Part shown: in pieces, positions 1-62,862 of the stretch | Layout of the letters: every line of letters starts with the position of its first letter | Numbering within the stretch: the first letter of the stretch is position 1 | From: Candidatus Polarisedimenticolaceae bacterium | GTDB taxonomy: Bacteria > Acidobacteriota > Polarisedimenticolia > Polarisedimenticolales > DASRJG01 | Direction of reading: 5' to 3' | NCBI GenBank assembly: GCA_036376135.1 | Contig: DASVAW010000044.1 | Span: 1 to 62,862 of the forward strand | DNA: 62,862 nucleotides | Notes under the pieces: model-generated | The model's database searches: none | What the model was told of the DNA's origin: nothing | What the model saw: only the letters and a program-made list of their open reading frames with translations | Program-made: the position numbers and the translations under genes

Positions 1-725
1 GACAGGCGCCGCACGAACCTCCGCGTGGCCCGCGTGGGCACGCCGGCCATCGACACGAGGATGCAGCTCGACTTCTGCCAGAACTTGTGGCTCTGCAGGC
101 GCTGGAACATGCCGCCCGTCTCGATGCACAGGATGAACTTCGCGCTGGTCTCGAAGGTGAGGTGCTCCACGAGCGACGGGATCGAATAGGCCCCCGACCC
201 GAACCGCGTGCAGTCGATCGTCTCGACGCGGCCGGTCTCGAGGTCCTGGTCGTAGACGATGAGCTCCCCCGCCACCGCGCCGCCGTGCTCGTCGGGGATG
301 TAGCGCAGCTGCTCGCGGCTCACCCCGTGGGTGGAGAACATCGCCTCGATGTCGTCCATGACCATGTCCGACTCGCCCTGCTCGTCGAACTTCGCCTCGC
401 CCCAGTTCTTCGACTGGTAATACGCATCTCGCTTGGTGGCGAAGTCGTTGGTCTCCACGAGCTCCTTCGACAGCGCCATCATTTTCAGCGTCTGCGCGAA
501 GGTCTTCGCCGTGTTGACCGTGAGGGTGCGGATCGACTTCCCCTTGCCGATCTCGAACCAGCCCTTCCTGGGGTCGTAGCGGACGTTCGAGAGGGACCGC
601 ACCGGGAACGCGACCTCGGGCTTCCCGTGTTTTTCGACGCGCTTCTCGATGCCGTCGGCGACCGATCGGATCGCCTCGACGGTGACCTTGTCCAGCCGGG
701 CCTTCTCGGCTTTCGGCGACTTCAT
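1..725 (-). CDS. top6A: DNA topoisomerase VI subunit A (Spo11-like), truncated by window edge
   Basis: First 241 codons of a type IIB topoisomerase A subunit; the 3' end lies beyond base 1. The subunit makes the transient double-strand break through a tyrosine. Visible: winged-helix segment with KRDAYYQSKNW at residues 98-108, where Y103 aligns with the catalytic Tyr of the Spo11/Top6A family, then GESDMVMDDIEAMF (117-130), and the start of the Toprim domain with IETGGMFQRL (201-210), E202 being the Mg-binding Glu. The end of the visible part, SMAGVPTRATRRFVRRL, is also typical of Top6A. The ATG at 725 follows GGAGGAACTGCAGCG. The Toprim DxD motif and any top6B gene would lie outside. Topo VI is mostly archaeal/plant and patchy in bacteria. 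No B subunit lies on the right-hand side. Confidence 0.93.
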   Translation of the reverse strand, partial: MKSPKAEKARLDKVTVEAIRSVADGIEKRVEKHGKPEVAFPVRSLSNVRYDPRKGWFEIGKGKSIRTLTVNTAKTFAQTLKMMALSKELVETNDFATKRDAYYQSKNWGEAKFDEQGESDMVMDDIEAMFSTHGVSREQLRYIPDEHGGAVAGELIVYDQDLETGRVETIDCTRFGSGAYSIPSLVEHLTFETSAKFILCIETGGMFQRLQSHKFWQKSSCILVSMAGVPTRATRRFVRRL

Positions 726-766
726 CGCTGCAGTTCCTCCGGACGAACGCGGGGCGGGAAGATACC

Positions 767-2953
767 ATGCGCGGCTCGATGATCGCGGCCGCCCTCCTCC
801 TCGCCACGACCCTCGCCGCCTCCCGCCCGGAGGTCGTCATCCCGCGCGTTCCCCGCGAGCCGGGGCTCGAGGAATTCGCCGCGATGGAGCCTCCCGCGGA
901 CCTCCGCGACCACCTGCTGCGCATCGACGGGTTCGTGCAGCGTTACCCCGACGACGGCGCCCCGTCGACCAAACGCACCGACGTCTGGCTGGGGTACGAC
1001 GACGCGAACCTCTACGCCGTCTTCGTGGCGTTCGACCCGGAGCCCGAGAAGATCCGCGCCCGCTGGTCGCGTCGGGAGCAGATCTTCGGCGACGACATCG
1101 TCCAGATCATGGTCGACACCTTCCGGGACGAGCGGCGGGCGTATTCGTTCATCTGCAATCCGCTCGGCGTCCAGTTCGACGCCATCTGGACCGAGCAGGC
1201 CGAGTTCGACGACTCCTTCGACACCGTCTGGCGATCGGAGGGACGCCTCACCGACGCCGGCTACGTCGTGAAGATGGCGATCCCGTTCCGGAGCCTGCGG
1301 TTCCCCGCGACGCAGGAGCAGACCTGGGGTCTGCTCCTCAACCGGGACATCCCGCGGGACAACGAGGAGACCTTCTTCCCCCGCTACACCCCGAAGATCC
1401 AGGGTCGCCTCAACCAGACGGCGACCCTGAAGGGGCTCGCGGGGATCTCGCCGGGGCGCAACTTCCAGTTCATCCCCTACGCCACCGCGCGGCGTTACCG
1501 CGTCCTCGACGAGGACCAGGCGGCCTTCGTCGAGGACCGCGGCGACCTGGATGGAGGGGTCGACGCGAAGTTCGTCGTCCGGGACGCCCTCGTCTTCGAC
1601 GTGACCGCGAACCCCGACTTCAGCCAGGTCGAGTCCGACGCCCCGCAGATCACCGCGAACCGTCGCTTCGAGGTCTTCTACCCCGAGAAGCGTCCCTTCT
1701 TCCTCGAGAACGCCGACGCCTTCGACACCCCGCTCGACCTGGTCTTCACGCGGCGCATCGCCGATCCCTCGTGGGGCGGGCGGGCCACCGGCAAACGCGA
1801 CCGGTTCGGGTACGGCGCCCTCGTCACCGACGACGACGCCCCCGACGCGAGGACCCGGGCCGTGATCGCCCGCGCGAGGCGCGACCTGGGCCGTCAGTCG
1901 AGCGTGGGACTGCTGGTGACGGACCGGGTCGAGGGGGACGCCCGCAATACCGTGGTCGCCGTCGATTCGCGCATCAAGTGGAACGACGCGTGGGTCGCGG
2001 ACCTCCAGGCCGTGCGCTCCGACGACGCGGCGAGCGACGAGGCCTTCCTCGTCGACGTGAGGCGCGGGGCGGAGCCGTTCCTCCTGCGCCTGCGCGCGAA
2101 GGACATCGGCCCCGAGTTCGTCACCCGGATGGGGTTCGTCCCGCGCGTGGACGTGCGGGAGGGGCTCGCGAACGGCGAGTGGGTCTTCCGCCCGGGAACC
2201 CGCCTGCTCTCCGTCACGCCGCAGGTCGGGTTCTGGGGCGTGGAGGACCACGAGGGGCTCCGGCTCGACCGGACGACGACGGCGGGGATCGAGCTCGAGT
2301 TCCCGCGTCAGACGCGCCTCGAGGTCTTCGCCGACCGCGGCCGCACGCGGCTTCGCCCCGTCGACTTCCCCGCCCTCGATGCTCCCGCCGACTTCCCCAC
2401 CTCCTGGAACTTCCTCGAGATCGCCTCCGAGCCCTCGCCCCGGGGGAACTTCGAGGTCTCGTGGCAGTTCGGCGACGGGGTCAACTACGTGCCCCCGGAG
2501 GGGGTTCCCCCCTCTTCGGCGCGTTACGACGAGCTCTCCGCGTTCGCGCGGTTCTACCCGAGCCGCAAGCTGCGTTTCGACGTGACGTGGCTCGACTCGA
2601 CCCTCGACGACGCCGCCACCGGGGAGCGGGTCTTCTCGAACCGGATCGTCCGGCTGAAGGGGAACCTGCAGCTCGACGCGCGCCTGTCGCTCCGCCTGAT
2701 CGCGCAGCGCGACACGCTCCGGCCGAACGCCGCGCGCACGTCCCTCGAGCCGCTGCGGAAGACCAACGTCGACCTGCTCGCGAGCTACATCGTCAACCCC
2801 TGGACCGCGCTCTACGTCGGCTGGAACTCCGACTGGGAGAACGTGGCGCTCGAGGACGGCGGCTCGGGCCCGACGGTGGTCCGCACCCCCACGGGCACGC
2901 GCAACGACGGCCGGCAGCTGTTCGTGAAGCTCTCGTACCTGATCCGGCCCTGA
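767..2953 (+). CDS. secreted CBM9-like / DUF5916 protein
   Basis: 728 residues. Signal peptide about residues 1-19 (hydrophobic IAAALLLATTLA). A carbohydrate-binding family 9-like beta domain spans about 40-200 (YDDANLYAVFVAFDP, NPLGVQFDAIW). The DUF5916 region follows, with its hallmark FYPEKRPFFLENADAF near residue 305 and a strand-rich C-terminus that may be an outer-membrane barrel. Family function is not established; members occur in Acidobacteriota and Bacteroidota and are usually membrane-associated. An alternative start is the ATG at 779; a TACCAT -10-like hexamer at 763-768 would fit that second start better. The gene abuts the convergent aminotransferase: its TGA (2951-2953) touches the opposing stop. 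Confidence 0.85.
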   Translation: MRGSMIAAALLLATTLAASRPEVVIPRVPREPGLEEFAAMEPPADLRDHLLRIDGFVQRYPDDGAPSTKRTDVWLGYDDANLYAVFVAFDPEPEKIRARWSRREQIFGDDIVQIMVDTFRDERRAYSFICNPLGVQFDAIWTEQAEFDDSFDTVWRSEGRLTDAGYVVKMAIPFRSLRFPATQEQTWGLLLNRDIPRDNEETFFPRYTPKIQGRLNQTATLKGLAGISPGRNFQFIPYATARRYRVLDEDQAAFVEDRGDLDGGVDAKFVVRDALVFDVTANPDFSQVESDAPQITANRRFEVFYPEKRPFFLENADAFDTPLDLVFTRRIADPSWGGRATGKRDRFGYGALVTDDDAPDARTRAVIARARRDLGRQSSVGLLVTDRVEGDARNTVVAVDSRIKWNDAWVADLQAVRSDDAASDEAFLVDVRRGAEPFLLRLRAKDIGPEFVTRMGFVPRVDVREGLANGEWVFRPGTRLLSVTPQVGFWGVEDHEGLRLDRTTTAGIELEFPRQTRLEVFADRGRTRLRPVDFPALDAPADFPTSWNFLEIASEPSPRGNFEVSWQFGDGVNYVPPEGVPPSSARYDELSAFARFYPSRKLRFDVTWLDSTLDDAATGERVFSNRIVRLKGNLQLDARLSLRLIAQRDTLRPNAARTSLEPLRKTNVDLLASYIVNPWTALYVGWNSDWENVALEDGGSGPTVVRTPTGTRNDGRQLFVKLSYLIRP

Positions 2954-4021
2954 TCAGCCGCACGCGATCCGGTCGATCACCTCGAGCAGGCCCCGGACCT
3001 CCCACTCCTGCGTGTCGCCCATGTGCGCGATGCGGAAGGTCTTCTCCTTCAGATCCCCGTAGCCGTTGGAGATGGCGACCCACTGCCGCCCGAGCTCCCG
3101 GTTGAGCTCCGCGACCGAGATGCCGCGCGTGTTCGCGACGCAGGTCACCGTCGGCGAGTGGAACCCCTCCTCGGAGAACAGCGCGAAGCGTTCACGCGCC
3201 CACTCCTGCACGATCGCGGCGAGCGCGGCGTGTCGCGCGTAGCGCGCCTCGAGCCCCTCCGCGGCGATGGAGTCCAGCTGCGCGTCGAGGGCCTGGATCT
3301 GCGGGGTCGCCGGCGTCGCGGGGGTCTGCCCCTTGTCGTGGTGTTTTTTCATCTCGAGGAAGTCGAAGTAGTAGCCCCGGTTCGGGACCGAACGCGCCTT
3401 CTCGAGCGCCCGCTCCGAGACCGCGGCGATCGCGAGCCCCGGCGGGAGCGCGAACGCCTTCTGCGTCCCCGAGAGGCAGACGTCGATCCCCCACGCGTCG
3501 AACGGAATCGGCGTCGCCGACATCGACGAGACCGCGTCGACGAGGAGCGTCACCCCCGGATGGCGACGCACCACCCCGGCGATCGCGCCGAGGTCGTTCA
3601 TCACCCCGGTCGAGGTCTCGTTGTGGACGACGGTGACCGCGTCGTAACGTCCGCCGGCGAGCGCCGCGTCCACGGCCTCGGGGCGGATCGCCTTCCCCCA
3701 CGGCACGCGCAGGGCGTCCGCGGCCTTCCCGTTGCGTCCGGCGACCTCGAACCAACGGTCGGAGAAGGCGCCTTGCATGCAGCACAACACCCGGTCGCGC
3801 ACCGCGTTGCGGATCGCCGCCTCCCAGACCCCGGTGGAGGAGCAGGTGAACAGGAAGACCGGGGCGGTCGTGCCGAGCATCCCCTGCAGGCGGGCGACCA
3901 CGCGGCGGTGCAGCTCCGCGTATTCGGGGGAGCGGTGGCCGATCTGGGGTCGGGCGAGGGCGGCGAGGTTCTCGGCCGCGACCTCGACGGGTCCGGGTAC
4001 GAACAGGCGCTTGTGCGGCAT
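2954..4021 (-). CDS. class V aminotransferase (alanine/serine-glyoxylate type)
   Basis: 355-residue PLP enzyme of fold type I. The Schiff-base lysine is K188 in SGTQKAF; D162 in VDAVSS would hold the pyridine nitrogen; the N-terminus LFVPGPVEVAAENLAAL matches the glyoxylate/phosphoserine aminotransferase group. Family members move the amino group of alanine or serine to glyoxylate, or act in purine-catabolic ureidoglycine transamination; the substrate cannot be fixed from sequence. It stands alone on the minus strand, 22 bp downstream of the thioredoxin gene and probably co-transcribed with it. ATG start at 4021. Full length for the family. Confidence 0.88.
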   Translation of the reverse strand: MPHKRLFVPGPVEVAAENLAALARPQIGHRSPEYAELHRRVVARLQGMLGTTAPVFLFTCSSTGVWEAAIRNAVRDRVLCCMQGAFSDRWFEVAGRNGKAADALRVPWGKAIRPEAVDAALAGGRYDAVTVVHNETSTGVMNDLGAIAGVVRRHPGVTLLVDAVSSMSATPIPFDAWGIDVCLSGTQKAFALPPGLAIAAVSERALEKARSVPNRGYYFDFLEMKKHHDKGQTPATPATPQIQALDAQLDSIAAEGLEARYARHAALAAIVQEWARERFALFSEEGFHSPTVTCVANTRGISVAELNRELGRQWVAISNGYGDLKEKTFRIAHMGDTQEWEVRGLLEVIDRIACG

Positions 4022-4043
4022 CGGCTCCCTCGGGCCGCGCAGT

Positions 4044-4886
4044 TTACGCCTTGCCCCCCGCGGCGGGCTTCCCCGACTTCGATTCGAGCTGATCGAGCCA
4101 CTCGAGGAACCCGCGCGGTCCGCGGAAGCCGCGCATCCGCGCCACGACGTTTCCGTCCCCGTCGAGGGCGATCACCGTCGGGTAGGTCTGCACGTCGTAC
4201 TTCTCGCCGAGGTCGAGCCCCTTGACGCCGTGGCGCTCGACCTCCTCCTCGGCGTCGACCTTGACCGGGATGAAGTCCTTGAACCGCTCGACCACCCGCG
4301 GGTCGCGGAACGTCACGCGGTCCAGCTCCTTGCACGGGCCGCACCACGTCGCGTAGAAGTCGGCGACGACGATCTTCCCCTCGGCCTTCGCCTTCTCGAG
4401 GCCGGGCCTGAAGTCGTGCCACTCGACGTTCGTCGCGCCCGACGCCGGGGACGAGGCGCGCACCGGCGCGGAGGCGACGTTCACGCCGACCATCGTGAGC
4501 ATGGCGCCGGCGGCGCCGACCGCGAGGACACGGCCGGACCAGACGCGCAGCGGTCCTTCGTACGCGAGCGGGAGGAACCGTCCCGTCGGAGGGATCAGCA
4601 GCAGGACGAAGAGGAGGACGCAGGCGAGCAATCCGACGAGTCCCAAGACCCCTCCGCGGAAATGCAGCTCGAGGCACCCCAGCGAGGCGAGGACCGCCCC
4701 CGCGAGGCCGGCCCACCGCGCCCACGACCGACGCAGGCAAAGCCCCCCGGCAAGGCACAGGGAAAGGAGCAGGAGCGCGGCGGCGCTCCACCGGACGTCC
4801 GGCGCCGGGACGGCGAGCAGGCGCCACGAGACCCAAGGGACCACGATCCCGAAGGTGAGCATCCCGAACACGGCGCCGAAGGGCAT
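4044..4886 (-). CDS. membrane protein with C-terminal thioredoxin domain
   Basis: 280 residues. Four to five hydrophobic segments (about 8-27, 35-50, 57-75, 79-99, 118-138) precede a thioredoxin fold at about 152-270 with WCGPC (C182, C185) and cis-Pro in YPTV. The layout resembles a shortened DsbD, with a gamma-like domain on a small membrane anchor, and implies delivery of reducing equivalents or disulfide handling on the outer face of the membrane. It lacks the cysteine pair of the DsbD beta domain: the membrane part has only Cys44, Cys50, Cys71 and Cys89, in no clear redox motif. Divergent from the M23 peptidase, with only 14 bp between start codons. Confidence 0.8.
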   Translation of the reverse strand: MPFGAVFGMLTFGIVVPWVSWRLLAVPAPDVRWSAAALLLLSLCLAGGLCLRRSWARWAGLAGAVLASLGCLELHFRGGVLGLVGLLACVLLFVLLLIPPTGRFLPLAYEGPLRVWSGRVLAVGAAGAMLTMVGVNVASAPVRASSPASGATNVEWHDFRPGLEKAKAEGKIVVADFYATWCGPCKELDRVTFRDPRVVERFKDFIPVKVDAEEEVERHGVKGLDLGEKYDVQTYPTVIALDGDGNVVARMRGFRGPRGFLEWLDQLESKSGKPAAGGKA

Positions 4887-4900
4887 GGTACGGTTTCTCC

Positions 4901-5758
4901 GTGAAGCGACCGACTATTCGTACCGCGCGGATCCTCCTCCCGCAAGCGCTCCTGCTCCTTCACGCCTCGACCGCCGCGGCCTTCGAGGTGAAGGTCCACG
5001 CAAGGGAAGTCGCTCCCGGAGAGCCGATTCGGGTCGTGGTGGCCGGCGTCGACGCCGCGCCGACCGGGTCCTTCCGCGGCGCGCCGGTCGCCTTTTCCCG
5101 GGGCGAGGCGGGCTGGGTCGGCTGGGCGGCGGTTCCCCTGGACGCGAAGGCCGGGCCCGTCGCGCTCGAGGTGCGCTCCGGCGGGGCCACCGAGCGGAAG
5201 GAGCTCCGGATCACGGCGAAGAAGTTCCCCGAGCAACGCCTGAAGGTGGAGGAGAAATACGTCTCCCCCTCGAAGGCGCAGCAGGAGCGGATCGCCCGGG
5301 AGAAAAAGCGCCTGGACGCGATCTACGCCAGACGCACCGACGCCCCAGCCCCGTCCGATCCGTTCGTCCGTCCGGTACCCGGAGAGCCGACGTCCGCCTT
5401 CGGACTGAGACGTCTGTTCAACGGGCAGCCCCGCGCCCCGCACGCCGGCCTCGACCTCAAGGCCGCGACGGGGACCCCCGTGCGCAACGCCGGCGCCGGT
5501 CTCGTCGTCCTCGCCGACGACCTCTATTTCGCCGGCAAGACCGTCATCGTCGATCACGGAGCGGGACTCTTCACGATCTACGCCCACCTCTCCCGGATCG
5601 ACGTGAAGGAAGGGGACGAGGTCGCGGCGGGGAACGTCGTCGGCCTTTCGGGGGCGACCGGACGCGTCACCGGCCCGCACCTCCACTGGGGAGCGCGGGT
5701 GGGCGAGACGATCTTCGATCCGCGCGCCCTCCTGGACGCGCGACTGTTCGGCCGGTGA
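4901..5758 (+). CDS. M23 family (LytM-type) metallopeptidase, secreted
   Basis: 285 residues starting at a GTG. Signal peptide about 1-27 (LLPQALLLLHASTAAA), an N-terminal beta region 28-108, a charged linker rich in K/E/R (108-145), and a C-terminal M23 domain. Zinc ligands are H181 and D185 in HAGLD and H262 in GPHLHWG; H229 (YAHL) is the other active-site His. All active-site residues are present, so a cell-wall endopeptidase or an envelope activator of one is likely. TACGGT at 4889-4894 lies seven bases before the GTG, so the mRNA may be leaderless. Ends 13 bp from the convergent HExxH gene. Confidence 0.9.
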   Translation: MKRPTIRTARILLPQALLLLHASTAAAFEVKVHAREVAPGEPIRVVVAGVDAAPTGSFRGAPVAFSRGEAGWVGWAAVPLDAKAGPVALEVRSGGATERKELRITAKKFPEQRLKVEEKYVSPSKAQQERIAREKKRLDAIYARRTDAPAPSDPFVRPVPGEPTSAFGLRRLFNGQPRAPHAGLDLKAATGTPVRNAGAGLVVLADDLYFAGKTVIVDHGAGLFTIYAHLSRIDVKEGDEVAAGNVVGLSGATGRVTGPHLHWGARVGETIFDPRALLDARLFGR

Positions 5759-5771
5759 GAAGGGTCCCGGG

Positions 5772-6962
5772 TCAGTCCCAGTTCCAGCGCACGGGTCGGG
5801 CCGCGAGCCGCCCGCGAAGGCGTTCGTAGCGGGCGAGTTGCGCGCGGCCCGCGGGGGTGGCCTCGAGCGTGCGCGCCGCACGCGCCGCCGCGCCCCGCAA
5901 CGCCCGATGCTCCCGCTCGATCGCCGACGCGACGCGGCGCCCCGCCGCGGTGAACCACTTCGCCCGCCCCGCCGCCCGGAGGACCGGAAGCGACGACGCC
6001 ACCATCGCCTGCTCCTCGAGAAGGCGGCGCGCCAACCAGAGGCGGCGCGCGGCGGGAAACGCCTCGTCCGAGGCGAGCATCCGCTCGAAGAAGCGCGCGC
6101 CGACGGTGAACGTCGTGCACGCGTGCAGCAGGCCGCGCAACGGCCGCCACTCCCGACGCCAGGGGGAATAGAAACGGGGACCGTCCTCGGCGAGCGCCTT
6201 CGCCGCGAGCAGGGGGTGCACCGCCTCGATCTCGTGGAGGCGCACGTGGGAGGTCTCGTGGACGAGGTCCTCCGCCACGCGCACGAGCGGGGACGAGTCG
6301 ACGTGGATGTAGACGATCCCGGGCTTGCGCGGCGACGAGTAGGAGACCGTCGCCCACTCCGCGACCGGCACCACGCACCACACCCGGCCCGCGAGCAGGT
6401 TCCGCCCTTCCGGCCACGCCCTCGCGAGCAGCTCGAGCGCCGAGGCCACCCTCGTCTCGAACGTCGCGACGGGTCGACCGATCCGGACCTCGAGCCCCTT
6501 GGATTCGAGCAGACGACCCACCACGATCGGCGCGTGCTCGACGGGGTCGCCGAGGCGGCGTCCCCGGTCGGCGTCGTCGTCGAGGTGGACCGCGTCGATC
6601 CCCAGGATCCGCCGCAGGGACCGGCTGGCGCGCTTAAGCTCCTCCCGGACCGCCTTGCGGACGCGATCGGGGAAGTTCCTCGGAATCCGCCCCGTCGGCG
6701 CGAGGCGCGCGAGCCATCCCGCGTCCGCGACCTTCTCCACGAGCGCCGACTTGGGCCCGATGGTCGCCCGCTCGAGGTCGAGGGCGTCCTCGACCGACGC
6801 GAGCCACGTGCGGAAGTCCCCGGAGGCGAGGATCTCGGGAGGGACGTCGGAGACCTTTCCCGCGATCCGGCGCAGTCTCGACGCGGCGTCCCTCGCGATC
6901 GCCCTGCGGAGCGGAGCGTCGACGTGGGGGTCGGGCGGAACGAGCCGGTCGAGGTAACGCAA
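5772..6962 (-). CDS. HExxH-motif protein, putative peptide-modifying (aKG-HExxH-like) enzyme
   Basis: 396 residues if started at the TTG at 6962, five bases after the transketolase stop; no ATG or GTG is available in frame nearby. Mostly helical, with VHETSHVRLHEIEAVHP at 234-250 (H235, E236, H239; extra H243/E244). The DLVHETSHxRLH signature and the low similarity elsewhere recall the 'HExxH motif' family tied to RiPP modification, some members of which are 2-oxoglutarate/iron hydroxylases rather than peptidases. No precursor peptide or leader-binding domain is visible nearby, so peptide modification is only a family-based guess; a zinc peptidase is possible. Last gene of the aminotransferase-transketolase operon. 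Confidence 0.6.
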   Translation of the reverse strand: MRYLDRLVPPDPHVDAPLRRAIARDAASRLRRIAGKVSDVPPEILASGDFRTWLASVEDALDLERATIGPKSALVEKVADAGWLARLAPTGRIPRNFPDRVRKAVREELKRASRSLRRILGIDAVHLDDDADRGRRLGDPVEHAPIVVGRLLESKGLEVRIGRPVATFETRVASALELLARAWPEGRNLLAGRVWCVVPVAEWATVSYSSPRKPGIVYIHVDSSPLVRVAEDLVHETSHVRLHEIEAVHPLLAAKALAEDGPRFYSPWRREWRPLRGLLHACTTFTVGARFFERMLASDEAFPAARRLWLARRLLEEQAMVASSLPVLRAAGRAKWFTAAGRRVASAIEREHRALRGAAARAARTLEATPAGRAQLARYERLRGRLAARPVRWNWD

Positions 6963-6967
6963 GGAGA

Positions 6968-9331
6968 TCAGGCGAGCGCCCCCGCCGCCTCCTTCAGCCG
7001 CGCGATGCGGCGGTCGCGCTCGCGGACGAATCTCTCGATCCCCTCGAGGATGTGTTGGGTCCCCAGTCGAGCCTCGTCGATGACCTCGTCGACGGTCCCG
7101 CCGGTCCTCCAGCGCTCGTCCCAGTCGGCCGCGAGCGAATACTCCTTGGCCCACGGGTGCGCGATCCACTCCTTCATCCAGCGGATCGAGCGGTTGGTGA
7201 TCGCCATGGAGTCCCAGCGGTCGGCCGAGGAGACGATCGACGCCTGCACGTCCGCGTCCTGGAGCCGGAACAGCTGCGGGCTGATCACGGCGACGATCTT
7301 GACGTTGAGCCCGGCCCGGTCGAGCTCGGGGAGGACCTTGACGAGGTTGGCCGTGGGCATCGTCCCCTGGACGAAGACGCAGCCGCCCTTCGGCCTTCCG
7401 GGAGCATAGTCGCGCAGGACGTAACACCCGCGGGCCGCCTCGAAGTGGGACGCCATCCCCAGCGCCGCGCGATCTGGGATCTCGACGGCGGGACGGGTGA
7501 GGTGAAGCGCGACGATCGGAGCCTGAGCCCGCAGCGCCGCCGCGAGGACGACGGGAACCTCGTTGTACTCCCAGGGGTGCAGGTCGATGACGTATCCCTC
7601 GGGGAACAGCTGCGTGACCGCGGTCTCGAAGATCCCGAAGTGCGTCCGCGAGTCCTCGGCGGTCTCGGGCCCGGAGTGTCCCGCGACCCAGAGGACCTTG
7701 CCGAGCTTGAGCTGGCAGTCCTGCGCGAGCTGGCTGAACAGCCGCATCGCGCCGTACTTGAGGTACGAGAACGACCCGTAGGTCGAGCACGCCCCCCAGA
7801 ACCCGTTGAACGTCCGCATCGGGTCGTCGGCGAGGTTGACCGAGGCCATGCCCACCATCAGCCCCGCGTTGGTGAACTCGGTGATCTCTTGGGGAAGGAG
7901 CGTGCCGCGCGGGTTCGTCGTCCGGTGGTACCAGCCCCAGCCGGTCTCGCCGCCGAAGTCCTTGGCGAAACCGGCGATGTTGGTCGACTCCGCGAGGTCG
8001 GCGGAGCACGCGACGAACAGCGGACGCCCGTACTTCCGCTTCGCGGTCGTGTTGATCCACGCGCCCCACGTCGCGAGCGCCGCGCGGTTGGGTTGCTTGT
8101 CCCCGGGTTTTCTCCACATCGACTCGGGATAGGCCTTCGCGTCGAGAAGCTCCGGGTCGCCGAAGACCGCGGCGCCCTTGCCGCCGAGGTTGAATCCGGG
8201 AACCGACTCGGGCACCTCCTCGGCGATCTCGACGAGGCGCGTGGCGATCGCGTCGGCGAGCGCGGGATCGCGCGCCAGAACCGACATCGCCGCCTCGAAG
8301 TTGGCGCGCGCCTGCTGCAGGCGCTCCGCGTCGCCCGCCGGCGCCGCGGCGTCGACGCCGACGTACTGGACGCCGTATTTCTCCATGAACGCCTTGCGGA
8401 CCGCCCAGAACTCGGGGGCGTTCATCGGCCACGGCGTGCCGTGCGACTTCTCGTCGTATTTGCCGTACCCGCGCCCCTTGCGCGTCTTGAACCACGCCAT
8501 GGTCGGGAGCTTGCCGAGGTTCTCGCCGCGCGCGGCCTCGAGCGCCACGCGCGTGACCTCCGCCCAGTCCATCCCCTGCTCCGTGCCGACGACCCGCCAG
8601 CCGTACGGCTCGAACCAGTCGCGGGGCGTCCCGTGCACGACCGACGAACAGGCGTTCACGTCGATGCCGTAGTCGTTCCAGTCGATCAGGAAGACGAGGT
8701 TGGAGAGACCCAGTCCCCAGGCGGAGTTCTTGGTCTCGTGGGAGGCCCCGGGGGTGAGGCCGCCCTCCCCTTCGACGACGAAGACCTTGACCTCCTCGCA
8801 GCCGGCCATCTTGAGCGCGAGGGCCTGCCCCGCGGCGGGCGGCATCCCGTGCCCCGACGGACCGGTGTTCCACTTGAGGAACAGCGTCTTCCCCTCCATC
8901 TCGGCGTGGCCCGCGAGCCCGTGGCGGCGGCGAAGGACCAGGAGGTCCTCCCACGTCACGGCCCACTTCCCGCCGTCGGGGAAGGCGAAACGCTGCTCCC
9001 CTCCCGCCGCGTGGCGGACGCGCATCGACTCGTTGAGCACGGCGAGGATCGAGTAGATGAGGGGCACCGTGTGCCCCGCCGAGAGCACGAACCGGTCGGA
9101 GAACGGGCGCCACGGCCGCAGCAGGTCCCATCGCATCGCGCCGGACAGGAGGGTCGCGAGCGTGAGGTGAGCCTTCGACCGGGATCCGCCGGGGTGGCCG
9201 CTCTGCCGGTAGTTCAGGCTGAGGTCGATCACCTCGTCGACGAGGTCCTTCACGACCTCCCAGTGGGGGAACTGCTTCTCGGCGGAGGCCAGGAGGGCGG
9301 CGACGTCCGCGACGTTGGTCTTCGTGCTCAA
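6968..9331 (-). CDS. tkt: transketolase
   Basis: 787 residues, longer than the usual 660. Thiamine-diphosphate enzyme that moves two-carbon ketol units in the pentose-phosphate pathway. Visible: GHPGGS (46-51) near the N-terminus, a GEGGL-type diphosphate motif (VVEGEGGLTPGASHE) followed by LVFLIDWND, then the pyrimidine-binding domain (EITEFTNAGLMVGMASV) and the C-terminal domain. The Gly-rich motif reads GEG instead of the usual GDG. The length and this motif suggest a divergent subfamily. Only 3 bp separate it from the upstream aminotransferase and 5 bp from the downstream HExxH gene, so the three are co-transcribed. Confidence 0.9.
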   Translation of the reverse strand: MSTKTNVADVAALLASAEKQFPHWEVVKDLVDEVIDLSLNYRQSGHPGGSRSKAHLTLATLLSGAMRWDLLRPWRPFSDRFVLSAGHTVPLIYSILAVLNESMRVRHAAGGEQRFAFPDGGKWAVTWEDLLVLRRRHGLAGHAEMEGKTLFLKWNTGPSGHGMPPAAGQALALKMAGCEEVKVFVVEGEGGLTPGASHETKNSAWGLGLSNLVFLIDWNDYGIDVNACSSVVHGTPRDWFEPYGWRVVGTEQGMDWAEVTRVALEAARGENLGKLPTMAWFKTRKGRGYGKYDEKSHGTPWPMNAPEFWAVRKAFMEKYGVQYVGVDAAAPAGDAERLQQARANFEAAMSVLARDPALADAIATRLVEIAEEVPESVPGFNLGGKGAAVFGDPELLDAKAYPESMWRKPGDKQPNRAALATWGAWINTTAKRKYGRPLFVACSADLAESTNIAGFAKDFGGETGWGWYHRTTNPRGTLLPQEITEFTNAGLMVGMASVNLADDPMRTFNGFWGACSTYGSFSYLKYGAMRLFSQLAQDCQLKLGKVLWVAGHSGPETAEDSRTHFGIFETAVTQLFPEGYVIDLHPWEYNEVPVVLAAALRAQAPIVALHLTRPAVEIPDRAALGMASHFEAARGCYVLRDYAPGRPKGGCVFVQGTMPTANLVKVLPELDRAGLNVKIVAVISPQLFRLQDADVQASIVSSADRWDSMAITNRSIRWMKEWIAHPWAKEYSLAADWDERWRTGGTVDEVIDEARLGTQHILEGIERFVRERDRRIARLKEAAGALA

Positions 9332-9334
9332 CGG

Positions 9335-10537
9335 CTACCTCGTGTTCTTCTTCATGAAATCGGCGATCCGCGCCAGACCCTCGTCGATGGCCTCGAACGA
9401 GGAGGCGTACGAGAAGCGGACGTGTTGCCCCTCGCCGGGGATGAGGCTCCCGAAGTGGACGTCGGAGAGCGTCGCCACGCCGGCGTCGTACAGCAGGCGC
9501 TTGCGGAGGTCCTCGCTGTCCGGCGAGCCGACCATCCGGCACGCCTCGTCGACGTTCGGCCAGACGTAGAAGGCGCCCCCCGGCTTCAGGCAGCGGAAGC
9601 CCGGGATCGCGTTCAGTCCGGCGACGATCCTGTCGCGCCGCTTCAGGAAGATCTCGCGCATGTCCTCCGCGGGCTTCTGGCTGGAGTTGAGCGCCTCGAC
9701 GACCGCCCACTGGTTCGGGTGCGGCGGGCACGAGTCGGTGTTGGTGACCCAACGGGTGAACGCGGGCGCGAGCGCCTTGTTCGCCGCATAACCGATCCGC
9801 CAGCCGGTCATCGCGTAGGTCTTCGAGGCCGAGTCCGCGAGGATGGTCCGGTCCTGCATGCCGGCGCAGGCGGCGATCGAGGCGAACGCACCGTCGTAGA
9901 CCAGCGCGGAGTACACCTCGTCGGAGTAGATCCAGAGGTTCTCGTAGTCCGATGCGATGCGGGCGATCTCCTGCAGCTCCTCGCGGCTCAGGAGATTCCC
10001 CGTCGGGTTCCCGGGGCTGCACAGGATCAGCAGGCGCGTGTGCTTGGTGATCTTCCTCCGCAGCTCGTCGACGTCGAAGTTGTACCCGCGCGCCTCGCGC
10101 AGCGGGAGCGGAACGGGCACGGCCCCGTGGGCCTTGATCTGCGCCTCGTAGATCGGGAACCCCGGGTTGGGATAGATCACCTCGTGGCCGGCGCCGTAGT
10201 CGGTGACCGACAACACGCTGTAGCCGATGAACGGCTTCCCGCCGCAGCCGCAGACGACGTCGTCCGGGGCCACTTCGATGCCGCGCGTGCGGGTGAAGTA
10301 GCGGGCGACCGCCTCGCGCAGCGGCGCGATTCCCGGGGACGGCGTGTAGCCGTGTTTCCCCTCGTCGATGGCGCGTTTGGCGGCCTCCTGGATGTGCGTC
10401 GGGGTCGGGAAATCGGGCTGGCCGATGCAAAAGGACACGACCCGCTTGCCCGCGGCCTCGAGCTTGGCGACCTCCGCGAGGACGACGAACGCGTTTTCGG
10501 TTCCGAGGTTTCGTGCGCGGTCGGAGATGGGAAGCAT
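9335..10537 (-). CDS. class I/II pyridoxal-phosphate aminotransferase (aspartate type)
   Basis: 400 residues from the ATG at 10537, which follows GCGGGGGACC; an in-frame TTG at 10570 is the less likely start. PLP Lys K239 in SASKTYAMTGWRIGY, N177 in SPGNPTG, D206 in SDEVYS, and a late Arg in VRFSYASS that binds the substrate alpha-carboxylate. Typical of aspartate/alanine aminotransferases of the AspB group. First gene of an operon with transketolase and the HExxH protein. Its leader holds a 13-bp inverted repeat whose 3' arm runs into the ribosome binding site. Confidence 0.9.
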   Translation of the reverse strand: MLPISDRARNLGTENAFVVLAEVAKLEAAGKRVVSFCIGQPDFPTPTHIQEAAKRAIDEGKHGYTPSPGIAPLREAVARYFTRTRGIEVAPDDVVCGCGGKPFIGYSVLSVTDYGAGHEVIYPNPGFPIYEAQIKAHGAVPVPLPLREARGYNFDVDELRRKITKHTRLLILCSPGNPTGNLLSREELQEIARIASDYENLWIYSDEVYSALVYDGAFASIAACAGMQDRTILADSASKTYAMTGWRIGYAANKALAPAFTRWVTNTDSCPPHPNQWAVVEALNSSQKPAEDMREIFLKRRDRIVAGLNAIPGFRCLKPGGAFYVWPNVDEACRMVGSPDSEDLRKRLLYDAGVATLSDVHFGSLIPGEGQHVRFSYASSFEAIDEGLARIADFMKKNTR

Positions 10538-10543
10538 GGTCCC

Positions 10544-10587
10544 CCGCTTTCCGGCGCTGGTGAGGATCAAAGGACGCCGGAAAGCGG
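10544..10587 (-). promoter_or_regulatory. 13-bp inverted repeat in the aminotransferase leader
   Basis: Perfect complementary arms CCGCTTTCCGGCG (10575-10587 read on the minus strand) and CGCCGGAAAGCGG (10544-10556), with an 18-base loop. The 3' arm ends inside the GCGGGGG ribosome binding site of the ATG at 10537, so a folded leader RNA would cover it. It could also be a protein operator in DNA. The loop contains the alternative TTG start at 10570. Confidence 0.6.
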
Positions 10588-10617
10588 ATTGTAGGAGGCG
10601 GGCGACGAAACGGGCAA

Positions 10618-10644
10618 GGGGCCGGAAGGCGAGCTTCCGGCCCC
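10618..10644 (-). terminator. hairpin terminator after the PDZ gene
   Basis: 11-bp perfect stem GGGGCCGGAAG/CTTCCGGCCCC with a 5-base loop, 14 bp downstream of the PDZ-protein stop codon. Followed on the minus strand by only a weak T-rich run (TTGCCCGTTT), so termination strength is uncertain, but position and stability fit. Confidence 0.65.
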
Positions 10645-10658
10645 GCGATAGGCAAAGG

Positions 10659-11714
10659 TCAGATCGAGCTCCAGGACGACGCCCGGATCGCCGGTGCGGG
10701 CGCCCCGGGCGGCAGCGGCGCCACGGGCGGAACCGGCGGCACGGGCGGAACCGCCAGCCGGTAGGCGCGCGGCCCGGCCGCCTCGTCCTCCTCGATCTTC
10801 GGGAGGTCGGCGCGCAGCTTCACGACCTTGCGGTCGCGCACGACCTCGAGGTCGATGCTCTGGCCGGACTTGCCTCCGATCGCCTCGAGGATCTCGCCCG
10901 CCGAGGAGACCTCCGATCCGTCCACGCGCGTGATCACGTCGCCGACCTTGACCCCGGCCTTCTCCGCGACGCTGCCGGGGAGGACCTTGCCGACGAGAAC
11001 GCCGTGTTCCTCGGGGGCGCCGAGGTGCTCGCGCAGCTCGGGGGTCGTGCGCACGAGCTCGACGCCCAGGCGCGGGCCTCCGCCGGCGAGTCGGATCCTC
11101 AGATGATCGAGCTGCGGCAGTCGCTCGAGCTCGAGCTGGCGGTACTGCTCGGCCATCGCGCGCGCGTCCTCCGCCATCGCGCGCGCGTCCTCCGCCGCCG
11201 CCCACGAGCCCTCGAATCCGGGGGCGAGCACGCGGAACTTGTTCTTGCGCTCGGCGAGCTGCGCCGAGAGGGTCTGCTTCTGCCCGTCCCGCAGGACGTC
11301 GAACCTCACGGTGTCGCCGGCCTTCGAGGCATGGATCATCTCGGTCAACGTCGCGGGACCGTGCACCTTGTCGCCGTTCATGGCGACCACGACGTCGCCT
11401 TTCTTCAGGCCGGCCTTCTCGGCCGGGGAGTCCTTGATGACGCTCGTGACCTTCGCGCCGCTCCCGGCCTCCTGCCCGGCGAGCGTCACGCCCAGCCACG
11501 GGCCGATCGTGACCGCGATCGCTTCGGGCGCCTCGGAGTCGCCGTCCCACTCGAAGACCTGCACCGGCTCGTCGCCCTGCTGGATCACGATCTTCCGCTT
11601 CTCGGCCTTGGGGGCCTCCTGCTCGGCGGCCCAGGTGATTCCCGCGACGAGCGCCGAGAACGCGAGCCCCGCGATCCCGACCCCGCGCAGCCACCGATTC
11701 GAGTCCATCTTCAT
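10659..11714 (-). CDS. periplasmic double-PDZ protein
   Basis: 351 residues with an N-terminal signal or anchor (residues 10-29, WLRGVGIAGLAFSALVAGIT). Two PDZ domains, about 70-150 (GPWLGVTL... SPAEKAGLKKGDVVVAMNGD) and 215-300 (GPRLGVELV... SVAEKAGVKVGDVITRVDG), joined by a helical linker with a duplicated AEDARAM unit. The C-terminus is Pro/Val-rich (VPPVPPVPPVAPLPP). No protease domain is present, so it is not a DegP/HtrA enzyme; probably a scaffold or substrate-recognition protein in the envelope. GGAGGATCGAAACG precedes the ATG at 11714. Divergent from the SDR gene; probably monocistronic, ending at the hairpin at 10618. Confidence 0.82.
   Translation of the reverse strand: MKMDSNRWLRGVGIAGLAFSALVAGITWAAEQEAPKAEKRKIVIQQGDEPVQVFEWDGDSEAPEAIAVTIGPWLGVTLAGQEAGSGAKVTSVIKDSPAEKAGLKKGDVVVAMNGDKVHGPATLTEMIHASKAGDTVRFDVLRDGQKQTLSAQLAERKNKFRVLAPGFEGSWAAAEDARAMAEDARAMAEQYRQLELERLPQLDHLRIRLAGGGPRLGVELVRTTPELREHLGAPEEHGVLVGKVLPGSVAEKAGVKVGDVITRVDGSEVSSAGEILEAIGGKSGQSIDLEVVRDRKVVKLRADLPKIEEDEAAGPRAYRLAVPPVPPVPPVAPLPPGAPAPAIRASSWSSI
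11152..11193. repeat. 21-bp tandem duplication inside the PDZ gene
   Basis: Two exact copies of a 21-bp unit (11152-11172 and 11173-11193), in frame, encoding the duplicated AEDARAM heptad in the inter-PDZ helical linker. Likely slipped-strand expansion; copy number may vary between strains. Confidence 0.85.
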
Positions 11715-11776
11715 CGTTTCGATCCTCCGCCCCCTGCTACGCCCGGGGGTGCGCGAAAGTCGACTACCATCCCGCC

Positions 11777-12595
11777 GTGATCGACGAACACGCCTTCCGC
11801 GGCCGGATCGCCCTCGTCACCGGCGGGGGGACGGGGCTCGGCCTCGAGATCTCCCGCTCCCTCGCCCGGCGCGGGGCGAAAGTCACCCTCGCGAGCCGGA
11901 GCGCGGAGCATCTGGAGGCGGGGCGGCGGACCCTGGCCGAGGGCGGCGCCGAGGCCGCCGCCATCCCGTGCGACGTGCGCGACCCCCATGCGGTGCGTCG
12001 CCTCGTCGCCGCGGTCCGGGAGCGCTTCGGCGGACTCGACGTCGTCGTGAACAACGCCGCGGGGAACTTCGTCCGCCCCGCCGAGCGCCTCCCCGAAAAG
12101 GCGTTCGCCAACGTCGTGGACATCGTCCTCAACGGGACCTTCAACGTCTCCCGCGCCGCCGGGAACGCGATGATCGCGCAGGGACGCGGCGGGGTCATCC
12201 TGAACGTCGTCGCGACCTACGCCTGGACGGGAGGCCCCGGCACCGTCCACTCCGCGTGCGCGAAGGCGGGCGTCCTCGCGATGACCCGGACCCTGGCCGT
12301 CGAGTGGGCGCGTCACGGGATCCGCGTCGTCGCGGTCGCCCCGGGACCGTTCGACTCGTCGGGGGCGGCGGACCGGTTGTGGCCGTCGTCGGAGCTCGAG
12401 GAGCGGGTCCGCGCCGCGATCCCCCTCGGGCGATTCGCGAAACGGGAGGAGGTCGCGGAGGCCGCCGCCTGGTTGTGCTCCGACTCCGCCGCGTACGTCA
12501 CGGGCGATTGCCTGACGATCGACGGCGGCGCCTGGCTGGGGCGAGGAATCCTCGGCGCGGACGAGCCGATCCCGGTGGTGAGGAGGCGGCGATGA
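11777..12595 (+). CDS. SDR oxidoreductase, 2,4-dienoyl-CoA reductase-like
   Basis: 272 residues from a GTG. Rossmann motif TGGGTGLG (15-22) and VNNAAGNF (91-98). The catalytic region reads TYAWTG...SACAKAG: Y148 and K163 match the Tyr/Lys pair of NADPH 2,4-dienoyl-CoA reductases rather than the usual YxxxK of SDRs, and NNAAGNFVRPAE is also typical of that group. It would reduce double bonds of polyunsaturated acyl-CoAs before beta-oxidation, fitting the hydroxyacyl-CoA dehydrogenases elsewhere in the window. TACCAT at 11765-11770 is seven bases before the GTG, suggesting a leaderless message. Overlaps the next gene by 4 bp. Confidence 0.85.
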   Translation: MIDEHAFRGRIALVTGGGTGLGLEISRSLARRGAKVTLASRSAEHLEAGRRTLAEGGAEAAAIPCDVRDPHAVRRLVAAVRERFGGLDVVVNNAAGNFVRPAERLPEKAFANVVDIVLNGTFNVSRAAGNAMIAQGRGGVILNVVATYAWTGGPGTVHSACAKAGVLAMTRTLAVEWARHGIRVVAVAPGPFDSSGAADRLWPSSELEERVRAAIPLGRFAKREEVAEAAAWLCSDSAAYVTGDCLTIDGGAWLGRGILGADEPIPVVRRRR

Positions 12596-14286
12596 AACGG
12601 GCCCTGGTCCTGGCGGCGGCGCTCGCGACGATCCCGGGGAGCCATGCCTCCCGCGGAGAAGGAAAGATGTTCGCCACGCGCTCGGTGGTGCACGCCCGTC
12701 ACGGAATGGTCGCCTCGTCCCATCCCCTGGCGACGCAGATCGGCCTCGACGTCCTGAAGGCCGGAGGAACCGCCGTCGATGCGGCGATCGCGGTGAACGC
12801 GGCGCTGGGGTTTCTCGAGCCGGTCGCCTGCGGCATCGGGGGCGATCTCTTCGCCCTCGTGTGGGACGCGAAGACCGGGACCCTGCACGGGCTCAACGCC
12901 TCCGGTCGCGCCCCCGCCGCCGTCCGTGCGGACGCGATCCCCGCGGAACCCGACGGCACGATTCCGCTCTTCTCCCCCTACGCCTGGACGGTCCCCGGAG
13001 CCGTGGACGGCTGGTTCGCCCTGCACGCGAAGTTCGGCCGCCTTCCGATGAAGGAGGTCCTCGCCGGACCGATCCGCTCCGCGCGCGAAGGGGAGCCGGT
13101 TCCGCAGGTGATCGCCGCCGCCTGGGCGCGCGGCGGCGCGCTGCACCGGGACAAGCCGGGGTTCGCGGCGGTCTTCCTTCCCGAGGGGCGCGCCCCGCGC
13201 GACGGGGAGGTCTTCCGGAATCCCGCGCTCGCGAAGGCTTACGAGCTTCTCGCGGAACAGGGACGCGACGGGTATTACCGCGGCCCGATCGCCGACGCGC
13301 TCGACGCGTATTCCCGGGAGGTCGGCGGGTTCCTGCGCAAGGAGGACCTCGCCGCCAACCGTCCGACCTGGGTCGAGCCGATCGCGACGACCTATCGCGG
13401 GGTCACCCTCTACGAGATCCCGCCCAACGGGCAGGGGCTCGCCGCCCTCGAGATGCTCAACCTCCTCGAGGGATTCGACCTCGCGTCGATGGGGCGCGAC
13501 TCTGCGGAGTTCTGGCACGTGATGATCGAGGCGAAGAAGCTCGCCTTCGAGGACCGCGCCCGTTTCATCGCCGATCCGGAGTTCGCGAAGGTGCCGATCG
13601 AGGGGCTCCTCTCGAAAGCGTACGCCCGGGAGCGCGCGAAGCTCCTCGACCGCAAGCGCGCCACGGCGCGTCTCGAGCCGGGCTCGCCGCGATTCGGCTC
13701 GGGGGACACGACGATCCTCGTGACCGCGGACGCCGCGGGGAACATGGTCTCCCTCATCCAGAGCAACTACGCCGGGTTCGGCTCGGGGTACGCGCTCGCC
13801 CCCTACGGCTTCGGCCTGCACAACCGCGGCGCGCAGTTCGACCTGAAGCCCGGGCGCGCCAACTCCCTGCAGCCCGGCAAGCGCCCCTTCCACACGATCA
13901 TCCCCGCGTTCGCGATGCGCGACGGGAAGCCCTGGCTCGCCTTCGGTCTCATGGGGGGCGACATGCAGCCCCAGGGGCACGTGCAGGTCCTCGTGAACCT
14001 CGTCGACTTCGGGATGAACCTGCAGGAGGCGGGCGACGCGCCGCGCTTCTACCATACCGACTCGTCGGAGCCGACGGGCACGCTCATGACCGACGGCGGC
14101 GTGCTCGCCCTCGAGCCCGGGGTCCCCGCCGAGGTGCGGCGCGAGCTCGCCCGGCGCGGGCACAGGATCCAGGAGCAACCCGCGGGGGCGTTCGGCGGGT
14201 ACCAGGCGATCGCGCGGGACCCCGCGACCGGGATCCTCTCGGGGGCCAGCGAGTCCCGGAAGGACGGGTGCGCGGCCGGGTATTAG
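12592..14286 (+). CDS. ggt: gamma-glutamyltransferase (gamma-glutamyltranspeptidase)
   Basis: 564 residues. Signal peptide about 1-20 (MKRALVLAAALATIPGSHAS). The precursor cleaves itself before a threonine that becomes the nucleophile; here that is T373 in GSGDTTILVT, and DAAIAVNAALGFLEPVACGIGGDLFALVWD is the classical N-terminal motif. The C-terminal LMGGDMQPQGHVQVLVNLVDFGM is diagnostic for the family. It hydrolyses or transfers gamma-glutamyl groups such as those of glutathione, in the periplasm. The ATG at 12592 follows AGGAGGCGGCG and overlaps the SDR stop (ATGA), so the two are translationally coupled, an unusual pairing. No clear terminator follows. Confidence 0.93.
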   Translation: MKRALVLAAALATIPGSHASRGEGKMFATRSVVHARHGMVASSHPLATQIGLDVLKAGGTAVDAAIAVNAALGFLEPVACGIGGDLFALVWDAKTGTLHGLNASGRAPAAVRADAIPAEPDGTIPLFSPYAWTVPGAVDGWFALHAKFGRLPMKEVLAGPIRSAREGEPVPQVIAAAWARGGALHRDKPGFAAVFLPEGRAPRDGEVFRNPALAKAYELLAEQGRDGYYRGPIADALDAYSREVGGFLRKEDLAANRPTWVEPIATTYRGVTLYEIPPNGQGLAALEMLNLLEGFDLASMGRDSAEFWHVMIEAKKLAFEDRARFIADPEFAKVPIEGLLSKAYARERAKLLDRKRATARLEPGSPRFGSGDTTILVTADAAGNMVSLIQSNYAGFGSGYALAPYGFGLHNRGAQFDLKPGRANSLQPGKRPFHTIIPAFAMRDGKPWLAFGLMGGDMQPQGHVQVLVNLVDFGMNLQEAGDAPRFYHTDSSEPTGTLMTDGGVLALEPGVPAEVRRELARRGHRIQEQPAGAFGGYQAIARDPATGILSGASESRKDGCAAGY

Positions 14287-14364
14287 GGGCGAGTGGACGC
14301 GGAGTTCACGAGGACCTAACTTCGGGGGCGTACATTCGAGAACGTAAGTAAGGATGGGTCCCCG

Positions 14365-14583
14365 ATGACGAAGTTCGTGTTCCTCACCGACGAGCCCGAG
14401 AAAGTACGCCGCGCCTGGGGCGCCGCATGCGAATGGACCGTGACCGCCTTCGAGTCCGCGGCCGACGCGTTGTTCTGGGAGCGCCAGATGTGCCGCGCCG
14501 GTGCCGTGGCGCTCGAGGGCCAGGGCTTCCACTTCGGCGTGGTCGCTATCGCAGCGCCGACGTCAACCACGGGACGTAGGTGA
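14365..14583 (+). CDS. small hypothetical protein
   Basis: 72 codons: MTKFVFLTDEPEKVRRAWGAA, then an alpha/beta-like stretch and a short basic tail. Preceded by an AAGGA-type site 14 bases upstream and lying in the 259-base space between ggt and the transporter, with its last 38 bases overlapping the opposing tatQM 3' end. No family recognised. The balanced composition of the first 60 residues, unlike the Arg/Pro-rich antisense frames around it, suggests a real gene, but evidence is thin. The 78 bases before it hold an imperfect dyad around TTCGAGAA (14335-14342) and nothing else I can identify. Confidence 0.4.
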   Translation: MTKFVFLTDEPEKVRRAWGAACEWTVTAFESAADALFWERQMCRAGAVALEGQGFHFGVVAIAAPTSTTGRR

Positions 14584-16336
14584 TCAGCAGCACCGACGCC
14601 AGCAGGACCGCCAGCATCGGCACCGTCGCCCGGTAGACCTCCGGCAGGGGCTTCTCGAACCGGTACGAGGCCAGGAAGAGGTTCATTCCGACGGGCGGGG
14701 TGAGGTAGCCGAGCTCCATGTTCGCGAGGAAGATCACGCCGAGGTGGACGGGATCGATCCCGTACGCCGCACCGATCGGCGCGATCAGGGGCACGACCAC
14801 GACGATCGCCGAGAAGATGTCCATCAGGCAGCCGACCACGAGCAGGAAGGCGTTGAGCAGGAGCAGGAACATCGCCGGCGACGCGACGATCCCCTGGACC
14901 CACGCGACGCCGCGGGTCGGGATCTCCGCGTCGATCAGGTAGTTGGTGAAGCCGAGGGCGACGCCGAGGATCAGCAGGACGCCCCCCATCAACACGCCGC
15001 ACTTCGCCGCGACCCGACGCAGGTCCCCGCGCACCCTCAGGTCGCGGTAGACGAACGTCTCGACGACGAAGGCGTACAGCGCCGTCGCGGCGGCGACCTC
15101 GACGAGGGTCGCGAAGCCGCCGAACAACCCGACCAGGACCACGACCGGGAGGGCAAGCTCCCACTTCGCCTGCCACACCGCGTCCGCCGCGGCGCGCGGA
15201 TCGAACGGCGGCCGCGAGGCGGCCCCTCCGCCCTGCAGGATCACGCCGAACACCCCGGCGAAGCCGAGCATCACGAAGCCCGGGAGCAGGCCCCCGAGGA
15301 ACATCTCGTCGACGGGGGTCTTCGCGGTGATGCCGTACAGGATCACGGGGAGGCTCGGCGGGAAGAGCAGTCCCAGCGACCCCGCTCCCGTCAGAAGCCC
15401 GAGGGCCCTTCGCTCCGAGTACCGCGCCGCGACGAGGACCGGCATCAGCAGTCCGCCCAGGGCGAGGATCGTCACCCCCGAGGCCCCGGTGAACGACGTG
15501 AAGAAGGCGCAGACGAGCACGGTCGCGATCGCGGGGCCGCCGCGCATCCATCCGGTGAGCTCCTGGAACACGCGGACGAGGCGCTGCGACGCGCCCCCCT
15601 CCGCGAGGAAGTACCCCGCGAGGGTGAAGAGCGGAATCGTGGGGAGCATCGCCTGACGCGTCATCCGGTACGTCTCGACCGGAACCGCGGCGATCGGGAC
15701 GTCGGCCTGGCGGAACAGCAGCAGCGCCGCCCCGCCGAGCGTCGTGAAGACCGGGGCGCCGAGCGCGGTCGCGATCGCGAGCGTCGCCATCCCCGGCCAG
15801 AAGAGCGTCGTCGGGGAGGCCCGGAGGAGCGCGACGAAGACGCCGATCCCGATCCCCGCGGCGAGGAGCCGACCCCGCGTCGACTCCGAGGCGCCGGTCG
15901 CGAGGCGCACCGCGACGATCGCGAAGCCGGTCGGGAGGGCGAGCTGGACGACCCAGACGGGAACTCCGAAGGCGACGATGGCGGGCGAGCCTCGCTCCGC
16001 CAGGACGACGTCCGCCGCCGCGCGGGCGAGCGCCGCCGAGATCCCCGCGGCGACGCCGCCCGCGATCCCGTTCGCGGTCGCGCGGGCGCGCGGGGGAAAC
16101 AGGTCCACCCCCGTCGACAGCGACAGCAGCTTTCCTTCGCGGGCGGCGAGGGCGCCGCCGAACATGGCGGCGACGAGGGTGAGATGCTGCACGATCGGCG
16201 TCGCGCCCGTGATCCCGGTCCCCGTGGCCTTGCGAAGGACGATCTCCGCGAGGGGAATCGCGGCCATCAGGAGCAGGCACGCCGCGACGAGGCCGTCCTC
16301 GAAGGCGTGAAGCGCGCGCAGGACCCTCGCGATCAT
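14546..16336 (-). CDS. TRAP transporter fused small and large permease (DctQ-DctM / TatQM)
   Basis: 596 residues. Residues 1 to about 155 form the four-helix DctQ-like part (LLMAAIPLAEIVLRK, TPIVQHLTLVAAMFGGALAAREGKL). About 165-596 form the DctM-like secondary transporter, with many helices and motifs such as FTSFTGASGVTILALGGLLMP, LLFPPSLPVILYG and ANMELGYLTPPVGMN. It imports a substrate delivered by the periplasmic binding protein using an ion gradient. Fusion of Q and M is common and matches the organisation in TatT-associated systems. ATG at 16336 overlaps the TatP stop by 4 bp. Last gene of the hutU operon. Confidence 0.92.
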   Translation of the reverse strand: MIARVLRALHAFEDGLVAACLLLMAAIPLAEIVLRKATGTGITGATPIVQHLTLVAAMFGGALAAREGKLLSLSTGVDLFPPRARATANGIAGGVAAGISAALARAAADVVLAERGSPAIVAFGVPVWVVQLALPTGFAIVAVRLATGASESTRGRLLAAGIGIGVFVALLRASPTTLFWPGMATLAIATALGAPVFTTLGGAALLLFRQADVPIAAVPVETYRMTRQAMLPTIPLFTLAGYFLAEGGASQRLVRVFQELTGWMRGGPAIATVLVCAFFTSFTGASGVTILALGGLLMPVLVAARYSERRALGLLTGAGSLGLLFPPSLPVILYGITAKTPVDEMFLGGLLPGFVMLGFAGVFGVILQGGGAASRPPFDPRAAADAVWQAKWELALPVVVLVGLFGGFATLVEVAAATALYAFVVETFVYRDLRVRGDLRRVAAKCGVLMGGVLLILGVALGFTNYLIDAEIPTRGVAWVQGIVASPAMFLLLLNAFLLVVGCLMDIFSAIVVVVPLIAPIGAAYGIDPVHLGVIFLANMELGYLTPPVGMNLFLASYRFEKPLPEVYRATVPMLAVLLASVLLITYVPWLTSALR

Positions 16337-17343
16337 CGAGCGTTCGCGCGATACGCCTCGACGTCCTTGCGCACGGCGTCGAAGACGTCGGCGGGGACGA
16401 TCCTCCCGCGGATGTCCCCCCAGTTCGCCTCGGCGATCGCCTGCCACGCCGCGAGGTCCGCCGCCGACGGGGTCACGACCTTGAGACCTCGTTCCTTCAT
16501 GCGCGCGATCGCCTCCTCGTTCGACCCGCGGATCTCGGCCTTCAGCCTCTCCCCCGCCTCGCGGGCCGCCTCGAGCAGCGCGGGCTTCGCCGCCTCGGGG
16601 ATCTGGTCCCACGCGCGTTTCGTGACGACGGTCGCGCCGATGAGCGGCGCCCAACGGACCTCGGTCATGTTCGGAGCGAGCGCGAACCACTGCGAGGCCA
16701 GTGCGAGCAGCGGCGTCGTCGGAACCGCGCGGATCAGCCCGGTCTGCAGCGACGGGAGAATCTCGTTCGAGGCGAGCGGGACGGGACGAAACCCGGCCTT
16801 CTTGTAGAGCTCCACCCCGGCGTTGTCGCCCCCCCACACGAAGATCGGCTGCGGGCGCAGCGCCGCGGGGTTCGGCGCGGGGTCCTTCGTGAAGAAGCAG
16901 ACCCAGCCGCCGTCCCCCCAGTTGAGGACGAGGAACCCCCGGTCCGCGAGCCGTTTCTCGAGCAGCGGCCGGAGCGCCGCGCGCGCGTGGTCGAGCTCCT
17001 CGTACGACCGGAACATCATCGGAATCTGGAACGCCCGCAACGACGGGTCGATCTGCGCGAGCCCTTCGGTGGAGAGCGACGCCGCATGGAACTGGCCGAT
17101 CCTCAGCTTCGACACGGCGTCGGGCTCGTCCCCCGCGATGCCGCCGGCGAAGATCCTCAGCTTCACCCCGCCGGCGGGCGCCGATTTCCACTTCTCGCCC
17201 ATGTCCTGGAGGATCCGGTGCCAGGACGACCCCTCGGGGATCACGGTCGCCAGCTTGATTTCGACCGACCGGTTCGCGGGGGCCTGGCCGAGCCCGAGGG
17301 CGCCCGCGCCGAGAATCAGAGCCAAGACGATCGGTCGTCGCAT
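16333..17343 (-). CDS. TRAP transporter periplasmic binding protein (DctP/TatP type)
   Basis: 336 residues. Signal peptide about 1-24 (MRRPIVLALILGAGALGLG); mature start VEIKLATVIPEGSSWHRIL is typical of DctP. The usual 'LKGLKIR' segment that carries the carboxylate-binding Arg is replaced by LRPQPIFVWGGDNA, so the canonical Arg is absent, as expected for TatP proteins with non-carboxylate or hydrophobic ligands. EILPSLQTGLIRAV is the conserved hinge motif. The gene sits between a TatT-type lipoprotein (11 bp upstream) and the fused permease (4-bp overlap). Confidence 0.9.
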   Translation of the reverse strand: MRRPIVLALILGAGALGLGQAPANRSVEIKLATVIPEGSSWHRILQDMGEKWKSAPAGGVKLRIFAGGIAGDEPDAVSKLRIGQFHAASLSTEGLAQIDPSLRAFQIPMMFRSYEELDHARAALRPLLEKRLADRGFLVLNWGDGGWVCFFTKDPAPNPAALRPQPIFVWGGDNAGVELYKKAGFRPVPLASNEILPSLQTGLIRAVPTTPLLALASQWFALAPNMTEVRWAPLIGATVVTKRAWDQIPEAAKPALLEAAREAGERLKAEIRGSNEEAIARMKERGLKVVTPSAADLAAWQAIAEANWGDIRGRIVPADVFDAVRKDVEAYRANAR

Positions 17344-17354
17344 CCCGGACCTCC

Positions 17355-18215
17355 TCAGTAGAACAGCGCCTCGGTGCGCGAGAGCAACCAGCGCGCGCGC
17401 CGCTGGGCCACCAGGTTGGCCAGGCGCCACTCCGGGCGCCGATCCACGTCGACGGCGAGGGCCTTCGCGAGCAGCGCGTCGAACTCGCTCCGGTTCTGCT
17501 CGGGCACGCTCACGCTCTCGGCGAGCCCGACGAAGGCGGAGGCACGGTCGCCCCCCGAAAGCTCCGCGGCACGCGCGTAGGCGGCCCGGGCCCGCGCGCG
17601 CGAGCCGCCGGCGGCCTCGGAGCGTCCGGCGTCGAAGGCGGCCCGCAGCTCGAGGAGCGATCCCTCCCCCCAGTCCGGGTCGATCGCCTCCGCGCGGCGC
17701 AGCAGCTCCTCGACTTTCCCCTGGTCGGCCACGAGACCGAGATCGTCCTTGCCGTTCGCGATCGCGGCGCCCCACGCGGCCGCGGTCCAGTAGAGCAGCG
17801 GCACCGACTCCCGGCCTCCGCCCTCGAGCCCCCGCAGTCCGTACCCCCGCGCGCGCAGGAAGAGCTTCTTCGCGCGGACGCGCTGCGCGCGTGCGGCCTC
17901 GAGGTCGACGTCCTCGAGGGCGTCGGCGTCCTGCTGCACGAAGGCGTACGCGTACTGCGTGAACCCGCTCGCGGCGGCGAGCAGGAGCCCCGGGTGATCG
18001 GGGACCTCCGCGAGCAGCCCTTCGATCGTCTTCAGCGCGAACGGCACGGCGTCGCGGACGAGCTCGGGGTCGTCGTCGGAGGCGTAGGTCGTGCCCGAGC
18101 TCGCGAGCGCGTCGCCGAGCTTGCGGATCGCGAACGTGCGCACCGAGCACCCCGGCGCGACGAGTGTCGCGACCAGCGCCGCGGCGCACGCGACCTTCAG
18201 CGGATCACGCCGCAT
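17355..18215 (-). CDS. TatT-type TPR lipoprotein of a TRAP transporter (TPAT system)
   Basis: 286 residues. Lipobox VAPGC with C23 as the lipidated residue, after a hydrophobic run. All-helical remainder with features of the TatT family: QYAYAFVQQDAD, ARAQRVRAKKLFLRARGYGLRGLE, YWTAAAWGAAIANGKDD, and TPR-like helices to the end. TatT (Treponema Tp0956) associates as a trimer with the binding protein TatP and is thought to help hand over ligand. Start ATG at 18215 overlaps the sodC 3' end by 19 bp; the signal peptide argues for this start. Immediately followed by tatP. Confidence 0.88.
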   Translation of the reverse strand: MRRDPLKVACAAALVATLVAPGCSVRTFAIRKLGDALASSGTTYASDDDPELVRDAVPFALKTIEGLLAEVPDHPGLLLAAASGFTQYAYAFVQQDADALEDVDLEAARAQRVRAKKLFLRARGYGLRGLEGGGRESVPLLYWTAAAWGAAIANGKDDLGLVADQGKVEELLRRAEAIDPDWGEGSLLELRAAFDAGRSEAAGGSRARARAAYARAAELSGGDRASAFVGLAESVSVPEQNRSEFDALLAKALAVDVDRRPEWRLANLVAQRRARWLLSRTEALFY

Positions 18216-18712
18216 CCGATTCGCGCGCCGGCGGCTCCGGTGGGTTGCGTCGTGAAGTCGTCGACCTTCTCGTGGATCACGACGGACTTCCCGACGACGT
18301 TCGTCCCCGGATCGCCGCCGATCGTCCAGAGCGTCGTCTCGAACTCGAGCTCGGCCTCGCCCTGGGCGTTCGCGACGAGGTTGCCGATGTCGCCGTGGTG
18401 GAACTTCGACTCGTGCCCCCACTTCCCGTGGGGCGCCCCGGTGGGATTCCAGTGTCCGCCCGCCGTCGCGGCATCGGGGGCGGAGCAGTCTCCCTTCTCG
18501 TGGAGGTGGACGGCGTGCGGGCCCGGCGTGAGCCCCGTCACGCGGATCTTCATCTCCACCCCGCCGTCGTCGACCTTGAAATGGGCCTCTCCCTTCACCG
18601 CGCTGCCGCTTCGCGCCTCGATCGTCGCCTTGGCGTGCGGCGGCTTCTCCTTCGCGAGCGCCGCGGGCGAGGCGGCGAGCATCGCGGCGCAGAACAGGAC
18701 GGTCGTTCTCAT
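18197..18712 (-). CDS. sodC: Cu/Zn superoxide dismutase, periplasmic
   Basis: 171 residues with signal peptide 1-20. Copper ligands H69 and H71 (HAVHLHEKGDC), H87 (GGHWNP) and H147 (VVIHE); D108 in HHGDIGN completes the zinc site; C76 and C167 (IGCGVI) form the conserved disulfide. The enzyme dismutates superoxide outside the cytoplasm. Overlaps the hutU stop by 4 bp (ATGA) and the tatT start by 19 bp, so it is embedded in the urocanate hydratase/transporter operon, which is not a usual neighbourhood. Confidence 0.94.
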   Translation of the reverse strand: MRTTVLFCAAMLAASPAALAKEKPPHAKATIEARSGSAVKGEAHFKVDDGGVEMKIRVTGLTPGPHAVHLHEKGDCSAPDAATAGGHWNPTGAPHGKWGHESKFHHGDIGNLVANAQGEAELEFETTLWTIGGDPGTNVVGKSVVIHEKVDDFTTQPTGAAGARIGCGVIR

Positions 18713-20727
18713 CGGGAGCCTCCTTCGGCATCGATCGCGCGGCGGACCAGATCCGCGTCCGCGACGTGCGGCAGCGTGACCCTCAGGCGGGATTCGTTCT
18801 CCATCGCGCGGCGGATCGCGAAGCCGGCCCCCTCGTGGCGGGCCCAGGCGCGCCGTGCGATTCCGTTGTTCACGTCCCAGTGGAGCATCGCGCGGATCCG
18901 GCGGTCGGCGTCGTCGGTGCCGTCGATCACCATGCCGAAGCCGCCGTTGATCGCCTCGCCCCATCCGACCCCGCCGCCGTTGTGCAGGCTCACCCACGTG
19001 GCGCCGCGGAAGGCGTCGCCGAGGACGTTGTGGACCGCCATGTCGGCGGTGAGGCTCGAGCCGTCGCGCAGGTGCGAGGTCTCGCGGTAAGGGGAATCGG
19101 TCCCCGAGACGTCGTGGTGGTCCCGGCCGAGCACGATCGGCGCCTTCACCCGCCCGTCCCGGATCGCGCGGTTCATCGCGAGGGCGATCCGCGTCCTCCC
19201 CTCCGCGTCGGCGTAGAGGATGCGCGCCTGCGAGCCGACGACGAGGCGGTTGCGCTTCGCCTCGCGGATCCAGCGCAGGTTGTCGAGCATCTGCTCCCGG
19301 ATCTCTCCCGGGGCCTGGGCGGCCATCGCGGCGAGGACGTCGCCCGCGATCGCGTCGGTGGCGTCGAGGTCCGACGCCTCGCCGCTCGTGCATACCCAGC
19401 GGTAGGGGCCGAACCCGTAATCGAAGCAGATCGGCCCCATGATGTCCTCGACGTACGAGGGGTAACGGAAGGAGCCGTCCTCGCGCAGGACCGGCGCTCC
19501 GGCGCGCGAGGCCTCGAGCAGGAACGCGTTCCCGTAGTCCCAGAAGTACATGCCTCGCGCGGCGAGCACGTCGACCGCCTCGACGTGACGGCGCAGCGAC
19601 GCGTGCACGCGCTCGCGGAACCCCGCGGGATCGTCCTTCATCATGGCGTTCGACGCCTCGAACGAGAGCCCCGCCGGGTAATACCCGCCCCCGTAGGGGT
19701 TGTGCAGCGAGGTCTGGTCGGAGCCGAGCTCGACGGCGACGCCCGCCGCGGCGAGGCGTTCCCACAGGTCCACGACGTTCCCGAGGAATCCGATCGAGGC
19801 GGCCTCCTTCGCCCCGCGCGCGCGCTCGACCCGGGCGAGAAGGCGATCGAGGTCGGTCTCGACCTCCGAGACCCACCCCTGCTCGTGGCGCAGCTTCAGC
19901 GGCTTCGGGTTCACCTCGGCGACGACCCCGACCGCGCCGGCGATCACCGCCGCCTTCGCCTGCGCGCCGCTCATCCCGCCGAGGCCGGAGGTCACGAAGA
20001 CGCGCCCGGCGAGTCCCGCCTCGCCGGTGCCGAGGATCTTCCTCCCCGCGTTGAGCAGGGTGATCGTCGTCCCGTGCACGATCCCCTGCGGCCCGATGTA
20101 CATGAACGACCCGGCGGTCATCTGGCCGTACGAGGTCACCCCGAGCGCGGCGAGGCGCTCGTAGTCGTCCGGGGTCGAGTGGTTCGGGATCACCATCCCG
20201 CACGTGACCACGACCCTGGGCGCCTCGGGACTCGAGGGAAACAGGCCGAGCGGATGGCCGGAGTAGAGGACGAGCGTCTGCTCGTCGGTCATCTCCGAGA
20301 GGTACTTCATCACGAGCCGGTACTGCGCCCAGTTCTGGAAGACCGTCCCGTTCCCACCGTAGGTCACGAGCTCGTGGGGGTGCTGCGCGACGGCGGGGTC
20401 GAGGTTGTTCTGGATCATCAGCATGATCGCCGCCGCCTTCCGCGAGCGCGCGGGGTAGGCGTCGATCGGGTGCGCCTTCATCGGATAGGAGGTCGGCCGG
20501 TACCGGTACATGTAGATCCGGCCCCGGTCGGCGAGCTCGCCCGCGAACTCGGGGGCCAGCGCCTCGTGCAGGTGCGGGGGGAAGTAGCGCAGGGCGTTGC
20601 GCAGCGCGAGCTCGCGTTCGGCCGCCGTGAGGACCTGGCGGCGGGCGGGGGCGTGATTGACCTCCGGGTCCCAGGCGGGCATCGGAGGGAGCGTGTCCGG
20701 AATCCCTTCGGCGATCCGATCCAGCAT
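18709..20727 (-). CDS. hutU: urocanate hydratase
   Basis: 672 residues from the ATG at 20727, which has GAGGAACCTCC upstream; longer in-frame starts to 20787 lack a site. This is the long form of the enzyme that hydrates urocanate to imidazolone propionate with tightly bound NAD+. Diagnostic stretches: YGGNGTVFQNWAQYRLVMKYL, MTAGSFMYIGPQGIVHGT, TSGLGGMSGAQAKAA, ELGSDQTSLHNPYGGGYYP and SLHNGGGVGWGEAINGGFG. No hutH, hutI or hutG is present in the window. First gene of the operon that continues with sodC and the TPAT transporter; divergent from hemN. Confidence 0.95.
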   Translation of the reverse strand: MLDRIAEGIPDTLPPMPAWDPEVNHAPARRQVLTAAERELALRNALRYFPPHLHEALAPEFAGELADRGRIYMYRYRPTSYPMKAHPIDAYPARSRKAAAIMLMIQNNLDPAVAQHPHELVTYGGNGTVFQNWAQYRLVMKYLSEMTDEQTLVLYSGHPLGLFPSSPEAPRVVVTCGMVIPNHSTPDDYERLAALGVTSYGQMTAGSFMYIGPQGIVHGTTITLLNAGRKILGTGEAGLAGRVFVTSGLGGMSGAQAKAAVIAGAVGVVAEVNPKPLKLRHEQGWVSEVETDLDRLLARVERARGAKEAASIGFLGNVVDLWERLAAAGVAVELGSDQTSLHNPYGGGYYPAGLSFEASNAMMKDDPAGFRERVHASLRRHVEAVDVLAARGMYFWDYGNAFLLEASRAGAPVLREDGSFRYPSYVEDIMGPICFDYGFGPYRWVCTSGEASDLDATDAIAGDVLAAMAAQAPGEIREQMLDNLRWIREAKRNRLVVGSQARILYADAEGRTRIALAMNRAIRDGRVKAPIVLGRDHHDVSGTDSPYRETSHLRDGSSLTADMAVHNVLGDAFRGATWVSLHNGGGVGWGEAINGGFGMVIDGTDDADRRIRAMLHWDVNNGIARRAWARHEGAGFAIRRAMENESRLRVTLPHVADADLVRRAIDAEGGSR

Positions 20728-20748
20728 GGAGGTTCCTCGACGCCGCGT

Positions 20749-20754
20749 ATCGTA
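20749..20754 (-). promoter_or_regulatory. candidate -10 of the hutU operon
   Basis: TACGAT on the minus strand, placing the transcript start near 20742, 15 bases before the hutU ATG. The FNR-like box would then cover the -35 region (centre near -38.5). Confidence 0.4.
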
Positions 20755-20773
20755 GCTTAACGCAAGCTTTCGG

Positions 20774-20787
20774 TTGATCTTCGTCAA
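20774..20787. promoter_or_regulatory. FNR-type box between hutU and hemN
   Basis: TTGATCTTCGTCAA matches the FNR consensus TTGAT-N4-ATCAA at nine of ten defined positions. Its centre (20780.5) lies about 41 bp upstream of a start site predicted from the -10-like TACCTT at 20809-20814, the classical class II activator position for hemN. It also overlaps the -35 region of the divergent hutU promoter. Confidence 0.6.
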
Positions 20788-20834
20788 CTCCCGGGGCGCG
20801 GTTGCTGGTACCTTGAGCCGTCGAGGGCCCCTCG

Positions 20835-22226
20835 ATGAGCCAGACGCCCCGGATCACGCTCGACATCCTCCGGAAATACGACCGCCCCGGACCCCGATAC
20901 ACCTCCTACCCGACCGCGGTCGAGTTCCACGAGGGGTTCGACGCGCCGGCCTACCTCGAGCGCCTCGCCGGGGCGAACCGCCAGAACGCACCCCTTTCCC
21001 TGTACGCGCACCTTCCGTTCTGCGAGCACCGGTGCGCCTTCTGCGGCTGCCACGTGGTGATCACGAAGGAGCGGGCGGTCGTCGACAAGTATCTCGAGCG
21101 CCTCCACCGCGAGATCGACATGCTCGCGGAGCACCTCCCGGACCGACGCAGGGTCACCCAGCACCACTGGGGCGGCGGCACCCCGACCCACCTCGAGCCC
21201 GACCAGATCGAGGCCCTCTACCGGAAGATCACCGGCCACTTCGAGCTCGACCCCACGGGGGAGATCGCGATCGAGGCCGACCCGCGCGTCACCACGCGCG
21301 CGCAGATCGACCTTCTCCGCGCGATCGGCTTCAACCGCGTCTCCATGGGCGTGCAGGACTTCGACCCCGAGGTCCAGGTCGCCATCGACCGGAATCAGTC
21401 CGAGGCGCAGTCGCGCGAGCTCTACGACTACTGCCGCTCGAAGGACTTCCACTCGATCAACATCGACCTGATCTACGGCCTGCCGAAACAGACGATCGAG
21501 CACTTCTCCGACACCATCCGCTCGGTCATCCGGATGCGCCCCGACCGCGTGGCGCTCTACTCCTTCGCGCACATCCCCTGGAAGAGCGCGCAGCAGAAGT
21601 GGATCGACCCGAGCGATCTTCCCGCCCCCGAGCTGAAGCTCGCCCTGTTCGTCGCGGCGCGCGACCTTTTCCTCGACGCCGGCTACGCCGAGATCGGCAT
21701 GGACCACTTCGCGGTCCCCGAGGACGAGCTCGCGACCGCCCGGCGCGACCGCCGCCTCCACCGGAACTTCATGGGGTACACGGTCAAGATGGGCACGGAC
21801 ATGCTGGCGGTCGGCGTCTCCGGGATCGGCGACGTGCAGGGGGCCTTCGCGCAGAATGAGAAGAAGCTCTCGAGCTACTACGCCGCCCTGGACGCCGGGA
21901 AGTTCCCGATCGAGCGCGGATACGCTCTCGACGCGGACGACCTCCTCCGTCGCGAGTTCATCACCCGCCTGATGTGCAACCTCTGGGTGGACGTGCGCGA
22001 GATCGAACGCGAGTTCGGGATCTCGTTCGCGGAGTATTTCGCCGCCGAGCTCGCGGAGCTCAACCGCCCGGACGGCCCGGTGGAGCACGGCTTCGTCGAG
22101 ATCGCGCCCGACCACGTCGAGGTCCTGGGCCTCGGGCGCTTCTTCGTCCGGAACATCGCGATGACCTTCGACCGTTACCTGAAATCGAAGCTCGGCGAAA
22201 AGCCGATGTTCTCCCGAACGGTGTAG
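20835..22226 (+). CDS. hemN: oxygen-independent coproporphyrinogen III dehydrogenase
   Basis: 463 residues, the length of true HemN. Radical SAM motif CEHRCAFCGC (C63, C67, C70; extra C72), followed by WGGGTPTHL and EADPR (SAM binding), GVQDFDPEVQVAIDRNQ and INIDLIYGLPKQT. The N-terminal KYDRPGPRYTSYPTA that HemN proteins use and HemW proteins lack is present. It oxidatively decarboxylates coproporphyrinogen III without oxygen in heme synthesis. Preceded by an FNR-like box and followed directly by an intrinsic terminator. Confidence 0.95.
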   Translation: MSQTPRITLDILRKYDRPGPRYTSYPTAVEFHEGFDAPAYLERLAGANRQNAPLSLYAHLPFCEHRCAFCGCHVVITKERAVVDKYLERLHREIDMLAEHLPDRRRVTQHHWGGGTPTHLEPDQIEALYRKITGHFELDPTGEIAIEADPRVTTRAQIDLLRAIGFNRVSMGVQDFDPEVQVAIDRNQSEAQSRELYDYCRSKDFHSINIDLIYGLPKQTIEHFSDTIRSVIRMRPDRVALYSFAHIPWKSAQQKWIDPSDLPAPELKLALFVAARDLFLDAGYAEIGMDHFAVPEDELATARRDRRLHRNFMGYTVKMGTDMLAVGVSGIGDVQGAFAQNEKKLSSYYAALDAGKFPIERGYALDADDLLRREFITRLMCNLWVDVREIEREFGISFAEYFAAELAELNRPDGPVEHGFVEIAPDHVEVLGLGRFFVRNIAMTFDRYLKSKLGEKPMFSRTV

Positions 22227-22249
22227 AAAAGGGGTCAGGCCCCTTTTTC
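22227..22249. terminator. bidirectional intrinsic terminator between hemN and the M16 operon
   Basis: AAAAGGGG/CCCCTTTT stem with loop TCAGG and a TTTTTCTTCT tail on the plus strand, starting at the base after the hemN stop codon. Read on the minus strand it also gives a G/C stem followed by TTTT, just past the M16 peptidase stop at 22253, so it can serve both convergent transcripts. Confidence 0.85.
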
Positions 22250-22252
22250 TTC

Positions 22253-23494
22253 TCAATTCGAGGGGACGATCCGCACCAGCCCCCAGTCCTTCGGGTCGTA
22301 GAAGCGCCGGACGAAGCGCTGGATCTCTTCCAGAGGGATCGACGCCGCGCGCTGCGCCCTCGCGTCGAAAAACCCCACGGGCAACCCCAGGGTCCGCTCG
22401 TTCATCCACGTGGTGAGCACCTGCTCGGGGGACTGCTTCGCGAATGCGCGCCGCCCGAGGAGGTACCCCGCGGCCGCCGCGCGCTCCTCCTCGCTGATCC
22501 CCTGCTCGTGAAGCCGCTTCACCACCTCGCGCAGGTGAGCCTCGGTCGCCTCGGCGTTCCCGGCGCGCGTGAAGGTCTTCGCGACGACCCACCCTGCGAC
22601 GGCTCCGGTCGAGTCTTCCGTCCACGCCCCGTAGGTGTCGCCGCGCTGGTGGCGCAGCGCCACCGACAGCCGCGAGTAGAAATGCCCGCCGAGGACGTGG
22701 TCGGCGATCTGGAACGCCGCGTCGTCGGGGTCGGTCCACGCGGGCGCGGCGCGCCCGTAGCCGAAATAGACCTGGGTGAGCTTGCGGACGGGGATGCTCG
22801 CCACCTCCGGCCCGGGCGCGCGCATCGGCCGGTATTCGGGATGCATCCCGGAAGGCGCCTCGCCGACGTCCGGCAACCCCAGCCGGCCGAACTGCAGCTC
22901 GGCCTCCTCGCGAGAGAGCGCCCCCGCGAAACCGACGATCCGCCCCGGGAGCCTCAGCGCGGCGTCGCGGGCGGCGACGAGGCGCCCGGCGTCGGCCGAG
23001 GGCGTCAACGGGTCGTCCCACTCGGCCCGCCGCGGATCGCCGGGCTCGTAGAGCCGCTTCGCGAGCTCGAGGCCGATGCGGAAATCGGTCGTGCGCTCGA
23101 CGGCCTCGCGCTCGAACCGGAAGGCGCGCCGACGCGTCTTCAACTCCTCCTCGTCGAGGGCGCGATTCGACAACACGTCCCGCAGCAGGGCGACGGCGTC
23201 GTCGAGGTCGTCCCGCAGGAACGTCGCGCGCAGGGTCGCGCTCCTCGGACCGACGCCGAGCGAAAGGTCCACCGCCAGCGCGTCGGCGCGGGCGCGCAGC
23301 GCCCCCTCGGGGTCGCGGGACTGGCTCGTCCAGGCCGTCTCGAGGTCGCGCTCGCGCGCCCAGGGGAGGTGCGTCCCCGCCGGAACCTGCACGACGAGCG
23401 TGACGATCGGGGCGCGCCGGTCCTCGAGGAACGCGACGGTCGTCCCAGGACCGACTCCCCAGGAGGAGACGGCGAGCAGCAGCGGCGCGAGCAT
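22253..23494 (-). CDS. M16 family peptidase, catalytically inactive partner subunit
   Basis: 413 residues with a short N-terminal signal (MLAPLLLAVSSWGVG). The M16 fold is recognisable (NRALDEEELKTRRRAF..., VYFGYGRAAPAW, HVLGGHFYSRLSVALRHQRGDTYGAW), but the HxxEH zinc motif is absent: the equivalent place reads VPAGTHLPWARERDLETAW. The R/Y pair in LRHQRGDTYG, which helps bind substrate in the non-catalytic half of M16B heterodimers, is kept. Overlaps the active partner by one base (TGATG). Together they would form a heterodimeric envelope protease. Confidence 0.86.
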   Translation of the reverse strand: MLAPLLLAVSSWGVGPGTTVAFLEDRRAPIVTLVVQVPAGTHLPWARERDLETAWTSQSRDPEGALRARADALAVDLSLGVGPRSATLRATFLRDDLDDAVALLRDVLSNRALDEEELKTRRRAFRFEREAVERTTDFRIGLELAKRLYEPGDPRRAEWDDPLTPSADAGRLVAARDAALRLPGRIVGFAGALSREEAELQFGRLGLPDVGEAPSGMHPEYRPMRAPGPEVASIPVRKLTQVYFGYGRAAPAWTDPDDAAFQIADHVLGGHFYSRLSVALRHQRGDTYGAWTEDSTGAVAGWVVAKTFTRAGNAEATEAHLREVVKRLHEQGISEEERAAAAGYLLGRRAFAKQSPEQVLTTWMNERTLGLPVGFFDARAQRAASIPLEEIQRFVRRFYDPKDWGLVRIVPSN

Positions 23495-24819
23495 CAGCGC
23501 ACCACCGGGTAGAGCCAGCCGAACAGGCGGACCCACAACGGCACGCGCTCGGGCCTCGCGTAGAGACGGATCGGCTCCTTCCCGCCCACGTACCTCCGGA
23601 ACGCCGCCGCGACGTCCTCGCGCGTGACGGCGGCGAGGCGGGCGTCCTCGTCCAGGGCGAGGGCGGCGTCGCCGAGCCACCAGCGCGCGCGCCCGATCGC
23701 ATCGGCCCGCTCGTCGACGAAGTAGGAACGGCGCAGCCGGTCGCGGCGAAGCGAGCGCTTCGCGGCGTCCACCGATGCGTCGGTCAGCCAGTCGAGCGAG
23801 GCGAGCGTCGCTCGGGCGCGGTCGAGATCGCGGAACGCGGTCTTCTCCCGGCGGTACGGGAGGTTCGCCCCGTAGAAGACGACCGCGCCCCCGCGCCTCA
23901 GGCGGAGGGACTCCGTGCCCCCTTCCAACGCCCGCTTTCCGTCGACCACGAGCGTCTCGCGGAACCGGTCGACGGCCCCCCCGTCGAGCAGCTGCAGCAT
24001 CACGTCGATCGCCGGCCCGTCGGGGCTCCCCGCCGGGGGCAACACGAACCCCGCGATCGCGACCTCGACCGGGGGGATGTCCTCCTTCACCGCGACCTTC
24101 GCGGGGAACGTCCATCCGTCGAGCGCAGGGACCTCCGGGACGGGAACGGCCCCCGCCGGGATCGTTCCGAACCTCGCCTTCACCTCGGCGAGCGTCGCTT
24201 CCGGATCCACCGGGCCGACGATCACCAGGTGCGCGCGGTCGGCGCGGTAGTGACGGTCGCGGAACTCCCGCGCGCGCTCGACCGTCGCCGCGGCGACCTC
24301 GTCCTTGTTCCCGCTGGCGTCGTAGGCGTACGGGTGGCCGCCGAGCAGCTGCCGCTGCGCCGCGACGAACGCCCGGGCGAGGGGGTCGTTCTCCGTGCGC
24401 ATCCGCAGCTCCTCGAGCACGATCCGCTTCTCGTTCTCGAGGTTGGCCGGGGTCACGTCGAGCGAGCGGAACCGGTCGGCCTCCATTTCGAGCACCGCGT
24501 CGAACGCTCCGGGGGCGATCGTCGAAACGTAGACCGTCTCGTCCGGAGTCGTCATCGCGTTCTGGTACCCGCCGTGGCGGTGATGGAGCGCCGCGTAGTC
24601 CTCCCGGGGATGCGCCGCCGTCCCGCCGAACATCAGGTGCTCGAACAGGTGCGCGAGCCCGCGCTCCCCCTCGCGCTCGTCGGCGGCTCCGGCGTGGATC
24701 CACACCTGGGTGGCGACGACGGGAGCCTCGGGGTCGCGGAGGATCGACACCTCGAGGCCGTTCTCCAGGCGCGCCTGCACGAGGGCGGCGGCGAGCAGGC
24801 ATCCGGCGGGGAACCCCAT
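23494..24819 (-). CDS. M16 family zinc peptidase, catalytic subunit
   Basis: 441 residues. Inverted zinc motif HLFEH (H57, E60, H61) with distal Glu E137 in RIVLEELRM at the expected spacing of 76, so it is the active half of the pair. N-terminal hydrophobic start (residues 4-14) probably directs export. The C-terminus (VPLWVRLFGWLYPVV) is strongly hydrophobic and may anchor it to the membrane. Partner of the following inactive gene. Confidence 0.9.
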   Translation of the reverse strand: MGFPAGCLLAAALVQARLENGLEVSILRDPEAPVVATQVWIHAGAADEREGERGLAHLFEHLMFGGTAAHPREDYAALHHRHGGYQNAMTTPDETVYVSTIAPGAFDAVLEMEADRFRSLDVTPANLENEKRIVLEELRMRTENDPLARAFVAAQRQLLGGHPYAYDASGNKDEVAAATVERAREFRDRHYRADRAHLVIVGPVDPEATLAEVKARFGTIPAGAVPVPEVPALDGWTFPAKVAVKEDIPPVEVAIAGFVLPPAGSPDGPAIDVMLQLLDGGAVDRFRETLVVDGKRALEGGTESLRLRRGGAVVFYGANLPYRREKTAFRDLDRARATLASLDWLTDASVDAAKRSLRRDRLRRSYFVDERADAIGRARWWLGDAALALDEDARLAAVTREDVAAAFRRYVGGKEPIRLYARPERVPLWVRLFGWLYPVVR

Positions 24820-24857
24820 GGGCGCAAGGCTACCAGAGCGGTATTCTCGTGTCGGGC

Positions 24858-25331
24858 ATGGTCACGACCTATCGCTGCTCCACCGAGGGGATCCTCGCCT
24901 CGCGCCGTTTCGCGTGCGGCGTCGGAGGTCTGCTCGGCGGGACCGTCGCCCTCGCGTGGGGGGAGATCGCGACCTCGCCCGCGTCGATGGGGGCGGGAGC
25001 GCTGCTCCTGCTGGCGGGGGGCGTCTCGCTGTGGCTCGCGATCGCCACCCGCTACGTGATCTCCCCGTTCGACCTCGTCGTGCGGTTCGGCCCGCTGAAG
25101 CGCCGCATCCCCCTCGAGTGCATCGAGGGGGCGATTCCCGCCCGGCGCCGCGTCGTCGGTCCCCGAGGCGAGATCGAGGTCCTCTCGGTCGCCTACCGGC
25201 TCGCGGGCCGCCCGCGGATGGCCCACCTCGTCCCCGAGGAGCGCGACCGGTTTCTCCGGGAGCTCGCGGCGAAGGCGCCGTTCCTCGAGCTGCGGGGCGA
25301 GTCGCTCGTGCGCGTGCCGACCCTCGGCTAG
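24858..25331 (+). CDS. small membrane protein with PH-like domain
   Basis: 157 residues. Two hydrophobic segments (about 20-38 and 44-62), then a bacterial PH-like beta domain (TRYVISPFDLVVRFGPLKRRIPLECIEGAIPARR). No function known. TATTCT at 24842-24847 would give an mRNA starting about 4 bases before the ATG; a GTG at 24849 is the other start. Its TAG stop shares bases with the opposing gene's TAG in a CTAG palindrome. Confidence 0.7.
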   Translation: MVTTYRCSTEGILASRRFACGVGGLLGGTVALAWGEIATSPASMGAGALLLLAGGVSLWLAIATRYVISPFDLVVRFGPLKRRIPLECIEGAIPARRRVVGPRGEIEVLSVAYRLAGRPRMAHLVPEERDRFLRELAAKAPFLELRGESLVRVPTLG

Positions 25332-26665
25332 CGCCCCAGCTCGAATCGCAGCGCCGCGTCCAGCTCCGGATGGCGAAACGCGAACCCCGCCCGCTCGAGC
25401 GCGCGGGGCACGACGAACGCCCCTCCCAGCAGCATCGCCTCCCCCATCTCCCCGAAGGCCAGCTGCACGACGGCGGCGGGGAGCGGGAGGAACGAAGGGC
25501 GCCGCACCACGCGGCCGAGCGCGTGCGCGAAGTCCCGCTGCGAGACCGGATTCGGGGCGGTGACGTTGACCGGTCCCGACAGCGTCTCGTTCATCAGGAC
25601 GAAGTGGATCGCCCCGACCACGTCGTCGAGCGCGATCCAGGAGAACCCCTGGCGTCCGGACCCGATCGGCCCTCCGCCGCCGAGGAGGAACGGCGTCAGC
25701 ATCTTCTGCAGCGCCCCGCCGGAGGGCGACAACACGACGCCGAAGCGCGCGAGCACGGTCCTTATCCCGCGCCCTGGCGCGGGCGCGGCCGCATCCTCCC
25801 AGGCCGTCGTCGTTTCGGCGAGGAACCCCGCCCCCCGGGGGGCGCTCTCGTCGATCTCCCGGGACGCGCTGTCGCCGTAGAACCCGATCGCGGACGCCGA
25901 CACGAAGACGCGAGGCGGGGTCGAAAGCGACGCCGCCGCGCGTGCGAGCCGCCCGGTCCCCTCGACGCGGCTTCCGACGATGCGGCGTTTGTGCTCCTCG
26001 GTCCAGCGGCCGCCCGCGATGTTCTCCCCGGCGAGGTGCACGACCGCGTCGACACCGTCGAGCGGGGCGAGGTCGAAGTCGACGCCGCCGCCGGGGCGGC
26101 GCGTCAGCCGCCGCACCTCGTGCCCTCCGCTCTCGAGGAAGGCGCACAACGCGGACCCGACGAGCCCCGACGCGCCGCTCACCGCGACCCGCAGGCGCGG
26201 GCGGTCGGCGTACGCCGCGTGGCGCTCGAGATCGGCGAGGGTCACGGCGTGGCGGCGCGCGAACAGGCGCTCGAGCTGCGAGGCCGCGAAGCCGGCCCCG
26301 ATCGGTCCGGTCGGAAGGCGCCACGTGACGCGATCGACGAGCGTCGAGGCCGAAGGGCCGTCGTCCTCGAAGCGGTGCTCGTGTTCCCAGAAGGCGAAGG
26401 GCCCTTCGCGCTGGACGTCGACGAAACGGCGCGGGGGCTCGCAGACGGTGTGCTCGGCGACCCAGCGCGTGCGGATCGGGCCGACGGGCGTCTCGATCAC
26501 GAGCCGGCTCCCGGCCGCGAGCCCCCGTCCGCGGCGCTCGAGGACGCGAACCCGCCTCCACGGCGGCGTCAGGCGCTCGAACGCCCCGGGCCGGGCGTGC
26601 CAGGCGAAGACCTGCTCGGCGGAGACGGGCAGGCGCAGCCGGCGTTCGAAGACGCGGTCGGCCAT
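25328..26665 (-). CDS. SRPBCC domain fused to TIGR01777-type epimerase (SDR39U1/YfcH-like)
   Basis: 445 residues. Residues 1-150 form an SRPBCC/cyclase-like lipid-binding domain (PVSAEQVFAWHARPGAFERLTPPW). Residues 157-445 form an atypical extended SDR with GASGLVGSAL (164-173), VVHLAGENIAGGRWTEEHK, SASAIGFYGDS and a C-terminal DUF1731 region (VVQLAFGEMGEAMLLGG). The YxxxK catalytic motif is absent, as usual for SDR39U1. Function unknown. Fourth gene of an operon, 2 bp after the FMN protein. Confidence 0.88.
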   Translation of the reverse strand: MADRVFERRLRLPVSAEQVFAWHARPGAFERLTPPWRRVRVLERRGRGLAAGSRLVIETPVGPIRTRWVAEHTVCEPPRRFVDVQREGPFAFWEHEHRFEDDGPSASTLVDRVTWRLPTGPIGAGFAASQLERLFARRHAVTLADLERHAAYADRPRLRVAVSGASGLVGSALCAFLESGGHEVRRLTRRPGGGVDFDLAPLDGVDAVVHLAGENIAGGRWTEEHKRRIVGSRVEGTGRLARAAASLSTPPRVFVSASAIGFYGDSASREIDESAPRGAGFLAETTTAWEDAAAPAPGRGIRTVLARFGVVLSPSGGALQKMLTPFLLGGGGPIGSGRQGFSWIALDDVVGAIHFVLMNETLSGPVNVTAPNPVSQRDFAHALGRVVRRPSFLPLPAAVVQLAFGEMGEAMLLGGAFVVPRALERAGFAFRHPELDAALRFELGR

Positions 26666-26667
26666 GG

Positions 26668-27267
26668 CTACGGGACGACCCAGGTCGCCGTCCATTCCCC
26701 CGCGTCGTCCCAGCGGAACTTCGCCCGCCGGTGGCCGCGCGCGTCGAGGTAAAGCCAGTCGAACGCGTGCACCGTGCAGCGCAGCACCGCGAAGTTCGCG
26801 CGTCCGGCCTCGGCTTCCTTGAGGTCGGGATCGTCGGCCGAGAGCTCGGGAGGAAGCCCCGAGCCGGGCGCGTCGAGGGGCGTCCCGGGCGCCAGCGACG
26901 CGTAGCCGCGGCGGCTCCAAACCATCGACGCCGCCCACTGCCGCTGCGCGAGATCGTCGGTCGCGCGAATCTCCGCGATCCCCGAGGCCCGGACCTGCAC
27001 CTTGCGTCGCGCGTCGTAGAAGACCCAGGTCACGCGAGGCTCGGCCTCGATCTCCGCGATCTTGGACGCGCGGCGGTCGGAGTGCGCGAGCAGGACCCGC
27101 TCCGCGCGGAAGACCTTGCGGAGGATGACCGTCCGCACCGACGGCCCCGACGTCCCTGCGGTCGCGAGCGCGGGGCAGTGGAAGGGCTCGCGACGGTCCG
27201 AAGCGCCGCGCTCGAGGAGCGTCCAGATCGACTCGACGATCTCTTCGAAGCTCTCCGGGCGACTCAT
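26668..27267 (-). CDS. pyridoxamine 5'-phosphate oxidase-like FMN protein (Alr4036 type)
   Basis: 199 residues. The N-terminal FHCPALATAG...PSVRTVILRKV and the split-barrel core with SDRRASKIAEIEAEPRVTWVFYD, plus the C-terminal FDWLYLDARGHRRAKFRW, match the Alr4036-family FMN-binding proteins. These are related to PdxH but are not proven to make PLP. Lies between the M48 peptidase (10 bp) and the SDR39U1-like gene (2 bp) in one operon. Confidence 0.82.
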   Translation of the reverse strand: MSRPESFEEIVESIWTLLERGASDRREPFHCPALATAGTSGPSVRTVILRKVFRAERVLLAHSDRRASKIAEIEAEPRVTWVFYDARRKVQVRASGIAEIRATDDLAQRQWAASMVWSRRGYASLAPGTPLDAPGSGLPPELSADDPDLKEAEAGRANFAVLRCTVHAFDWLYLDARGHRRAKFRWDDAGEWTATWVVP

Positions 27268-27277
27268 CCCCGTAACC

Positions 27278-28078
27278 CTAGTCCTGCGGCCGGTACGACT
27301 TCAAGGCCTCCGGCACAAGTTCCTGGAGCCTTCGGATCCTCGTGTCGTCGGAGGGGTGGGTGCTGAGGAACTCGGGGGGAGCGCCGCCTTGCTTCGCGGC
27401 CGCCATCCGTCGCCAGAAGTCGGGGGCCTGCCGCGGGTCGTACCCGGCCATCGCCATGAAGATCAGGCCCAGGCGATCCGCCTCGGACTCCTGCACGCGG
27501 CTGAAGGGGAGCAGGGCGCCCACCTGCGCCCCGACGCCGTACGCCTGCCGCCACAACGCGCGCGTCTCCCCGGGCTTCTCCTGCAGCGCCACGTCGAGGG
27601 CCACGCCGCCGAGCTCCGCGAGCATCTGCTGGCTCATCCGCTCCGAGCCGTGCTCGGCGATCGCGTGCGCGATCTCGTGCCCCATGACGACGGCGAGCCC
27701 CGTGTCGTCCTGGGCGACCGGCAGCAGCCCCGAGTAGACGACGACGCGCCCGCCGGGCATGCACCATGCGTTGACCTGCTTGTTGTCGACGAGGTTGAAT
27801 TGCCACTGGTAACCGGCGAGTCGCGAAGCGAGCTTCGCCTCGGTCATGTAGCTCTCGACGGCGCGTCGGATCCGCTCGCCGACGCGGCGCACGCGCTCGC
27901 TCGACGCCGCGTCCTTGCTCGGCGGGTTCTCCTCGAGGAACCGGCCGTACTCCTGCGCGGCGAGCGCGGTCATCTCCGAGCTCGACACGAGGTTGACCTG
28001 ACGGCGGCCGGTGATGGGCACCGTCGAGCATGCCGCGAACAGGACGAGGACGACCAGGGACCCGAGGATGCGGCGCAT
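27278..28078 (-). CDS. M48 family metallopeptidase, lipoprotein (LoiP/BepA-like)
   Basis: 266 residues. Lipobox LFAAC with C17. Zinc motif HEIAH (H134, E135, H138) and the third ligand E199 in ESEADRLG. NAWCMPGGRVVVYSGLLP is a standard M48 stretch, and STHPSDDTRIRRL closes the domain. It would degrade misfolded or stalled proteins in the outer membrane/periplasm, as Oma1-like LoiP and BepA do. No TPR tail, so closer to LoiP. Second gene of the four-gene operon. Confidence 0.92.
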   Translation of the reverse strand: MRRILGSLVVLVLFAACSTVPITGRRQVNLVSSSEMTALAAQEYGRFLEENPPSKDAASSERVRRVGERIRRAVESYMTEAKLASRLAGYQWQFNLVDNKQVNAWCMPGGRVVVYSGLLPVAQDDTGLAVVMGHEIAHAIAEHGSERMSQQMLAELGGVALDVALQEKPGETRALWRQAYGVGAQVGALLPFSRVQESEADRLGLIFMAMAGYDPRQAPDFWRRMAAAKQGGAPPEFLSTHPSDDTRIRRLQELVPEALKSYRPQD

Positions 28079-28101
28079 CGCGACCTCCGCAGGAAATTAT
28101 G

Positions 28102-29199
28102 TCAGACGGGCGGCCGGCTCCCCTTCCCGTACCCGGTCAGCTCCACGTACCCCGAGCCCACCCGCTCCCCCTCGGCATCGCGGATCTCGACGGCCCCCTC
28201 CCAGTAGAAGACCCCGCCGGACGCCAAGCCCGCGTTCTCCTGCTCGCGGAGGAGCGGCACGACCGCGAGGCGCAGCCCTTCCGAGGGAAGCTCGACGATC
28301 CATCCCGAGGGGTAGGTCGCCCCGGTCGCGGGACTGGTCCACGAGCCGGTCGCCCGGACCGACCAGGCCGACGGGTCGAGGCCGCGCGGCGTGCCGTCCG
28401 CCGCGATCACGGTGCCGTTGCGGAAGTCGGCGGTCCCGTCGGCCCGGCGCAGGGCGTAGAGCATCACGTCGCGGCCGTCGGCGAGCTTCAGGCTGAACCA
28501 ATCCCACCCGACCTGTTCCTTCGAGAGCTGGGAGGACCCGAACTCCTTGTCCATCCAGCTCGAGCCGCGCACCTTCCAGCTTCGGCCTCCGACGGTGAGC
28601 GTCCCCTCGGTCCTCAGGCGCGTGAAGGAGTAGTACTGGCTCGCGGCGGTGGGCCCCTCCCCCTTGCGGCTGAAGCCGTTGGGCCCCTGCAGCACGAGCG
28701 GCTTCTCCGGCCGCGTCGTGAGGTCGAAGGCGATCCCTTTCGCGTCGTCGCGCATCGAGGCGTCGAACCCCGCGCCGTTCCAGCGCAGCTCCCACTTCCC
28801 GTCGGTGCCGGCGGGAGCGACGATCCAACCGATCGGGTTCTCGGGAAACGGCCGGAAGCCGCCGAGCAGCGGCATCGCGCGGTGGAGGACGTCGCTGAAG
28901 ACGTGGCGACTCCCCGCGACGTCGGTGACCGACGCGTGCCCCATCGCGAGATTCGCCGCCGACCAGGCCGAATCGAGCGACGGCCGCTCCGGCGCGACGC
29001 CGATCCGGAAGAGGGTGAACTGGTAGCCGAACGTCCGGCCCGGATCGTCGACCGCCTCGAGCTCCCCGGTCAGATACCACCACTCGGTCCGATAACCGTC
29101 GTGCGCCCAGTGGTCGCGGGGGAACGACCATGCGAAATCGGGGACGGCGGCCTTCCAGGCCGCCAGGGTCAGGACGAGAGCGAGCGGAGCGACGAGCAC
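28102..29199 (-). CDS. secreted lipocalin-like protein (AttH/CrtC family)
   Basis: 365 residues from the GTG at 29199, giving a signal peptide VAPLALVLTLAAWKAAV. YRTEWWYLTGEL (about 35-46) and FGYQFTLFR are the hallmarks of the AttH/hydroxyneurosporene-synthase (CrtC) family, followed by SSWMDKEFGSSQL and VGWDWFSLKLADGRDVMLYALR. Some relatives hydrate carotenoids; most, like AttH, have no known reaction and bind a hydrophobic ligand. No carotenoid genes are nearby. First gene of the operon; the 86-base region to the divergent sulfatase-like gene holds no clear motif. Confidence 0.85.
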   Translation of the reverse strand: MLVAPLALVLTLAAWKAAVPDFAWSFPRDHWAHDGYRTEWWYLTGELEAVDDPGRTFGYQFTLFRIGVAPERPSLDSAWSAANLAMGHASVTDVAGSRHVFSDVLHRAMPLLGGFRPFPENPIGWIVAPAGTDGKWELRWNGAGFDASMRDDAKGIAFDLTTRPEKPLVLQGPNGFSRKGEGPTAASQYYSFTRLRTEGTLTVGGRSWKVRGSSWMDKEFGSSQLSKEQVGWDWFSLKLADGRDVMLYALRRADGTADFRNGTVIAADGTPRGLDPSAWSVRATGSWTSPATGATYPSGWIVELPSEGLRLAVVPLLREQENAGLASGGVFYWEGAVEIRDAEGERVGSGYVELTGYGKGSRPPV

Positions 29200-29285
29200 G
29201 CGCTCACTGTAGAGACCGCGAGCCGGCGGCGCGAGCGGTCCGCCCGGCTGCACGCGGGGCCCGCGGCGGGGCCGATCGACGCACG

Positions 29286-31340
29286 ATGTCCCGGTCGATG
29301 CGGCGCGGAATGGGCACCTGGTTCCCGATATTGGCGCTCGCCGGCGCGAGCGCCCCCTCCTGCCCTGCCCCACGCCGCATCGACGCCCCCATCGTGATCG
29401 TGTCCATCGACACCTTGCGGGCCGATCACCTCGCCGCGTGGGGAGGCCGGGGGGTCGCGACCCCCGCGCTCGACCTCCTGCGTCGCGAGTCGATCCTCTT
29501 CGAGCGCGCGTACACCCACGCCCCGCTGACGCTGCCCTCGCACGCGTCGCTGTTCACCGGGCTCCTCCCCGCCGATCACGGCGTGCGCGACAACGTCGGC
29601 TACGCGCTCGACGCGGCGAGGGCGCCCACCCTCGCCGCCGCGCTGCGGGCGCGGGGGTACGCGACGGCCGGCTTCGTCTCCTCGTTCGTGCTCCGGCGCA
29701 AGACCGGGATCGGCGACGGATTCGACGTCTGGGACGACGCGATCGACCCCTCCGCCTCGCGCCTGGCCGAGGCGAGCCGCGACGGCGCCGAGACGGTGCG
29801 ACGCGCCCTGACGTGGCTGCGCCGGCGCGACGGGAGGCCGTTCCTGCTCTTCGTGCACCTCTACGAGCCGCATGCGCCGTACGCCCCTCCGGAGCCGTTC
29901 CGCACCCGCTACGCCGGGCGGCCGTACGACGGCGAGATCGCCTACGCCGATGCGCTCGTCGGCCGGCTGTTCGACGCCCTGCGCGAGGACGGGACCTGGG
30001 ACCGCGCGACGATCGTCCTCCTCTCCGATCACGGCGAGGGCCTCGGCGAACACGGCGAGGAGGAGCACGGCGTCTTCCTCTACCGGTCGACCCTTCACGT
30101 CCCGCTGATGGTGAAGCTCCCCGGCGGCGAGCGCGCCGGAACGACCCTGGCGCGACCCTGCGGGCTCGCCGAGGTCGCGCCGGCCCTCCTCGGTCGCGGC
30201 GACCTGCTCGATCCGTCGTCGCGGGGGCGCACGATCGTTTCGGAGACGGCCTACCCGCGACTGCACTTCGGCTGGAGCGACCTCACGAGCGCGATCGAAG
30301 GAGACCTGCAGGCGATCGCGGCTCCGGAGCCCGAGGTGTACGACCTCACGCGCGATCCCCGGCAGGAACACAACCTCGCCCCCGGATTCGGCGCCGAGCT
30401 GCTCGCGGCGGCCCACCGCGCCCGCTCCCTCCCCGAGCGACCGGAACCCGTCGACGGCGAGACGCTCGCCAAGCTCGCCTCCCTCGGTTACCTCGGCGGC
30501 GTCGCCGCCGCGGGCCCCGACGACGCGGACCTTCCGGACCCCAAACACCGGATCGGCGACCTCGCCGGCCTCCGGCGCGGGTGGAGCGCCCTCGCCGAGG
30601 GGCGGCCGGCGGAGGTGGTCGCGGACCTTCCCCCGCTGCTCGCGCGGAACCCGCGCCTGCTCGACGGCTGGGAGCTACTGGCACGCGCCCTCGACGCCGT
30701 GGGAGACGTGGAGGCGGCCCGCCGTGCGTGGGACCGGGCGGTCGAGATCTCCGGCGGCGCGCCGCCGATCACCCTCGGCGCCGCGGCGGCGAACCTCCGG
30801 CAGGGGCGGATCCCCGAAGCCCGCGCCCTCGGGGAGGTCGCGCTCGCCGCCGGGATCCCCGGCTCGCGCGAGGTCCTGGCAAGGGCGGCGATCCTCGAGC
30901 GACGGGGGGACGAGGCGGAGGCGCTCGCGCGCGCCGCGATCGCCGACGACGGCTCGCGCATCGCGCCGCGCATCGTCCTCGCCGAAGCCCTCCTCGCCCA
31001 GGGGAAGTTCGCGGAGGCGCTCGCGGAGACCGACCGCCTCCTCGAGGTCTACCGGGCCCTCGCGACCCCGGATCCCGCCGCGCTTCGCGGAGCCGCCCTC
31101 GTGCGCGGCCGCGCCTTCGCCTCGCTCGGCGACGCCGACCGCGCGACCGCGGCGCTCGAGCAGGAGATCGAGCTCTTCCCCGACCAGGTCGCCGCCTACG
31201 CGCACCTCGCCGTCGTCCGCCGCCTCGCGGGCGACGCCGCGGGGGCCGGCGACGTCGTCCGGCGCCTGCGCTCGGCGCCGTCCGTCCGCGCCGCGCAGGA
31301 AGCCGATCGCCTCTCGGCGATGTTCCGGAGGCCGTCATGA
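29286..31340 (+). CDS. sulfatase-fold protein with C-terminal TPR module, paralog 1
   Basis: 684 residues from 29286; ATGs at 29298 and 29310 are also possible and a signal peptide fits all three, with a possible lipid Cys at 26 (APSC). Alkaline-phosphatase-superfamily domain about 35-400: SIDTLRADHL (metal Asp D42), LTLPSHASLFTG (79-92), LSDHGEGLGEHGEEEHG. The formylglycine position is T82 and the usual Arg is His, so classical sulfatase activity is unlikely; Thr could act as nucleophile as in phospho-transferases. A conserved linker SLGYLGG...LPDPKH (about 398-420) leads to helical TPRs. Overlaps the next gene (ATGA). Confidence 0.85.
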   Translation: MSRSMRRGMGTWFPILALAGASAPSCPAPRRIDAPIVIVSIDTLRADHLAAWGGRGVATPALDLLRRESILFERAYTHAPLTLPSHASLFTGLLPADHGVRDNVGYALDAARAPTLAAALRARGYATAGFVSSFVLRRKTGIGDGFDVWDDAIDPSASRLAEASRDGAETVRRALTWLRRRDGRPFLLFVHLYEPHAPYAPPEPFRTRYAGRPYDGEIAYADALVGRLFDALREDGTWDRATIVLLSDHGEGLGEHGEEEHGVFLYRSTLHVPLMVKLPGGERAGTTLARPCGLAEVAPALLGRGDLLDPSSRGRTIVSETAYPRLHFGWSDLTSAIEGDLQAIAAPEPEVYDLTRDPRQEHNLAPGFGAELLAAAHRARSLPERPEPVDGETLAKLASLGYLGGVAAAGPDDADLPDPKHRIGDLAGLRRGWSALAEGRPAEVVADLPPLLARNPRLLDGWELLARALDAVGDVEAARRAWDRAVEISGGAPPITLGAAAANLRQGRIPEARALGEVALAAGIPGSREVLARAAILERRGDEAEALARAAIADDGSRIAPRIVLAEALLAQGKFAEALAETDRLLEVYRALATPDPAALRGAALVRGRAFASLGDADRATAALEQEIELFPDQVAAYAHLAVVRRLAGDAAGAGDVVRRLRSAPSVRAAQEADRLSAMFRRPS

Positions 31341-32458
31341 ACATCCGCGCGCTCGCGCTAGCCCTCGCGCTCCTGTCCGTGTCGTCCGCCGCAGCCGACG
31401 GAGGTCGCGCCACCGGCACCGTGAAGGACCTCGCGGGGCGACCCGCCGACGGCCTCGAGTTGCACCTCGTCGCGGAGGACGGCACGCCGGCGAGCGTCCC
31501 CCCCGTCCGCGTCACGAAGGGGCGGTTCGTCATCCCGGCCTTCCCGCCGGGCTCGTTCCGGCTCGTCGTCGTGGACGGCACCGTCGCCGTGCGACGCTTC
31601 GAGATCGCGATCCGCGGGTCGGACGGCGCGAGGCTCGGGGCGACCGCCGTGGACGTGCCGCCGGGAGCCGCGCCCCCCGCATTCGCCGTGGGCGGCACGC
31701 AACGCGCGGAGATCGTCTTGACGATCGGTCCCGCGGGCGGCCCCTCTCCGTCCGACATCCGCGCGGCGCGACAGACCTCGGCGAAGCTCGAGCGGCTCAA
31801 CGCGCTCCTCTCGGAGGGTGCGTTCGAGGAGCTCCTGCGCGCCTGCGACGACACGCTCGCCGCCGATCCGACGCTCGCGGGCGCGGTGTACCTGCGGGCG
31901 GTGGCGTTGTGGAAGACGGGGCGCCTGCCGGAGGCCGCGGAGGCGATCCGGCGCGCGCTGCAGGCCGATCCGGAGCAATCGGGGATCGACGCCGTCGCCG
32001 CCGCGATCCTGCTCGACGCCGCCGCCGCGACGCCCGCGTCCGCCCCCGCGCTCGTCGCCGAAGCCGCGGCGCGGCTGGCCTCGCGCGACCCCTCCGACCG
32101 GGCCCGGCGCGCGGCGACGCGGCGGGGCGCCGAGATCCTCCTCGACGCCGGCCGCGCGGACGAGGCGCTCGACGTCCTGCTGGGGGATCCCGCACCCGAC
32201 GCCGAGACGGCGCTCGCCGCCTACAACGCCGCGGTCCCCCTCTACAACGCCGGGAAGATGGAGCGCGTGCGCGACGCCATGCGACGGATCGTCACCGCGG
32301 TCCCCGATTCCGCCCCGCCCCATCGCCTGCTCGGGCGCGCGCTGCTCGCCCTGGGAGAGATCGACGCGGCGGCCCGGGAGATCGAGACCTTCCTTCGCCT
32401 CGCCCCGGACGACCCGGAGGCCGGGAACGAACGCGCGATCCTCGAGGGGATCCGCTGA
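31337..32458 (+). CDS. secreted carboxypeptidase-regulatory-like / TPR protein
   Basis: 373 residues. Signal peptide 1-20 (MNIRALALALALLSVSSAAA), an Ig-like carboxypeptidase regulatory domain about 24-110 (GTVKDLAGRPADGLELHLV... FPPGSFRLVVVDG), then TPR repeats 145-373 (AVYLRAVALWKTGRLPEAAEAIRRALQADPE). ATG follows CGGAGGCCGTC and overlaps the sulfatase-like stop. No enzyme motif; likely a periplasmic partner of paralog 1. Its last 167 bases overlap the opposing paralog 2 reading frame. Confidence 0.8.
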   Translation: MNIRALALALALLSVSSAAADGGRATGTVKDLAGRPADGLELHLVAEDGTPASVPPVRVTKGRFVIPAFPPGSFRLVVVDGTVAVRRFEIAIRGSDGARLGATAVDVPPGAAPPAFAVGGTQRAEIVLTIGPAGGPSPSDIRAARQTSAKLERLNALLSEGAFEELLRACDDTLAADPTLAGAVYLRAVALWKTGRLPEAAEAIRRALQADPEQSGIDAVAAAILLDAAAATPASAPALVAEAAARLASRDPSDRARRAATRRGAEILLDAGRADEALDVLLGDPAPDAETALAAYNAAVPLYNAGKMERVRDAMRRIVTAVPDSAPPHRLLGRALLALGEIDAAAREIETFLRLAPDDPEAGNERAILEGIR

Positions 32459-34520
32459 CCCCTGCGCTGCGCCGCGCGCGCGCCAGCAACGCCTGCGCCC
32501 GGGGGTCGTCCGGAGAAGTCGCGACCAGGCGCTCGAAGGTGCGGATCCCTTCGAGACCCCGGCCCGCCTGCATGTGCAGGATCCCGAGGTTGGTGAGCGC
32601 CTCCACGTTGTCGGGGAACGAGGCGAGCTCCGCTTCGTATTCCCGGCGCGCCCCCTCGCGATCGCCCCGCGCGTCGGCAAGGAGGGCGAGGTTGAAGTGC
32701 GCGCTGCGCTGCCGCGGCTGGACGGCGAGCGCGCGCCGGATCTGCGCCTCGGCTTCCGGGAGGCGACCCGCCGCGAGCAGCACCCTGGCGATCTCGTACG
32801 CGGTTCCCGTGGCGTCGGGTCGCTCGCGTTCCAGGCGTCGGAGGCGCTCGATCGCCGCGTCGAACCGACCGACGGCGACGAGGGACTCCACCGCGGCGTG
32901 GTAGGCGGCGACGTAGCGGGGATTCGCCGCGAGGACGGAGTCGGCGAGGTCGACGGCGACGGCGTGTTCCCCCTTCGCCGCGTGCGCCCGGGCGAGCCCC
33001 ATCCGCGCCTGCACGGCGTCGGGATTCGCCTCGAGGACCCGTCGCAAGGCACGGACGGCGTCGTCGGGACGGCCGAGCCGCGTGTAGATCGTTCCCAGGA
33101 ACTGCCAGCCGTCGACGTAGTTCGGCTCCACCTCGAGGGCTCGCTCCACGACCGCGGCCGCGTCGCCGTACCTCCCCGAACGCATCGCCTGGGACGTCGC
33201 GCGGGCCGCGCGGACCAGCAGGTCGAGCTCCTCACCCTTGTCCTTGGGATCGGGAAGCTCCGACCCCGCCGTCTTCGCGACGCCCCCCACGTACCCCAGG
33301 GCCTGCAGGCGCGCGAGCGCCTCCGGGTCGATCGCCTGCGGCGCCGGGGTCGAGGCGGAGGCCATCCCCCGCAACGTCGCGCGCATCTCGGCGACGCGCT
33401 CGGGGTGGACGTCGGCGACGTTGCGGGTCTCGCCGGGATCGCGCTCGAGGTCGTAGAGCTCCACCGTCGGAAGGTCGACGAGCTTGAAGCGCCCCTCGCG
33501 CAGCGCCGTCACCTCCCGCCACCCGTAGTGGAACCGGACGTAGAACGACTCCGCGTAGGCCGTGCGTTCGGCCGGACGGAGCAGGCTCGCGCCGCGCACC
33601 GCCGCGGGGGGCTGGATCGCGAGGACGTCGAGGATCGTGGGCATCACGTCGAGGTCCCGGGCCACGTCGTCCACCACTCCCCGGCGGGACGCCCCCGGCA
33701 GGCGCACGACGAGCGGGACGTGGAGGGTCGAGTCGTAGGCGTAGATGCCGTGGTCGGGCTCGCCGTGCTCGCCGAGTCCCTCGCCGTGATCGGCGGTCAC
33801 GACGATCACGGTGTTCTCGTAGAGGCCGAGCTCGCGCAGCCGGTCGAGCACGCGGCCCAGCTGCGCGTCGGCGTAGGCGATCTCGCCGTCGTACGGGGCC
33901 GACGCGAAGGCGGTCGCGAGCTCCCCCTTCGGCTCGTACGGCCAGTGCGGGTCGTAGAAGTGGAGCCACGCGAAGAAGGGCCGGGCCCGGTTCGCCTCGA
34001 GCCAGGCGATCGCCCGGTCGGCGACCTCGGCGCCGTCGCGCTGCTGGTGGAGGTCGGCGGCGGCGACCGGGTCGTCCGGGCCGAACGCGTCGTCGTAATG
34101 GTCGAACCCCTGCGCGATCCCCCAGTGATGGTTGAGGACGAAGGCACCGACGAACGCCGCGGTCGCGCGGCCGCTCGCGCGCAGGATCTCCGCGAGCGTC
34201 TCGTGCCCGTCCGCGAGGAAGAACCCCCCGTTGTCGCGCACGCCGTGCACCGGCGGGGGGGTTCCGGTCATCAGCGCCGCGTGCGCGGGGAGGGTCAGCG
34301 GGACCGACGAATAGGCGCGGGAGAAGCGGAGCCCCTCGCGCGCGAGCCCGTCGAGGGTCGGGGTGCGCGCGGTGGCGTGCCCCCAGGCGCCGATCCGGTC
34401 GGCGCGCGTGGTGTCGAGGGTCACCAGGAGGACGTTCGCGTCCGGGCGGCGGAGCTCGCGCTCCCCGCCGCAGGCCGCGACGGCCAGGGCGACGACGAGT
34501 ACCGACGAACGGATCCGCAT
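32292..34520 (-). CDS. sulfatase-fold lipoprotein with C-terminal TPR module, paralog 2
   Basis: 742 codons. Lipobox AVAAC with C17. TLDTTRADRIGAWGH (metal Asp D36), LTLPAHAALMTG (75-86) with T76 at the formylglycine position and His for Arg, and TADHGEGLGEHGEPDHG. Linker ALGYVGGV...LPDPKDKG, then at least six TPRs (YVDGWQFLGTIYTRLGRPDDAVRALRRVLEANPD and following). The domain ends near LLARARRSAG; the remaining 56 or so residues are Arg/Pro/Gly-rich and lie antisense to the carboxypeptidase-regulatory/TPR gene, so the natural stop may have been lost. Directly downstream of the TonB receptor (50-bp gap with a hairpin). Confidence 0.84.
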   Translation of the reverse strand: MRIRSSVLVVALAVAACGGERELRRPDANVLLVTLDTTRADRIGAWGHATARTPTLDGLAREGLRFSRAYSSVPLTLPAHAALMTGTPPPVHGVRDNGGFFLADGHETLAEILRASGRATAAFVGAFVLNHHWGIAQGFDHYDDAFGPDDPVAAADLHQQRDGAEVADRAIAWLEANRARPFFAWLHFYDPHWPYEPKGELATAFASAPYDGEIAYADAQLGRVLDRLRELGLYENTVIVVTADHGEGLGEHGEPDHGIYAYDSTLHVPLVVRLPGASRRGVVDDVARDLDVMPTILDVLAIQPPAAVRGASLLRPAERTAYAESFYVRFHYGWREVTALREGRFKLVDLPTVELYDLERDPGETRNVADVHPERVAEMRATLRGMASASTPAPQAIDPEALARLQALGYVGGVAKTAGSELPDPKDKGEELDLLVRAARATSQAMRSGRYGDAAAVVERALEVEPNYVDGWQFLGTIYTRLGRPDDAVRALRRVLEANPDAVQARMGLARAHAAKGEHAVAVDLADSVLAANPRYVAAYHAAVESLVAVGRFDAAIERLRRLERERPDATGTAYEIARVLLAAGRLPEAEAQIRRALAVQPRQRSAHFNLALLADARGDREGARREYEAELASFPDNVEALTNLGILHMQAGRGLEGIRTFERLVATSPDDPRAQALLARARRSAGVSGSPRGSRVRSRPPGRPGRGEGRSRSPGPPRRSLPGRAARARAGDGAGRNRGPR

Positions 34521-34534
34521 CCCGCCCCCGAGCA

Positions 34535-34565
34535 GGGCCCCGGAGGGAAGTCCCCCCCGGGGCCC
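34535..34565 (-). other. intercistronic hairpin between TonB receptor and sulfatase-like gene
   Basis: 9-bp arms GGGCCCCGG/CCGGGGCCC enclosing a smaller GGGA/TCCC stem, 6 bp after the receptor stop and 15 bp before the next ATG. No T-run follows, so it is more likely an mRNA-stabilising or partially terminating element that lowers expression of the distal gene. Confidence 0.55.
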
Positions 34566-34570
34566 GTCGA

Positions 34571-37519
34571 TCAGAAGTTCAGACTCGCGCCCACACGGAT
34601 GATCCTCGGGCTGAGGGTCTCCGTGATCGCGTTGGTGTTCCCCGCCGAGTTCACGCGCGGCTTCTGCGAGAGCACCGTGTTGCGGTCGAAGACGTTGAAC
34701 ATGTCCGCCCGCAGCTCCAGCACGCCCCCTTTCTGGAGCTTCACGTTCTTCGCGAAGCCGAGGTCGAACGTCCAGAGGGTGTCGTACCTCGCGTCCCCGA
34801 TCTCGCCGATCTGGACGTCCTTCCCGCTCGCGCGATGCATGTACGGGATGCCGTACCCCTGGCGAACGTAGAGGTTCCCGGAGAGCGTCATGTCCCGCGG
34901 AAGCTGGTAGAGGCCGTTGACGTTCGCCTGCCAGCGGCTCGTGCCGAGCCAGACGCCGTCCTTGGTCCCCGAGCCGACCGACGGGATCGAGACCTCTCCG
35001 CCGGGCTCGGTGGTGCCGCCCTGGAAGTTGGTCGGGTCGGAGATCCCCTGGGTCCCGCTGAACTCCTGGGTCCAGTCGTTCACCGCCACGTATCCGCGCA
35101 GCATCCACCGGTTCGACAGCCGTTTGGTGGCGGTGATCTCGAGCCCCTTGTAACGCTGCTCGTACCCGGGGCGGTTGGTCAGGAAGCTGGGGCTTCCGTC
35201 GTTGGTGAGAAGCTCCCCCGCCGGGCTGAGGGTGCAGAACGGCTCGCTGTAGGGGGTCCCGTCCGGGAAGGTTCCCGACACGGTGGCGGAACAGTCGTAG
35301 AAGCTCGCGTCGATCGGCCGAAGCTCCCCGGTCGCCTCGAAGTGGGGGACGTCGTAGAGCGGTCCCGCGGCCGCGACCGGCCTGCCGTCGAGGTTCCCTT
35401 CGATCCACCGGTCCCGGTCCCGGTTCCTCCAGAGGATGTTCGCCGCGATCGTGAAGTCGCGCGCGAGCTCGACCTCGGCGCCGAAGATGAACTCGCGGAC
35501 GCGCGGCGCCTCGTAGTCGGGGTCGATCCTGTCCGCGAACAACGTCGGGTCGCACGCCACCACCGAGCCGCCGAGCGCATCGGCGCAATCGGTCGAGAAC
35601 TCCCCGGGATCGACCTTGCGGTTGTCGTTCGCGTCGGCGAACGCGTGCACGAGGTACGCGTACGAGGCCGCGGGGTTGTCGTAGTTGATGTCGCTCACGT
35701 AGAGCTGGTCGACGTACTGGGCGTAGTTGGCCCGGAGGAGCAGGCGCTTGCGGGTGTCGAAGGTGTAGGTCGCGCCGACCCTCGGGCTCACGTCCTTCCA
35801 CGTGAAGACCTCGCTCCCGCCCGCGTAGGAGACGCCCGGAAGGCACGTCGGGCACAGCCCCACCGCCGCGACGTCGGCGGGGGTGTTCTTCCCCTGCTGC
35901 TCGGTGTACGAGAGGCCGGCGGTGACCGCCCAGTTCCCCTTCGTCACGGTGTCGCCGACCCACGCGTTGACGTGTTCCATGTCCACGGCGTAGTCCCGCT
36001 CGCGGTAGAGATAGACGTAGCTGGCGGAGTAGACGAAGTTGTCGAGATTGCTCCACTTCGAGAGCGACTCGACCGTCGTCTTCTTGTAGCGGTAGCCGTA
36101 CTTGACCTCGTGCTCCCATCCCGCCGTGTCGAAGAAGTTCGACCCGCGGACGACGAACTGGTCCTGGGGGCGCACGGTGTCGTAGAGCAGGTAGGACCCG
36201 CTCCACACGTTGTTCTCGTCGTTGAAGATCTGCGCGTCGAGTCCCCCCTTCGGCGTCAGGCTGAACTTGCCGTCGACGTGCCCCGCCTGGAGGGACAGGT
36301 CCCAGTTCGGGTTGATCAGCGCGCTCGCGTAGGCGGTGTAGATCGGTGTGGGCCCCTTCTGGATCCACGTGGTCTCCGCGGGGCGCGTCACCGCGGCGCC
36401 GCGGCCGTCCTTGGCCTTGTTGCCGTTCGAGTAGAACAGCTTCCAGTTCCACCGCGCGCCGACCTGCCCGTGGATCTTCGCGGTCGTGTTCTTCAACTTC
36501 GTCTTGTCCGAGACGTTGGCGACCTGGTTGTCGATGTCGTTCTGCCCGAACCCGACCCAGTACCAGATCTTGTCCTTCAGGATCGGCCCGCCGAACGAGA
36601 CGTTCTTCTCGAAGACCTCGTTCACCTGGTTGTTCGGCGGCAGGTTGTTCCCCGGGAAGAAGGTCTCCGGGTCGGGGGGCGTGACCACGACCCCCTCGGG
36701 TTGCGTGATCGTCTTCACGTCGGACTGCAGTCCCTTCGAGGTGTACCAGAGCCTCAGGTTCCCGGAGAACTCGTTCGTCCCCTGCTTCGTCGTGAAGTTG
36801 AGGCGGGCCCCGCCGTTGGCCTGGTCGACGTCGGCCCCGCCCGTCACGAACCCGATCTCCTCGAAGGTGTTGAAGTCGAAGTAGGTCGGCGACGAGCCGA
36901 CGGCGCCGAGGTCGGTGAATTCGACCCCGTCCATGACCCACGTCGTGTTCGTGCCGTCGTCGCCGTTGCCGACGAAGTTGGATTGCTGTCCGGCCTCGTT
37001 CCCGGCCACGTTCACGCGGTCGGTCGTCACGCCGGGGACGGTCGAGAGGACCGCCCACGGATCGCGCGAGGTCGGGATCTGGCTCACCTCGTCTTGGGTG
37101 AGCACGGTCGCGGTGCCCATGCGCCGCTGGTCGAGCAGCGGGGACTCGGCGGTGACGGTGACGGTCTGGCTCAACTGCGACTCCGGCGTGAGCCGCACCT
37201 GCAGGGACGCGCTCTGGAAGGTGGCGACGTCGACCTGCTCGACCGTCACCTTCGCGAACCCCTTGGCCGAGGCCGTGAGCCGGTAGGCCCCCGGCTCGAG
37301 TCGCACGAATCGGGCCTTCCCGTCCGCACCGGTCGTCGAGGCGCGCGAGAAATCGCCCCCCGCGAGCGTCAGCTCCGCCCCCGCCACCGGCTTCCCCGCG
37401 TCGTCCTTCACCTCGACGAACAGGTTGCCGCGGTACTCCTGCGCGGCGACGGGTGCCGCCGCGAGAAGGACCGCCGCCGCGGCGAATCGCCATCGGTTCC
37501 ATCGTCGTATCCGGTTCAT
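34571..37519 (-). CDS. TonB-dependent receptor with N-terminal carboxypeptidase-regulatory domain (Oar-like)
   Basis: 982 residues. Signal peptide 1-26 (FAAAAVLLAAAPVAAQ). Carboxypeptidase-regulatory Ig-like domain about 29-110 (FVEVKDDAGKPVAGAELTLAGGD... LEPGAYRLTASAKGF), plug about 113-240 (TVTAESPLLDQRR, VLTQDEVSQIPTSRDPWAVLSTVPGV, TTWVMDGVEFTDL), then a long beta-barrel ending in GASLNF with the terminal Phe needed for barrel insertion. Oar-type receptors in Acidobacteriota and Myxococcota handle peptides, proteins or glycans; ligand unknown. ATG follows a perfect AAGGAGGAAGC. Linked with the sulfatase-like paralog 2 in one transcript. Confidence 0.93.
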   Translation of the reverse strand: MNRIRRWNRWRFAAAAVLLAAAPVAAQEYRGNLFVEVKDDAGKPVAGAELTLAGGDFSRASTTGADGKARFVRLEPGAYRLTASAKGFAKVTVEQVDVATFQSASLQVRLTPESQLSQTVTVTAESPLLDQRRMGTATVLTQDEVSQIPTSRDPWAVLSTVPGVTTDRVNVAGNEAGQQSNFVGNGDDGTNTTWVMDGVEFTDLGAVGSSPTYFDFNTFEEIGFVTGGADVDQANGGARLNFTTKQGTNEFSGNLRLWYTSKGLQSDVKTITQPEGVVVTPPDPETFFPGNNLPPNNQVNEVFEKNVSFGGPILKDKIWYWVGFGQNDIDNQVANVSDKTKLKNTTAKIHGQVGARWNWKLFYSNGNKAKDGRGAAVTRPAETTWIQKGPTPIYTAYASALINPNWDLSLQAGHVDGKFSLTPKGGLDAQIFNDENNVWSGSYLLYDTVRPQDQFVVRGSNFFDTAGWEHEVKYGYRYKKTTVESLSKWSNLDNFVYSASYVYLYRERDYAVDMEHVNAWVGDTVTKGNWAVTAGLSYTEQQGKNTPADVAAVGLCPTCLPGVSYAGGSEVFTWKDVSPRVGATYTFDTRKRLLLRANYAQYVDQLYVSDINYDNPAASYAYLVHAFADANDNRKVDPGEFSTDCADALGGSVVACDPTLFADRIDPDYEAPRVREFIFGAEVELARDFTIAANILWRNRDRDRWIEGNLDGRPVAAAGPLYDVPHFEATGELRPIDASFYDCSATVSGTFPDGTPYSEPFCTLSPAGELLTNDGSPSFLTNRPGYEQRYKGLEITATKRLSNRWMLRGYVAVNDWTQEFSGTQGISDPTNFQGGTTEPGGEVSIPSVGSGTKDGVWLGTSRWQANVNGLYQLPRDMTLSGNLYVRQGYGIPYMHRASGKDVQIGEIGDARYDTLWTFDLGFAKNVKLQKGGVLELRADMFNVFDRNTVLSQKPRVNSAGNTNAITETLSPRIIRVGASLNF

Positions 37520-37733
37520 GCTTCCTCCTTGCTCGACGGCGAATGGAGCGCGCGCCGAGTGCGCCGCCTTCCACGCAACGGCTCTGCCACCGAGGGGTCC
37601 GCCGGGACGGCGGCGACGGCCTGCTCGCCGCACGCATCGTCCGATTCGCCGATTCGACGTTCCGGCGCGTCCGGTTTCCCGTAGACCTCCAAGAATCCGG
37701 GGCGCATGCCGCGCCGCCGGGGGAGGTGTCGCC

Positions 37734-39755
37734 GTGCGCTTCGCCCTCGTGCTCGCACTGGTCGCGCTGTCCGCCGGGTGCGGCGCCGCGAGCTCGCCTC
37801 GCCCGCGCGACGTGGTCGTGATCACCGTCGACACCTGGCGCCACGACGCCGCGGGGTTCGCGGGGAACGCGCGGATCCGAACCCCCGCGATCGACCGCCT
37901 CGCCGCCGAGGGGATCGTCTTCTCGAACGCCCGGGCGCACGCGGTGGTCACGCTCCCGTCCCACGCGTCGCTGCTGACCGGACGCCTGCCGTTCGAGCAC
38001 GGCGCCCGGGACAACGGAGGGTTCGCGCTGAACGAACGGAGCCCCACGCTCGCGAGCTGGCTCCGGGCGCGCGGGTTCCGGACGGCGGCGTTCGTGTCGG
38101 CGTTCCCTCTGGATGGGCGGTTCGGGCTCGATGCCGGGTTCGACCTCTACGACGATGCCGTCGGCGCGGCGGGCTCGGGCGCCGCCGATGCCCTCGCGCA
38201 GCGCGACGGGGCCGCCACCGTCGCTCTCGCCCTGGCGTGGTGGCGCGCGAACCCGTCGCCGAGATTCCTATGGGTGCACGTCTTCACCCCCCACTTCCCC
38301 TACGACGCTCCCGAGCCGTTCGCCTCGCGGTGGCCCGACCAGCCGTACTTCGCGGAGGTCGAGCGGACCGACGCCGAGCTCGCTCCGCTGCTCGAGGCCC
38401 TGCGCGCGGAGCCCGGCCCGGGTCCCCTCGTCGTGCTGACCGCCGACCACGGCGAGTCCCTCGGCGAACACGGCGAGGCGACGCACGGCCTGTTCGCCTA
38501 CGACGCCACGGCGAAGGTGCCGCTGGTCGTCTGGGAGCGCGGCACGCTCGCCCCCGCCGCCGTCGATCGCCCGGTCGGCCACGTCGACGTCGTGCCCACG
38601 GTCTGCGCGCGGCTGGGGATCGCCGCACCCGACGGACTTCCCGGCCGCTCGCTTCTCGACGGCGGCGAGGTCGCCGACACGTACGTCGAGGCGATGGCGG
38701 CCCACCTGCACCGCGGGGCCGCCCCCCTCGCGGCGGTCGTGCGCGGGCGCTACAAGGCGATCCGGCTCCCCGAGCCCGAGCTGTACGACCTCGAGGCCGA
38801 CCCCGGAGAGCGCCGCAATCTCGCCCCGGTGGAGACCTCGCGTTACGAGGCCCTGGTCGCCGACCTCCCGAAGGAGGCGTACGGCGGTCTCGCCGCCGCT
38901 CCCGTCGACGACGACGCCGCGGCGCGCCTTCGCTCCCTCGGGTATCTCGTCGGAACCTCCGATCGCGCCGGCGTCGAGGACCCCAAGCACCTCGTCGAGG
39001 AGGACCGTGCGATCGACGCGGCGCTCGGAGCGTGGCGGCGCGGGGACCGGGACGCGGCCGTCACCGGGCTGCGCCGGCTCCTCGAGCGCCGCCCCCGCTG
39101 CGCCCCCGCGCGCTCGCACCTCGCGGGATTCCTCACGGACCTCGGCCGCCTCGACGAGGCCGCCGAGGCGCTCGCGCCGGCCACGGACGAGACGAGCCGG
39201 GTGCGGCGCGCGCTTCTGATGCTGCGCCGGGGCGACACCGCCGCGGCATCGGCGCTCCTCGCCCCGTTCGGCGATTCGGCCGACCCGGAGACGCAGAGCG
39301 CTCTCGGTCGCGTCGCGGCGGTCCTCGGAAACCGGGTCGAGGCGCGCGGTCGTTTCGAGCGGGCGCTCGCCCTCGATCCGACCTACCCGGAGGGTCTCGC
39401 CGATCTCGGCACGTTGCTGCTCGACACGGGGGACGTGGACGGCGCGCGCGCGCGACTCGAGGCGGCCGTGGCGGCCGCACCGTCGCTCGCGGAGGCCTGG
39501 AACGGGCTCGGCGTCGTCCGCGCCCGGTCGGCCGACGACGCCGGCGCGATCGATGCGTGGGACCGCGCGGTCGAAGCGGACCCGACCCTCGCCGACGCCT
39601 GGTTCAACCTGGCCGCGGCTTCGGCACGGGGACGGGCCTGGGGGCGCGCGGCCGCGGCGCTCGAGCGATACGCCGCGCTCGTCGACGGCGAGGACCGCGC
39701 GCGAGCCCTCGAGCTGCTGCGCCGCGTGCGCGCGGGGGAAGGAGGGCGCGGATGA
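37734..39755 (+). CDS. sulfatase-fold lipoprotein with C-terminal TPR module, paralog 3
   Basis: 673 residues from a GTG preceded by GGGGGAGGTGTCGCC. Lipobox LSAGC (C16). TVDTWRHDAAGF (metal Asp D33), VTLPSHASLLTG with T73 at the formylglycine position, and TADHGESLGEHGEATHG. Linker SLGYLVG...EDPKH, then TPRs about 425-673 (GRFERALALDPTYPEGLADLGTLLLDTGDVDGARARLE). Same architecture as paralogs 1 and 2. First of three overlapping genes with a small secreted protein and a VWFA-related protein. Divergent from the TonB receptor across 214 bases that hold only a short CGATTCG direct repeat and presumably both promoters. Confidence 0.85.
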   Translation: MRFALVLALVALSAGCGAASSPRPRDVVVITVDTWRHDAAGFAGNARIRTPAIDRLAAEGIVFSNARAHAVVTLPSHASLLTGRLPFEHGARDNGGFALNERSPTLASWLRARGFRTAAFVSAFPLDGRFGLDAGFDLYDDAVGAAGSGAADALAQRDGAATVALALAWWRANPSPRFLWVHVFTPHFPYDAPEPFASRWPDQPYFAEVERTDAELAPLLEALRAEPGPGPLVVLTADHGESLGEHGEATHGLFAYDATAKVPLVVWERGTLAPAAVDRPVGHVDVVPTVCARLGIAAPDGLPGRSLLDGGEVADTYVEAMAAHLHRGAAPLAAVVRGRYKAIRLPEPELYDLEADPGERRNLAPVETSRYEALVADLPKEAYGGLAAAPVDDDAAARLRSLGYLVGTSDRAGVEDPKHLVEEDRAIDAALGAWRRGDRDAAVTGLRRLLERRPRCAPARSHLAGFLTDLGRLDEAAEALAPATDETSRVRRALLMLRRGDTAAASALLAPFGDSADPETQSALGRVAAVLGNRVEARGRFERALALDPTYPEGLADLGTLLLDTGDVDGARARLEAAVAAAPSLAEAWNGLGVVRARSADDAGAIDAWDRAVEADPTLADAWFNLAAASARGRAWGRAAAALERYAALVDGEDRARALELLRRVRAGEGGRG

Positions 39756-40324
39756 CCGCGACGGCGCTTGTCGCGATCGTGCTCGCCGCCTCGATCGGCG
39801 ACGATTCGACGACCTTCTTCAGCGAAGGGGGCGACGTCCTCCTCGGCGCGGACACCCGCGCGGCCGCGAACACACCCGCGGATGCGGAGCTCGTCCCGCT
39901 GCTCGTCGTGGTGCTCCAGCGGGGGAAGGGGTCGCTGACGCTGACGCGGGAGAGCTTCGAGCTCTTCTTCCCCGACGGGACGCGCCTGCCCGCGGCGGGG
40001 ACGGAGGAGTTCTGGCGCGAGCACCGGAGAGCGCGCGCCGACCGGCGCCTGGGATCGCGATTCCTCGAGGCCGTGTTCGGGCGATGGCCCTCGCCGCCCT
40101 GGCGATGGGCGTCGCTCGACTTCTTCCCGCAGCGGAACGGGCCCACACCCCGGGACGGCCTCGACCTCCGGCTGTCGGAAGGAGCGTTCGGCTATCTCTA
40201 CTTCCGCATTCCGGGCGGCCTCCGGACGCGACGAGGGGCGTCGGCCCAGCTGCTCGTCCGCCCGCGCGGCTCCCCCGCCGCGATGGTCCTCGACCTGCGC
40301 CTCCCCGGCCCGGAGGCGCGATGA
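39752..40324 (+). CDS. secreted hypothetical protein
   Basis: 190 residues; short signal peptide (MTATALVAIVLAASI). The rest is soluble, with beta-like segments (LVPLLVVVLQRGKGSLTLTRESFELFFPDGTRLPA) reminiscent of small Ig-like envelope proteins. Not recognised. ATGA overlaps on both sides with the sulfatase-like gene and the VWFA-related gene indicate tight co-translation, so it probably acts with them in the periplasm. Confidence 0.72.
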   Translation: MTATALVAIVLAASIGDDSTTFFSEGGDVLLGADTRAAANTPADAELVPLLVVVLQRGKGSLTLTRESFELFFPDGTRLPAAGTEEFWREHRRARADRRLGSRFLEAVFGRWPSPPWRWASLDFFPQRNGPTPRDGLDLRLSEGAFGYLYFRIPGGLRTRRGASAQLLVRPRGSPAAMVLDLRLPGPEAR

Positions 40325-41970
40325 TCGCGCTCGTGCTCGCCGCGGTGGTCGCGCTGCAGGAGAAGGTCGAGGTGACCCTGGTCGAGGTCGTCGTCCGGGC
40401 GACCGACCGCGACGGCGCTCCGGTCCGGACCCTGCTCCCGGAGGACCTGCGGGTCACCGAAGGGCGCGAGCCGAGGAACGTCGCCTTCGTCGAGCCGTTC
40501 CTCGGGACCGGCCGGAGCGCAGCCCCCCCGACGGCGCTCTACGACGCCGCCGGGAGCGCGGTCGCGCCGACGACGGTCCCGGTCGCAGCACCGCTCCCGG
40601 CCCGTCGATTCGTGCTCGCCTTCGACGTCGCGAACAGCCGCGCCCGCGCACGCACGGCCTGGAAGGAAGCGGCCGCCGGCTGGCTGCGCGACGGGGCGCG
40701 GCCGGGAGACCGGTTCGCGGTGGTCCTTCTCGGCTCGGGACCGGAGTGGGTCCGGACGTTCACCGCGGACCCTCGGAAGGCGCTCGAGGCCCTCGAAGCG
40801 GTCGATCTCGCGGGCCGGGGCGGAGAGCGCGATCGCCGTCGCGAAACGACGGCGCTCTGGAACGAGATCGAGTCGTGCGCCTCCGCCGCCGAGAGCGGGT
40901 CGAGGCGGGTCGGCGGCGACGGGAGCGACTGCGCGACCGCGATCCTGGAGCCGGCCGTCGCGCAGTGGAACGCGGAATCGAGAGAGACGCTCGGCGCGCT
41001 GCGCTCGCTCGTCGGGCAACTCGCCGCCGTCCCCGAGCGCAAGCAGGTGCTCCTGTTCTCGGACGGCTGGTACGCCGATCCCCCGGCGCAGGCCGCAAGC
41101 CTCCATCTCGCGCTGTTCGGCGCGGGATCGCGCACCCCTCTCACCGGGATCGGCCGGGACCTCGGCCCCGACGTCGCCCTCGAGGCGACCGCGCTGCACG
41201 AGGCGGCGGCACGCGCGGGGGTCGCGGTCTACTCCTTCGACACGCGATCCCCCGCCGAGCGCGGGCACCACGACGGCGTCGAGGTCGAGCGCGGCACGGC
41301 CTCGGGGGCTTTGGGCGCGCACCCCTGGACCGACGCGTACGCGGCGACGAGCGGCGCCCTCGAGGCGCTCGCGAACGAAACCGGCGGCGAGGCGTATTTC
41401 GGAGCGAAGGACCTCGCCGGCAAGATCCTCCGCGCGCAGGGCGCCTACGACGCCCTCCACGTGGTCGGTTTCTACCGGCCCCAGGGGGCCGATCCCGGCG
41501 CGCGGCTGCGGATCGAGCCGGGACGCCGCGGACTCCGACTCGACCACGCGCGGCGCGCACGCGGCCCGGGCGACGAGCCCCGCTCGGCGGGAATCGACCT
41601 GTCGATCCGGGCGCCGGAAACGGGGAGCGCGGAGGACCGGCGCCGTCTCCCGATCACCCTCGACCTCGGGGTGAACGAGCTTCCCCTCCGCAACGTGGAC
41701 GGGACCTGGGGATGCCGCGTCGGCTACTTCGTCCAGGCCTTCCGGCCCGACGGCACCGTGATCGCGGAGGCGTTCGACGAGGCGACGATCGCCCTCGAGA
41801 CGCGGCCGGCGCGCGACGAGGCGCGCCGTTTCCGCCGGCTGGTGACCCTCGACCTCCCGCTCGGCCCCGCCCGGATCCGCGTGCGCGCCGCCGACGACCG
41901 GAGGCTCGTCCTCGCCGATCGCGCGGTGGACGTCACGTTGACCCGGGACGGCGTGCGAGCCGGCTTATAG
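40321..41970 (+). CDS. VWFA-related protein (acidobacterial TIGR03436 type)
   Basis: 549 residues. Signal peptide MIALVLAAVVALQ; N-terminal VEVVVRATDRDGAPVRTLLPEDLRVTEGREPRNVAFVEPF is the start signature of this Acidobacteriota-typical family. A von Willebrand A-like domain follows (about 98-350: RFVLAFDVANSRARARTAW, PERKQVLLFSDGW, AARAGVAVYSFDTRSP, ALEALANETGGEAYF). The MIDAS DxSxS is altered to DVANS, so metal binding may be weak. Then a beta-rich tail. Function unknown; presumed envelope adhesion or assembly. Its 3' end overlaps the ABC permease stop by 6 bp. Confidence 0.86.
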   Translation: MIALVLAAVVALQEKVEVTLVEVVVRATDRDGAPVRTLLPEDLRVTEGREPRNVAFVEPFLGTGRSAAPPTALYDAAGSAVAPTTVPVAAPLPARRFVLAFDVANSRARARTAWKEAAAGWLRDGARPGDRFAVVLLGSGPEWVRTFTADPRKALEALEAVDLAGRGGERDRRRETTALWNEIESCASAAESGSRRVGGDGSDCATAILEPAVAQWNAESRETLGALRSLVGQLAAVPERKQVLLFSDGWYADPPAQAASLHLALFGAGSRTPLTGIGRDLGPDVALEATALHEAAARAGVAVYSFDTRSPAERGHHDGVEVERGTASGALGAHPWTDAYAATSGALEALANETGGEAYFGAKDLAGKILRAQGAYDALHVVGFYRPQGADPGARLRIEPGRRGLRLDHARRARGPGDEPRSAGIDLSIRAPETGSAEDRRRLPITLDLGVNELPLRNVDGTWGCRVGYFVQAFRPDGTVIAEAFDEATIALETRPARDEARRFRRLVTLDLPLGPARIRVRAADDRRLVLADRAVDVTLTRDGVRAGL

Positions 41971-44496
41971 GTCGTCGCGGCTCAGCTCCGTCGCCGGGGT
42001 CCCGCTCGCGCGGACCGCCGGATAGACGCTCGCCGCGATCGCCGCGAGGAGGATCGTCCCGGTCTGGGCGGCGAGGGCCCCCCACGGCCAGTGCATCGCG
42101 ATCGTCCACCCGAACCAGGCGCGGTTGATGACGAGCACGAGCACGAGCGCGAGCAGCACCCCGGCGACGCTTCCGACCGCGAGGCCGAGAACCCCCATGC
42201 CCAGTCCTTTCCCGAGGAAGACGCGGAAGATCTGCGCGCGCGTCGCGCCCAGGGCGCGATACAAGGCGAGCTCGGAGACCCGCTCGCGCGCGAGGATCAG
42301 CAGGGTGAGGGTGATCCCGCAGGCCGCGATCAGGAGACTCATCGCCTGGAGCAGCCGCGTGACCGCGAAGGTCTGGTCGAAGATCCGGTAGACCTCCTCC
42401 CGCAGCGTGCGGTTGCTTCGCGCCTGCAGCCCCGCGTCGGGGAACTCCGCGCGGATCCGGTCCACGATCGATTCGGGATCGACGCCCGGCGCGAGGTAGA
42501 GGGCGATATTCGACACCGGTCGCGGCCCGAAGATCCCATCGAGGGTCGCGAGGTCGACGAGCGCCCCTCCCGACTCCGAGCTGTAGTCGTAGAAGATCCC
42601 GGCGACCTCCAGGGAGACGTCCCCGTCCGGCCCGGTGACCGGGAACCGGTCGCCGACGGCGAGCCCCGCCTTCCGCGCGAACGGCTCCGAGATCAGCGCC
42701 GCCCCGTGGTCGATCACCCGGCGCATCGCGACGACGGGATCGCCGGAGAGCAGCTCCACGCGGGCGAGGTCGGGGGCGCGTCCGAGCTCGGCGCCGCCGA
42801 CGGTGATCCGGCGCTCGCCGCTGCGGACGACGACCTGACGCAGGCGATCGACGGCGACGACTCCCGGCATCGACGCGAGCCCCCGCTCGAGCGCCGGGTC
42901 GAGGACCGCCGCGCGCCGGGAGCGCTCCCACGACGCGGTGGTGACGTAGACGTCCGCCGCGAGGGTCTTGCCGATCCACAGCTCGACCGTGCGACGGAAG
43001 CTCCCGATCATCAGCGTGATCCCGACGAGCATCGCCACCGCGACCGCCAGCGCCGCCACCGCGAACGCCGTCGAGCCGAGGCGCGCTCCCAGCGCCCGCG
43101 CGCCGTACAGGAACGAGAAGCCGCCGGCGCGAAGGCGCGCCGCCGAGCGCGACAGCAGCCACGGGACGACGAGGGGGATCGCGACGACGATCGCGACCGC
43201 GAGCACGAAGCCCCCCGGCCGCCACGCGTCTCGCACGACCGCTCCGAACACCCCCGCGCCGGCGAGGACGGCGAGCCCCGCGACGAACAGGCCTTTCGAC
43301 GCGCCGCCGAGCGACTCGTGCAGGTCGAACGCCGCGAGCAGGCGTCGCGGATCGCGGCGCGCGGTCTCGAGCGCGGGGCCGAGGGCCCCCGCGAGGACGC
43401 CCCCCGCCCCCACCGCCGCGGCGAGCGGGACCATCCACCACGGGAAATCGAGGCGCTCGATCTCCTCGAGCATGTACAGGTTCGAGATCGTGCGGCTGAC
43501 CGTCTCGACGTTCGACTGCGCCGCCGCCCAGCCGAGCGGCACGCCGATCACGGTCCCGAGCGTGCCGAGGACGGCGACCTCCGCGAGGATCAGGCGGAGC
43601 ACCAGCGCCGGCGACGCCCCCAGCGAGCGAAGCAGGCCGAACTCGGAGCGGCGGCGCACGAGCGCGGCCCGCGTCGAGGCGTGGATCAGGAACCCGCCGA
43701 CGAACAGGCTGATCAGGGACAGGGCGGTGAGGTTCAGCCGGAACGCGCCGAGAAGCCCCGTGGCCTGGCTTCGCCGTTGCTCGGGGGAGACGACCTCCAC
43801 TCCGGGGCCCAGCCGCGCTCGAAGTCCTCGCGCCGCCGCGTCGCGCTCTCCCGGGCTCGCCTTCACGTCGATCTGCCCGAGCTCCCCGCGCGCCCCGAAA
43901 CGGTCCTGCGCCTGCGCGAGGTCCATCACGACGAGCCGGCGGCTCGCCAGCGGCGTGAGCTTCCGGAAGTCGACGAGCGCCCCGACGTGCAGGCGCACGC
44001 GCCGCGTGCCGAGGCTCACCTCGAAGGTGCTTCCGGGTTTCCACCCCTTCTCGGCGGCGAGCTCGGGGGTCACCGCGACCCAGCCGGGTTTCACCAGCGC
44101 CTCGCCCAGGTCGCCGGGAGGGGCTTCCCCGTCCCACGGGATCCGTGCCGCCGCGAAGAGATCGACGCCGACGACCTGGAGGAACCGCGGCTCGGGCTCC
44201 CCGGCGAGCGCGACCTCCACCCGCCAGAGCGGCCACGCCGCCGCGACCCCCGGCGTCGCGAGCACCCGCGGGAGCAGGGTCTCGTCGAGGACGTCGGCGC
44301 GCGGGAGCACCGAGAGATCGGCCTCGCCGCTGACCGCCTGCAGGCTCCCCTCGAAGGCGCCGAGGGCCGAGCGGTTGAGGATCTGGATGCCGACGACCGA
44401 GGCGACGCCCAGCGCCACCCCCGCGAGGGTCAGGAGGAACAGCACCTTCCCCGCGCGGAAGTGCGCGACGAAGGCGAGGAGGAGCAGCCGGCCCAT
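41965..44496 (-). CDS. ABC transporter permease, FtsX/MacB-type, two FtsX domains
   Basis: 843 residues. N-terminal helix (about 17-37), a large periplasmic domain (about 40-250), a first FtsX block (about 260-380: LFVGGFLIHASTRAALVRRRSEFGLLRSLGASPALVLRLILAE), central helices, a second periplasmic domain and a second FtsX block at the C-terminus (about 715-835: LLILARERVSELALYRALGATRAQIFRVFLGKGLGMGVLG). Ends in TPATELSRDDL. The layout matches AttFGH/LolCE-like extruders of lipoproteins, lipids or peptides. One base separates its start from the ATPase gene stop. Confidence 0.9.
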   Translation of the reverse strand: MGRLLLLAFVAHFRAGKVLFLLTLAGVALGVASVVGIQILNRSALGAFEGSLQAVSGEADLSVLPRADVLDETLLPRVLATPGVAAAWPLWRVEVALAGEPEPRFLQVVGVDLFAAARIPWDGEAPPGDLGEALVKPGWVAVTPELAAEKGWKPGSTFEVSLGTRRVRLHVGALVDFRKLTPLASRRLVVMDLAQAQDRFGARGELGQIDVKASPGERDAAARGLRARLGPGVEVVSPEQRRSQATGLLGAFRLNLTALSLISLFVGGFLIHASTRAALVRRRSEFGLLRSLGASPALVLRLILAEVAVLGTLGTVIGVPLGWAAAQSNVETVSRTISNLYMLEEIERLDFPWWMVPLAAAVGAGGVLAGALGPALETARRDPRRLLAAFDLHESLGGASKGLFVAGLAVLAGAGVFGAVVRDAWRPGGFVLAVAIVVAIPLVVPWLLSRSAARLRAGGFSFLYGARALGARLGSTAFAVAALAVAVAMLVGITLMIGSFRRTVELWIGKTLAADVYVTTASWERSRRAAVLDPALERGLASMPGVVAVDRLRQVVVRSGERRITVGGAELGRAPDLARVELLSGDPVVAMRRVIDHGAALISEPFARKAGLAVGDRFPVTGPDGDVSLEVAGIFYDYSSESGGALVDLATLDGIFGPRPVSNIALYLAPGVDPESIVDRIRAEFPDAGLQARSNRTLREEVYRIFDQTFAVTRLLQAMSLLIAACGITLTLLILARERVSELALYRALGATRAQIFRVFLGKGLGMGVLGLAVGSVAGVLLALVLVLVINRAWFGWTIAMHWPWGALAAQTGTILLAAIAASVYPAVRASGTPATELSRDDL

Positions 44497-44497
44497 C

Positions 44498-45181
44498 TCA
44501 GGCGGTCTCGAGAGTCCCGCTGTGCAGGCGCCAGCGCGCCGAGGCGAGCGCGGCGAGCTCGAGGCTGTGGGTCACGTAGAGGAGGGTCGATCCCTCTTCC
44601 GCGGCCAGGCGGAGCAGGAGGTCCATGACGACGCGGCTGTTGTCGTCGTCGAGGTTGCCGGTCGGCTCGTCGGCGAGAAGCAGCCGCGGCTTGCGGACGA
44701 GGGCCCGACAGATCGCCACGCGCTGCATCTCGCCGCCGCTCAACTTCTGCACCGGGTCTCCCGCCCGGTCGGCGAGCCCGACACGCTCGAGCAGCTCGAG
44801 GGCCCGGCGCCTGGGGCCGTCGCCGCGGTCCCCCGCGATCCAGCACGGGAGCATCACGTTGTCGACGACCGAGAGGTGGCCGAGCAGGTGGAAGAACTGG
44901 AACACGAACCCGACCGCGTCGCGACGCAGTCGCGTGCGCTGCGCCTCGGAGAGGGACGCGAGGTCGTGCCCTTCCAGCTCGACGCGCCCTTCGGTGGGGC
45001 TGTCGATCCCGGCGGCGAGGTGGAGGAAGGTGCTCTTGCCGCTGCCGCTGCGGCCGATCACCGCGATCCTCGATCTCTCGGGGACCTCCGCGGTGGCGTT
45101 ATGGAGCGCGTGGTGGAGCCGCCCGTCGGCGAGACGGTAGGTCTTCGAGACGCCGGTGAACCGGAGGACCGGGGGTGTCAC
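44498..45181 (-). CDS. ABC transporter ATP-binding protein (LolD/MacB type)
   Basis: 227 residues. Walker A GRSGSGKST, Q-loop FVFQFFHLLGHLSVVDNVMLP, signature LSGGEMQRV, Walker B RLLLADEPTGNLD and switch His in VTHSLE are all intact. LHHALHNATAEVPERSRIAVIGRSG and the FFHLLGHLSVVDNVMLP stretch are typical of LolD/MacB ATPases that drive mechanotransmission across the envelope rather than transport through a channel. Pairs with the downstream FtsX-type permease. Upstream, 40 bases to the DUF4328 gene stop hold nothing recognisable. Confidence 0.94.
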   Translation of the reverse strand: MTPPVLRFTGVSKTYRLADGRLHHALHNATAEVPERSRIAVIGRSGSGKSTFLHLAAGIDSPTEGRVELEGHDLASLSEAQRTRLRRDAVGFVFQFFHLLGHLSVVDNVMLPCWIAGDRGDGPRRRALELLERVGLADRAGDPVQKLSGGEMQRVAICRALVRKPRLLLADEPTGNLDDDNSRVVMDLLLRLAAEEGSTLLYVTHSLELAALASARWRLHSGTLETA

Positions 45182-45221
45182 GCCGGGAGGCTAACAGCGC
45201 CCCCCGCACACGGCCACGGCC

Positions 45222-45932
45222 TCAGCGCGCGTCGACGCCGAGCTTCGCCGCGGCTTTCCGCTGGCGGCCCGTGAGGCCGAGCACCATCGCGATCGCCGCC
45301 GTCGTCGCAGCGGTCGTGAGCAGCACCCCGACCAACTGGACCGACCGAAGGAACGCGGCGTCGGCGGCGCCGCCGGAGGTCGCGGGCGCCATGTTCTCGA
45401 AGTTCGACACGAGGTTCATCGCGATCCACAGCGCCCACCACACGCCGACGAGCCCCGCGCCGCGCTCGACCGCGAACCCACCGGTGTCCCCGGCGAGCGC
45501 GTCCTCGGTGCGGATCCAGGCCTCCCGCGCCGCCTGGTAGGGACGGAAGAGGTTCAGGATCGGGATGAAGAAATAGCCGACCGCCCACCCCGGAGTGAAA
45601 CGCGGGGTGGCGTGCCCGAGGGCGGGAAGGTTGGCGTAAACGCGGTGGAACCACATGCAGAACGCCACGACGGCACCGATCGAGAGTACGGCGACGATCA
45701 CGAGCAGGGCGAAGAGGGTCATGGCATGCGCGAGGTCGTTGGGGTTCAGGGCGGTCGGATTCGCGAAGTACACCGCGATCGCGAAGGCCGTGCTGGCCGC
45801 AAGCCCGGCGACGGCCCATCGGGCCCGGATGCCGGGATCGCGATACGGCGGCACGGGGACTCCCGCCCGCAAGCCGGGCGTCGTCGTGAGGTCGGCCGCC
45901 GGCGGTGCGTAGACGTTGTCGTCGCCGTTCAA
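45222..45932 (-). CDS. DUF4328 membrane protein
   Basis: 236 residues from a TTG at 45932 preceded by GGAGGGGTCCTCG; a GTG at 45974 is the longer option. The N-terminus [11 protein letters not shown] is a common soluble head in this group. Membrane helices about 41-62, 74-100, 122-140, 170-190 and 205-225. [15 protein letters not shown]...[23 protein letters not shown] is diagnostic of DUF4328. Function unknown. Divergent from the sdh operon. Confidence 0.8.
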
Positions 45933-45978
45933 CGAGGACCCCTCCGAAGGTGCCGCGAGTCTAACGCGGATCACGTCG

Positions 45979-45998
45979 GCACCCTCCTGTCAGGGTGC
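45979..45998. promoter_or_regulatory. inverted repeat in the sdh promoter
   Basis: Perfect 7-bp arms GCACCCT and AGGGTGC separated by six bases. It lies immediately upstream of the -10-like TACCAT (45999-46004), that is, in the -35/-10 spacer of the likely sdh promoter (start near 46011). A good position for a repressor operator. Confidence 0.5.
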
Positions 45999-46039
45999 TA
46001 CCATCCCGCTCCTTCGACCGATCCACGCACGGAGAACCG

Positions 46040-46717
46040 ATGGAAAGGTTGCAATCCCTACCCCAAAGCTCGGTCGGGAAGAAGATCCTCATGGCCGCGA
46101 CGGGGATCGTGCTGGTCGCGTTCGTCGTCGTGCACATGCTGGGGAACCTCAAGGCCTACCTCGGCGCCGAGCACTTCAACGAATACGCGCGCTTCCTCCG
46201 GACCGCCGGCGCCCCCGCGATCCCCCAGAACGGGGTGTTGTGGATCGCGCGCGTGGTCCTCCTCGCGTGCGTGGGCGTGCACATCTGGGCGGCGATCGCG
46301 CTGACCCGGGCGAGCTGGGCGGCGAGGCCCGGGAAATACGCGAAGGGGAACGACCTCTCCTTCAGCTACGCCTCGCGCACGATGCGCTGGGGGGGCGTTA
46401 TCCTCACCGCCTTCGTCGTCTTCCACCTGCTCCACCTGACGACCGGGAACGTGCACCCGGACTTCCGCCCCGAGGACCCGTACCACAACTTCGTGGTCGG
46501 CTTCTCGAGCGTGCCGGTGGCGCTCGCCTACGTCGTCGCGATGGCGGCGCTGGCCTTCCACCTCTACCACGGCATCTGGAGTGCGACGCAGACGCTGGGG
46601 ATCGACAACCCGCGCTTCGAGCGGCTCCGGCGCCCCGCGGCGCTCGCGATCGGCCTCGTCGTCTTTCTCGGCAACGTCTCGTTTCCGCTGGCGGTCCTCG
46701 CCGGCGTGATCAAGTAA
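46040..46717 (+). CDS. sdhC: succinate dehydrogenase cytochrome b subunit
   Basis: 225 residues from the ATG after CGGAGAACCG; a longer in-frame start at 45995 lacks a site. Five membrane helices (about 14-36, 64-86, 105-128, 150-172, 188-210) with heme-ligand candidates in [36 protein letters not shown] and [17 protein letters not shown]. This is the single large anchor of type B succinate:quinone oxidoreductases with two b hemes, so no sdhD is needed. First gene of sdhCAB. Confidence 0.93.
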
Positions 46718-46729
46718 GGAGGGGATGCG

Positions 46730-48642
<1,913 letters not shown>

Positions 48643-48643
<1 letters not shown>

Positions 48644-49422
48644 TGAACCTCATCCTGAACGTCTGGCGCCAGGCGGGTCCGAAGGCCCCCGGGAAGTTCG
48701 AGCGGCTCGAGGCGAAGGACATCTCCGACCACGCGTCGTTCCTCGAGATGCTCGACATCGTCAACGAGCGGCTCGAGGAGAAAGGCGAGCGACCGATCGC
48801 CTTCGAGCACGACTGCCGCGAGGGGATCTGCGGCGCCTGCGGGGTCGTGATCAGCGGGACGCCGCACGGGCCGCACAAGGCGACGACGACCTGCCAGCTG
48901 CACATGCGCTCGTTCAAGGACGGCGACGAGTTGTGGATCGAGCCGTGGCGCGCGACCGCTTTCCCGGTCCTGAAGGACCTGATCGTGGATCGCTCGGCGT
49001 TCGACCGGATCATGCAGGCGGGAGGGTACGTCTCCGTCAACACCGGCAACGCCCCCGACGGGAACGCGATCCCGATCGGCAAGGACGTCGCCGCCAAGGC
49101 GATGGACGCGGCCGCGTGCATCGGGTGCGGCGCTTGCGTCGCGGCGTGCCCGAACGCCTCGGCGATGTTGTTCGTCTCGGCGAAGGTCTCCCAGCTGGGC
49201 CTGCTCCCGCAGGGTCAGCCCGAGCGTTACGACCGCGTCAACGCGATGGTCGCGCAGATGGACCAGGAGGGGTTCGGCTCGTGCACGAACCACGGCGCCT
49301 GCCAGAACGCCTGCCCGAAGGAGATCGGCGTCAACTTCATCGCGATGCTCAACCGCGATCTGCGCAGCTCGATCCTGTGCCCTTCGCCCAAGCCGAAGCC
49401 CTCGACGGGCGAAGGCGCGTGA
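48643..49422 (+). CDS. sdhB: succinate dehydrogenase iron-sulfur subunit
   Basis: 259 residues. [2Fe-2S] ligands in [17 protein letters not shown] and TTTCQLHM; [4Fe-4S] and [3Fe-4S] ligands in [15 protein letters not shown] and [16 protein letters not shown]. Transfers electrons from SdhA FAD to the b hemes/quinone. The C-terminal tail ([14 protein letters not shown]) after NRDLRSSIL is a short extra extension. Overlaps sdhA by one base. Convergent with the radical SAM gene, 7 bp apart. Confidence 0.96.
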
Positions 49423-49429
49423 GCGGCGC

Positions 49430-50929
49430 CTAGACCCCGCCGTAGACGGGCGCCGCGCCGGGTACCTCGACGACCTGGCGCGCGAGTCCGCGGCGGAACC
49501 GCAGGTGCCGCCACCGCGCGGCCTCGACGATCGGCCGCCACGCGGCGTGGGTGAAGCGCGCGCGGATCAGCCAGGGCCAGAGGCGGTTCGACTTCTTGTA
49601 GAGGTAGCTCATCGCGAGGTACCCGGGGATCTCCCCCGCCCGGCGCGGGCGCCGTTTCCAGATCGAGCGCGCGGAGAACAACCTCCGGTAGCAGCGGTCG
49701 TACCCTTCGAGCAGTTCCTCCGGGCTCATGTGCCTGGGCCGGAAGACCACGTGCCCGGTGTCGTAGAGGTCCCAGTCGCGGTGAAGCAGCCGCCCCTCCG
49801 CCTCGAGCTGCCGGAAGAACGGCGTCCCGGGATACGGCGTCAGGATGTGGAACGTCGCGCAGGCGAGCCGGTTCTCCTCGACCCACTCGGCGGTACGGTC
49901 GAAGACGTCGGGGCGGTCGTGGTCGAACCCGAAGACGAAGCTCGCGTTGACCGCGATCCCGTTCCGGTGGAAGACCTCGACGCGACGGGCGTAGTCCTCG
50001 GGACGCGGCGATTTCTTCCGCGCGTCGTCGAGGTTCTCCCCGGTGAGCGTCTCGAGGCCCACGAAGACCGCCGTGCACCCCGCGAGCGCCATCCCGCGGA
50101 CGAGCGAGGGGTCGTCGGTGACGTCGATCGTGACCGCGGCGCTCCAGATCTTGCCGAGGGGCGCGAGCGCGCGGCAGAGCGACCGGAGGTAATCCGGGCG
50201 CGAGCCGAGGTTGTTGTCGGTGAAGACGAAGTAGGGCTCGTCGTTCGCGACGACCTCGGCCGCCACCTGCTCGACGTCGCGCATCTGGTAGGGCATGTGC
50301 AGGCCGTCGGTTGCGAGGTAGCAGAACCCGCAGCGGTTGTGGCACCCGCGGGTCGCGTTGACGCTCGAGGTCGTCAGGAAGTCCCGCCTCGGGAGGAGCG
50401 ATCGTCGCGGCGCGGGCTCGTCGCGGTACGGCGTTCGATAACTCCCCACATAGCGCGGCTGAAGCCGTCCGGCCGCGGCGTCCTCCAGGATCCTCGGCCA
50501 GAGTTGCACCCCCTCGCCGATCGCGAGGGCGTCGGCGTGGGGCGCCGCCTCGTCGGGACAGCTCATGACGTGCAGGCCGCCGAAGACGATCTTCGCGCCG
50601 CGGTCCCGATACCAGCGCGCCAGGGCATAAGCCCGCTTCGCGAAGGTGAGATGAACGGAGATCCCCACCACGCTCGGGAAGGGATCCGTGGGGGGGAGTC
50701 CCTGCAGGAGGTTCTCGTCCCAGTACTCGACCTCCCAGTCGGGAGGCGTGGCCCCGGCGATCGAGGTGAGGGCGAGCGTGGGGGTGAGGACGTGTTTGCC
50801 GAAACTGCCGTGCGGGTCCTTCGGGTAGAAGGGATTCAGGAGGAGCGCGCGCCGTGGGGTCGGCGGAGGCGTCTCGAGGGACGGGTCGAGCCGGGGGGCT
50901 TCCCGCATCGCACGGGGCAGAGGGCGCAT
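49430..50929 (-). CDS. B12-binding domain / radical SAM protein (class B methylase-like)
   Basis: 499 residues from the ATG at 50929 after CGGAGGTCCCC. N-terminal cobalamin-binding-like region about 25-165 (ALLLNPFYPKDPHGSFG, SVVGISVHLTFAKRAYALARW, GAKIVFGGLHVMSCPDEA). Radical SAM core about 180-400 with CHNRCGFCY, followed by a helical basic tail. Relatives include hopanoid C-2 methylase HpnP, BchE and other B12-dependent methylases; the substrate here is unknown. The cobalamin DxHxxG motif is not obvious, so B12 binding is uncertain. Leader holds an 8-bp inverted repeat covering the ribosome binding site. Divergent from the GNAT gene. Confidence 0.85.
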   Translation of the reverse strand: MRPLPRAMREAPRLDPSLETPPPTPRRALLLNPFYPKDPHGSFGKHVLTPTLALTSIAGATPPDWEVEYWDENLLQGLPPTDPFPSVVGISVHLTFAKRAYALARWYRDRGAKIVFGGLHVMSCPDEAAPHADALAIGEGVQLWPRILEDAAAGRLQPRYVGSYRTPYRDEPAPRRSLLPRRDFLTTSSVNATRGCHNRCGFCYLATDGLHMPYQMRDVEQVAAEVVANDEPYFVFTDNNLGSRPDYLRSLCRALAPLGKIWSAAVTIDVTDDPSLVRGMALAGCTAVFVGLETLTGENLDDARKKSPRPEDYARRVEVFHRNGIAVNASFVFGFDHDRPDVFDRTAEWVEENRLACATFHILTPYPGTPFFRQLEAEGRLLHRDWDLYDTGHVVFRPRHMSPEELLEGYDRCYRRLFSARSIWKRRPRRAGEIPGYLAMSYLYKKSNRLWPWLIRARFTHAAWRPIVEAARWRHLRFRRGLARQVVEVPGAAPVYGGV

Positions 50930-50933
50930 GGGG

Positions 50934-50968
50934 ACCTCCGTTCGCCTGGAAGCATGACCGACGGAGGT
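50934..50968 (-). promoter_or_regulatory. leader inverted repeat covering the ribosome binding site of the radical SAM gene
   Basis: On the minus strand ACCTCCGT (50961-50968) is followed after 19 bases by ACGGAGGT (50934-50941), which is the ribosome binding site of the ATG at 50929. A perfect 8-bp pairing could hide the site. Confidence 0.5.
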
Positions 50969-51004
50969 GCCGACGACGTGGAGCGTTCGTGCAAAACTCC
51001 CGTC

Positions 51005-51478
51005 ATGAACATCCAGTGGGCCCGCGAGCACGACGTTCCCCTGCTCCTCCGCTTCATCCGTGACCTCGCCACCTACGAGAAGCTCGAGCACGAGGTCACG
51101 GCGACGGAGGAGGGGCTGCGGCGCACCCTCTTCGGCGAGAAGCGGTACGCCGAGGCCCTGATCGCGCGCCTCGACGGCGAGCCGGTCGGGTTCGCCCTGT
51201 TCTTCCACAACTACTCGACCTTCGTGGGGAAGCCCGGGCTCTACCTGGAGGACCTGTTCGTGGAGCCCGACCATCGCGGGAAGGGGGTCGGCAAGGCGCT
51301 GCTTCAACGCCTCGCGGCGATCGCGATCGAACGGGACTGCGGGCGAATGGAGTGGGCCGTTCTCGACTGGAATGCGCCGTCCATCGCCTTCTACCGGTCG
51401 CTCGGGGCGGTGCCGATGGACGACTGGACGGTTTTCCGGCTGGCGGGGCCTGCGCTTCGGGAGTTGGCCGACCGCTGA
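51005..51478 (+). CDS. GNAT family N-acetyltransferase (SSAT-like)
   Basis: 157 residues. LLLRFIRDLATYEKLEHEVTATEE is typical of the diamine/spermidine acetyltransferase-like branch; the acetyl-CoA loop reads VEPDHRGKGVGKALL (about 85-99), and LDWNAPSIAFYRSLGAVPMDDW is the conserved C-terminal strand/helix. Probably acetylates a primary amine (polyamine or amino acid analog). Its 74-base upstream region is shared with the divergent radical SAM gene. Ends directly against the VapC-like stop. Confidence 0.9.
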   Translation: MNIQWAREHDVPLLLRFIRDLATYEKLEHEVTATEEGLRRTLFGEKRYAEALIARLDGEPVGFALFFHNYSTFVGKPGLYLEDLFVEPDHRGKGVGKALLQRLAAIAIERDCGRMEWAVLDWNAPSIAFYRSLGAVPMDDWTVFRLAGPALRELADR

Positions 51479-51889
51479 TCAGTCCTTGGACTCGGGCTCG
51501 ACGACGATCGACCCCACTCGCCCGATGTTCCGGAAGTGCGCATCACATGTCAGGACCGTCGCGGCGGTCCGGGCCGCCGACGCCGCGATCCAGATGTCGT
51601 TGGTGGGAACGGGGCGTCCAGCCCGTCGAAGGCCCACGACGATCTCCGCGAAGATCCGGGCGGTATCGGCGTCGGTCTCCACGACCTCGACAAGGGGATG
51701 GGCGAGGAATTCGCGAAGCTCGGCGGCGTTGCGCTCCGCGCGACCCCCGAGGAGGAAGCCGACCCAGAGTTCGCCGAGTACCGTCACCGGAACACCCACC
51801 CAGTCTGCGGCATCGACGAGATCCGCAACCCGCGTGTCCCCCGCCTTGAAACGGCTGTAGGCGGAGGTGTCCAGGCAGTAGCGGCTCAC
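51479..51889 (-). CDS. vapC: PIN-domain toxin (VapC-like)
   Basis: 136 residues from a GTG overlapping the antitoxin stop (GTGA). PIN nuclease acidic residues D7 (YCLDTSAYSRF), E40 (TVLGELWVGF), D98 (TNDIWIAASA) and D116 (LTCDAHF) are all present, so it should be an active Mg-dependent RNase. The toxin of a type II system whose antitoxin is the gene just upstream. Confidence 0.92.
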   Translation of the reverse strand: MSRYCLDTSAYSRFKAGDTRVADLVDAADWVGVPVTVLGELWVGFLLGGRAERNAAELREFLAHPLVEVVETDADTARIFAEIVVGLRRAGRPVPTNDIWIAASAARTAATVLTCDAHFRNIGRVGSIVVEPESKD

Positions 51890-52137
51890 CGCCAGAGGTC
51901 CTCGTCGATCTGTTCCACGACGGCGACGCTGGCGTCGAAGCGCTTCCGCTCCGCCTCGGTCCAGGTGCCGGCGAGCCGTCCGAGGCCGTTGCTTCGGCTC
52001 GCGCCGGGGAGGACCCCCAACCCCTCCCGGAGCACGTCGAGGACGGTCTGGTTCAGCGAAGCGCCCCGGCGCTTCTTCTCTTTCTCCAGGGCCTTGCCGA
52101 GGTCGGTCGGGACGTTCCGAATGGTCAGGTGGCGCAT
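51886..52137 (-). CDS. vapB: ribbon-helix-helix antitoxin (VapB/FitA-like)
   Basis: 83 residues. N-terminal RHH DNA-binding fold (MRHLTIRNVPTDLGKALEKEKKRRGASLNQTVLDVLREGL) and a C-terminal toxin-wrapping tail (LAGTWTEAERKRFDASVAVVEQIDEDLW) of the kind that inserts into the PIN active site. Overlaps vapC by 4 bp. The ATG lies inside one arm of an inverted repeat, so autoregulation is likely. Confidence 0.92.
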   Translation of the reverse strand: MRHLTIRNVPTDLGKALEKEKKRRGASLNQTVLDVLREGLGVLPGASRSNGLGRLAGTWTEAERKRFDASVAVVEQIDEDLWR

Positions 52138-52181
52138 GCATTCAACCTCTTGCGTTCGATGAACTATATACGTGAATGCAT
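52136..52181. promoter_or_regulatory. vapBC promoter/operator region
   Basis: AT-richer than its surroundings. Outer 9-bp inverted repeat ATGCATTCA (52136-52144) and TGAATGCAT (52173-52181); inner dyad GTTC-GAT-GAAC (52154-52164); minus-strand -10 candidate TATAGT (52168-52163). Arrangement fits cooperative binding of an RHH antitoxin over its own promoter. Confidence 0.6.
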
Positions 52182-52240
52182 ATCGTCGCGCAAGCGCCGG
52201 GGTCGTTCCCCGCCGCGGGAGACGGCGTTACCCTTGGCGC

Positions 52241-53056
52241 ATGCCTCACTCCCTCGACGTCCGCCTGCTCCACCGCGAGCGGTCGTTCGCGATCGTGGAC
52301 GTCCGTTGCCGTGCCCACGCGCACGTGCGGGGAAACGAGGAGGAAGCGGGAGGGTACGAAGTGATCTTCCCGCGGCGGGGGCAGTTCGTCCGCGAGGTCG
52401 AGGGGGAGGCGACGTACGCCGACGCGAACGCCGTCCTCTTCGTGGGCCCCGGCGAGGTGCAACGGATCACGCATCCCACGGAAGGGGGCGACGCCTGTAC
52501 CGTCCTCGGATTCGACCGCAGGACGATCGAGGATGCCGGCCGGCCGTTCCCTCGTCGGAGCGGCGTGGCAGAGGCCGCGACCCACGCGCTCGCCGAGCGG
52601 CTGCGGCGCCACGCCCTCGCCGATGCGCCGGATCCAATGGCCCTTCACGAGGGGGCCCTTCGCCTGCTGGGAGCGCTTCTCGACGTCGACGCTCCGTTCG
52701 AAACGGAGCGGACCCTGGCGGTGAAGGTCGTGCTCGCCAGGAACCTCGCGTCGGGGATCTCCCTCGACGCGCTTTCGCGTGAGGTCGCCTGCTCTCCGTT
52801 CCATCTCGCGCGCTCCTTCCGGCGCACGACGGGAATCCCGATCCACCGTTACCTCAACCGGCTTCGCCTGCGCGTCGTGCTCGAGCGACTCGGCGACGCG
52901 GACGGGTTGACCGCGCTCGCGCACGACGTGGGGTTCTCCTCCCACGCCCACCTGACCGACGCCTTCCGCCGCGAGTTCGGCGTTCCCCCGTCCGCGTGGC
53001 GGAAGCCTCCCACCGCGCGCGAGATCCGCGGAATGAGCAAGATCCTGGAAGCGTGA
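52241..53056 (+). CDS. AraC family transcriptional regulator
   Basis: 271 residues from the ATG at 52241. N-terminal cupin-like sensing domain (about 20-110: EEEAGGYEVIFPRRGQFVREV, FVGPGEVQRITHP) and C-terminal double helix-turn-helix (about 165-262: ISLDALSREVACSPFHLARSFRRTTGIPIHRYLNRLRLRVVLERL, DVGFSSHAHLTDAFRREFGVPPSAWR). Likely activates a nearby target in response to a small ligand; the SnoaL-like gene 46 bp downstream is the first candidate. Shares its upstream region with vapBC. Confidence 0.93.
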   Translation: MPHSLDVRLLHRERSFAIVDVRCRAHAHVRGNEEEAGGYEVIFPRRGQFVREVEGEATYADANAVLFVGPGEVQRITHPTEGGDACTVLGFDRRTIEDAGRPFPRRSGVAEAATHALAERLRRHALADAPDPMALHEGALRLLGALLDVDAPFETERTLAVKVVLARNLASGISLDALSREVACSPFHLARSFRRTTGIPIHRYLNRLRLRVVLERLGDADGLTALAHDVGFSSHAHLTDAFRREFGVPPSAWRKPPTAREIRGMSKILEA

Positions 53057-53074
53057 GCGACGCCGCACCTCGTA

Positions 53075-53095
53075 GCCTCCTGCGCGAAAGGAGGC
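53075..53095 (+). promoter_or_regulatory. hairpin containing the ribosome binding site of the SnoaL-like gene
   Basis: GCCTCCT (53075-53081), 7-base loop, AGGAGGC (53089-53095). The right arm is the AGGAGG site for the GTG at 53103. The stem starts 18 bases after the araC-family stop codon, so translation of the upstream gene could affect its folding. Confidence 0.55.
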
Positions 53096-53102
53096 CTCCC
53101 TT

Positions 53103-53555
53103 GTGCTCCATGAACTTCTGCTCGCCGCGGTCCTGCTCGACGGGACGATCCCGGTGAACCGCCCCGGCCCCGAGGAGGACCGGCAGGCGATCCTCGCCCA
53201 CATCGACGGCCTGTTCCGGGCCTACTTCCGCGGCGATCGCGAAGCGATCCGCCGCGGCCACACCTCGGACTGGACGGGGTTCCAGATCGGAAGCCGCGAG
53301 ATCGTGCGAGGGATCGACGCGTACATGAAAAACGCCGAAGCCGTGCTCGCCCGGTTCAGGGGCGTCCGGTACGTCCTGGAGGACGTGCAGATCGATCTCC
53401 AGGGAGATCGGGCGATCGTCTTCTACGTCGCGCGGGAGTGGATCCTCGACGAAAACGGGCGCGAGAAGGAGATCCGCCTGCGCTCGATCGACCTCTACCG
53501 GCGGGAGACCGACGGGTGGAACCAATACGGTTCGCACATCGGGCTCGTCCCCTAG
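53103..53555 (+). CDS. SnoaL/DUF4440-like (NTF2-fold) protein
   Basis: 150 residues from a GTG with AGGAGG eight bases upstream. Short hydrophobic start (MLHELLLAAVLLDGTI), possibly a signal peptide. NTF2-like cone fold: ILAHIDGLFRAYFRGDREAIRRGHTSDWTGFQIGSREIVRGIDAYMKN, then strands to QYGSHIGLVP. No catalytic residues can be assigned. Downstream of the AraC regulator. Its TAG stop shares bases with the opposing amidohydrolase stop (CTAG). Confidence 0.75.
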   Translation: MLHELLLAAVLLDGTIPVNRPGPEEDRQAILAHIDGLFRAYFRGDREAIRRGHTSDWTGFQIGSREIVRGIDAYMKNAEAVLARFRGVRYVLEDVQIDLQGDRAIVFYVAREWILDENGREKEIRLRSIDLYRRETDGWNQYGSHIGLVP

Positions 53556-54382
53556 GGAAGGAGCCGCCGCGAATTCCCGTCCAAGATCGCCCGCTTGACG
53601 CCTTCGTCGAGCGGAAGATCGAGGAACGCCTCGACGTTGGCCTTCGGGTCGCGCACCCCGGGCCCCGGCCAATCGGTCCCCCACAACGTCTTGGGGGCAA
53701 GATCGGCCAGGCGCGGGATCCACTCCATCAGCCGCCTCGGCGGGATCCCCGAGATCTCGAGCCACACGTTCGCATGGCGACGAGCGAGGAACACCGCCGT
53801 CTCGACGTGGAGCGGCCTGCCGACGTGGGCGAGGATCAGCTTCAGGTCGGGGAAGTCGACGGCGACGTCGTCACACGGCATCGGGTCCGCGAAGACGTTG
53901 CGCGCGCCGGGGAACACGGAGGTCCCCGTGTGCACCATCACCGGGACGCCGCGCTCCTGCGCGACGGCATACATGTCGCCGAGCCCCGAGTCGTAGTCGT
54001 TCACCCGCAGGTGCTGGTGGGGCGGGTGGATCTTGAGAATCCGCGCGCCGAGGTCAAGGACGCGCTCGGTTTCCTCGCGGGCGCTCTTCGAGAAGCGCGG
54101 GTGGACCGAACCGAAGGGGATCAGCCGGTCCGGCGCGGCACCGCAGTACCGCGCGCACCAGTCGTTGATCTCCGGCGGGTAGCCCATCACGTCGGGGGCG
54201 ACGTAGTTCACGATTCCCGCGCGCTCGATCCCCCAGACGTCGAGGGCGCGCAGCAGCGCGGCCGGGGAGTCGGCGAGGACGTGGTGCTCGGTCCCCTCCA
54301 TGAGCGCGTGGGCGGCCGCCCGCTGCATCGAGGCCGGGTGGACGTGCAGGTGCAGGTCGGTCACCGCGAAGCCGCGGATCAT
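53552..54382 (-). CDS. amidohydrolase-2 family metal-dependent hydrolase (ACMSD-like)
   Basis: 276 residues. TDLHLHVHP near the N-terminus gives the HxH metal site; KIHPPHQHLRVND, VMVHTGTSVF, LILAHVGRP and WGTDWPG supply the remaining His and the catalytic Asp. Family members decarboxylate or hydrolyse aromatic/cyclic acids (ACMSD, 5-carboxyvanillate or similar). Overlaps the preceding 3-hydroxyacyl-CoA dehydrogenase by 4 bp, hinting at a role in degrading an aromatic or cyclic acid to acyl-CoA. Confidence 0.87.
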   Translation of the reverse strand: MIRGFAVTDLHLHVHPASMQRAAAHALMEGTEHHVLADSPAALLRALDVWGIERAGIVNYVAPDVMGYPPEINDWCARYCGAAPDRLIPFGSVHPRFSKSAREETERVLDLGARILKIHPPHQHLRVNDYDSGLGDMYAVAQERGVPVMVHTGTSVFPGARNVFADPMPCDDVAVDFPDLKLILAHVGRPLHVETAVFLARRHANVWLEISGIPPRRLMEWIPRLADLAPKTLWGTDWPGPGVRDPKANVEAFLDLPLDEGVKRAILDGNSRRLLP

Positions 54383-55239
54383 GACGCCTTGTCCCCTTCC
54401 CACGTGTAGAACCCTCGGCCCGACTTCTTCCCGAGTTTCCCCTCCGCGACCATGCGTCTCAGGATCTCCGGCGGCCGGAAGGCCTCGGAGGCGAGCTCGC
54501 GGTGGAGGTGCTCGGCGATCGCGAGGCGTACGTCCAGGCCGACGAGGTCGGTGAGCTGGAGCGGCCCCATCGGATGGCGATACCCGAGGGTCATCGCCTT
54601 GTCGATGTCGGAGGCGTTGGCGACCCCCTGCTCGAGCATCCGCATCGCCTCGAGTCCGAGTAGGACACCCAGCCGGCTCGTCGCGAACCCCGGCATGTCC
54701 CGGACGACGATCGGCTCCTTCCCCATCGCCAGTCCGGTCGCGACGGCGAAGGCGACGGTTTCCTCCGAGGTCTCCTTCGCGCGGACGACCTCGAGGAGCG
54801 CCATGACGGGAACCGGGTTGAAGAAATGCATGCCGACGACCCGGTCGCGCCGCGAGACCGCCTCCGCGATCGACGCGATCGACAGGGACGACGTGTTCGA
54901 CGCGAGAACGGCATGCGCGGGGGCCGCCCCGTCGATCGCCTCGAAGATCCGGCGCTTGAGGTCGATCGACTCGGGGACCGCCTCGACGACGAGGTCCGCG
55001 TTGCCGACGGCCGTCTCGATCGCCGCGGTGGTGCGGATGCGGTCCCAGATCGTCGGCGGCGCCTCCGCGAGCTTCCCCTTCTCGGCTAGGCGCTCGAGGC
55101 TCTTCTTGATCGTGCCGAGGGCTTTCTGCAGGGCCTCCGGGTTCGCGTCGCACAACGCGACCGACCAACCCGCCTGCGCCGCGACCTGGGCGATGCCGTT
55201 CCCCATCGTTCCCGAGCCGATGACCGCGATGACCTTCAA
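54379..55239 (-). CDS. 3-hydroxybutyryl-CoA / 3-hydroxyacyl-CoA dehydrogenase
   Basis: 286 residues from a TTG at 55239 with GGAGG upstream; an ATG at 55275 would add 12 residues but lacks a site. NAD-binding VIGSGTMGNGIAQVAAQAGWSV, SNTSSLSI, and catalytic His in GMHFFNPVPVM (HFFNP). The C-terminal MTLGYRHPMGPLQLTDLVGLD and the length fit single-domain Hbd/PaaH enzymes of beta-oxidation and phenylacetate breakdown. Operon with the amidohydrolase. Divergent from a small membrane protein gene. Confidence 0.92.
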   Translation of the reverse strand: MKVIAVIGSGTMGNGIAQVAAQAGWSVALCDANPEALQKALGTIKKSLERLAEKGKLAEAPPTIWDRIRTTAAIETAVGNADLVVEAVPESIDLKRRIFEAIDGAAPAHAVLASNTSSLSIASIAEAVSRRDRVVGMHFFNPVPVMALLEVVRAKETSEETVAFAVATGLAMGKEPIVVRDMPGFATSRLGVLLGLEAMRMLEQGVANASDIDKAMTLGYRHPMGPLQLTDLVGLDVRLAIAEHLHRELASEAFRPPEILRRMVAEGKLGKKSGRGFYTWEGDKAS

Positions 55240-55283
55240 GGGAGCCTCCGTCGGAAGAACCCCGAACGGTATCATCGGGATCG

Positions 55284-55586
55284 ATGCCCCGGGACACCCT
55301 CCGCTTCGTCGCCCTCACGGCCCAGGGGGTCGGTCTCACGATGCTGCTGCGCGCCGGGCGCGCGTACCTCGCGGGGCGGGAACCCTCCTCGGCCCGCCTG
55401 GGCGGGGGGATCGCGTTCGGGGCCTCCCTCGCGGTCGCGGCGACGGGCCTCGACGCCCCCGCGCTGGCCGCCCTCGCGTCGGGAACGACCGCCGGGCTCG
55501 GCGCGCTCGCGCGCAAACCTGTCCCCGCGGCCTGGTTCGCGCTCGGGTGGTTCGTCCTCGCCGTCGCCTTCGCGGTGCTGCGGTGA
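55284..55586 (+). CDS. small membrane protein, hypothetical
   Basis: 100 residues with three hydrophobic segments (about 7-30, 40-65, 80-99) and a basic loop. No family recognised. TATCAT at 55270-55275 would start the mRNA about two bases before the ATG, so it may be leaderless. Stop overlaps the kinase GTG (GTGA), so the two are co-translated and may interact at the membrane. Confidence 0.65.
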   Translation: MPRDTLRFVALTAQGVGLTMLLRAGRAYLAGREPSSARLGGGIAFGASLAVAATGLDAPALAALASGTTAGLGALARKPVPAAWFALGWFVLAVAFAVLR

Positions 55587-57205
55587 GCGACGCCCCGGCT
55601 CCCGGCGACCGTCTCGGACACTTCCGTCTCGTGTCGGAGCTGGGCCGCGGCGGGTTCGGCGTCGTGTTCCTCGCCGACGACGTGGACATCCCCGGACGTC
55701 AGGTGGCGGTCAAGACGCTCCGGCCGGGGGTCGTCGACGCCGAAGCGCTCCGGCGCGAGGCGTCCGCGCTCGCGGTCCTGCGTCATCCGAACATCCTGGT
55801 GGTGCACGAGGTCGGCGAATCCCCGTTCGGCCTCCACCTCGCCGCGGAATTCGCCCCGGGCGGGACGCTCGCCGCGCGGATCGCCCGCCGCGAGCTCGCG
55901 CGGGAGGAGGTGCTGCCGATCGCGCGGGCGTGCGCCGACGCGCTCGCCTCGGCCCATGCGCGCGGGGTCGTCCACCGCGACTTCAAGCCCGGAAACGTGC
56001 TGATCGACGAGCACGGGATCCCGAAGGTCGCCGACTTCGGGATCGCGCTTCGCTCGGGACCGGGGACGGCGTCGGGGGGGCCGGACGAGGGAACGATCAC
56101 GCTGGCGTGGGAGGGGGGCTCGACGATCGTCGGCACGCCGTTCTACCTGGCCCCGGAGGTCCTCGAGGGCTCCGGGGCGTCCCCCGCCTCCGACCAGTTC
56201 TCCTTCGGCGTCGCGTTGCACGAGATGCTCGCCGGGCGACGGCCCTTCGACCCCGCGGGGGGGATCCGGGCGACGCTCGCGGACCCTTCGATCGACGCGT
56301 CGATCCCCGCGGACCTGCGCCGGATCGTCGCGCGTTGCCTGGCGAAGGACCCTCGGGCGCGTTTCCCCGACCTCCATGCGGTCGTCGAGGCCCTCGACGC
56401 CGCGATCCGCCGCCGATCGCGGGAAAGGCGACGTCTGCGGCGCTTGGCGATCGCATTCGCGGCGACGCTTTGCGTGCTCGCCGGCGGGTTCTTCGGGATG
56501 CGGGCGTGGCGGACCGCCTCGGCCCGGCACCTCAACGAGACCGGGAGCGCCGCGATGGTGCGCGGCGACCGCGATGCCGCGCGGGAGGCCTTCGTCGCGG
56601 CGCACTCCGCCGATCCGCGCTACCTCCCCGCGTGCGCCAACGTCGGGACGTTGGCCTCGCTCGAGGCGTCGCCGACGTGGGCGGTGACGCTCCTGCGGGA
56701 CTGCGCGGCGACGTTTCCGGAGGCCGACGTGGTGCACTACAACCTCGGCGCGGCCCTGAGGGCGACCGGCGACCTCGCCGGAGCGGAGGCGAGCCTCGCC
56801 CGCGCGCTCGACCTCGCGGGGCGCGGCCCGCTGCGCTCGCTCGTCGTCAACGAGATCGCGCGGATCGAAGTGGCGCGCGGGCGGGCGGCGCAGGCCCTCG
56901 CGCGCCTCGAGGGAGAGCGGCCGTTCCCGGCGACGGCCGAGGGGACGATCCTCGAGAAGACCGTGGGGCTCGCCGCGCTCGAGTCGGGGGATCCCGCTCG
57001 CGCGACGAGGGCGCTGTCGCGGGCGATCGATGCGGGGCTTCCCGAGGCGCAGCGCCCGGAGGCCTGGGTCCTGCTCGGCCGTGCGCACGAGGCGCTCGGC
57101 CGGCTCGACGAGGCCAGGGCCGCGTACGCGCAGGCGCTCCTGGCCGGCGCGACCGGGGAAGACGAACGCCGGGCCCGGGAAGGGCTCACCCGAATCGCGC
57201 GGTGA
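55583..57205 (+). CDS. membrane Ser/Thr protein kinase with extracytoplasmic TPR domain
   Basis: 540 residues from a GTG. Kinase domain about 14-270: ELGRGGFGVVFLAD (nucleotide loop), K44 in VAVKTL, HRDFKPGN (131-138) catalytic loop, DFG (151-153), and APE in TPFYLAPEVLE. One membrane helix about 288-312 (LRRLAIAFAATLCVLAGGFFG), then TPRs (NVGTLASLE, VVHYNLGAALRATGDLAGAEASLARAL). A Hanks-type kinase whose outer TPRs may sense envelope partners; the FecR-like protein 53 bp downstream is the obvious one. Confidence 0.93.
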   Translation: MSDAPAPGDRLGHFRLVSELGRGGFGVVFLADDVDIPGRQVAVKTLRPGVVDAEALRREASALAVLRHPNILVVHEVGESPFGLHLAAEFAPGGTLAARIARRELAREEVLPIARACADALASAHARGVVHRDFKPGNVLIDEHGIPKVADFGIALRSGPGTASGGPDEGTITLAWEGGSTIVGTPFYLAPEVLEGSGASPASDQFSFGVALHEMLAGRRPFDPAGGIRATLADPSIDASIPADLRRIVARCLAKDPRARFPDLHAVVEALDAAIRRRSRERRRLRRLAIAFAATLCVLAGGFFGMRAWRTASARHLNETGSAAMVRGDRDAAREAFVAAHSADPRYLPACANVGTLASLEASPTWAVTLLRDCAATFPEADVVHYNLGAALRATGDLAGAEASLARALDLAGRGPLRSLVVNEIARIEVARGRAAQALARLEGERPFPATAEGTILEKTVGLAALESGDPARATRALSRAIDAGLPEAQRPEAWVLLGRAHEALGRLDEARAAYAQALLAGATGEDERRAREGLTRIAR

Positions 57206-57258
57206 GACCAACTTCCAGCGCCCGGCGCGGTAATGTCTCTCGAGCCCGGGAGGTGTCG

Positions 57259-58140
57259 ATGCGCCCGCTCGTCCTCGCCCTGTTCGTCGTCGCGGCCGTC
57301 GCCGCCGGGCCCGCCCCCGAGCCGGCGGCGGGGGTGCTCGCCTCGGCGAAGGGGGACGTCCGGGTCGCGGCCCGCCCCGCGGCGATCGGGGATCGGCTCG
57401 CCGGCGGCGCCGCGGTCGAGACCGGTCACGGGAGCACGGCGACCCTCTACCTCGCGGGGGGCTCGATCGTCCGTCTCGGAGCGGGGCAGCGCTACGTCGT
57501 CCCGGCGCCCGGCTCCCGCGCTCCCGACGGTGCACGGCTCGACCCGGATTCGGCCAAGGTCACCGAATCGGGGCTGTGGGTCCTCAGTCGCCCCGGCGGA
57601 AGCGTGCTCCTCGCGGCGATGCGGGGCGACGAGGCGGTGCCCGATCCGCGACGCGCGCGGCCCCTCTCCCCCCGCTACGAAGTCGTGAGCGGCACGCCGG
57701 CCTTCGTCGCGATCGGGGGGCCGCGACCGGTGCACGTCGTGGTCGCGGAAGGGAAGAAGACGGTCTGGCGATCCGCTCCCGTCGACGGTGAAGGGCCCTG
57801 GAGCGCGCCGGACCTCCCGTCGCTCGCGCCCGGGCCTCTGTTCAGCTGGCGACTGGAGTCGCCGGAGGGGGAAGGGATCACTCCCTGGTCGCCGTTCCGC
57901 ACCGCGCCAGCGTCGACGTTCGAAGCGGGACTCTCCGGGCTCGAGCCGGTCGAGGCGGACGTCCTCCGGCTCGGCTACTACCTGGAGTCGCAGGCCTGGT
58001 CACCGCTGCTCGCCGCTTCCGCCCGCGTCCTCGCCGCGCACCCCGAGGCCGAGATCGCGCGACGGGCGTGGGAGCGCGCGAAGGAGGGGCTGCAACTCGA
58101 CGAGGACGGCGCGACGGCGCTCACGCGCCTCTTACGCTGA
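57259..58140 (+). CDS. secreted FecR-like domain protein
   Basis: 293 residues. Signal peptide about 1-17 (MRPLVLALFVVAAVAAG). FecR-type beta domain (ASAKGDVRV...IGDRLAGGAAVETGHGSTATLYLAGGSIVRLGAGQRYVV), a middle beta domain with an Ig-like feel, and a short helical end. No membrane helix or anti-sigma partner, so not a classical FecR sensor. ATG follows GGGAGGTGTCG. Probably co-transcribed with the kinase, though TAATGT at 57231-57236 could be its own -10. Confidence 0.75.
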   Translation: MRPLVLALFVVAAVAAGPAPEPAAGVLASAKGDVRVAARPAAIGDRLAGGAAVETGHGSTATLYLAGGSIVRLGAGQRYVVPAPGSRAPDGARLDPDSAKVTESGLWVLSRPGGSVLLAAMRGDEAVPDPRRARPLSPRYEVVSGTPAFVAIGGPRPVHVVVAEGKKTVWRSAPVDGEGPWSAPDLPSLAPGPLFSWRLESPEGEGITPWSPFRTAPASTFEAGLSGLEPVEADVLRLGYYLESQAWSPLLAASARVLAAHPEAEIARRAWERAKEGLQLDEDGATALTRLLR

Positions 58141-58344
58141 CGCGTCGTCGTCGGGCCCCTCGCCGTCGTAGAGCGGCCCCATCTCGAGGCCGAGGATCTC
58201 CTCGCGGAACTCGACGACCGTACGGCGCAGCGCGTCGAGCTTTCCCGGGTCGAGCAGCTTGCGGACCGTCGAGCCGTGGAGGTCGATCGCGTTGAGAAGG
58301 GCGACCGCCGCGCGGTCGAGCTCGTGGATGGCGTTCTCGGGCAT
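58132..58344 (-). CDS. small conserved-looking protein at the end of the fix operon
   Basis: 70 residues: MPENAIHELDRAAVALLNAID, helical, acidic C-terminus (YDGEGPDDDASA). GGGAGGACGCCC precedes the ATG, 14 bp after fixX. No cysteine or known motif. The position suggests an accessory of the FixABCX complex. Its last 9 bases overlap the opposing FecR-like gene end. Confidence 0.65.
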   Translation of the reverse strand: MPENAIHELDRAAVALLNAIDLHGSTVRKLLDPGKLDALRRTVVEFREEILGLEMGPLYDGEGPDDDASA

Positions 58345-58358
58345 GGGCGTCCTCCCTT

Positions 58359-58694
58359 CTAACCGAACTTGTAGGCGACGCCGTACCCGCCGCGGGGCAG
58401 GTCCCAGCGGATGTTCCCGAACGGGCAGCCGATCCGGCAGCTGCCGCACTCGACGCAGGCCTGGTAGCCGACCATCACCTTCCCCTCGCGGTCGAGGGTG
58501 TAGACGGAAACCGGGCAGAAGGTCAGGCACGGCTGCTTCGCGCACTTCTCGCACACGCCGTGGTCGCGGATCGAGATGTGCGCGGAATCCTCGTCCACGT
58601 AGAACTTCACCGTGCTGAGCAGATCGTCGACGTTCACGCGGGGCAACGTCGCGCGGACCTCGTCGGAGAGGGTGACCTCGGGTTTCCTGCGCAT
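58359..58694 (-). CDS. fixX: FixX ferredoxin-like protein
   Basis: 111 residues. Two cysteine sets, C48-x2-C51-x4-C56-x3-C60 and C80-x2-C83-x2-C86-x3-C90, for [4Fe-4S] chemistry. VNVDDLLSTVKFYVDEDSAHISI and the ending CPFGNIRWDLPRGGYGVAYKFG are typical of FixX. Partner of FixC; together they equal an ETF:quinone oxidoreductase split in two. One base after fixC. Confidence 0.94.
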   Translation of the reverse strand: MRRKPEVTLSDEVRATLPRVNVDDLLSTVKFYVDEDSAHISIRDHGVCEKCAKQPCLTFCPVSVYTLDREGKVMVGYQACVECGSCRIGCPFGNIRWDLPRGGYGVAYKFG

Positions 58695-58695
58695 G

Positions 58696-60018
58696 TCAGC
58701 CTCGCATCCCGGAGCGCAGCCCCATGAGGTCCTTCGCGACGCCGAAGATCGAGCGGCGCTTCCAGAGCAGGTCGAAGATCTGCTTTTCCATGTCGCGTTT
58801 CGGGATGCCGTGCGAGTTGAAGTACTTCAGCGCGGCCTCGTTGAGATAGTTCACGTAGGTGCCCATGAAGTGCGGGCTCTGGTCGAGGAAATCGGTCATG
58901 CGCCGGTACTGGCGGAGGTCCTTCAGGACGAAGCTGTCCTCGAGCTTCTTGCGGTACGACCTCAGGAACGCCCCCGAGAAATCCCCCTGGCGGTGCGCCT
59001 CGATGGCCGTTTCCCCCGCGAGTCGACCGGCGGTCATCGCGAGGTTGGTCCCCTCGCGGTGCATCGCGTCCACCATCCCGGCCGCGTCTCCCGCGACGAG
59101 CACGCCGTCCGCGGCGAGGGCGGGCATGCGGTCGTAACCGAACTCGGGGATCAGGTGGGCGCCGTATTCGAGGGTCTCGCCCCCCGCGACGTAGGGTTGG
59201 ATCACGGGGTGCTTCTTGAAGCGGGCGAGCACCTCGTAGGGCTTCACGCGGTGCTTGACGAATTCCCCGAGGAGCATGCCGACGCCGATCGAGATCGCCT
59301 GCTGGTCGGTGTAGAGGAACGCGGTCCCGGGGAGGCCCAGGGTCGCGTCGCCGAAGATGTCGATCGCGACGCCTTCCTTGGGCCCGCCGAGGTTGAAGCG
59401 GCTCTCGAGCTCCTTGCGCGGGAGCGCGATCAGCTCTTTCACCGCGAGCGCCACGAAACGCGGCGGGAGGTCGCTCTTGGCGAGCCCGAGATCCTGGGTG
59501 ACGAGGTTGTTCACCCCTTCGGAGACGATGACGACGGGGGCGTGGACCTCCCCGTCGGGACGGTCGGTCCGCACGCCGATCACCCGCCCGTTCCCGTCGC
59601 GAACGCACTCGGTGACCGTCGTCTTGGTGATGAGCAACACCCCGAGCTCGGCGGCCTGCTGCGCGAACCACGCGTCGAAGTTCGCGCGCAGCGCCGTGTA
59701 CGCCGACGCGGGCTCCTGCTGGTAATGCTGGCTCTTGTGCATGAGCCGCACGACGCTGTCGGGGGAAAGGAGCCAGTACCCCTGCTCGGTGACCGGGCGC
59801 TCGAACGGGGGCTTGCGCTCCCAGAAGTCGGGCAACACGTCCGCGAGCGCGTGCGTGTAGAGCACCCCGCCGAAGAAGTTCTTGGCCCCCGCGAAGTGGC
59901 CGCGCTCGATCAGGATCGTGCGCAGCCCCGCGCGCGCCAGGGTGATCGCGGCCGAGGTCCCCGCCGGCCCCGCGCCCACGACGATCGCGTCGAACCTCGG
60001 GATCTCAGACAATCGCAC
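58696..60018 (-). CDS. fixC: FixC flavoprotein (ETF:quinone oxidoreductase family)
   Basis: 440 residues. FAD motif VVGAGPAGTSAAITLARAG near the N-terminus; second FAD stretch GVLVAGDAAGMVDAMHREGTNLAMTAGRLA; quinone-side helix region toward the end (HFMGTYVNYLNEAALKYF). The GTG at 60018 overlaps the fixB stop; a TTG at 60012 has a better-spaced GGGAGG. Passes electrons from FixAB to FixX/quinone. Confidence 0.94.
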   Translation of the reverse strand: MRLSEIPRFDAIVVGAGPAGTSAAITLARAGLRTILIERGHFAGAKNFFGGVLYTHALADVLPDFWERKPPFERPVTEQGYWLLSPDSVVRLMHKSQHYQQEPASAYTALRANFDAWFAQQAAELGVLLITKTTVTECVRDGNGRVIGVRTDRPDGEVHAPVVIVSEGVNNLVTQDLGLAKSDLPPRFVALAVKELIALPRKELESRFNLGGPKEGVAIDIFGDATLGLPGTAFLYTDQQAISIGVGMLLGEFVKHRVKPYEVLARFKKHPVIQPYVAGGETLEYGAHLIPEFGYDRMPALAADGVLVAGDAAGMVDAMHREGTNLAMTAGRLAGETAIEAHRQGDFSGAFLRSYRKKLEDSFVLKDLRQYRRMTDFLDQSPHFMGTYVNYLNEAALKYFNSHGIPKRDMEKQIFDLLWKRRSIFGVAKDLMGLRSGMRG

Positions 60019-61024
60019 CTCCCGCCGCGCGGACCTGGCGGATCAGCTCGGGGACGACCTGGTGGAGGTCGCCGACGATCCCCACGTCGGCGAGCTGGAA
60101 GATCGGGGCGTTCGGGTCGTTGTTGATCGCGACGATGAAGTCGGATCCGGCGACCCCGACGCGATGCTGCAGCGCGCCGGAGATCCCGGCTGCGATGTAG
60201 AGCTTCGGGCGCACGGTTTTCCCCGTCTGGCCGATCTGCCGGCCGTACGGGATCCAGCCCGCGTCCACGACCGGCCGCGTCGCGCCGACGACCCCGCCGA
60301 GAAGCCCCGCGAGCTCCTCGAGCATCGCGAATCCCTCGGGGCCGCCGATCCCGCGCCCGCCGCCCACGATCACGTCGGCGTATTCGAGGTTCACCTGGTC
60401 CTTCGTGTCGGAGGCGATCGTGCGGACGATCTTGAGCGCGACCTCGTCCTCGGTCATCCCGAGCGGCTCGCGGACGATCTCCCCGTCGATCGCGGGGCCC
60501 GGCGCCGGCATCGGCAGCACCCGGGGGCGCACCGTCGCCATCTGCGGGCGATGGGTCTTGCAGAGGATCGTCGCCATCAGGTTCCCGCCGAAGGTCGGGC
60601 GGGTCGCCGCGAGGATCTTCTTTTCCGGATCGATGGCGAGCTCGGTGCAGTCGGCGGTGAGCCCCGTCCTCACGTGCGTGGCGATCGCGCTGGCGAGGAC
60701 GCGTCCCATCGTCGTCGCCCCGACGAGGAAGATCTCGGGATGGTGCTTTTTGACGACGTTCGCGACGCCGAAGGCGTAGGGGGTGTTGCGGTAGAGCTCG
60801 AGGACCGGGTCGTCGATGAGGTAGACGCGCGACGCGCCGTAACGGAACGCCTCGCGCGCGACCGCCTCGACGCCGTGGCCGGTGACGACCCCTTCCACCA
60901 CGCTCCCCGGCAGCTGAGCGGCGAGACGGTGGGCGGCGGCCAGGAGCTCCCACGACACCGGGTGCGGGCGCCCCTCCTCCTGCTCGACGTAGACCCAGAT
61001 GCGCTTGGCGACCGCTTCGCTCAT
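60005..61024 (-). CDS. fixB: FixB / electron transfer flavoprotein alpha subunit
   Basis: 339 residues. N-terminal IWVYVEQEEGRPHPVSWELLAAAHRLA, and the FAD-binding C-terminal part VVGATRPVVDAGWIPYGRQIGQTGKTVRPKLYIAAGISGALQHRVGV, diagnostic of EtfA/FixB. Binds FAD and shuttles electrons with FixA. Overlaps fixA by 4 bp and fixC by 14 bp. Confidence 0.96.
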   Translation of the reverse strand: MSEAVAKRIWVYVEQEEGRPHPVSWELLAAAHRLAAQLPGSVVEGVVTGHGVEAVAREAFRYGASRVYLIDDPVLELYRNTPYAFGVANVVKKHHPEIFLVGATTMGRVLASAIATHVRTGLTADCTELAIDPEKKILAATRPTFGGNLMATILCKTHRPQMATVRPRVLPMPAPGPAIDGEIVREPLGMTEDEVALKIVRTIASDTKDQVNLEYADVIVGGGRGIGGPEGFAMLEELAGLLGGVVGATRPVVDAGWIPYGRQIGQTGKTVRPKLYIAAGISGALQHRVGVAGSDFIVAINNDPNAPIFQLADVGIVGDLHQVVPELIRQVRAAGGAIV

Positions 61025-61827
61025 CGCGCCGCTCCGATCCGCTCCAGGACGGCGGCGACCGCCGCCTCGAGCCCCTTCTCGCTCACGGCGAGGACCTCTC
61101 CCGCCTTCTTCGGCGGCGGGGTGTAGGCGCGTCCGACGATCGTCGGCGAGCCCTTGATCCCGATCTGCGCGACGTCGAACGGCACCGGCGCCGCGGCGCT
61201 CCAGACCTCCGGGGCGTAACGGGCGGCGCGGATCACGTTGGGAAGGGGGGCCCGCGCGATCGGGGCGATCTCCTTCTCGACGGTGAGGAGCGCGGGGAGC
61301 GTCGTCTTCACGACCTCGATCCCCCACTCCGTGCGGCGGTGCAGGACCGCGGTGCGCGAGACGGGGTCGAACGACTCGACCTCGACGGCATAACTCACCA
61401 GCGGCACCGACAGGCGCGTGGCGACGCCGGGCCCGACCTGGGCGGTGTCGCCGTCGATCGCCTGCTTTCCGAACAGCATCAGGTCGACCGGCTCCTCCTT
61501 CGCGATCGCCTCGATCGCCGTCGCCAGGACGTACGAGGTCGCCAGGGTGTCCGCCGCCGAGAACTTCCGGTCGGAGATCAGGATCGCGCGGTCGGCCCCC
61601 TGCTCGACGCATTCGACGAGCGCCTCGGCGGCCTTGGGCGGGCCCATCGTGATCACCGTGACCTTTCCCCCGAAGCGCTCCTTGAGGCGTACGGCGACCT
61701 CGAGGGCGTGCGCGTCGTAGGGGTTGACGATCGCCGGCACCCCCTCGCGAATCAGCGTTCCGGTCTCGGGGTTGATCCGGACGTTGGTGGTGTCCGGAAC
61801 CTGCTTGATCGAGACGACGGCGTGCAT
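61021..61827 (-). CDS. fixA: FixA / electron transfer flavoprotein beta subunit
   Basis: 268 residues from the ATG at 61827, eight bases after AAAGGGGG; a GTG at 61836 is too close to that site. MHAVVSIKQVPDT...NPYDAHALEVAVRLKE and SFGKQA-like LMLFGKQAIDGDTAQVGPGVATRL are family hallmarks. In FixABCX complexes this subunit oxidises NADH and can bifurcate electrons; in plain ETFs it takes them from acyl-CoA dehydrogenases. First gene of the operon. Confidence 0.95.
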   Translation of the reverse strand: MHAVVSIKQVPDTTNVRINPETGTLIREGVPAIVNPYDAHALEVAVRLKERFGGKVTVITMGPPKAAEALVECVEQGADRAILISDRKFSAADTLATSYVLATAIEAIAKEEPVDLMLFGKQAIDGDTAQVGPGVATRLSVPLVSYAVEVESFDPVSRTAVLHRRTEWGIEVVKTTLPALLTVEKEIAPIARAPLPNVIRAARYAPEVWSAAAPVPFDVAQIGIKGSPTIVGRAYTPPPKKAGEVLAVSEKGLEAAVAAVLERIGAAR

Positions 61828-61953
61828 GCCGCGCACCCCCTTTCGGGCTCCGACGACAGAATAGGAGGGGCGGCGGGATCAACGACTTGGCATTGGTCAC
61901 GGGACCGGATCGGCCTGCTAAACTCCCCCGTTCCCACGAGACCAGGAGCTGCG

Positions 61954-62862
61954 ATGAGCCAGACCCGACCGATCCGCACGCTCGCCGTCATCGGCGCCGG
62001 CAACATGGGAAGCGGCATCGCCCAGAAGATGGCGACCGAAGGCTTCCCGGTGATCCTCCTCGACCTCGACGACGCCAAGGTCGCGCGGGGCCTCGACATC
62101 ATCGCGACGACCCTCGCGCAGGGGGTCGAGCGGAAGATCTTCCGGCCGGAGCAGGCCGAGGCGATCCGCGCGAGGATCCGCGGCACGGCCGACTGGAGCG
62201 CCGTCGCCGAGGCCGATCTCGTCGTCGAGGCGGTCTTCGAGGACCTGACGGTGAAGCGGGAGGTCTTCGAGCGCCTCGAGCGGCACGCGCGCCCCGAGGC
62301 GATCCTCGGGACGAACACGTCGTCGTTCGCGGTGACCGACCTCGCGAAGGGGATGAAGCACCCCGAACGGATCCTGGGCCTTCACTACTTCTACCATCCC
62401 GCCAAGAACCGGCTGGTCGAGGTGATCCCCGGGGAGGCGACCTCCCCCGAGGCCGTCCGCCGCGCGTGGGCGCTGCAGGAGCAGATCGGGAAGACCCCGA
62501 TCCGCTCCGCCGACGCCTCCGGGTTCATCGTGAACCGCTATTTCGTCCCCTGGCTCAACGAGGCGGTGCGCCTTCTCGAGGAGGGCGTCGCCGACATCCC
62601 GACGATCGAGGCCGCCTGCAAGAAGGCGTTCGGCGTGGGGATGGGACCGTTCGAGCTGATGAACGTCACCGGGGTCCCGATCGCCAAACACGCGGCGAAC
62701 ACCCTGGGGCAGGCCTTCGGTCCGATGTACGCCCCCGCGAAGGCGCTCGTCGCGCAGGTCGATTCGGGGAAGCACTGGAACCTCGACGGCACCCCGGACG
62801 CGTCGAAGTTCGAAGCCGTCAACCGGCGGATGCTCGCCGTCGTCTTCCTCGTCGCGACCCAG
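61954..62862 (+). CDS. 3-hydroxyacyl-CoA dehydrogenase, truncated by window edge
   Basis: 303 codons visible with no stop; the end lies beyond the window. NAD-binding VIGAGNMGSGIAQKMATEGFPV, TNTSSFAV, catalytic GLHYFYHPAKNRLVEVIPG in place of the usual HFFNP, and SGFIVNRYFVPWLNEAVRLLEEG. The altered catalytic motif and the spacing differ from the single-domain enzyme at 54379, so it is a distinct branch, possibly one fused to an enoyl-CoA hydratase further right. ATG follows CAGGAGCTGCG. Candidate -10 TAAACT at 61919-61924. Divergent from fixA, 126 bp apart. Confidence 0.9.
   Translation, partial: MSQTRPIRTLAVIGAGNMGSGIAQKMATEGFPVILLDLDDAKVARGLDIIATTLAQGVERKIFRPEQAEAIRARIRGTADWSAVAEADLVVEAVFEDLTVKREVFERLERHARPEAILGTNTSSFAVTDLAKGMKHPERILGLHYFYHPAKNRLVEVIPGEATSPEAVRRAWALQEQIGKTPIRSADASGFIVNRYFVPWLNEAVRLLEEGVADIPTIEAACKKAFGVGMGPFELMNVTGVPIAKHAANTLGQAFGPMYAPAKALVAQVDSGKHWNLDGTPDASKFEAVNRRMLAVVFLVATQ

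Follow-up and report, generated by a model that had tools for sequence, protein, structure and literature searches.

Three genes in the window (the whole 62,862-nucleotide stretch of DNA that was analyzed) encode proteins, here termed S1, S2, and S3, which on the basis of their sequences and a structural model are probably lipid-anchored envelope phosphodiesterases or phosphotransferases with a threonine nucleophile (Thr-type), acting in one module with an Oar-like TonB-dependent receptor. The active site, together with the conserved clustering of these genes with that of an outer-membrane receptor, suggests that these enzymes handle phosphate groups at the surface of the cell, and the conserved gene cluster is apparently without earlier description.

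Gene Cluster and Protein Architecture

The cluster and its neighbor comprise the following genes:

29286..31340, + strand: S1, sulfatase-fold (Thr-type, TLPSH) and TPR protein, 684 aa, weak lipobox (PF00884, E 2e-41)
31337..32458, + strand: CPR-TPR, secreted protein with a carboxypeptidase-regulatory-like Ig domain (weak Pfam match) and TPRs; start overlaps the S1 stop (ATGA)
32292..34520, − strand: S2, lipoprotein, Thr-type sulfatase-fold (TLPAH) with TPR superhelix, 742 aa (PF00884, E 9e-48)
34571..37519, − strand: Oar-like TonB-dependent receptor with CarboxypepD_reg, Plug, and barrel (domain matches)
37734..39755, + strand: S3, lipoprotein, Thr-type sulfatase-fold (TLPSH) with TPR, 673 aa, GTG start (PF00884, E 8e-35)
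39752..40324, + strand: DUF190 (a working label), Ig-like beta-sandwich protein; start overlaps the S3 stop (ATGA)
40321..41970, + strand: TIGR03436 acidobacterial VWFA-related protein (E 5e-36); start overlaps the DUF190 stop (GATGA)
41965..44496, − strand: FtsX/MacB_PCD ABC permease (LolCE/ADOP-like), convergent neighbor (domain matches)

Overlaps of the ATGA type link CPR-TPR with S1, and likewise join DUF190 to both S3 and the VWFA gene. The Oar stop codon precedes the start of S2, on their shared strand, by ∼51 bp, and the S3 and Oar genes are divergent. The arrangement resembles a single envelope module made up of three transcription units, S1-CPR-TPR, Oar-S2, and S3-DUF190-VWFA. S2 and CPR-TPR meet tail to tail, with the S2 reading frame overlapping the other gene by ∼165 nt. 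Most DUF190 homologs have a lipobox, and a fold search with DUF190 returned generic Ig-like matches only (best Z 8.5). Rough GC3 calling gave wrong calls for S2, S3, and some other genes, and only the genes in the flanks were taken from it. Among the window genes scanned (the right flank in part), none belonged to the SusD, GH, or PL families; a polysaccharide utilization locus of the SusC/SusD type was rejected, as these genes include no SusD-like lipoprotein, glycoside hydrolases, or lyases.

The preliminary description of this DNA had assigned one build to the genes at 29286, 32292 (minus strand), and 37734, and the coordinates, the PF00884 domain, the GY..DPK linker (LGYLGG...DPKH in S1, LGYVGG...DPKD in S2, and LGYLVG...DPKH in S3), and the TPRs all hold, with several Pfam TPR models matched by each protein. 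The Phosphodiest profile, PF01663, also scores above its cut-off of 23 bits in S1, S2, and S3 (64.9, 61.4, and 33.4 bits, respectively), and is outscored in each by PF00884. The lipoboxes of S2 (VAAC) and S3 (SAGC) are good, while that of S1 is poor (APSC; VSAC in its ortholog from genome G032, described below). In S2, the catalytic domain begins at about residue 28, right behind the signal and lipobox and without an N-terminal multi-pass membrane domain, and an SGSH_C-like C-terminal part is present. At least six further genes of the S1–S3 build occur in the same genome.

Fold and Active Site

An AlphaFold (AF2) model of S2 (pLDDT 93.4, pTM 0.90) combines a body of the sulfatase/phosphonate monoester hydrolase (PMH) type with a large TPR superhelix, the latter also predicted at high confidence. 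Structure prediction had been proposed earlier as a check, and the model shows the fold. A fold search with it returned sulfatases and PMHs at Z about 34–40 (up to 39.8); by sequence and fold together, the nearest solved structures are sulfatases of SulfAtlas family S1 and PMHs, and the S proteins are overall closer to these than to EptA. EptA is missing from the list of fold matches, an absence that carries no evidential weight.

Where sulfatases have CxPxR, the three proteins read TLPSH, TLPAH, and TLPSH in the order S1 to S3, in agreement with the TLPxH motif first reported; relative to YidJ, CTPAR becomes TLPAH and GKWHL becomes GAFVL in S2. In an alignment of 60 diverse members, D36, T76, H187, H192, D244, H245, E247, and H257 (S2 numbering, used throughout) are invariant (60/60) and H80 is kept in 59/60, and the eight invariant residues are kept at 92–99% in ∼156 relatives. 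In this alignment, other residues take the place of the sulfatase Cys, the motif Arg, the GK.H Lys and His, and the second metal Asp, His takes that of the sulfatase Asn, and nearly every member has small or hydrophobic residues at positions 125–128, which align with GKxH.

Profile–profile alignment (hhalign) with E. coli EptA (E 5e-9) pairs D36 with the metal-binding Glu in GETSRAE, T76 with CGTATAV at its second Thr, H187 and H192 with LHTIGSH, D244-H245-G-E247 with SDHGESLGE, and H257 with LHG. In MCR-1, Zn1 is bound by E246, T285, D465, and H466, with H395 and H478 as further residues and E468 hydrogen-bonded to H478, and the crystal shows phospho-Thr285 (PMC5216409). The spacings from H466 to E468 (2) and H478 (12) are those from H245 to E247 and H257 in S2. 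By alignment, the S proteins thus have the Zn1-type ligand set (Glu/Asp, Thr, Asp, His) with a Thr nucleophile for a predicted metal, and H187/H192, H257, and E247 match the second-shell His/His and Glu of EptA and MCR. The initial proposal that the threonine points away from formylglycine sulfatases and toward the phospho-branch of the superfamily is borne out by the alignment, the EptA profile match, and published work (PMC5066984; PMC5216409). D190 (84%), H192, and H257 could, as candidates read from the alignment, form a two-zinc second site (Asp/His/His) of the PF01663 type. Simple pattern searches found T-x-P-x-H in only one of the other PF01663 proteins checked in these genomes (L242, TLPSHYSMLSG), and an argument from the NPP motif is accordingly not used.

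It is very unlikely that the S proteins are instead true sulfatases which lack formylglycine, or which use a Thr-derived cofactor, and which desulfate glycans imported via Oar. The identity of the nearest solved structures, along with sub-threshold matches to the NCBIfam arylsulfatase and choline sulfatase models, would fit such a role, but the replacement of the Cys, the Arg, both GK.H sulfate-binding residues, and the second metal Asp, the invariance of the phospho-type His/Glu set, and the absence of a glycoside hydrolase or SusD-like gene from the flanking genes scanned all argue against it. Moreover, oxidation of Thr would yield a ketone rather than formylglycine, and no case has been demonstrated (PMC5066984). 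Sulfatase function was rejected on the lost Cys, Arg, Lys, and His.

A second alternative, that these are catalytically dead sulfatase-fold scaffolds in which the TPR part is what counts, would be in keeping with the size and confident prediction of the TPR domain, and pseudoenzymes are known in the superfamily. Across phyla, nine active-site positions are conserved in no fewer than 59 of the 60 members, which would be needless in a dead enzyme, and we rejected this highly improbable reading because the residues are too well conserved.

Distribution of the Thr-Type Family

The TLPxH motif is not confined to this locus. When relatives were searched with the catalytic domain alone as query (the TPR part left out), Thr occupied the nucleophile position in 97% of ∼156 sequences from many phyla, and Thr-bearing PF00884 proteins had already been flagged by the SulfAtlas authors, who reported Thr in 30/59 of the PF00884 seeds (PMC5066984). 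Family matches occur in 41/41 genomes of the class, at 4–34 per genome. Judged by these sequences, TLPxH is what members of this very large family, spread over many phyla, ordinarily carry, and it is not rare. In the open-access literature, we found no publication on PF00884 combined with tetratricopeptide repeats, or on TPR sulfatases with a Thr nucleophile.

Recurrence of the Gene Cluster

A recurring neighborhood in other genomes, on which the preliminary description had staked its reading, was found. In a genome from another family of the order (G032), a single contig (C18) carries 7/7 cluster genes (S1, CPR-TPR, S2, Oar, S3, the Ig-like lipoprotein DUF190, and VWFA), and Oar, S3, DUF190, and VWFA stand there in the order seen in the window. 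The orthologs of S2 (48% overall, 57% over the catalytic domain) and S3 (50%) each have tree support of 1.0, as does that of S1 jointly with a recent paralog on contig C33; the CPR-TPR homolog lies at 7598–8780 (31%), the Oar homolog is at 41%, and the FtsX/MacB_PCD permease had no match on positions 1–40000 of the contig. A reduced module (Oar, DUF190, VWFA, and sometimes S3) recurs across the class, and one contig (G021:C289) has a truncated S3-like start adjoining Oar.

The S enzymes may be phospho-enzymes whose proximity to the receptor is incidental, with lineage-specific expansions of several envelope families lying together by chance; we regard this as unlikely, if far from negligible. 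Each of the S, Plug, and VWFA families has several copies per genome here, and in other genomes many copies of the Oar/DUF190/VWFA module lack an adjacent S gene. Just a few S-centred loci of the class have Oar within 10 kb, roughly the chance rate; among the matches listed, no Plug or strong VWFA match lies within 10 kb of an S gene in G034 or G014, and among 76 outside loci VWFA is near none and Oar near few. Against chance stand the complete set on one contig of another family in conserved order, the one-to-one orthology of its S genes, the start/stop codon overlaps, and an Oar-DUF190-VWFA trio found far more often than a rough estimate of chance would give. The claimed association of S genes with the receptor stands for particular, syntenic orthologs; taken as a whole, the S genes show no clear enrichment in the vicinity of Oar or VWFA.

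Proposed Mechanism and Significance

In the favored reading, S1–S3 would be metalloenzymes of the alkaline-phosphatase superfamily, with a sulfatase/PMH body and a phosphoethanolamine-transferase-type active site. Thr76 would be activated by a zinc-class metal with Asp36, Asp244, and His245 as its ligands, and His187, His192, His257, and Glu247 would flank the site. Thr76 would attack a phosphodiester, and the phospho group of the resulting phospho-Thr intermediate could pass to water, as in a phosphodiesterase or phosphatase, or to an acceptor hydroxyl, as in a transferase. The TPR superhelix may hold a partner or substrate protein, and we infer that the Oar-type receptor moves or displays a substrate to which the S enzymes add, or from which they remove, a phospho-substituent. 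A broader proposal, possible though doubtful, is that an undescribed acidobacterial module (Oar-type receptor, VWFA, DUF190, and CPR-TPR) brings in Thr-type phosphotransferases with a lipid anchor and TPRs, which would attach phospho-substituents to a polymer that is exported or lies on the surface, or strip them from it, as a soluble-lipoprotein counterpart of EptA/LtaS chemistry at the outer membrane.

Many proteins of the S build are probably annotated as sulfatases, and a complete phospho-type site in a multi-phylum branch, if shown, would correct these annotations and offer a testable enzyme class. The literature yielded no described role in these genomes for TIGR03436 VWFA proteins or Oar-type receptors, for which the conserved cluster provides a first functional context.

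Comparison With Known Systems

Oar of Myxococcus xanthus likewise joins a TonB-dependent barrel to a carboxypeptidase-regulatory domain, and is needed for secretion of the protease PopC; it belongs to another phylum, and the abstract of that study mentions no S, VWFA, or DUF190 partner (PMC6434023). The formylglycine sulfatases (SulfAtlas S1, PF00884) share the fold (Z about 34–40) and the PF00884 profile with the S proteins, which differ by the absence of Cys/Ser and the further replacements described above. PMHs (4uph, 2vqr, and 2w8s) match the S2 model at Z about 34–35 with 28–31% identity over ∼360 residues and act on phosphorus substrates, as proposed for the S proteins, which differ in their Thr and TPR fusion; PMHs are catalogued in S1_0, alongside formylglycine enzymes (PMC5066984). 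LapC/YejM and LtaS, whose profile similarity to the S proteins is detectable, have a Thr nucleophile and metal-dependent phospho-chemistry (PMC7576196) of the kind proposed here, but are integral membrane proteins with other His sets and substrates. EptA, MCR-1, and EptC share with the S proteins the Thr nucleophile, the Asp/Glu-Thr-Asp-His metal site, and, at equal spacing, two outer His and a Glu two residues past the metal His. No equivalent of MCR-1 Lys333 was identified in the S proteins, which carry Asp where the metal Glu stands, lack a transmembrane domain, and have a sulfatase-like body and C-terminal subdomain, a lipoprotein signal, and a TPR superhelix.

Gene organization and protein architecture

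The cluster comprises seven genes of the window:

29286-31340 (+): S1, sulfatase-fold/TPR protein, motif TLPSH, weak lipobox
31337-32458 (+): CPR-TPR, carboxypeptidase-regulatory-like/TPR protein
32292-34520 (-): S2, sulfatase-fold/TPR protein, motif TLPAH, good lipobox
34571-37519 (-): Oar, Oar-like TonB-dependent receptor
37734-39755 (+): S3, sulfatase-fold/TPR protein, motif TLPSH, good lipobox
39752-40324 (+): DUF190 (our own label), Ig-like protein
40321-41970 (+): VWFA, TIGR03436 protein

The preliminary description had placed S1, S2 and S3 correctly and given them one build, which we confirm: a signal peptide, a PF00884 catalytic domain, a common LGY(L/V)..DPK linker, and TPRs. S1 and CPR-TPR are joined by an ATGA overlap, Oar lies upstream of S2 across a gap of ~51 bp, and S3, DUF190 and VWFA, divergent from Oar, form a trio whose start and stop codons overlap. 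CPR-TPR and S2 converge, and the S2 frame runs over the last ~165 nt of CPR-TPR. A gene pair for an FtsX/MacB-like permease and an ABC ATPase (41968-45181, -) converges on VWFA. Elsewhere in the window, a TRAP-type DctP binding protein adjoins a TAtT (TRAP-T) protein beside a urocanase gene (16336-18731, -), and a topoisomerase VI subunit A (Spo11-type) gene, uncommon in bacteria, lies at the edge (3-725, -).

The AlphaFold2 model of S2 residues 26-690, built from 60 sequences (pLDDT 93.4, pTM 0.90), combines a single sulfatase/PMH-like domain with a long TPR superhelix C-terminal to it. Its top PDB matches (Z ~34-40, ~330-390 residues) are phosphonate monoester hydrolases and S1 sulfatases (SulfAtlas family S1, not the gene S1), whose fold it shares; a sequence search found no solved chain spanning the fused catalytic and TPR build.

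Recurrence of the cluster

Counterparts of 7/7 cluster genes occur on contig C18 of G032, a genome of the same order and another family (identities: S1 50%, CPR-TPR 31%, S2 48% with 57% in the catalytic domain, Oar 41%, S3 50%, DUF190 33%, VWFA 33%), and the Oar/S3/DUF190/VWFA block is unchanged in order and orientation. In a tree of 150 catalytic domains, S2 and S3 each pair with their own G032 counterpart; the third joins S1 in a group that also includes a recent paralog on contig C33 (support 1.0 throughout). Between the cluster halves on C18 (14954-24413; L148/L149) lie a further VWFA gene and genes for an FG-GAP protein, a TPR protein, and a GDSL lipase.

DUF190 (window 39752-40324; homologs L171-L200) is an unclassified lipoprotein family with a predicted Ig-like fold (pLDDT 89) and no match in Pfam, NCBIfam or PHROGs. 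Its model matches 63 of the 396 genomes in the phylum, most of them members of the class Polarisedimenticolia, and the family serves well as a marker of the Oar/VWFA module. Among 20 further DUF190 loci examined, VWFA and/or Oar adjoin it in genomes G023, G021, G022, G015, G036, G033 and G034. In G021, Oar is also neighboured by the start of an S3-like gene, and in G035 a gene of the S3 clade accompanies VWFA. Counting the window and G032, both Oar and VWFA are present at ~7/22 loci, against a rough chance expectation of <0.1 that is only indicative because similarity to the query set the ranking of the loci.

A second, paralogous cluster lies on contig C93 of the window's own genome (469-21143; L136, L169), in the order CPR-TPR, VWFA, Thr-type S, VWFA, Oar, Alginate_exp porin, an unknown 746-aa protein, a PF01663/PhnA-like + TPR protein (another alkaline-phosphatase-superfamily/TPR protein), Oar, and VWFA. 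An Oar gene is also found ~1.3 kb or less from S2-clade members in G001 and Candidatus Saccharicenans (L016). For S genes as a class, no clear enrichment of Oar or VWFA nearby was seen. To judge by the open-access literature, of which our search covered a limited part, neither the fusion to TPRs nor the conserved Oar/VWFA/DUF190/CPR-TPR module seems to have been described.

Distribution of the Thr-type family

The 4.38-Mb genome that contains the window (179 contigs) has ~15 PF00884 matches, at least 9 with the Thr-type sulfatase-TPR build. Its VWFA protein of the TIGR03436 family and its relatives suggest that the source is an acidobacterium. Family matches occur in 41/41 genomes of the class (4 to 34 each), and a single scan across named genomes found 76 related loci, distributed over Acidobacteriota, Planctomycetota, Myxococcota, Deltaproteobacteria, Eisenbacteria, Gemmatimonadota and further groups. 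Three S-family genes stand in tandem on single MAG contigs of other bacteria (L025, L026, L033, L041). Across ~156 aligned catalytic domains, the nucleophile position is Thr in 97% and the Arg position of the motif is His in 78%. The SulfAtlas authors (2016; PMC5066984) reported Thr in place of Cys/Ser in 30 of 59 PF00884 seeds, noted that Thr oxidation would yield a ketone, not formylglycine, and stated that, short of experimental proof, Thr-bearing (TXNXE-type) proteins cannot count as functional sulfatases. Given this remark and the prevalence of Thr among relatives, the missing formylglycine Cys is real but not new; the Thr-type PF00884 enzyme is of a known kind, uncharacterised as far as we found.

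Active site and comparison with known enzymes

In a 60-member alignment (S2 numbering), all sequences share D36, T37, T76, H187, H192, D244, H245, E247 and H257, and 59/60 have H80. In the alignment with E. coli YidJ, a sulfatase-type protein (E 1e-36), S2 has other residues at the GKWH positions and where CTPAR has Cys and Arg. With E. coli EptA (E 5e-9, 23% identity), D36 aligns with the metal Glu, T76 with the catalytic Thr, H187/H192 with the two His of LHTIGSH, D244-E247 with Asp-His-Gly-Glu of SDHGESLGE, and H257 with the His of LHG. In profile scans, the EptA, MCR, YejM and LtaS models have weak, local similarity to the S proteins. The Zn1 ligands of MCR-1 are E246, T285, D465 and H466, and phosphorylated Thr285 is flanked by H395 and H478, the latter hydrogen-bonded by E468 (PMC5216409); the spacing from H466 to E468/H478 (2/12) is that from H245 to E247/H257 in S2 (2/12). 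YejM and LtaS use Thr and metal of the same type (PMC7576196).

Because of this active-site match to EptA/MCR-1 and the Thr/metal type of YejM/LtaS, the most likely chemistry of the S proteins would be phosphoryl transfer to Thr, from which the phosphoryl group would pass to water or an alcohol. The S proteins have no membrane domain, which counts against a plain EptA function. We commit to reading S1-S3 as putative phosphodiesterases or phosphotransferases, lipid-anchored and with a Thr nucleophile, that act together with the Oar-type receptor in an envelope module. In this reading the fold, the conserved residues, the EptA alignment and the synteny come from computation, and the metal, intermediate, substrate, TPR partner and receptor link are all presumptive. 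By analogy, an export role for this receptor may be as possible as uptake, since the Oar of Myxococcus xanthus is described as required for secretion of the protease PopC (PMC6434023).
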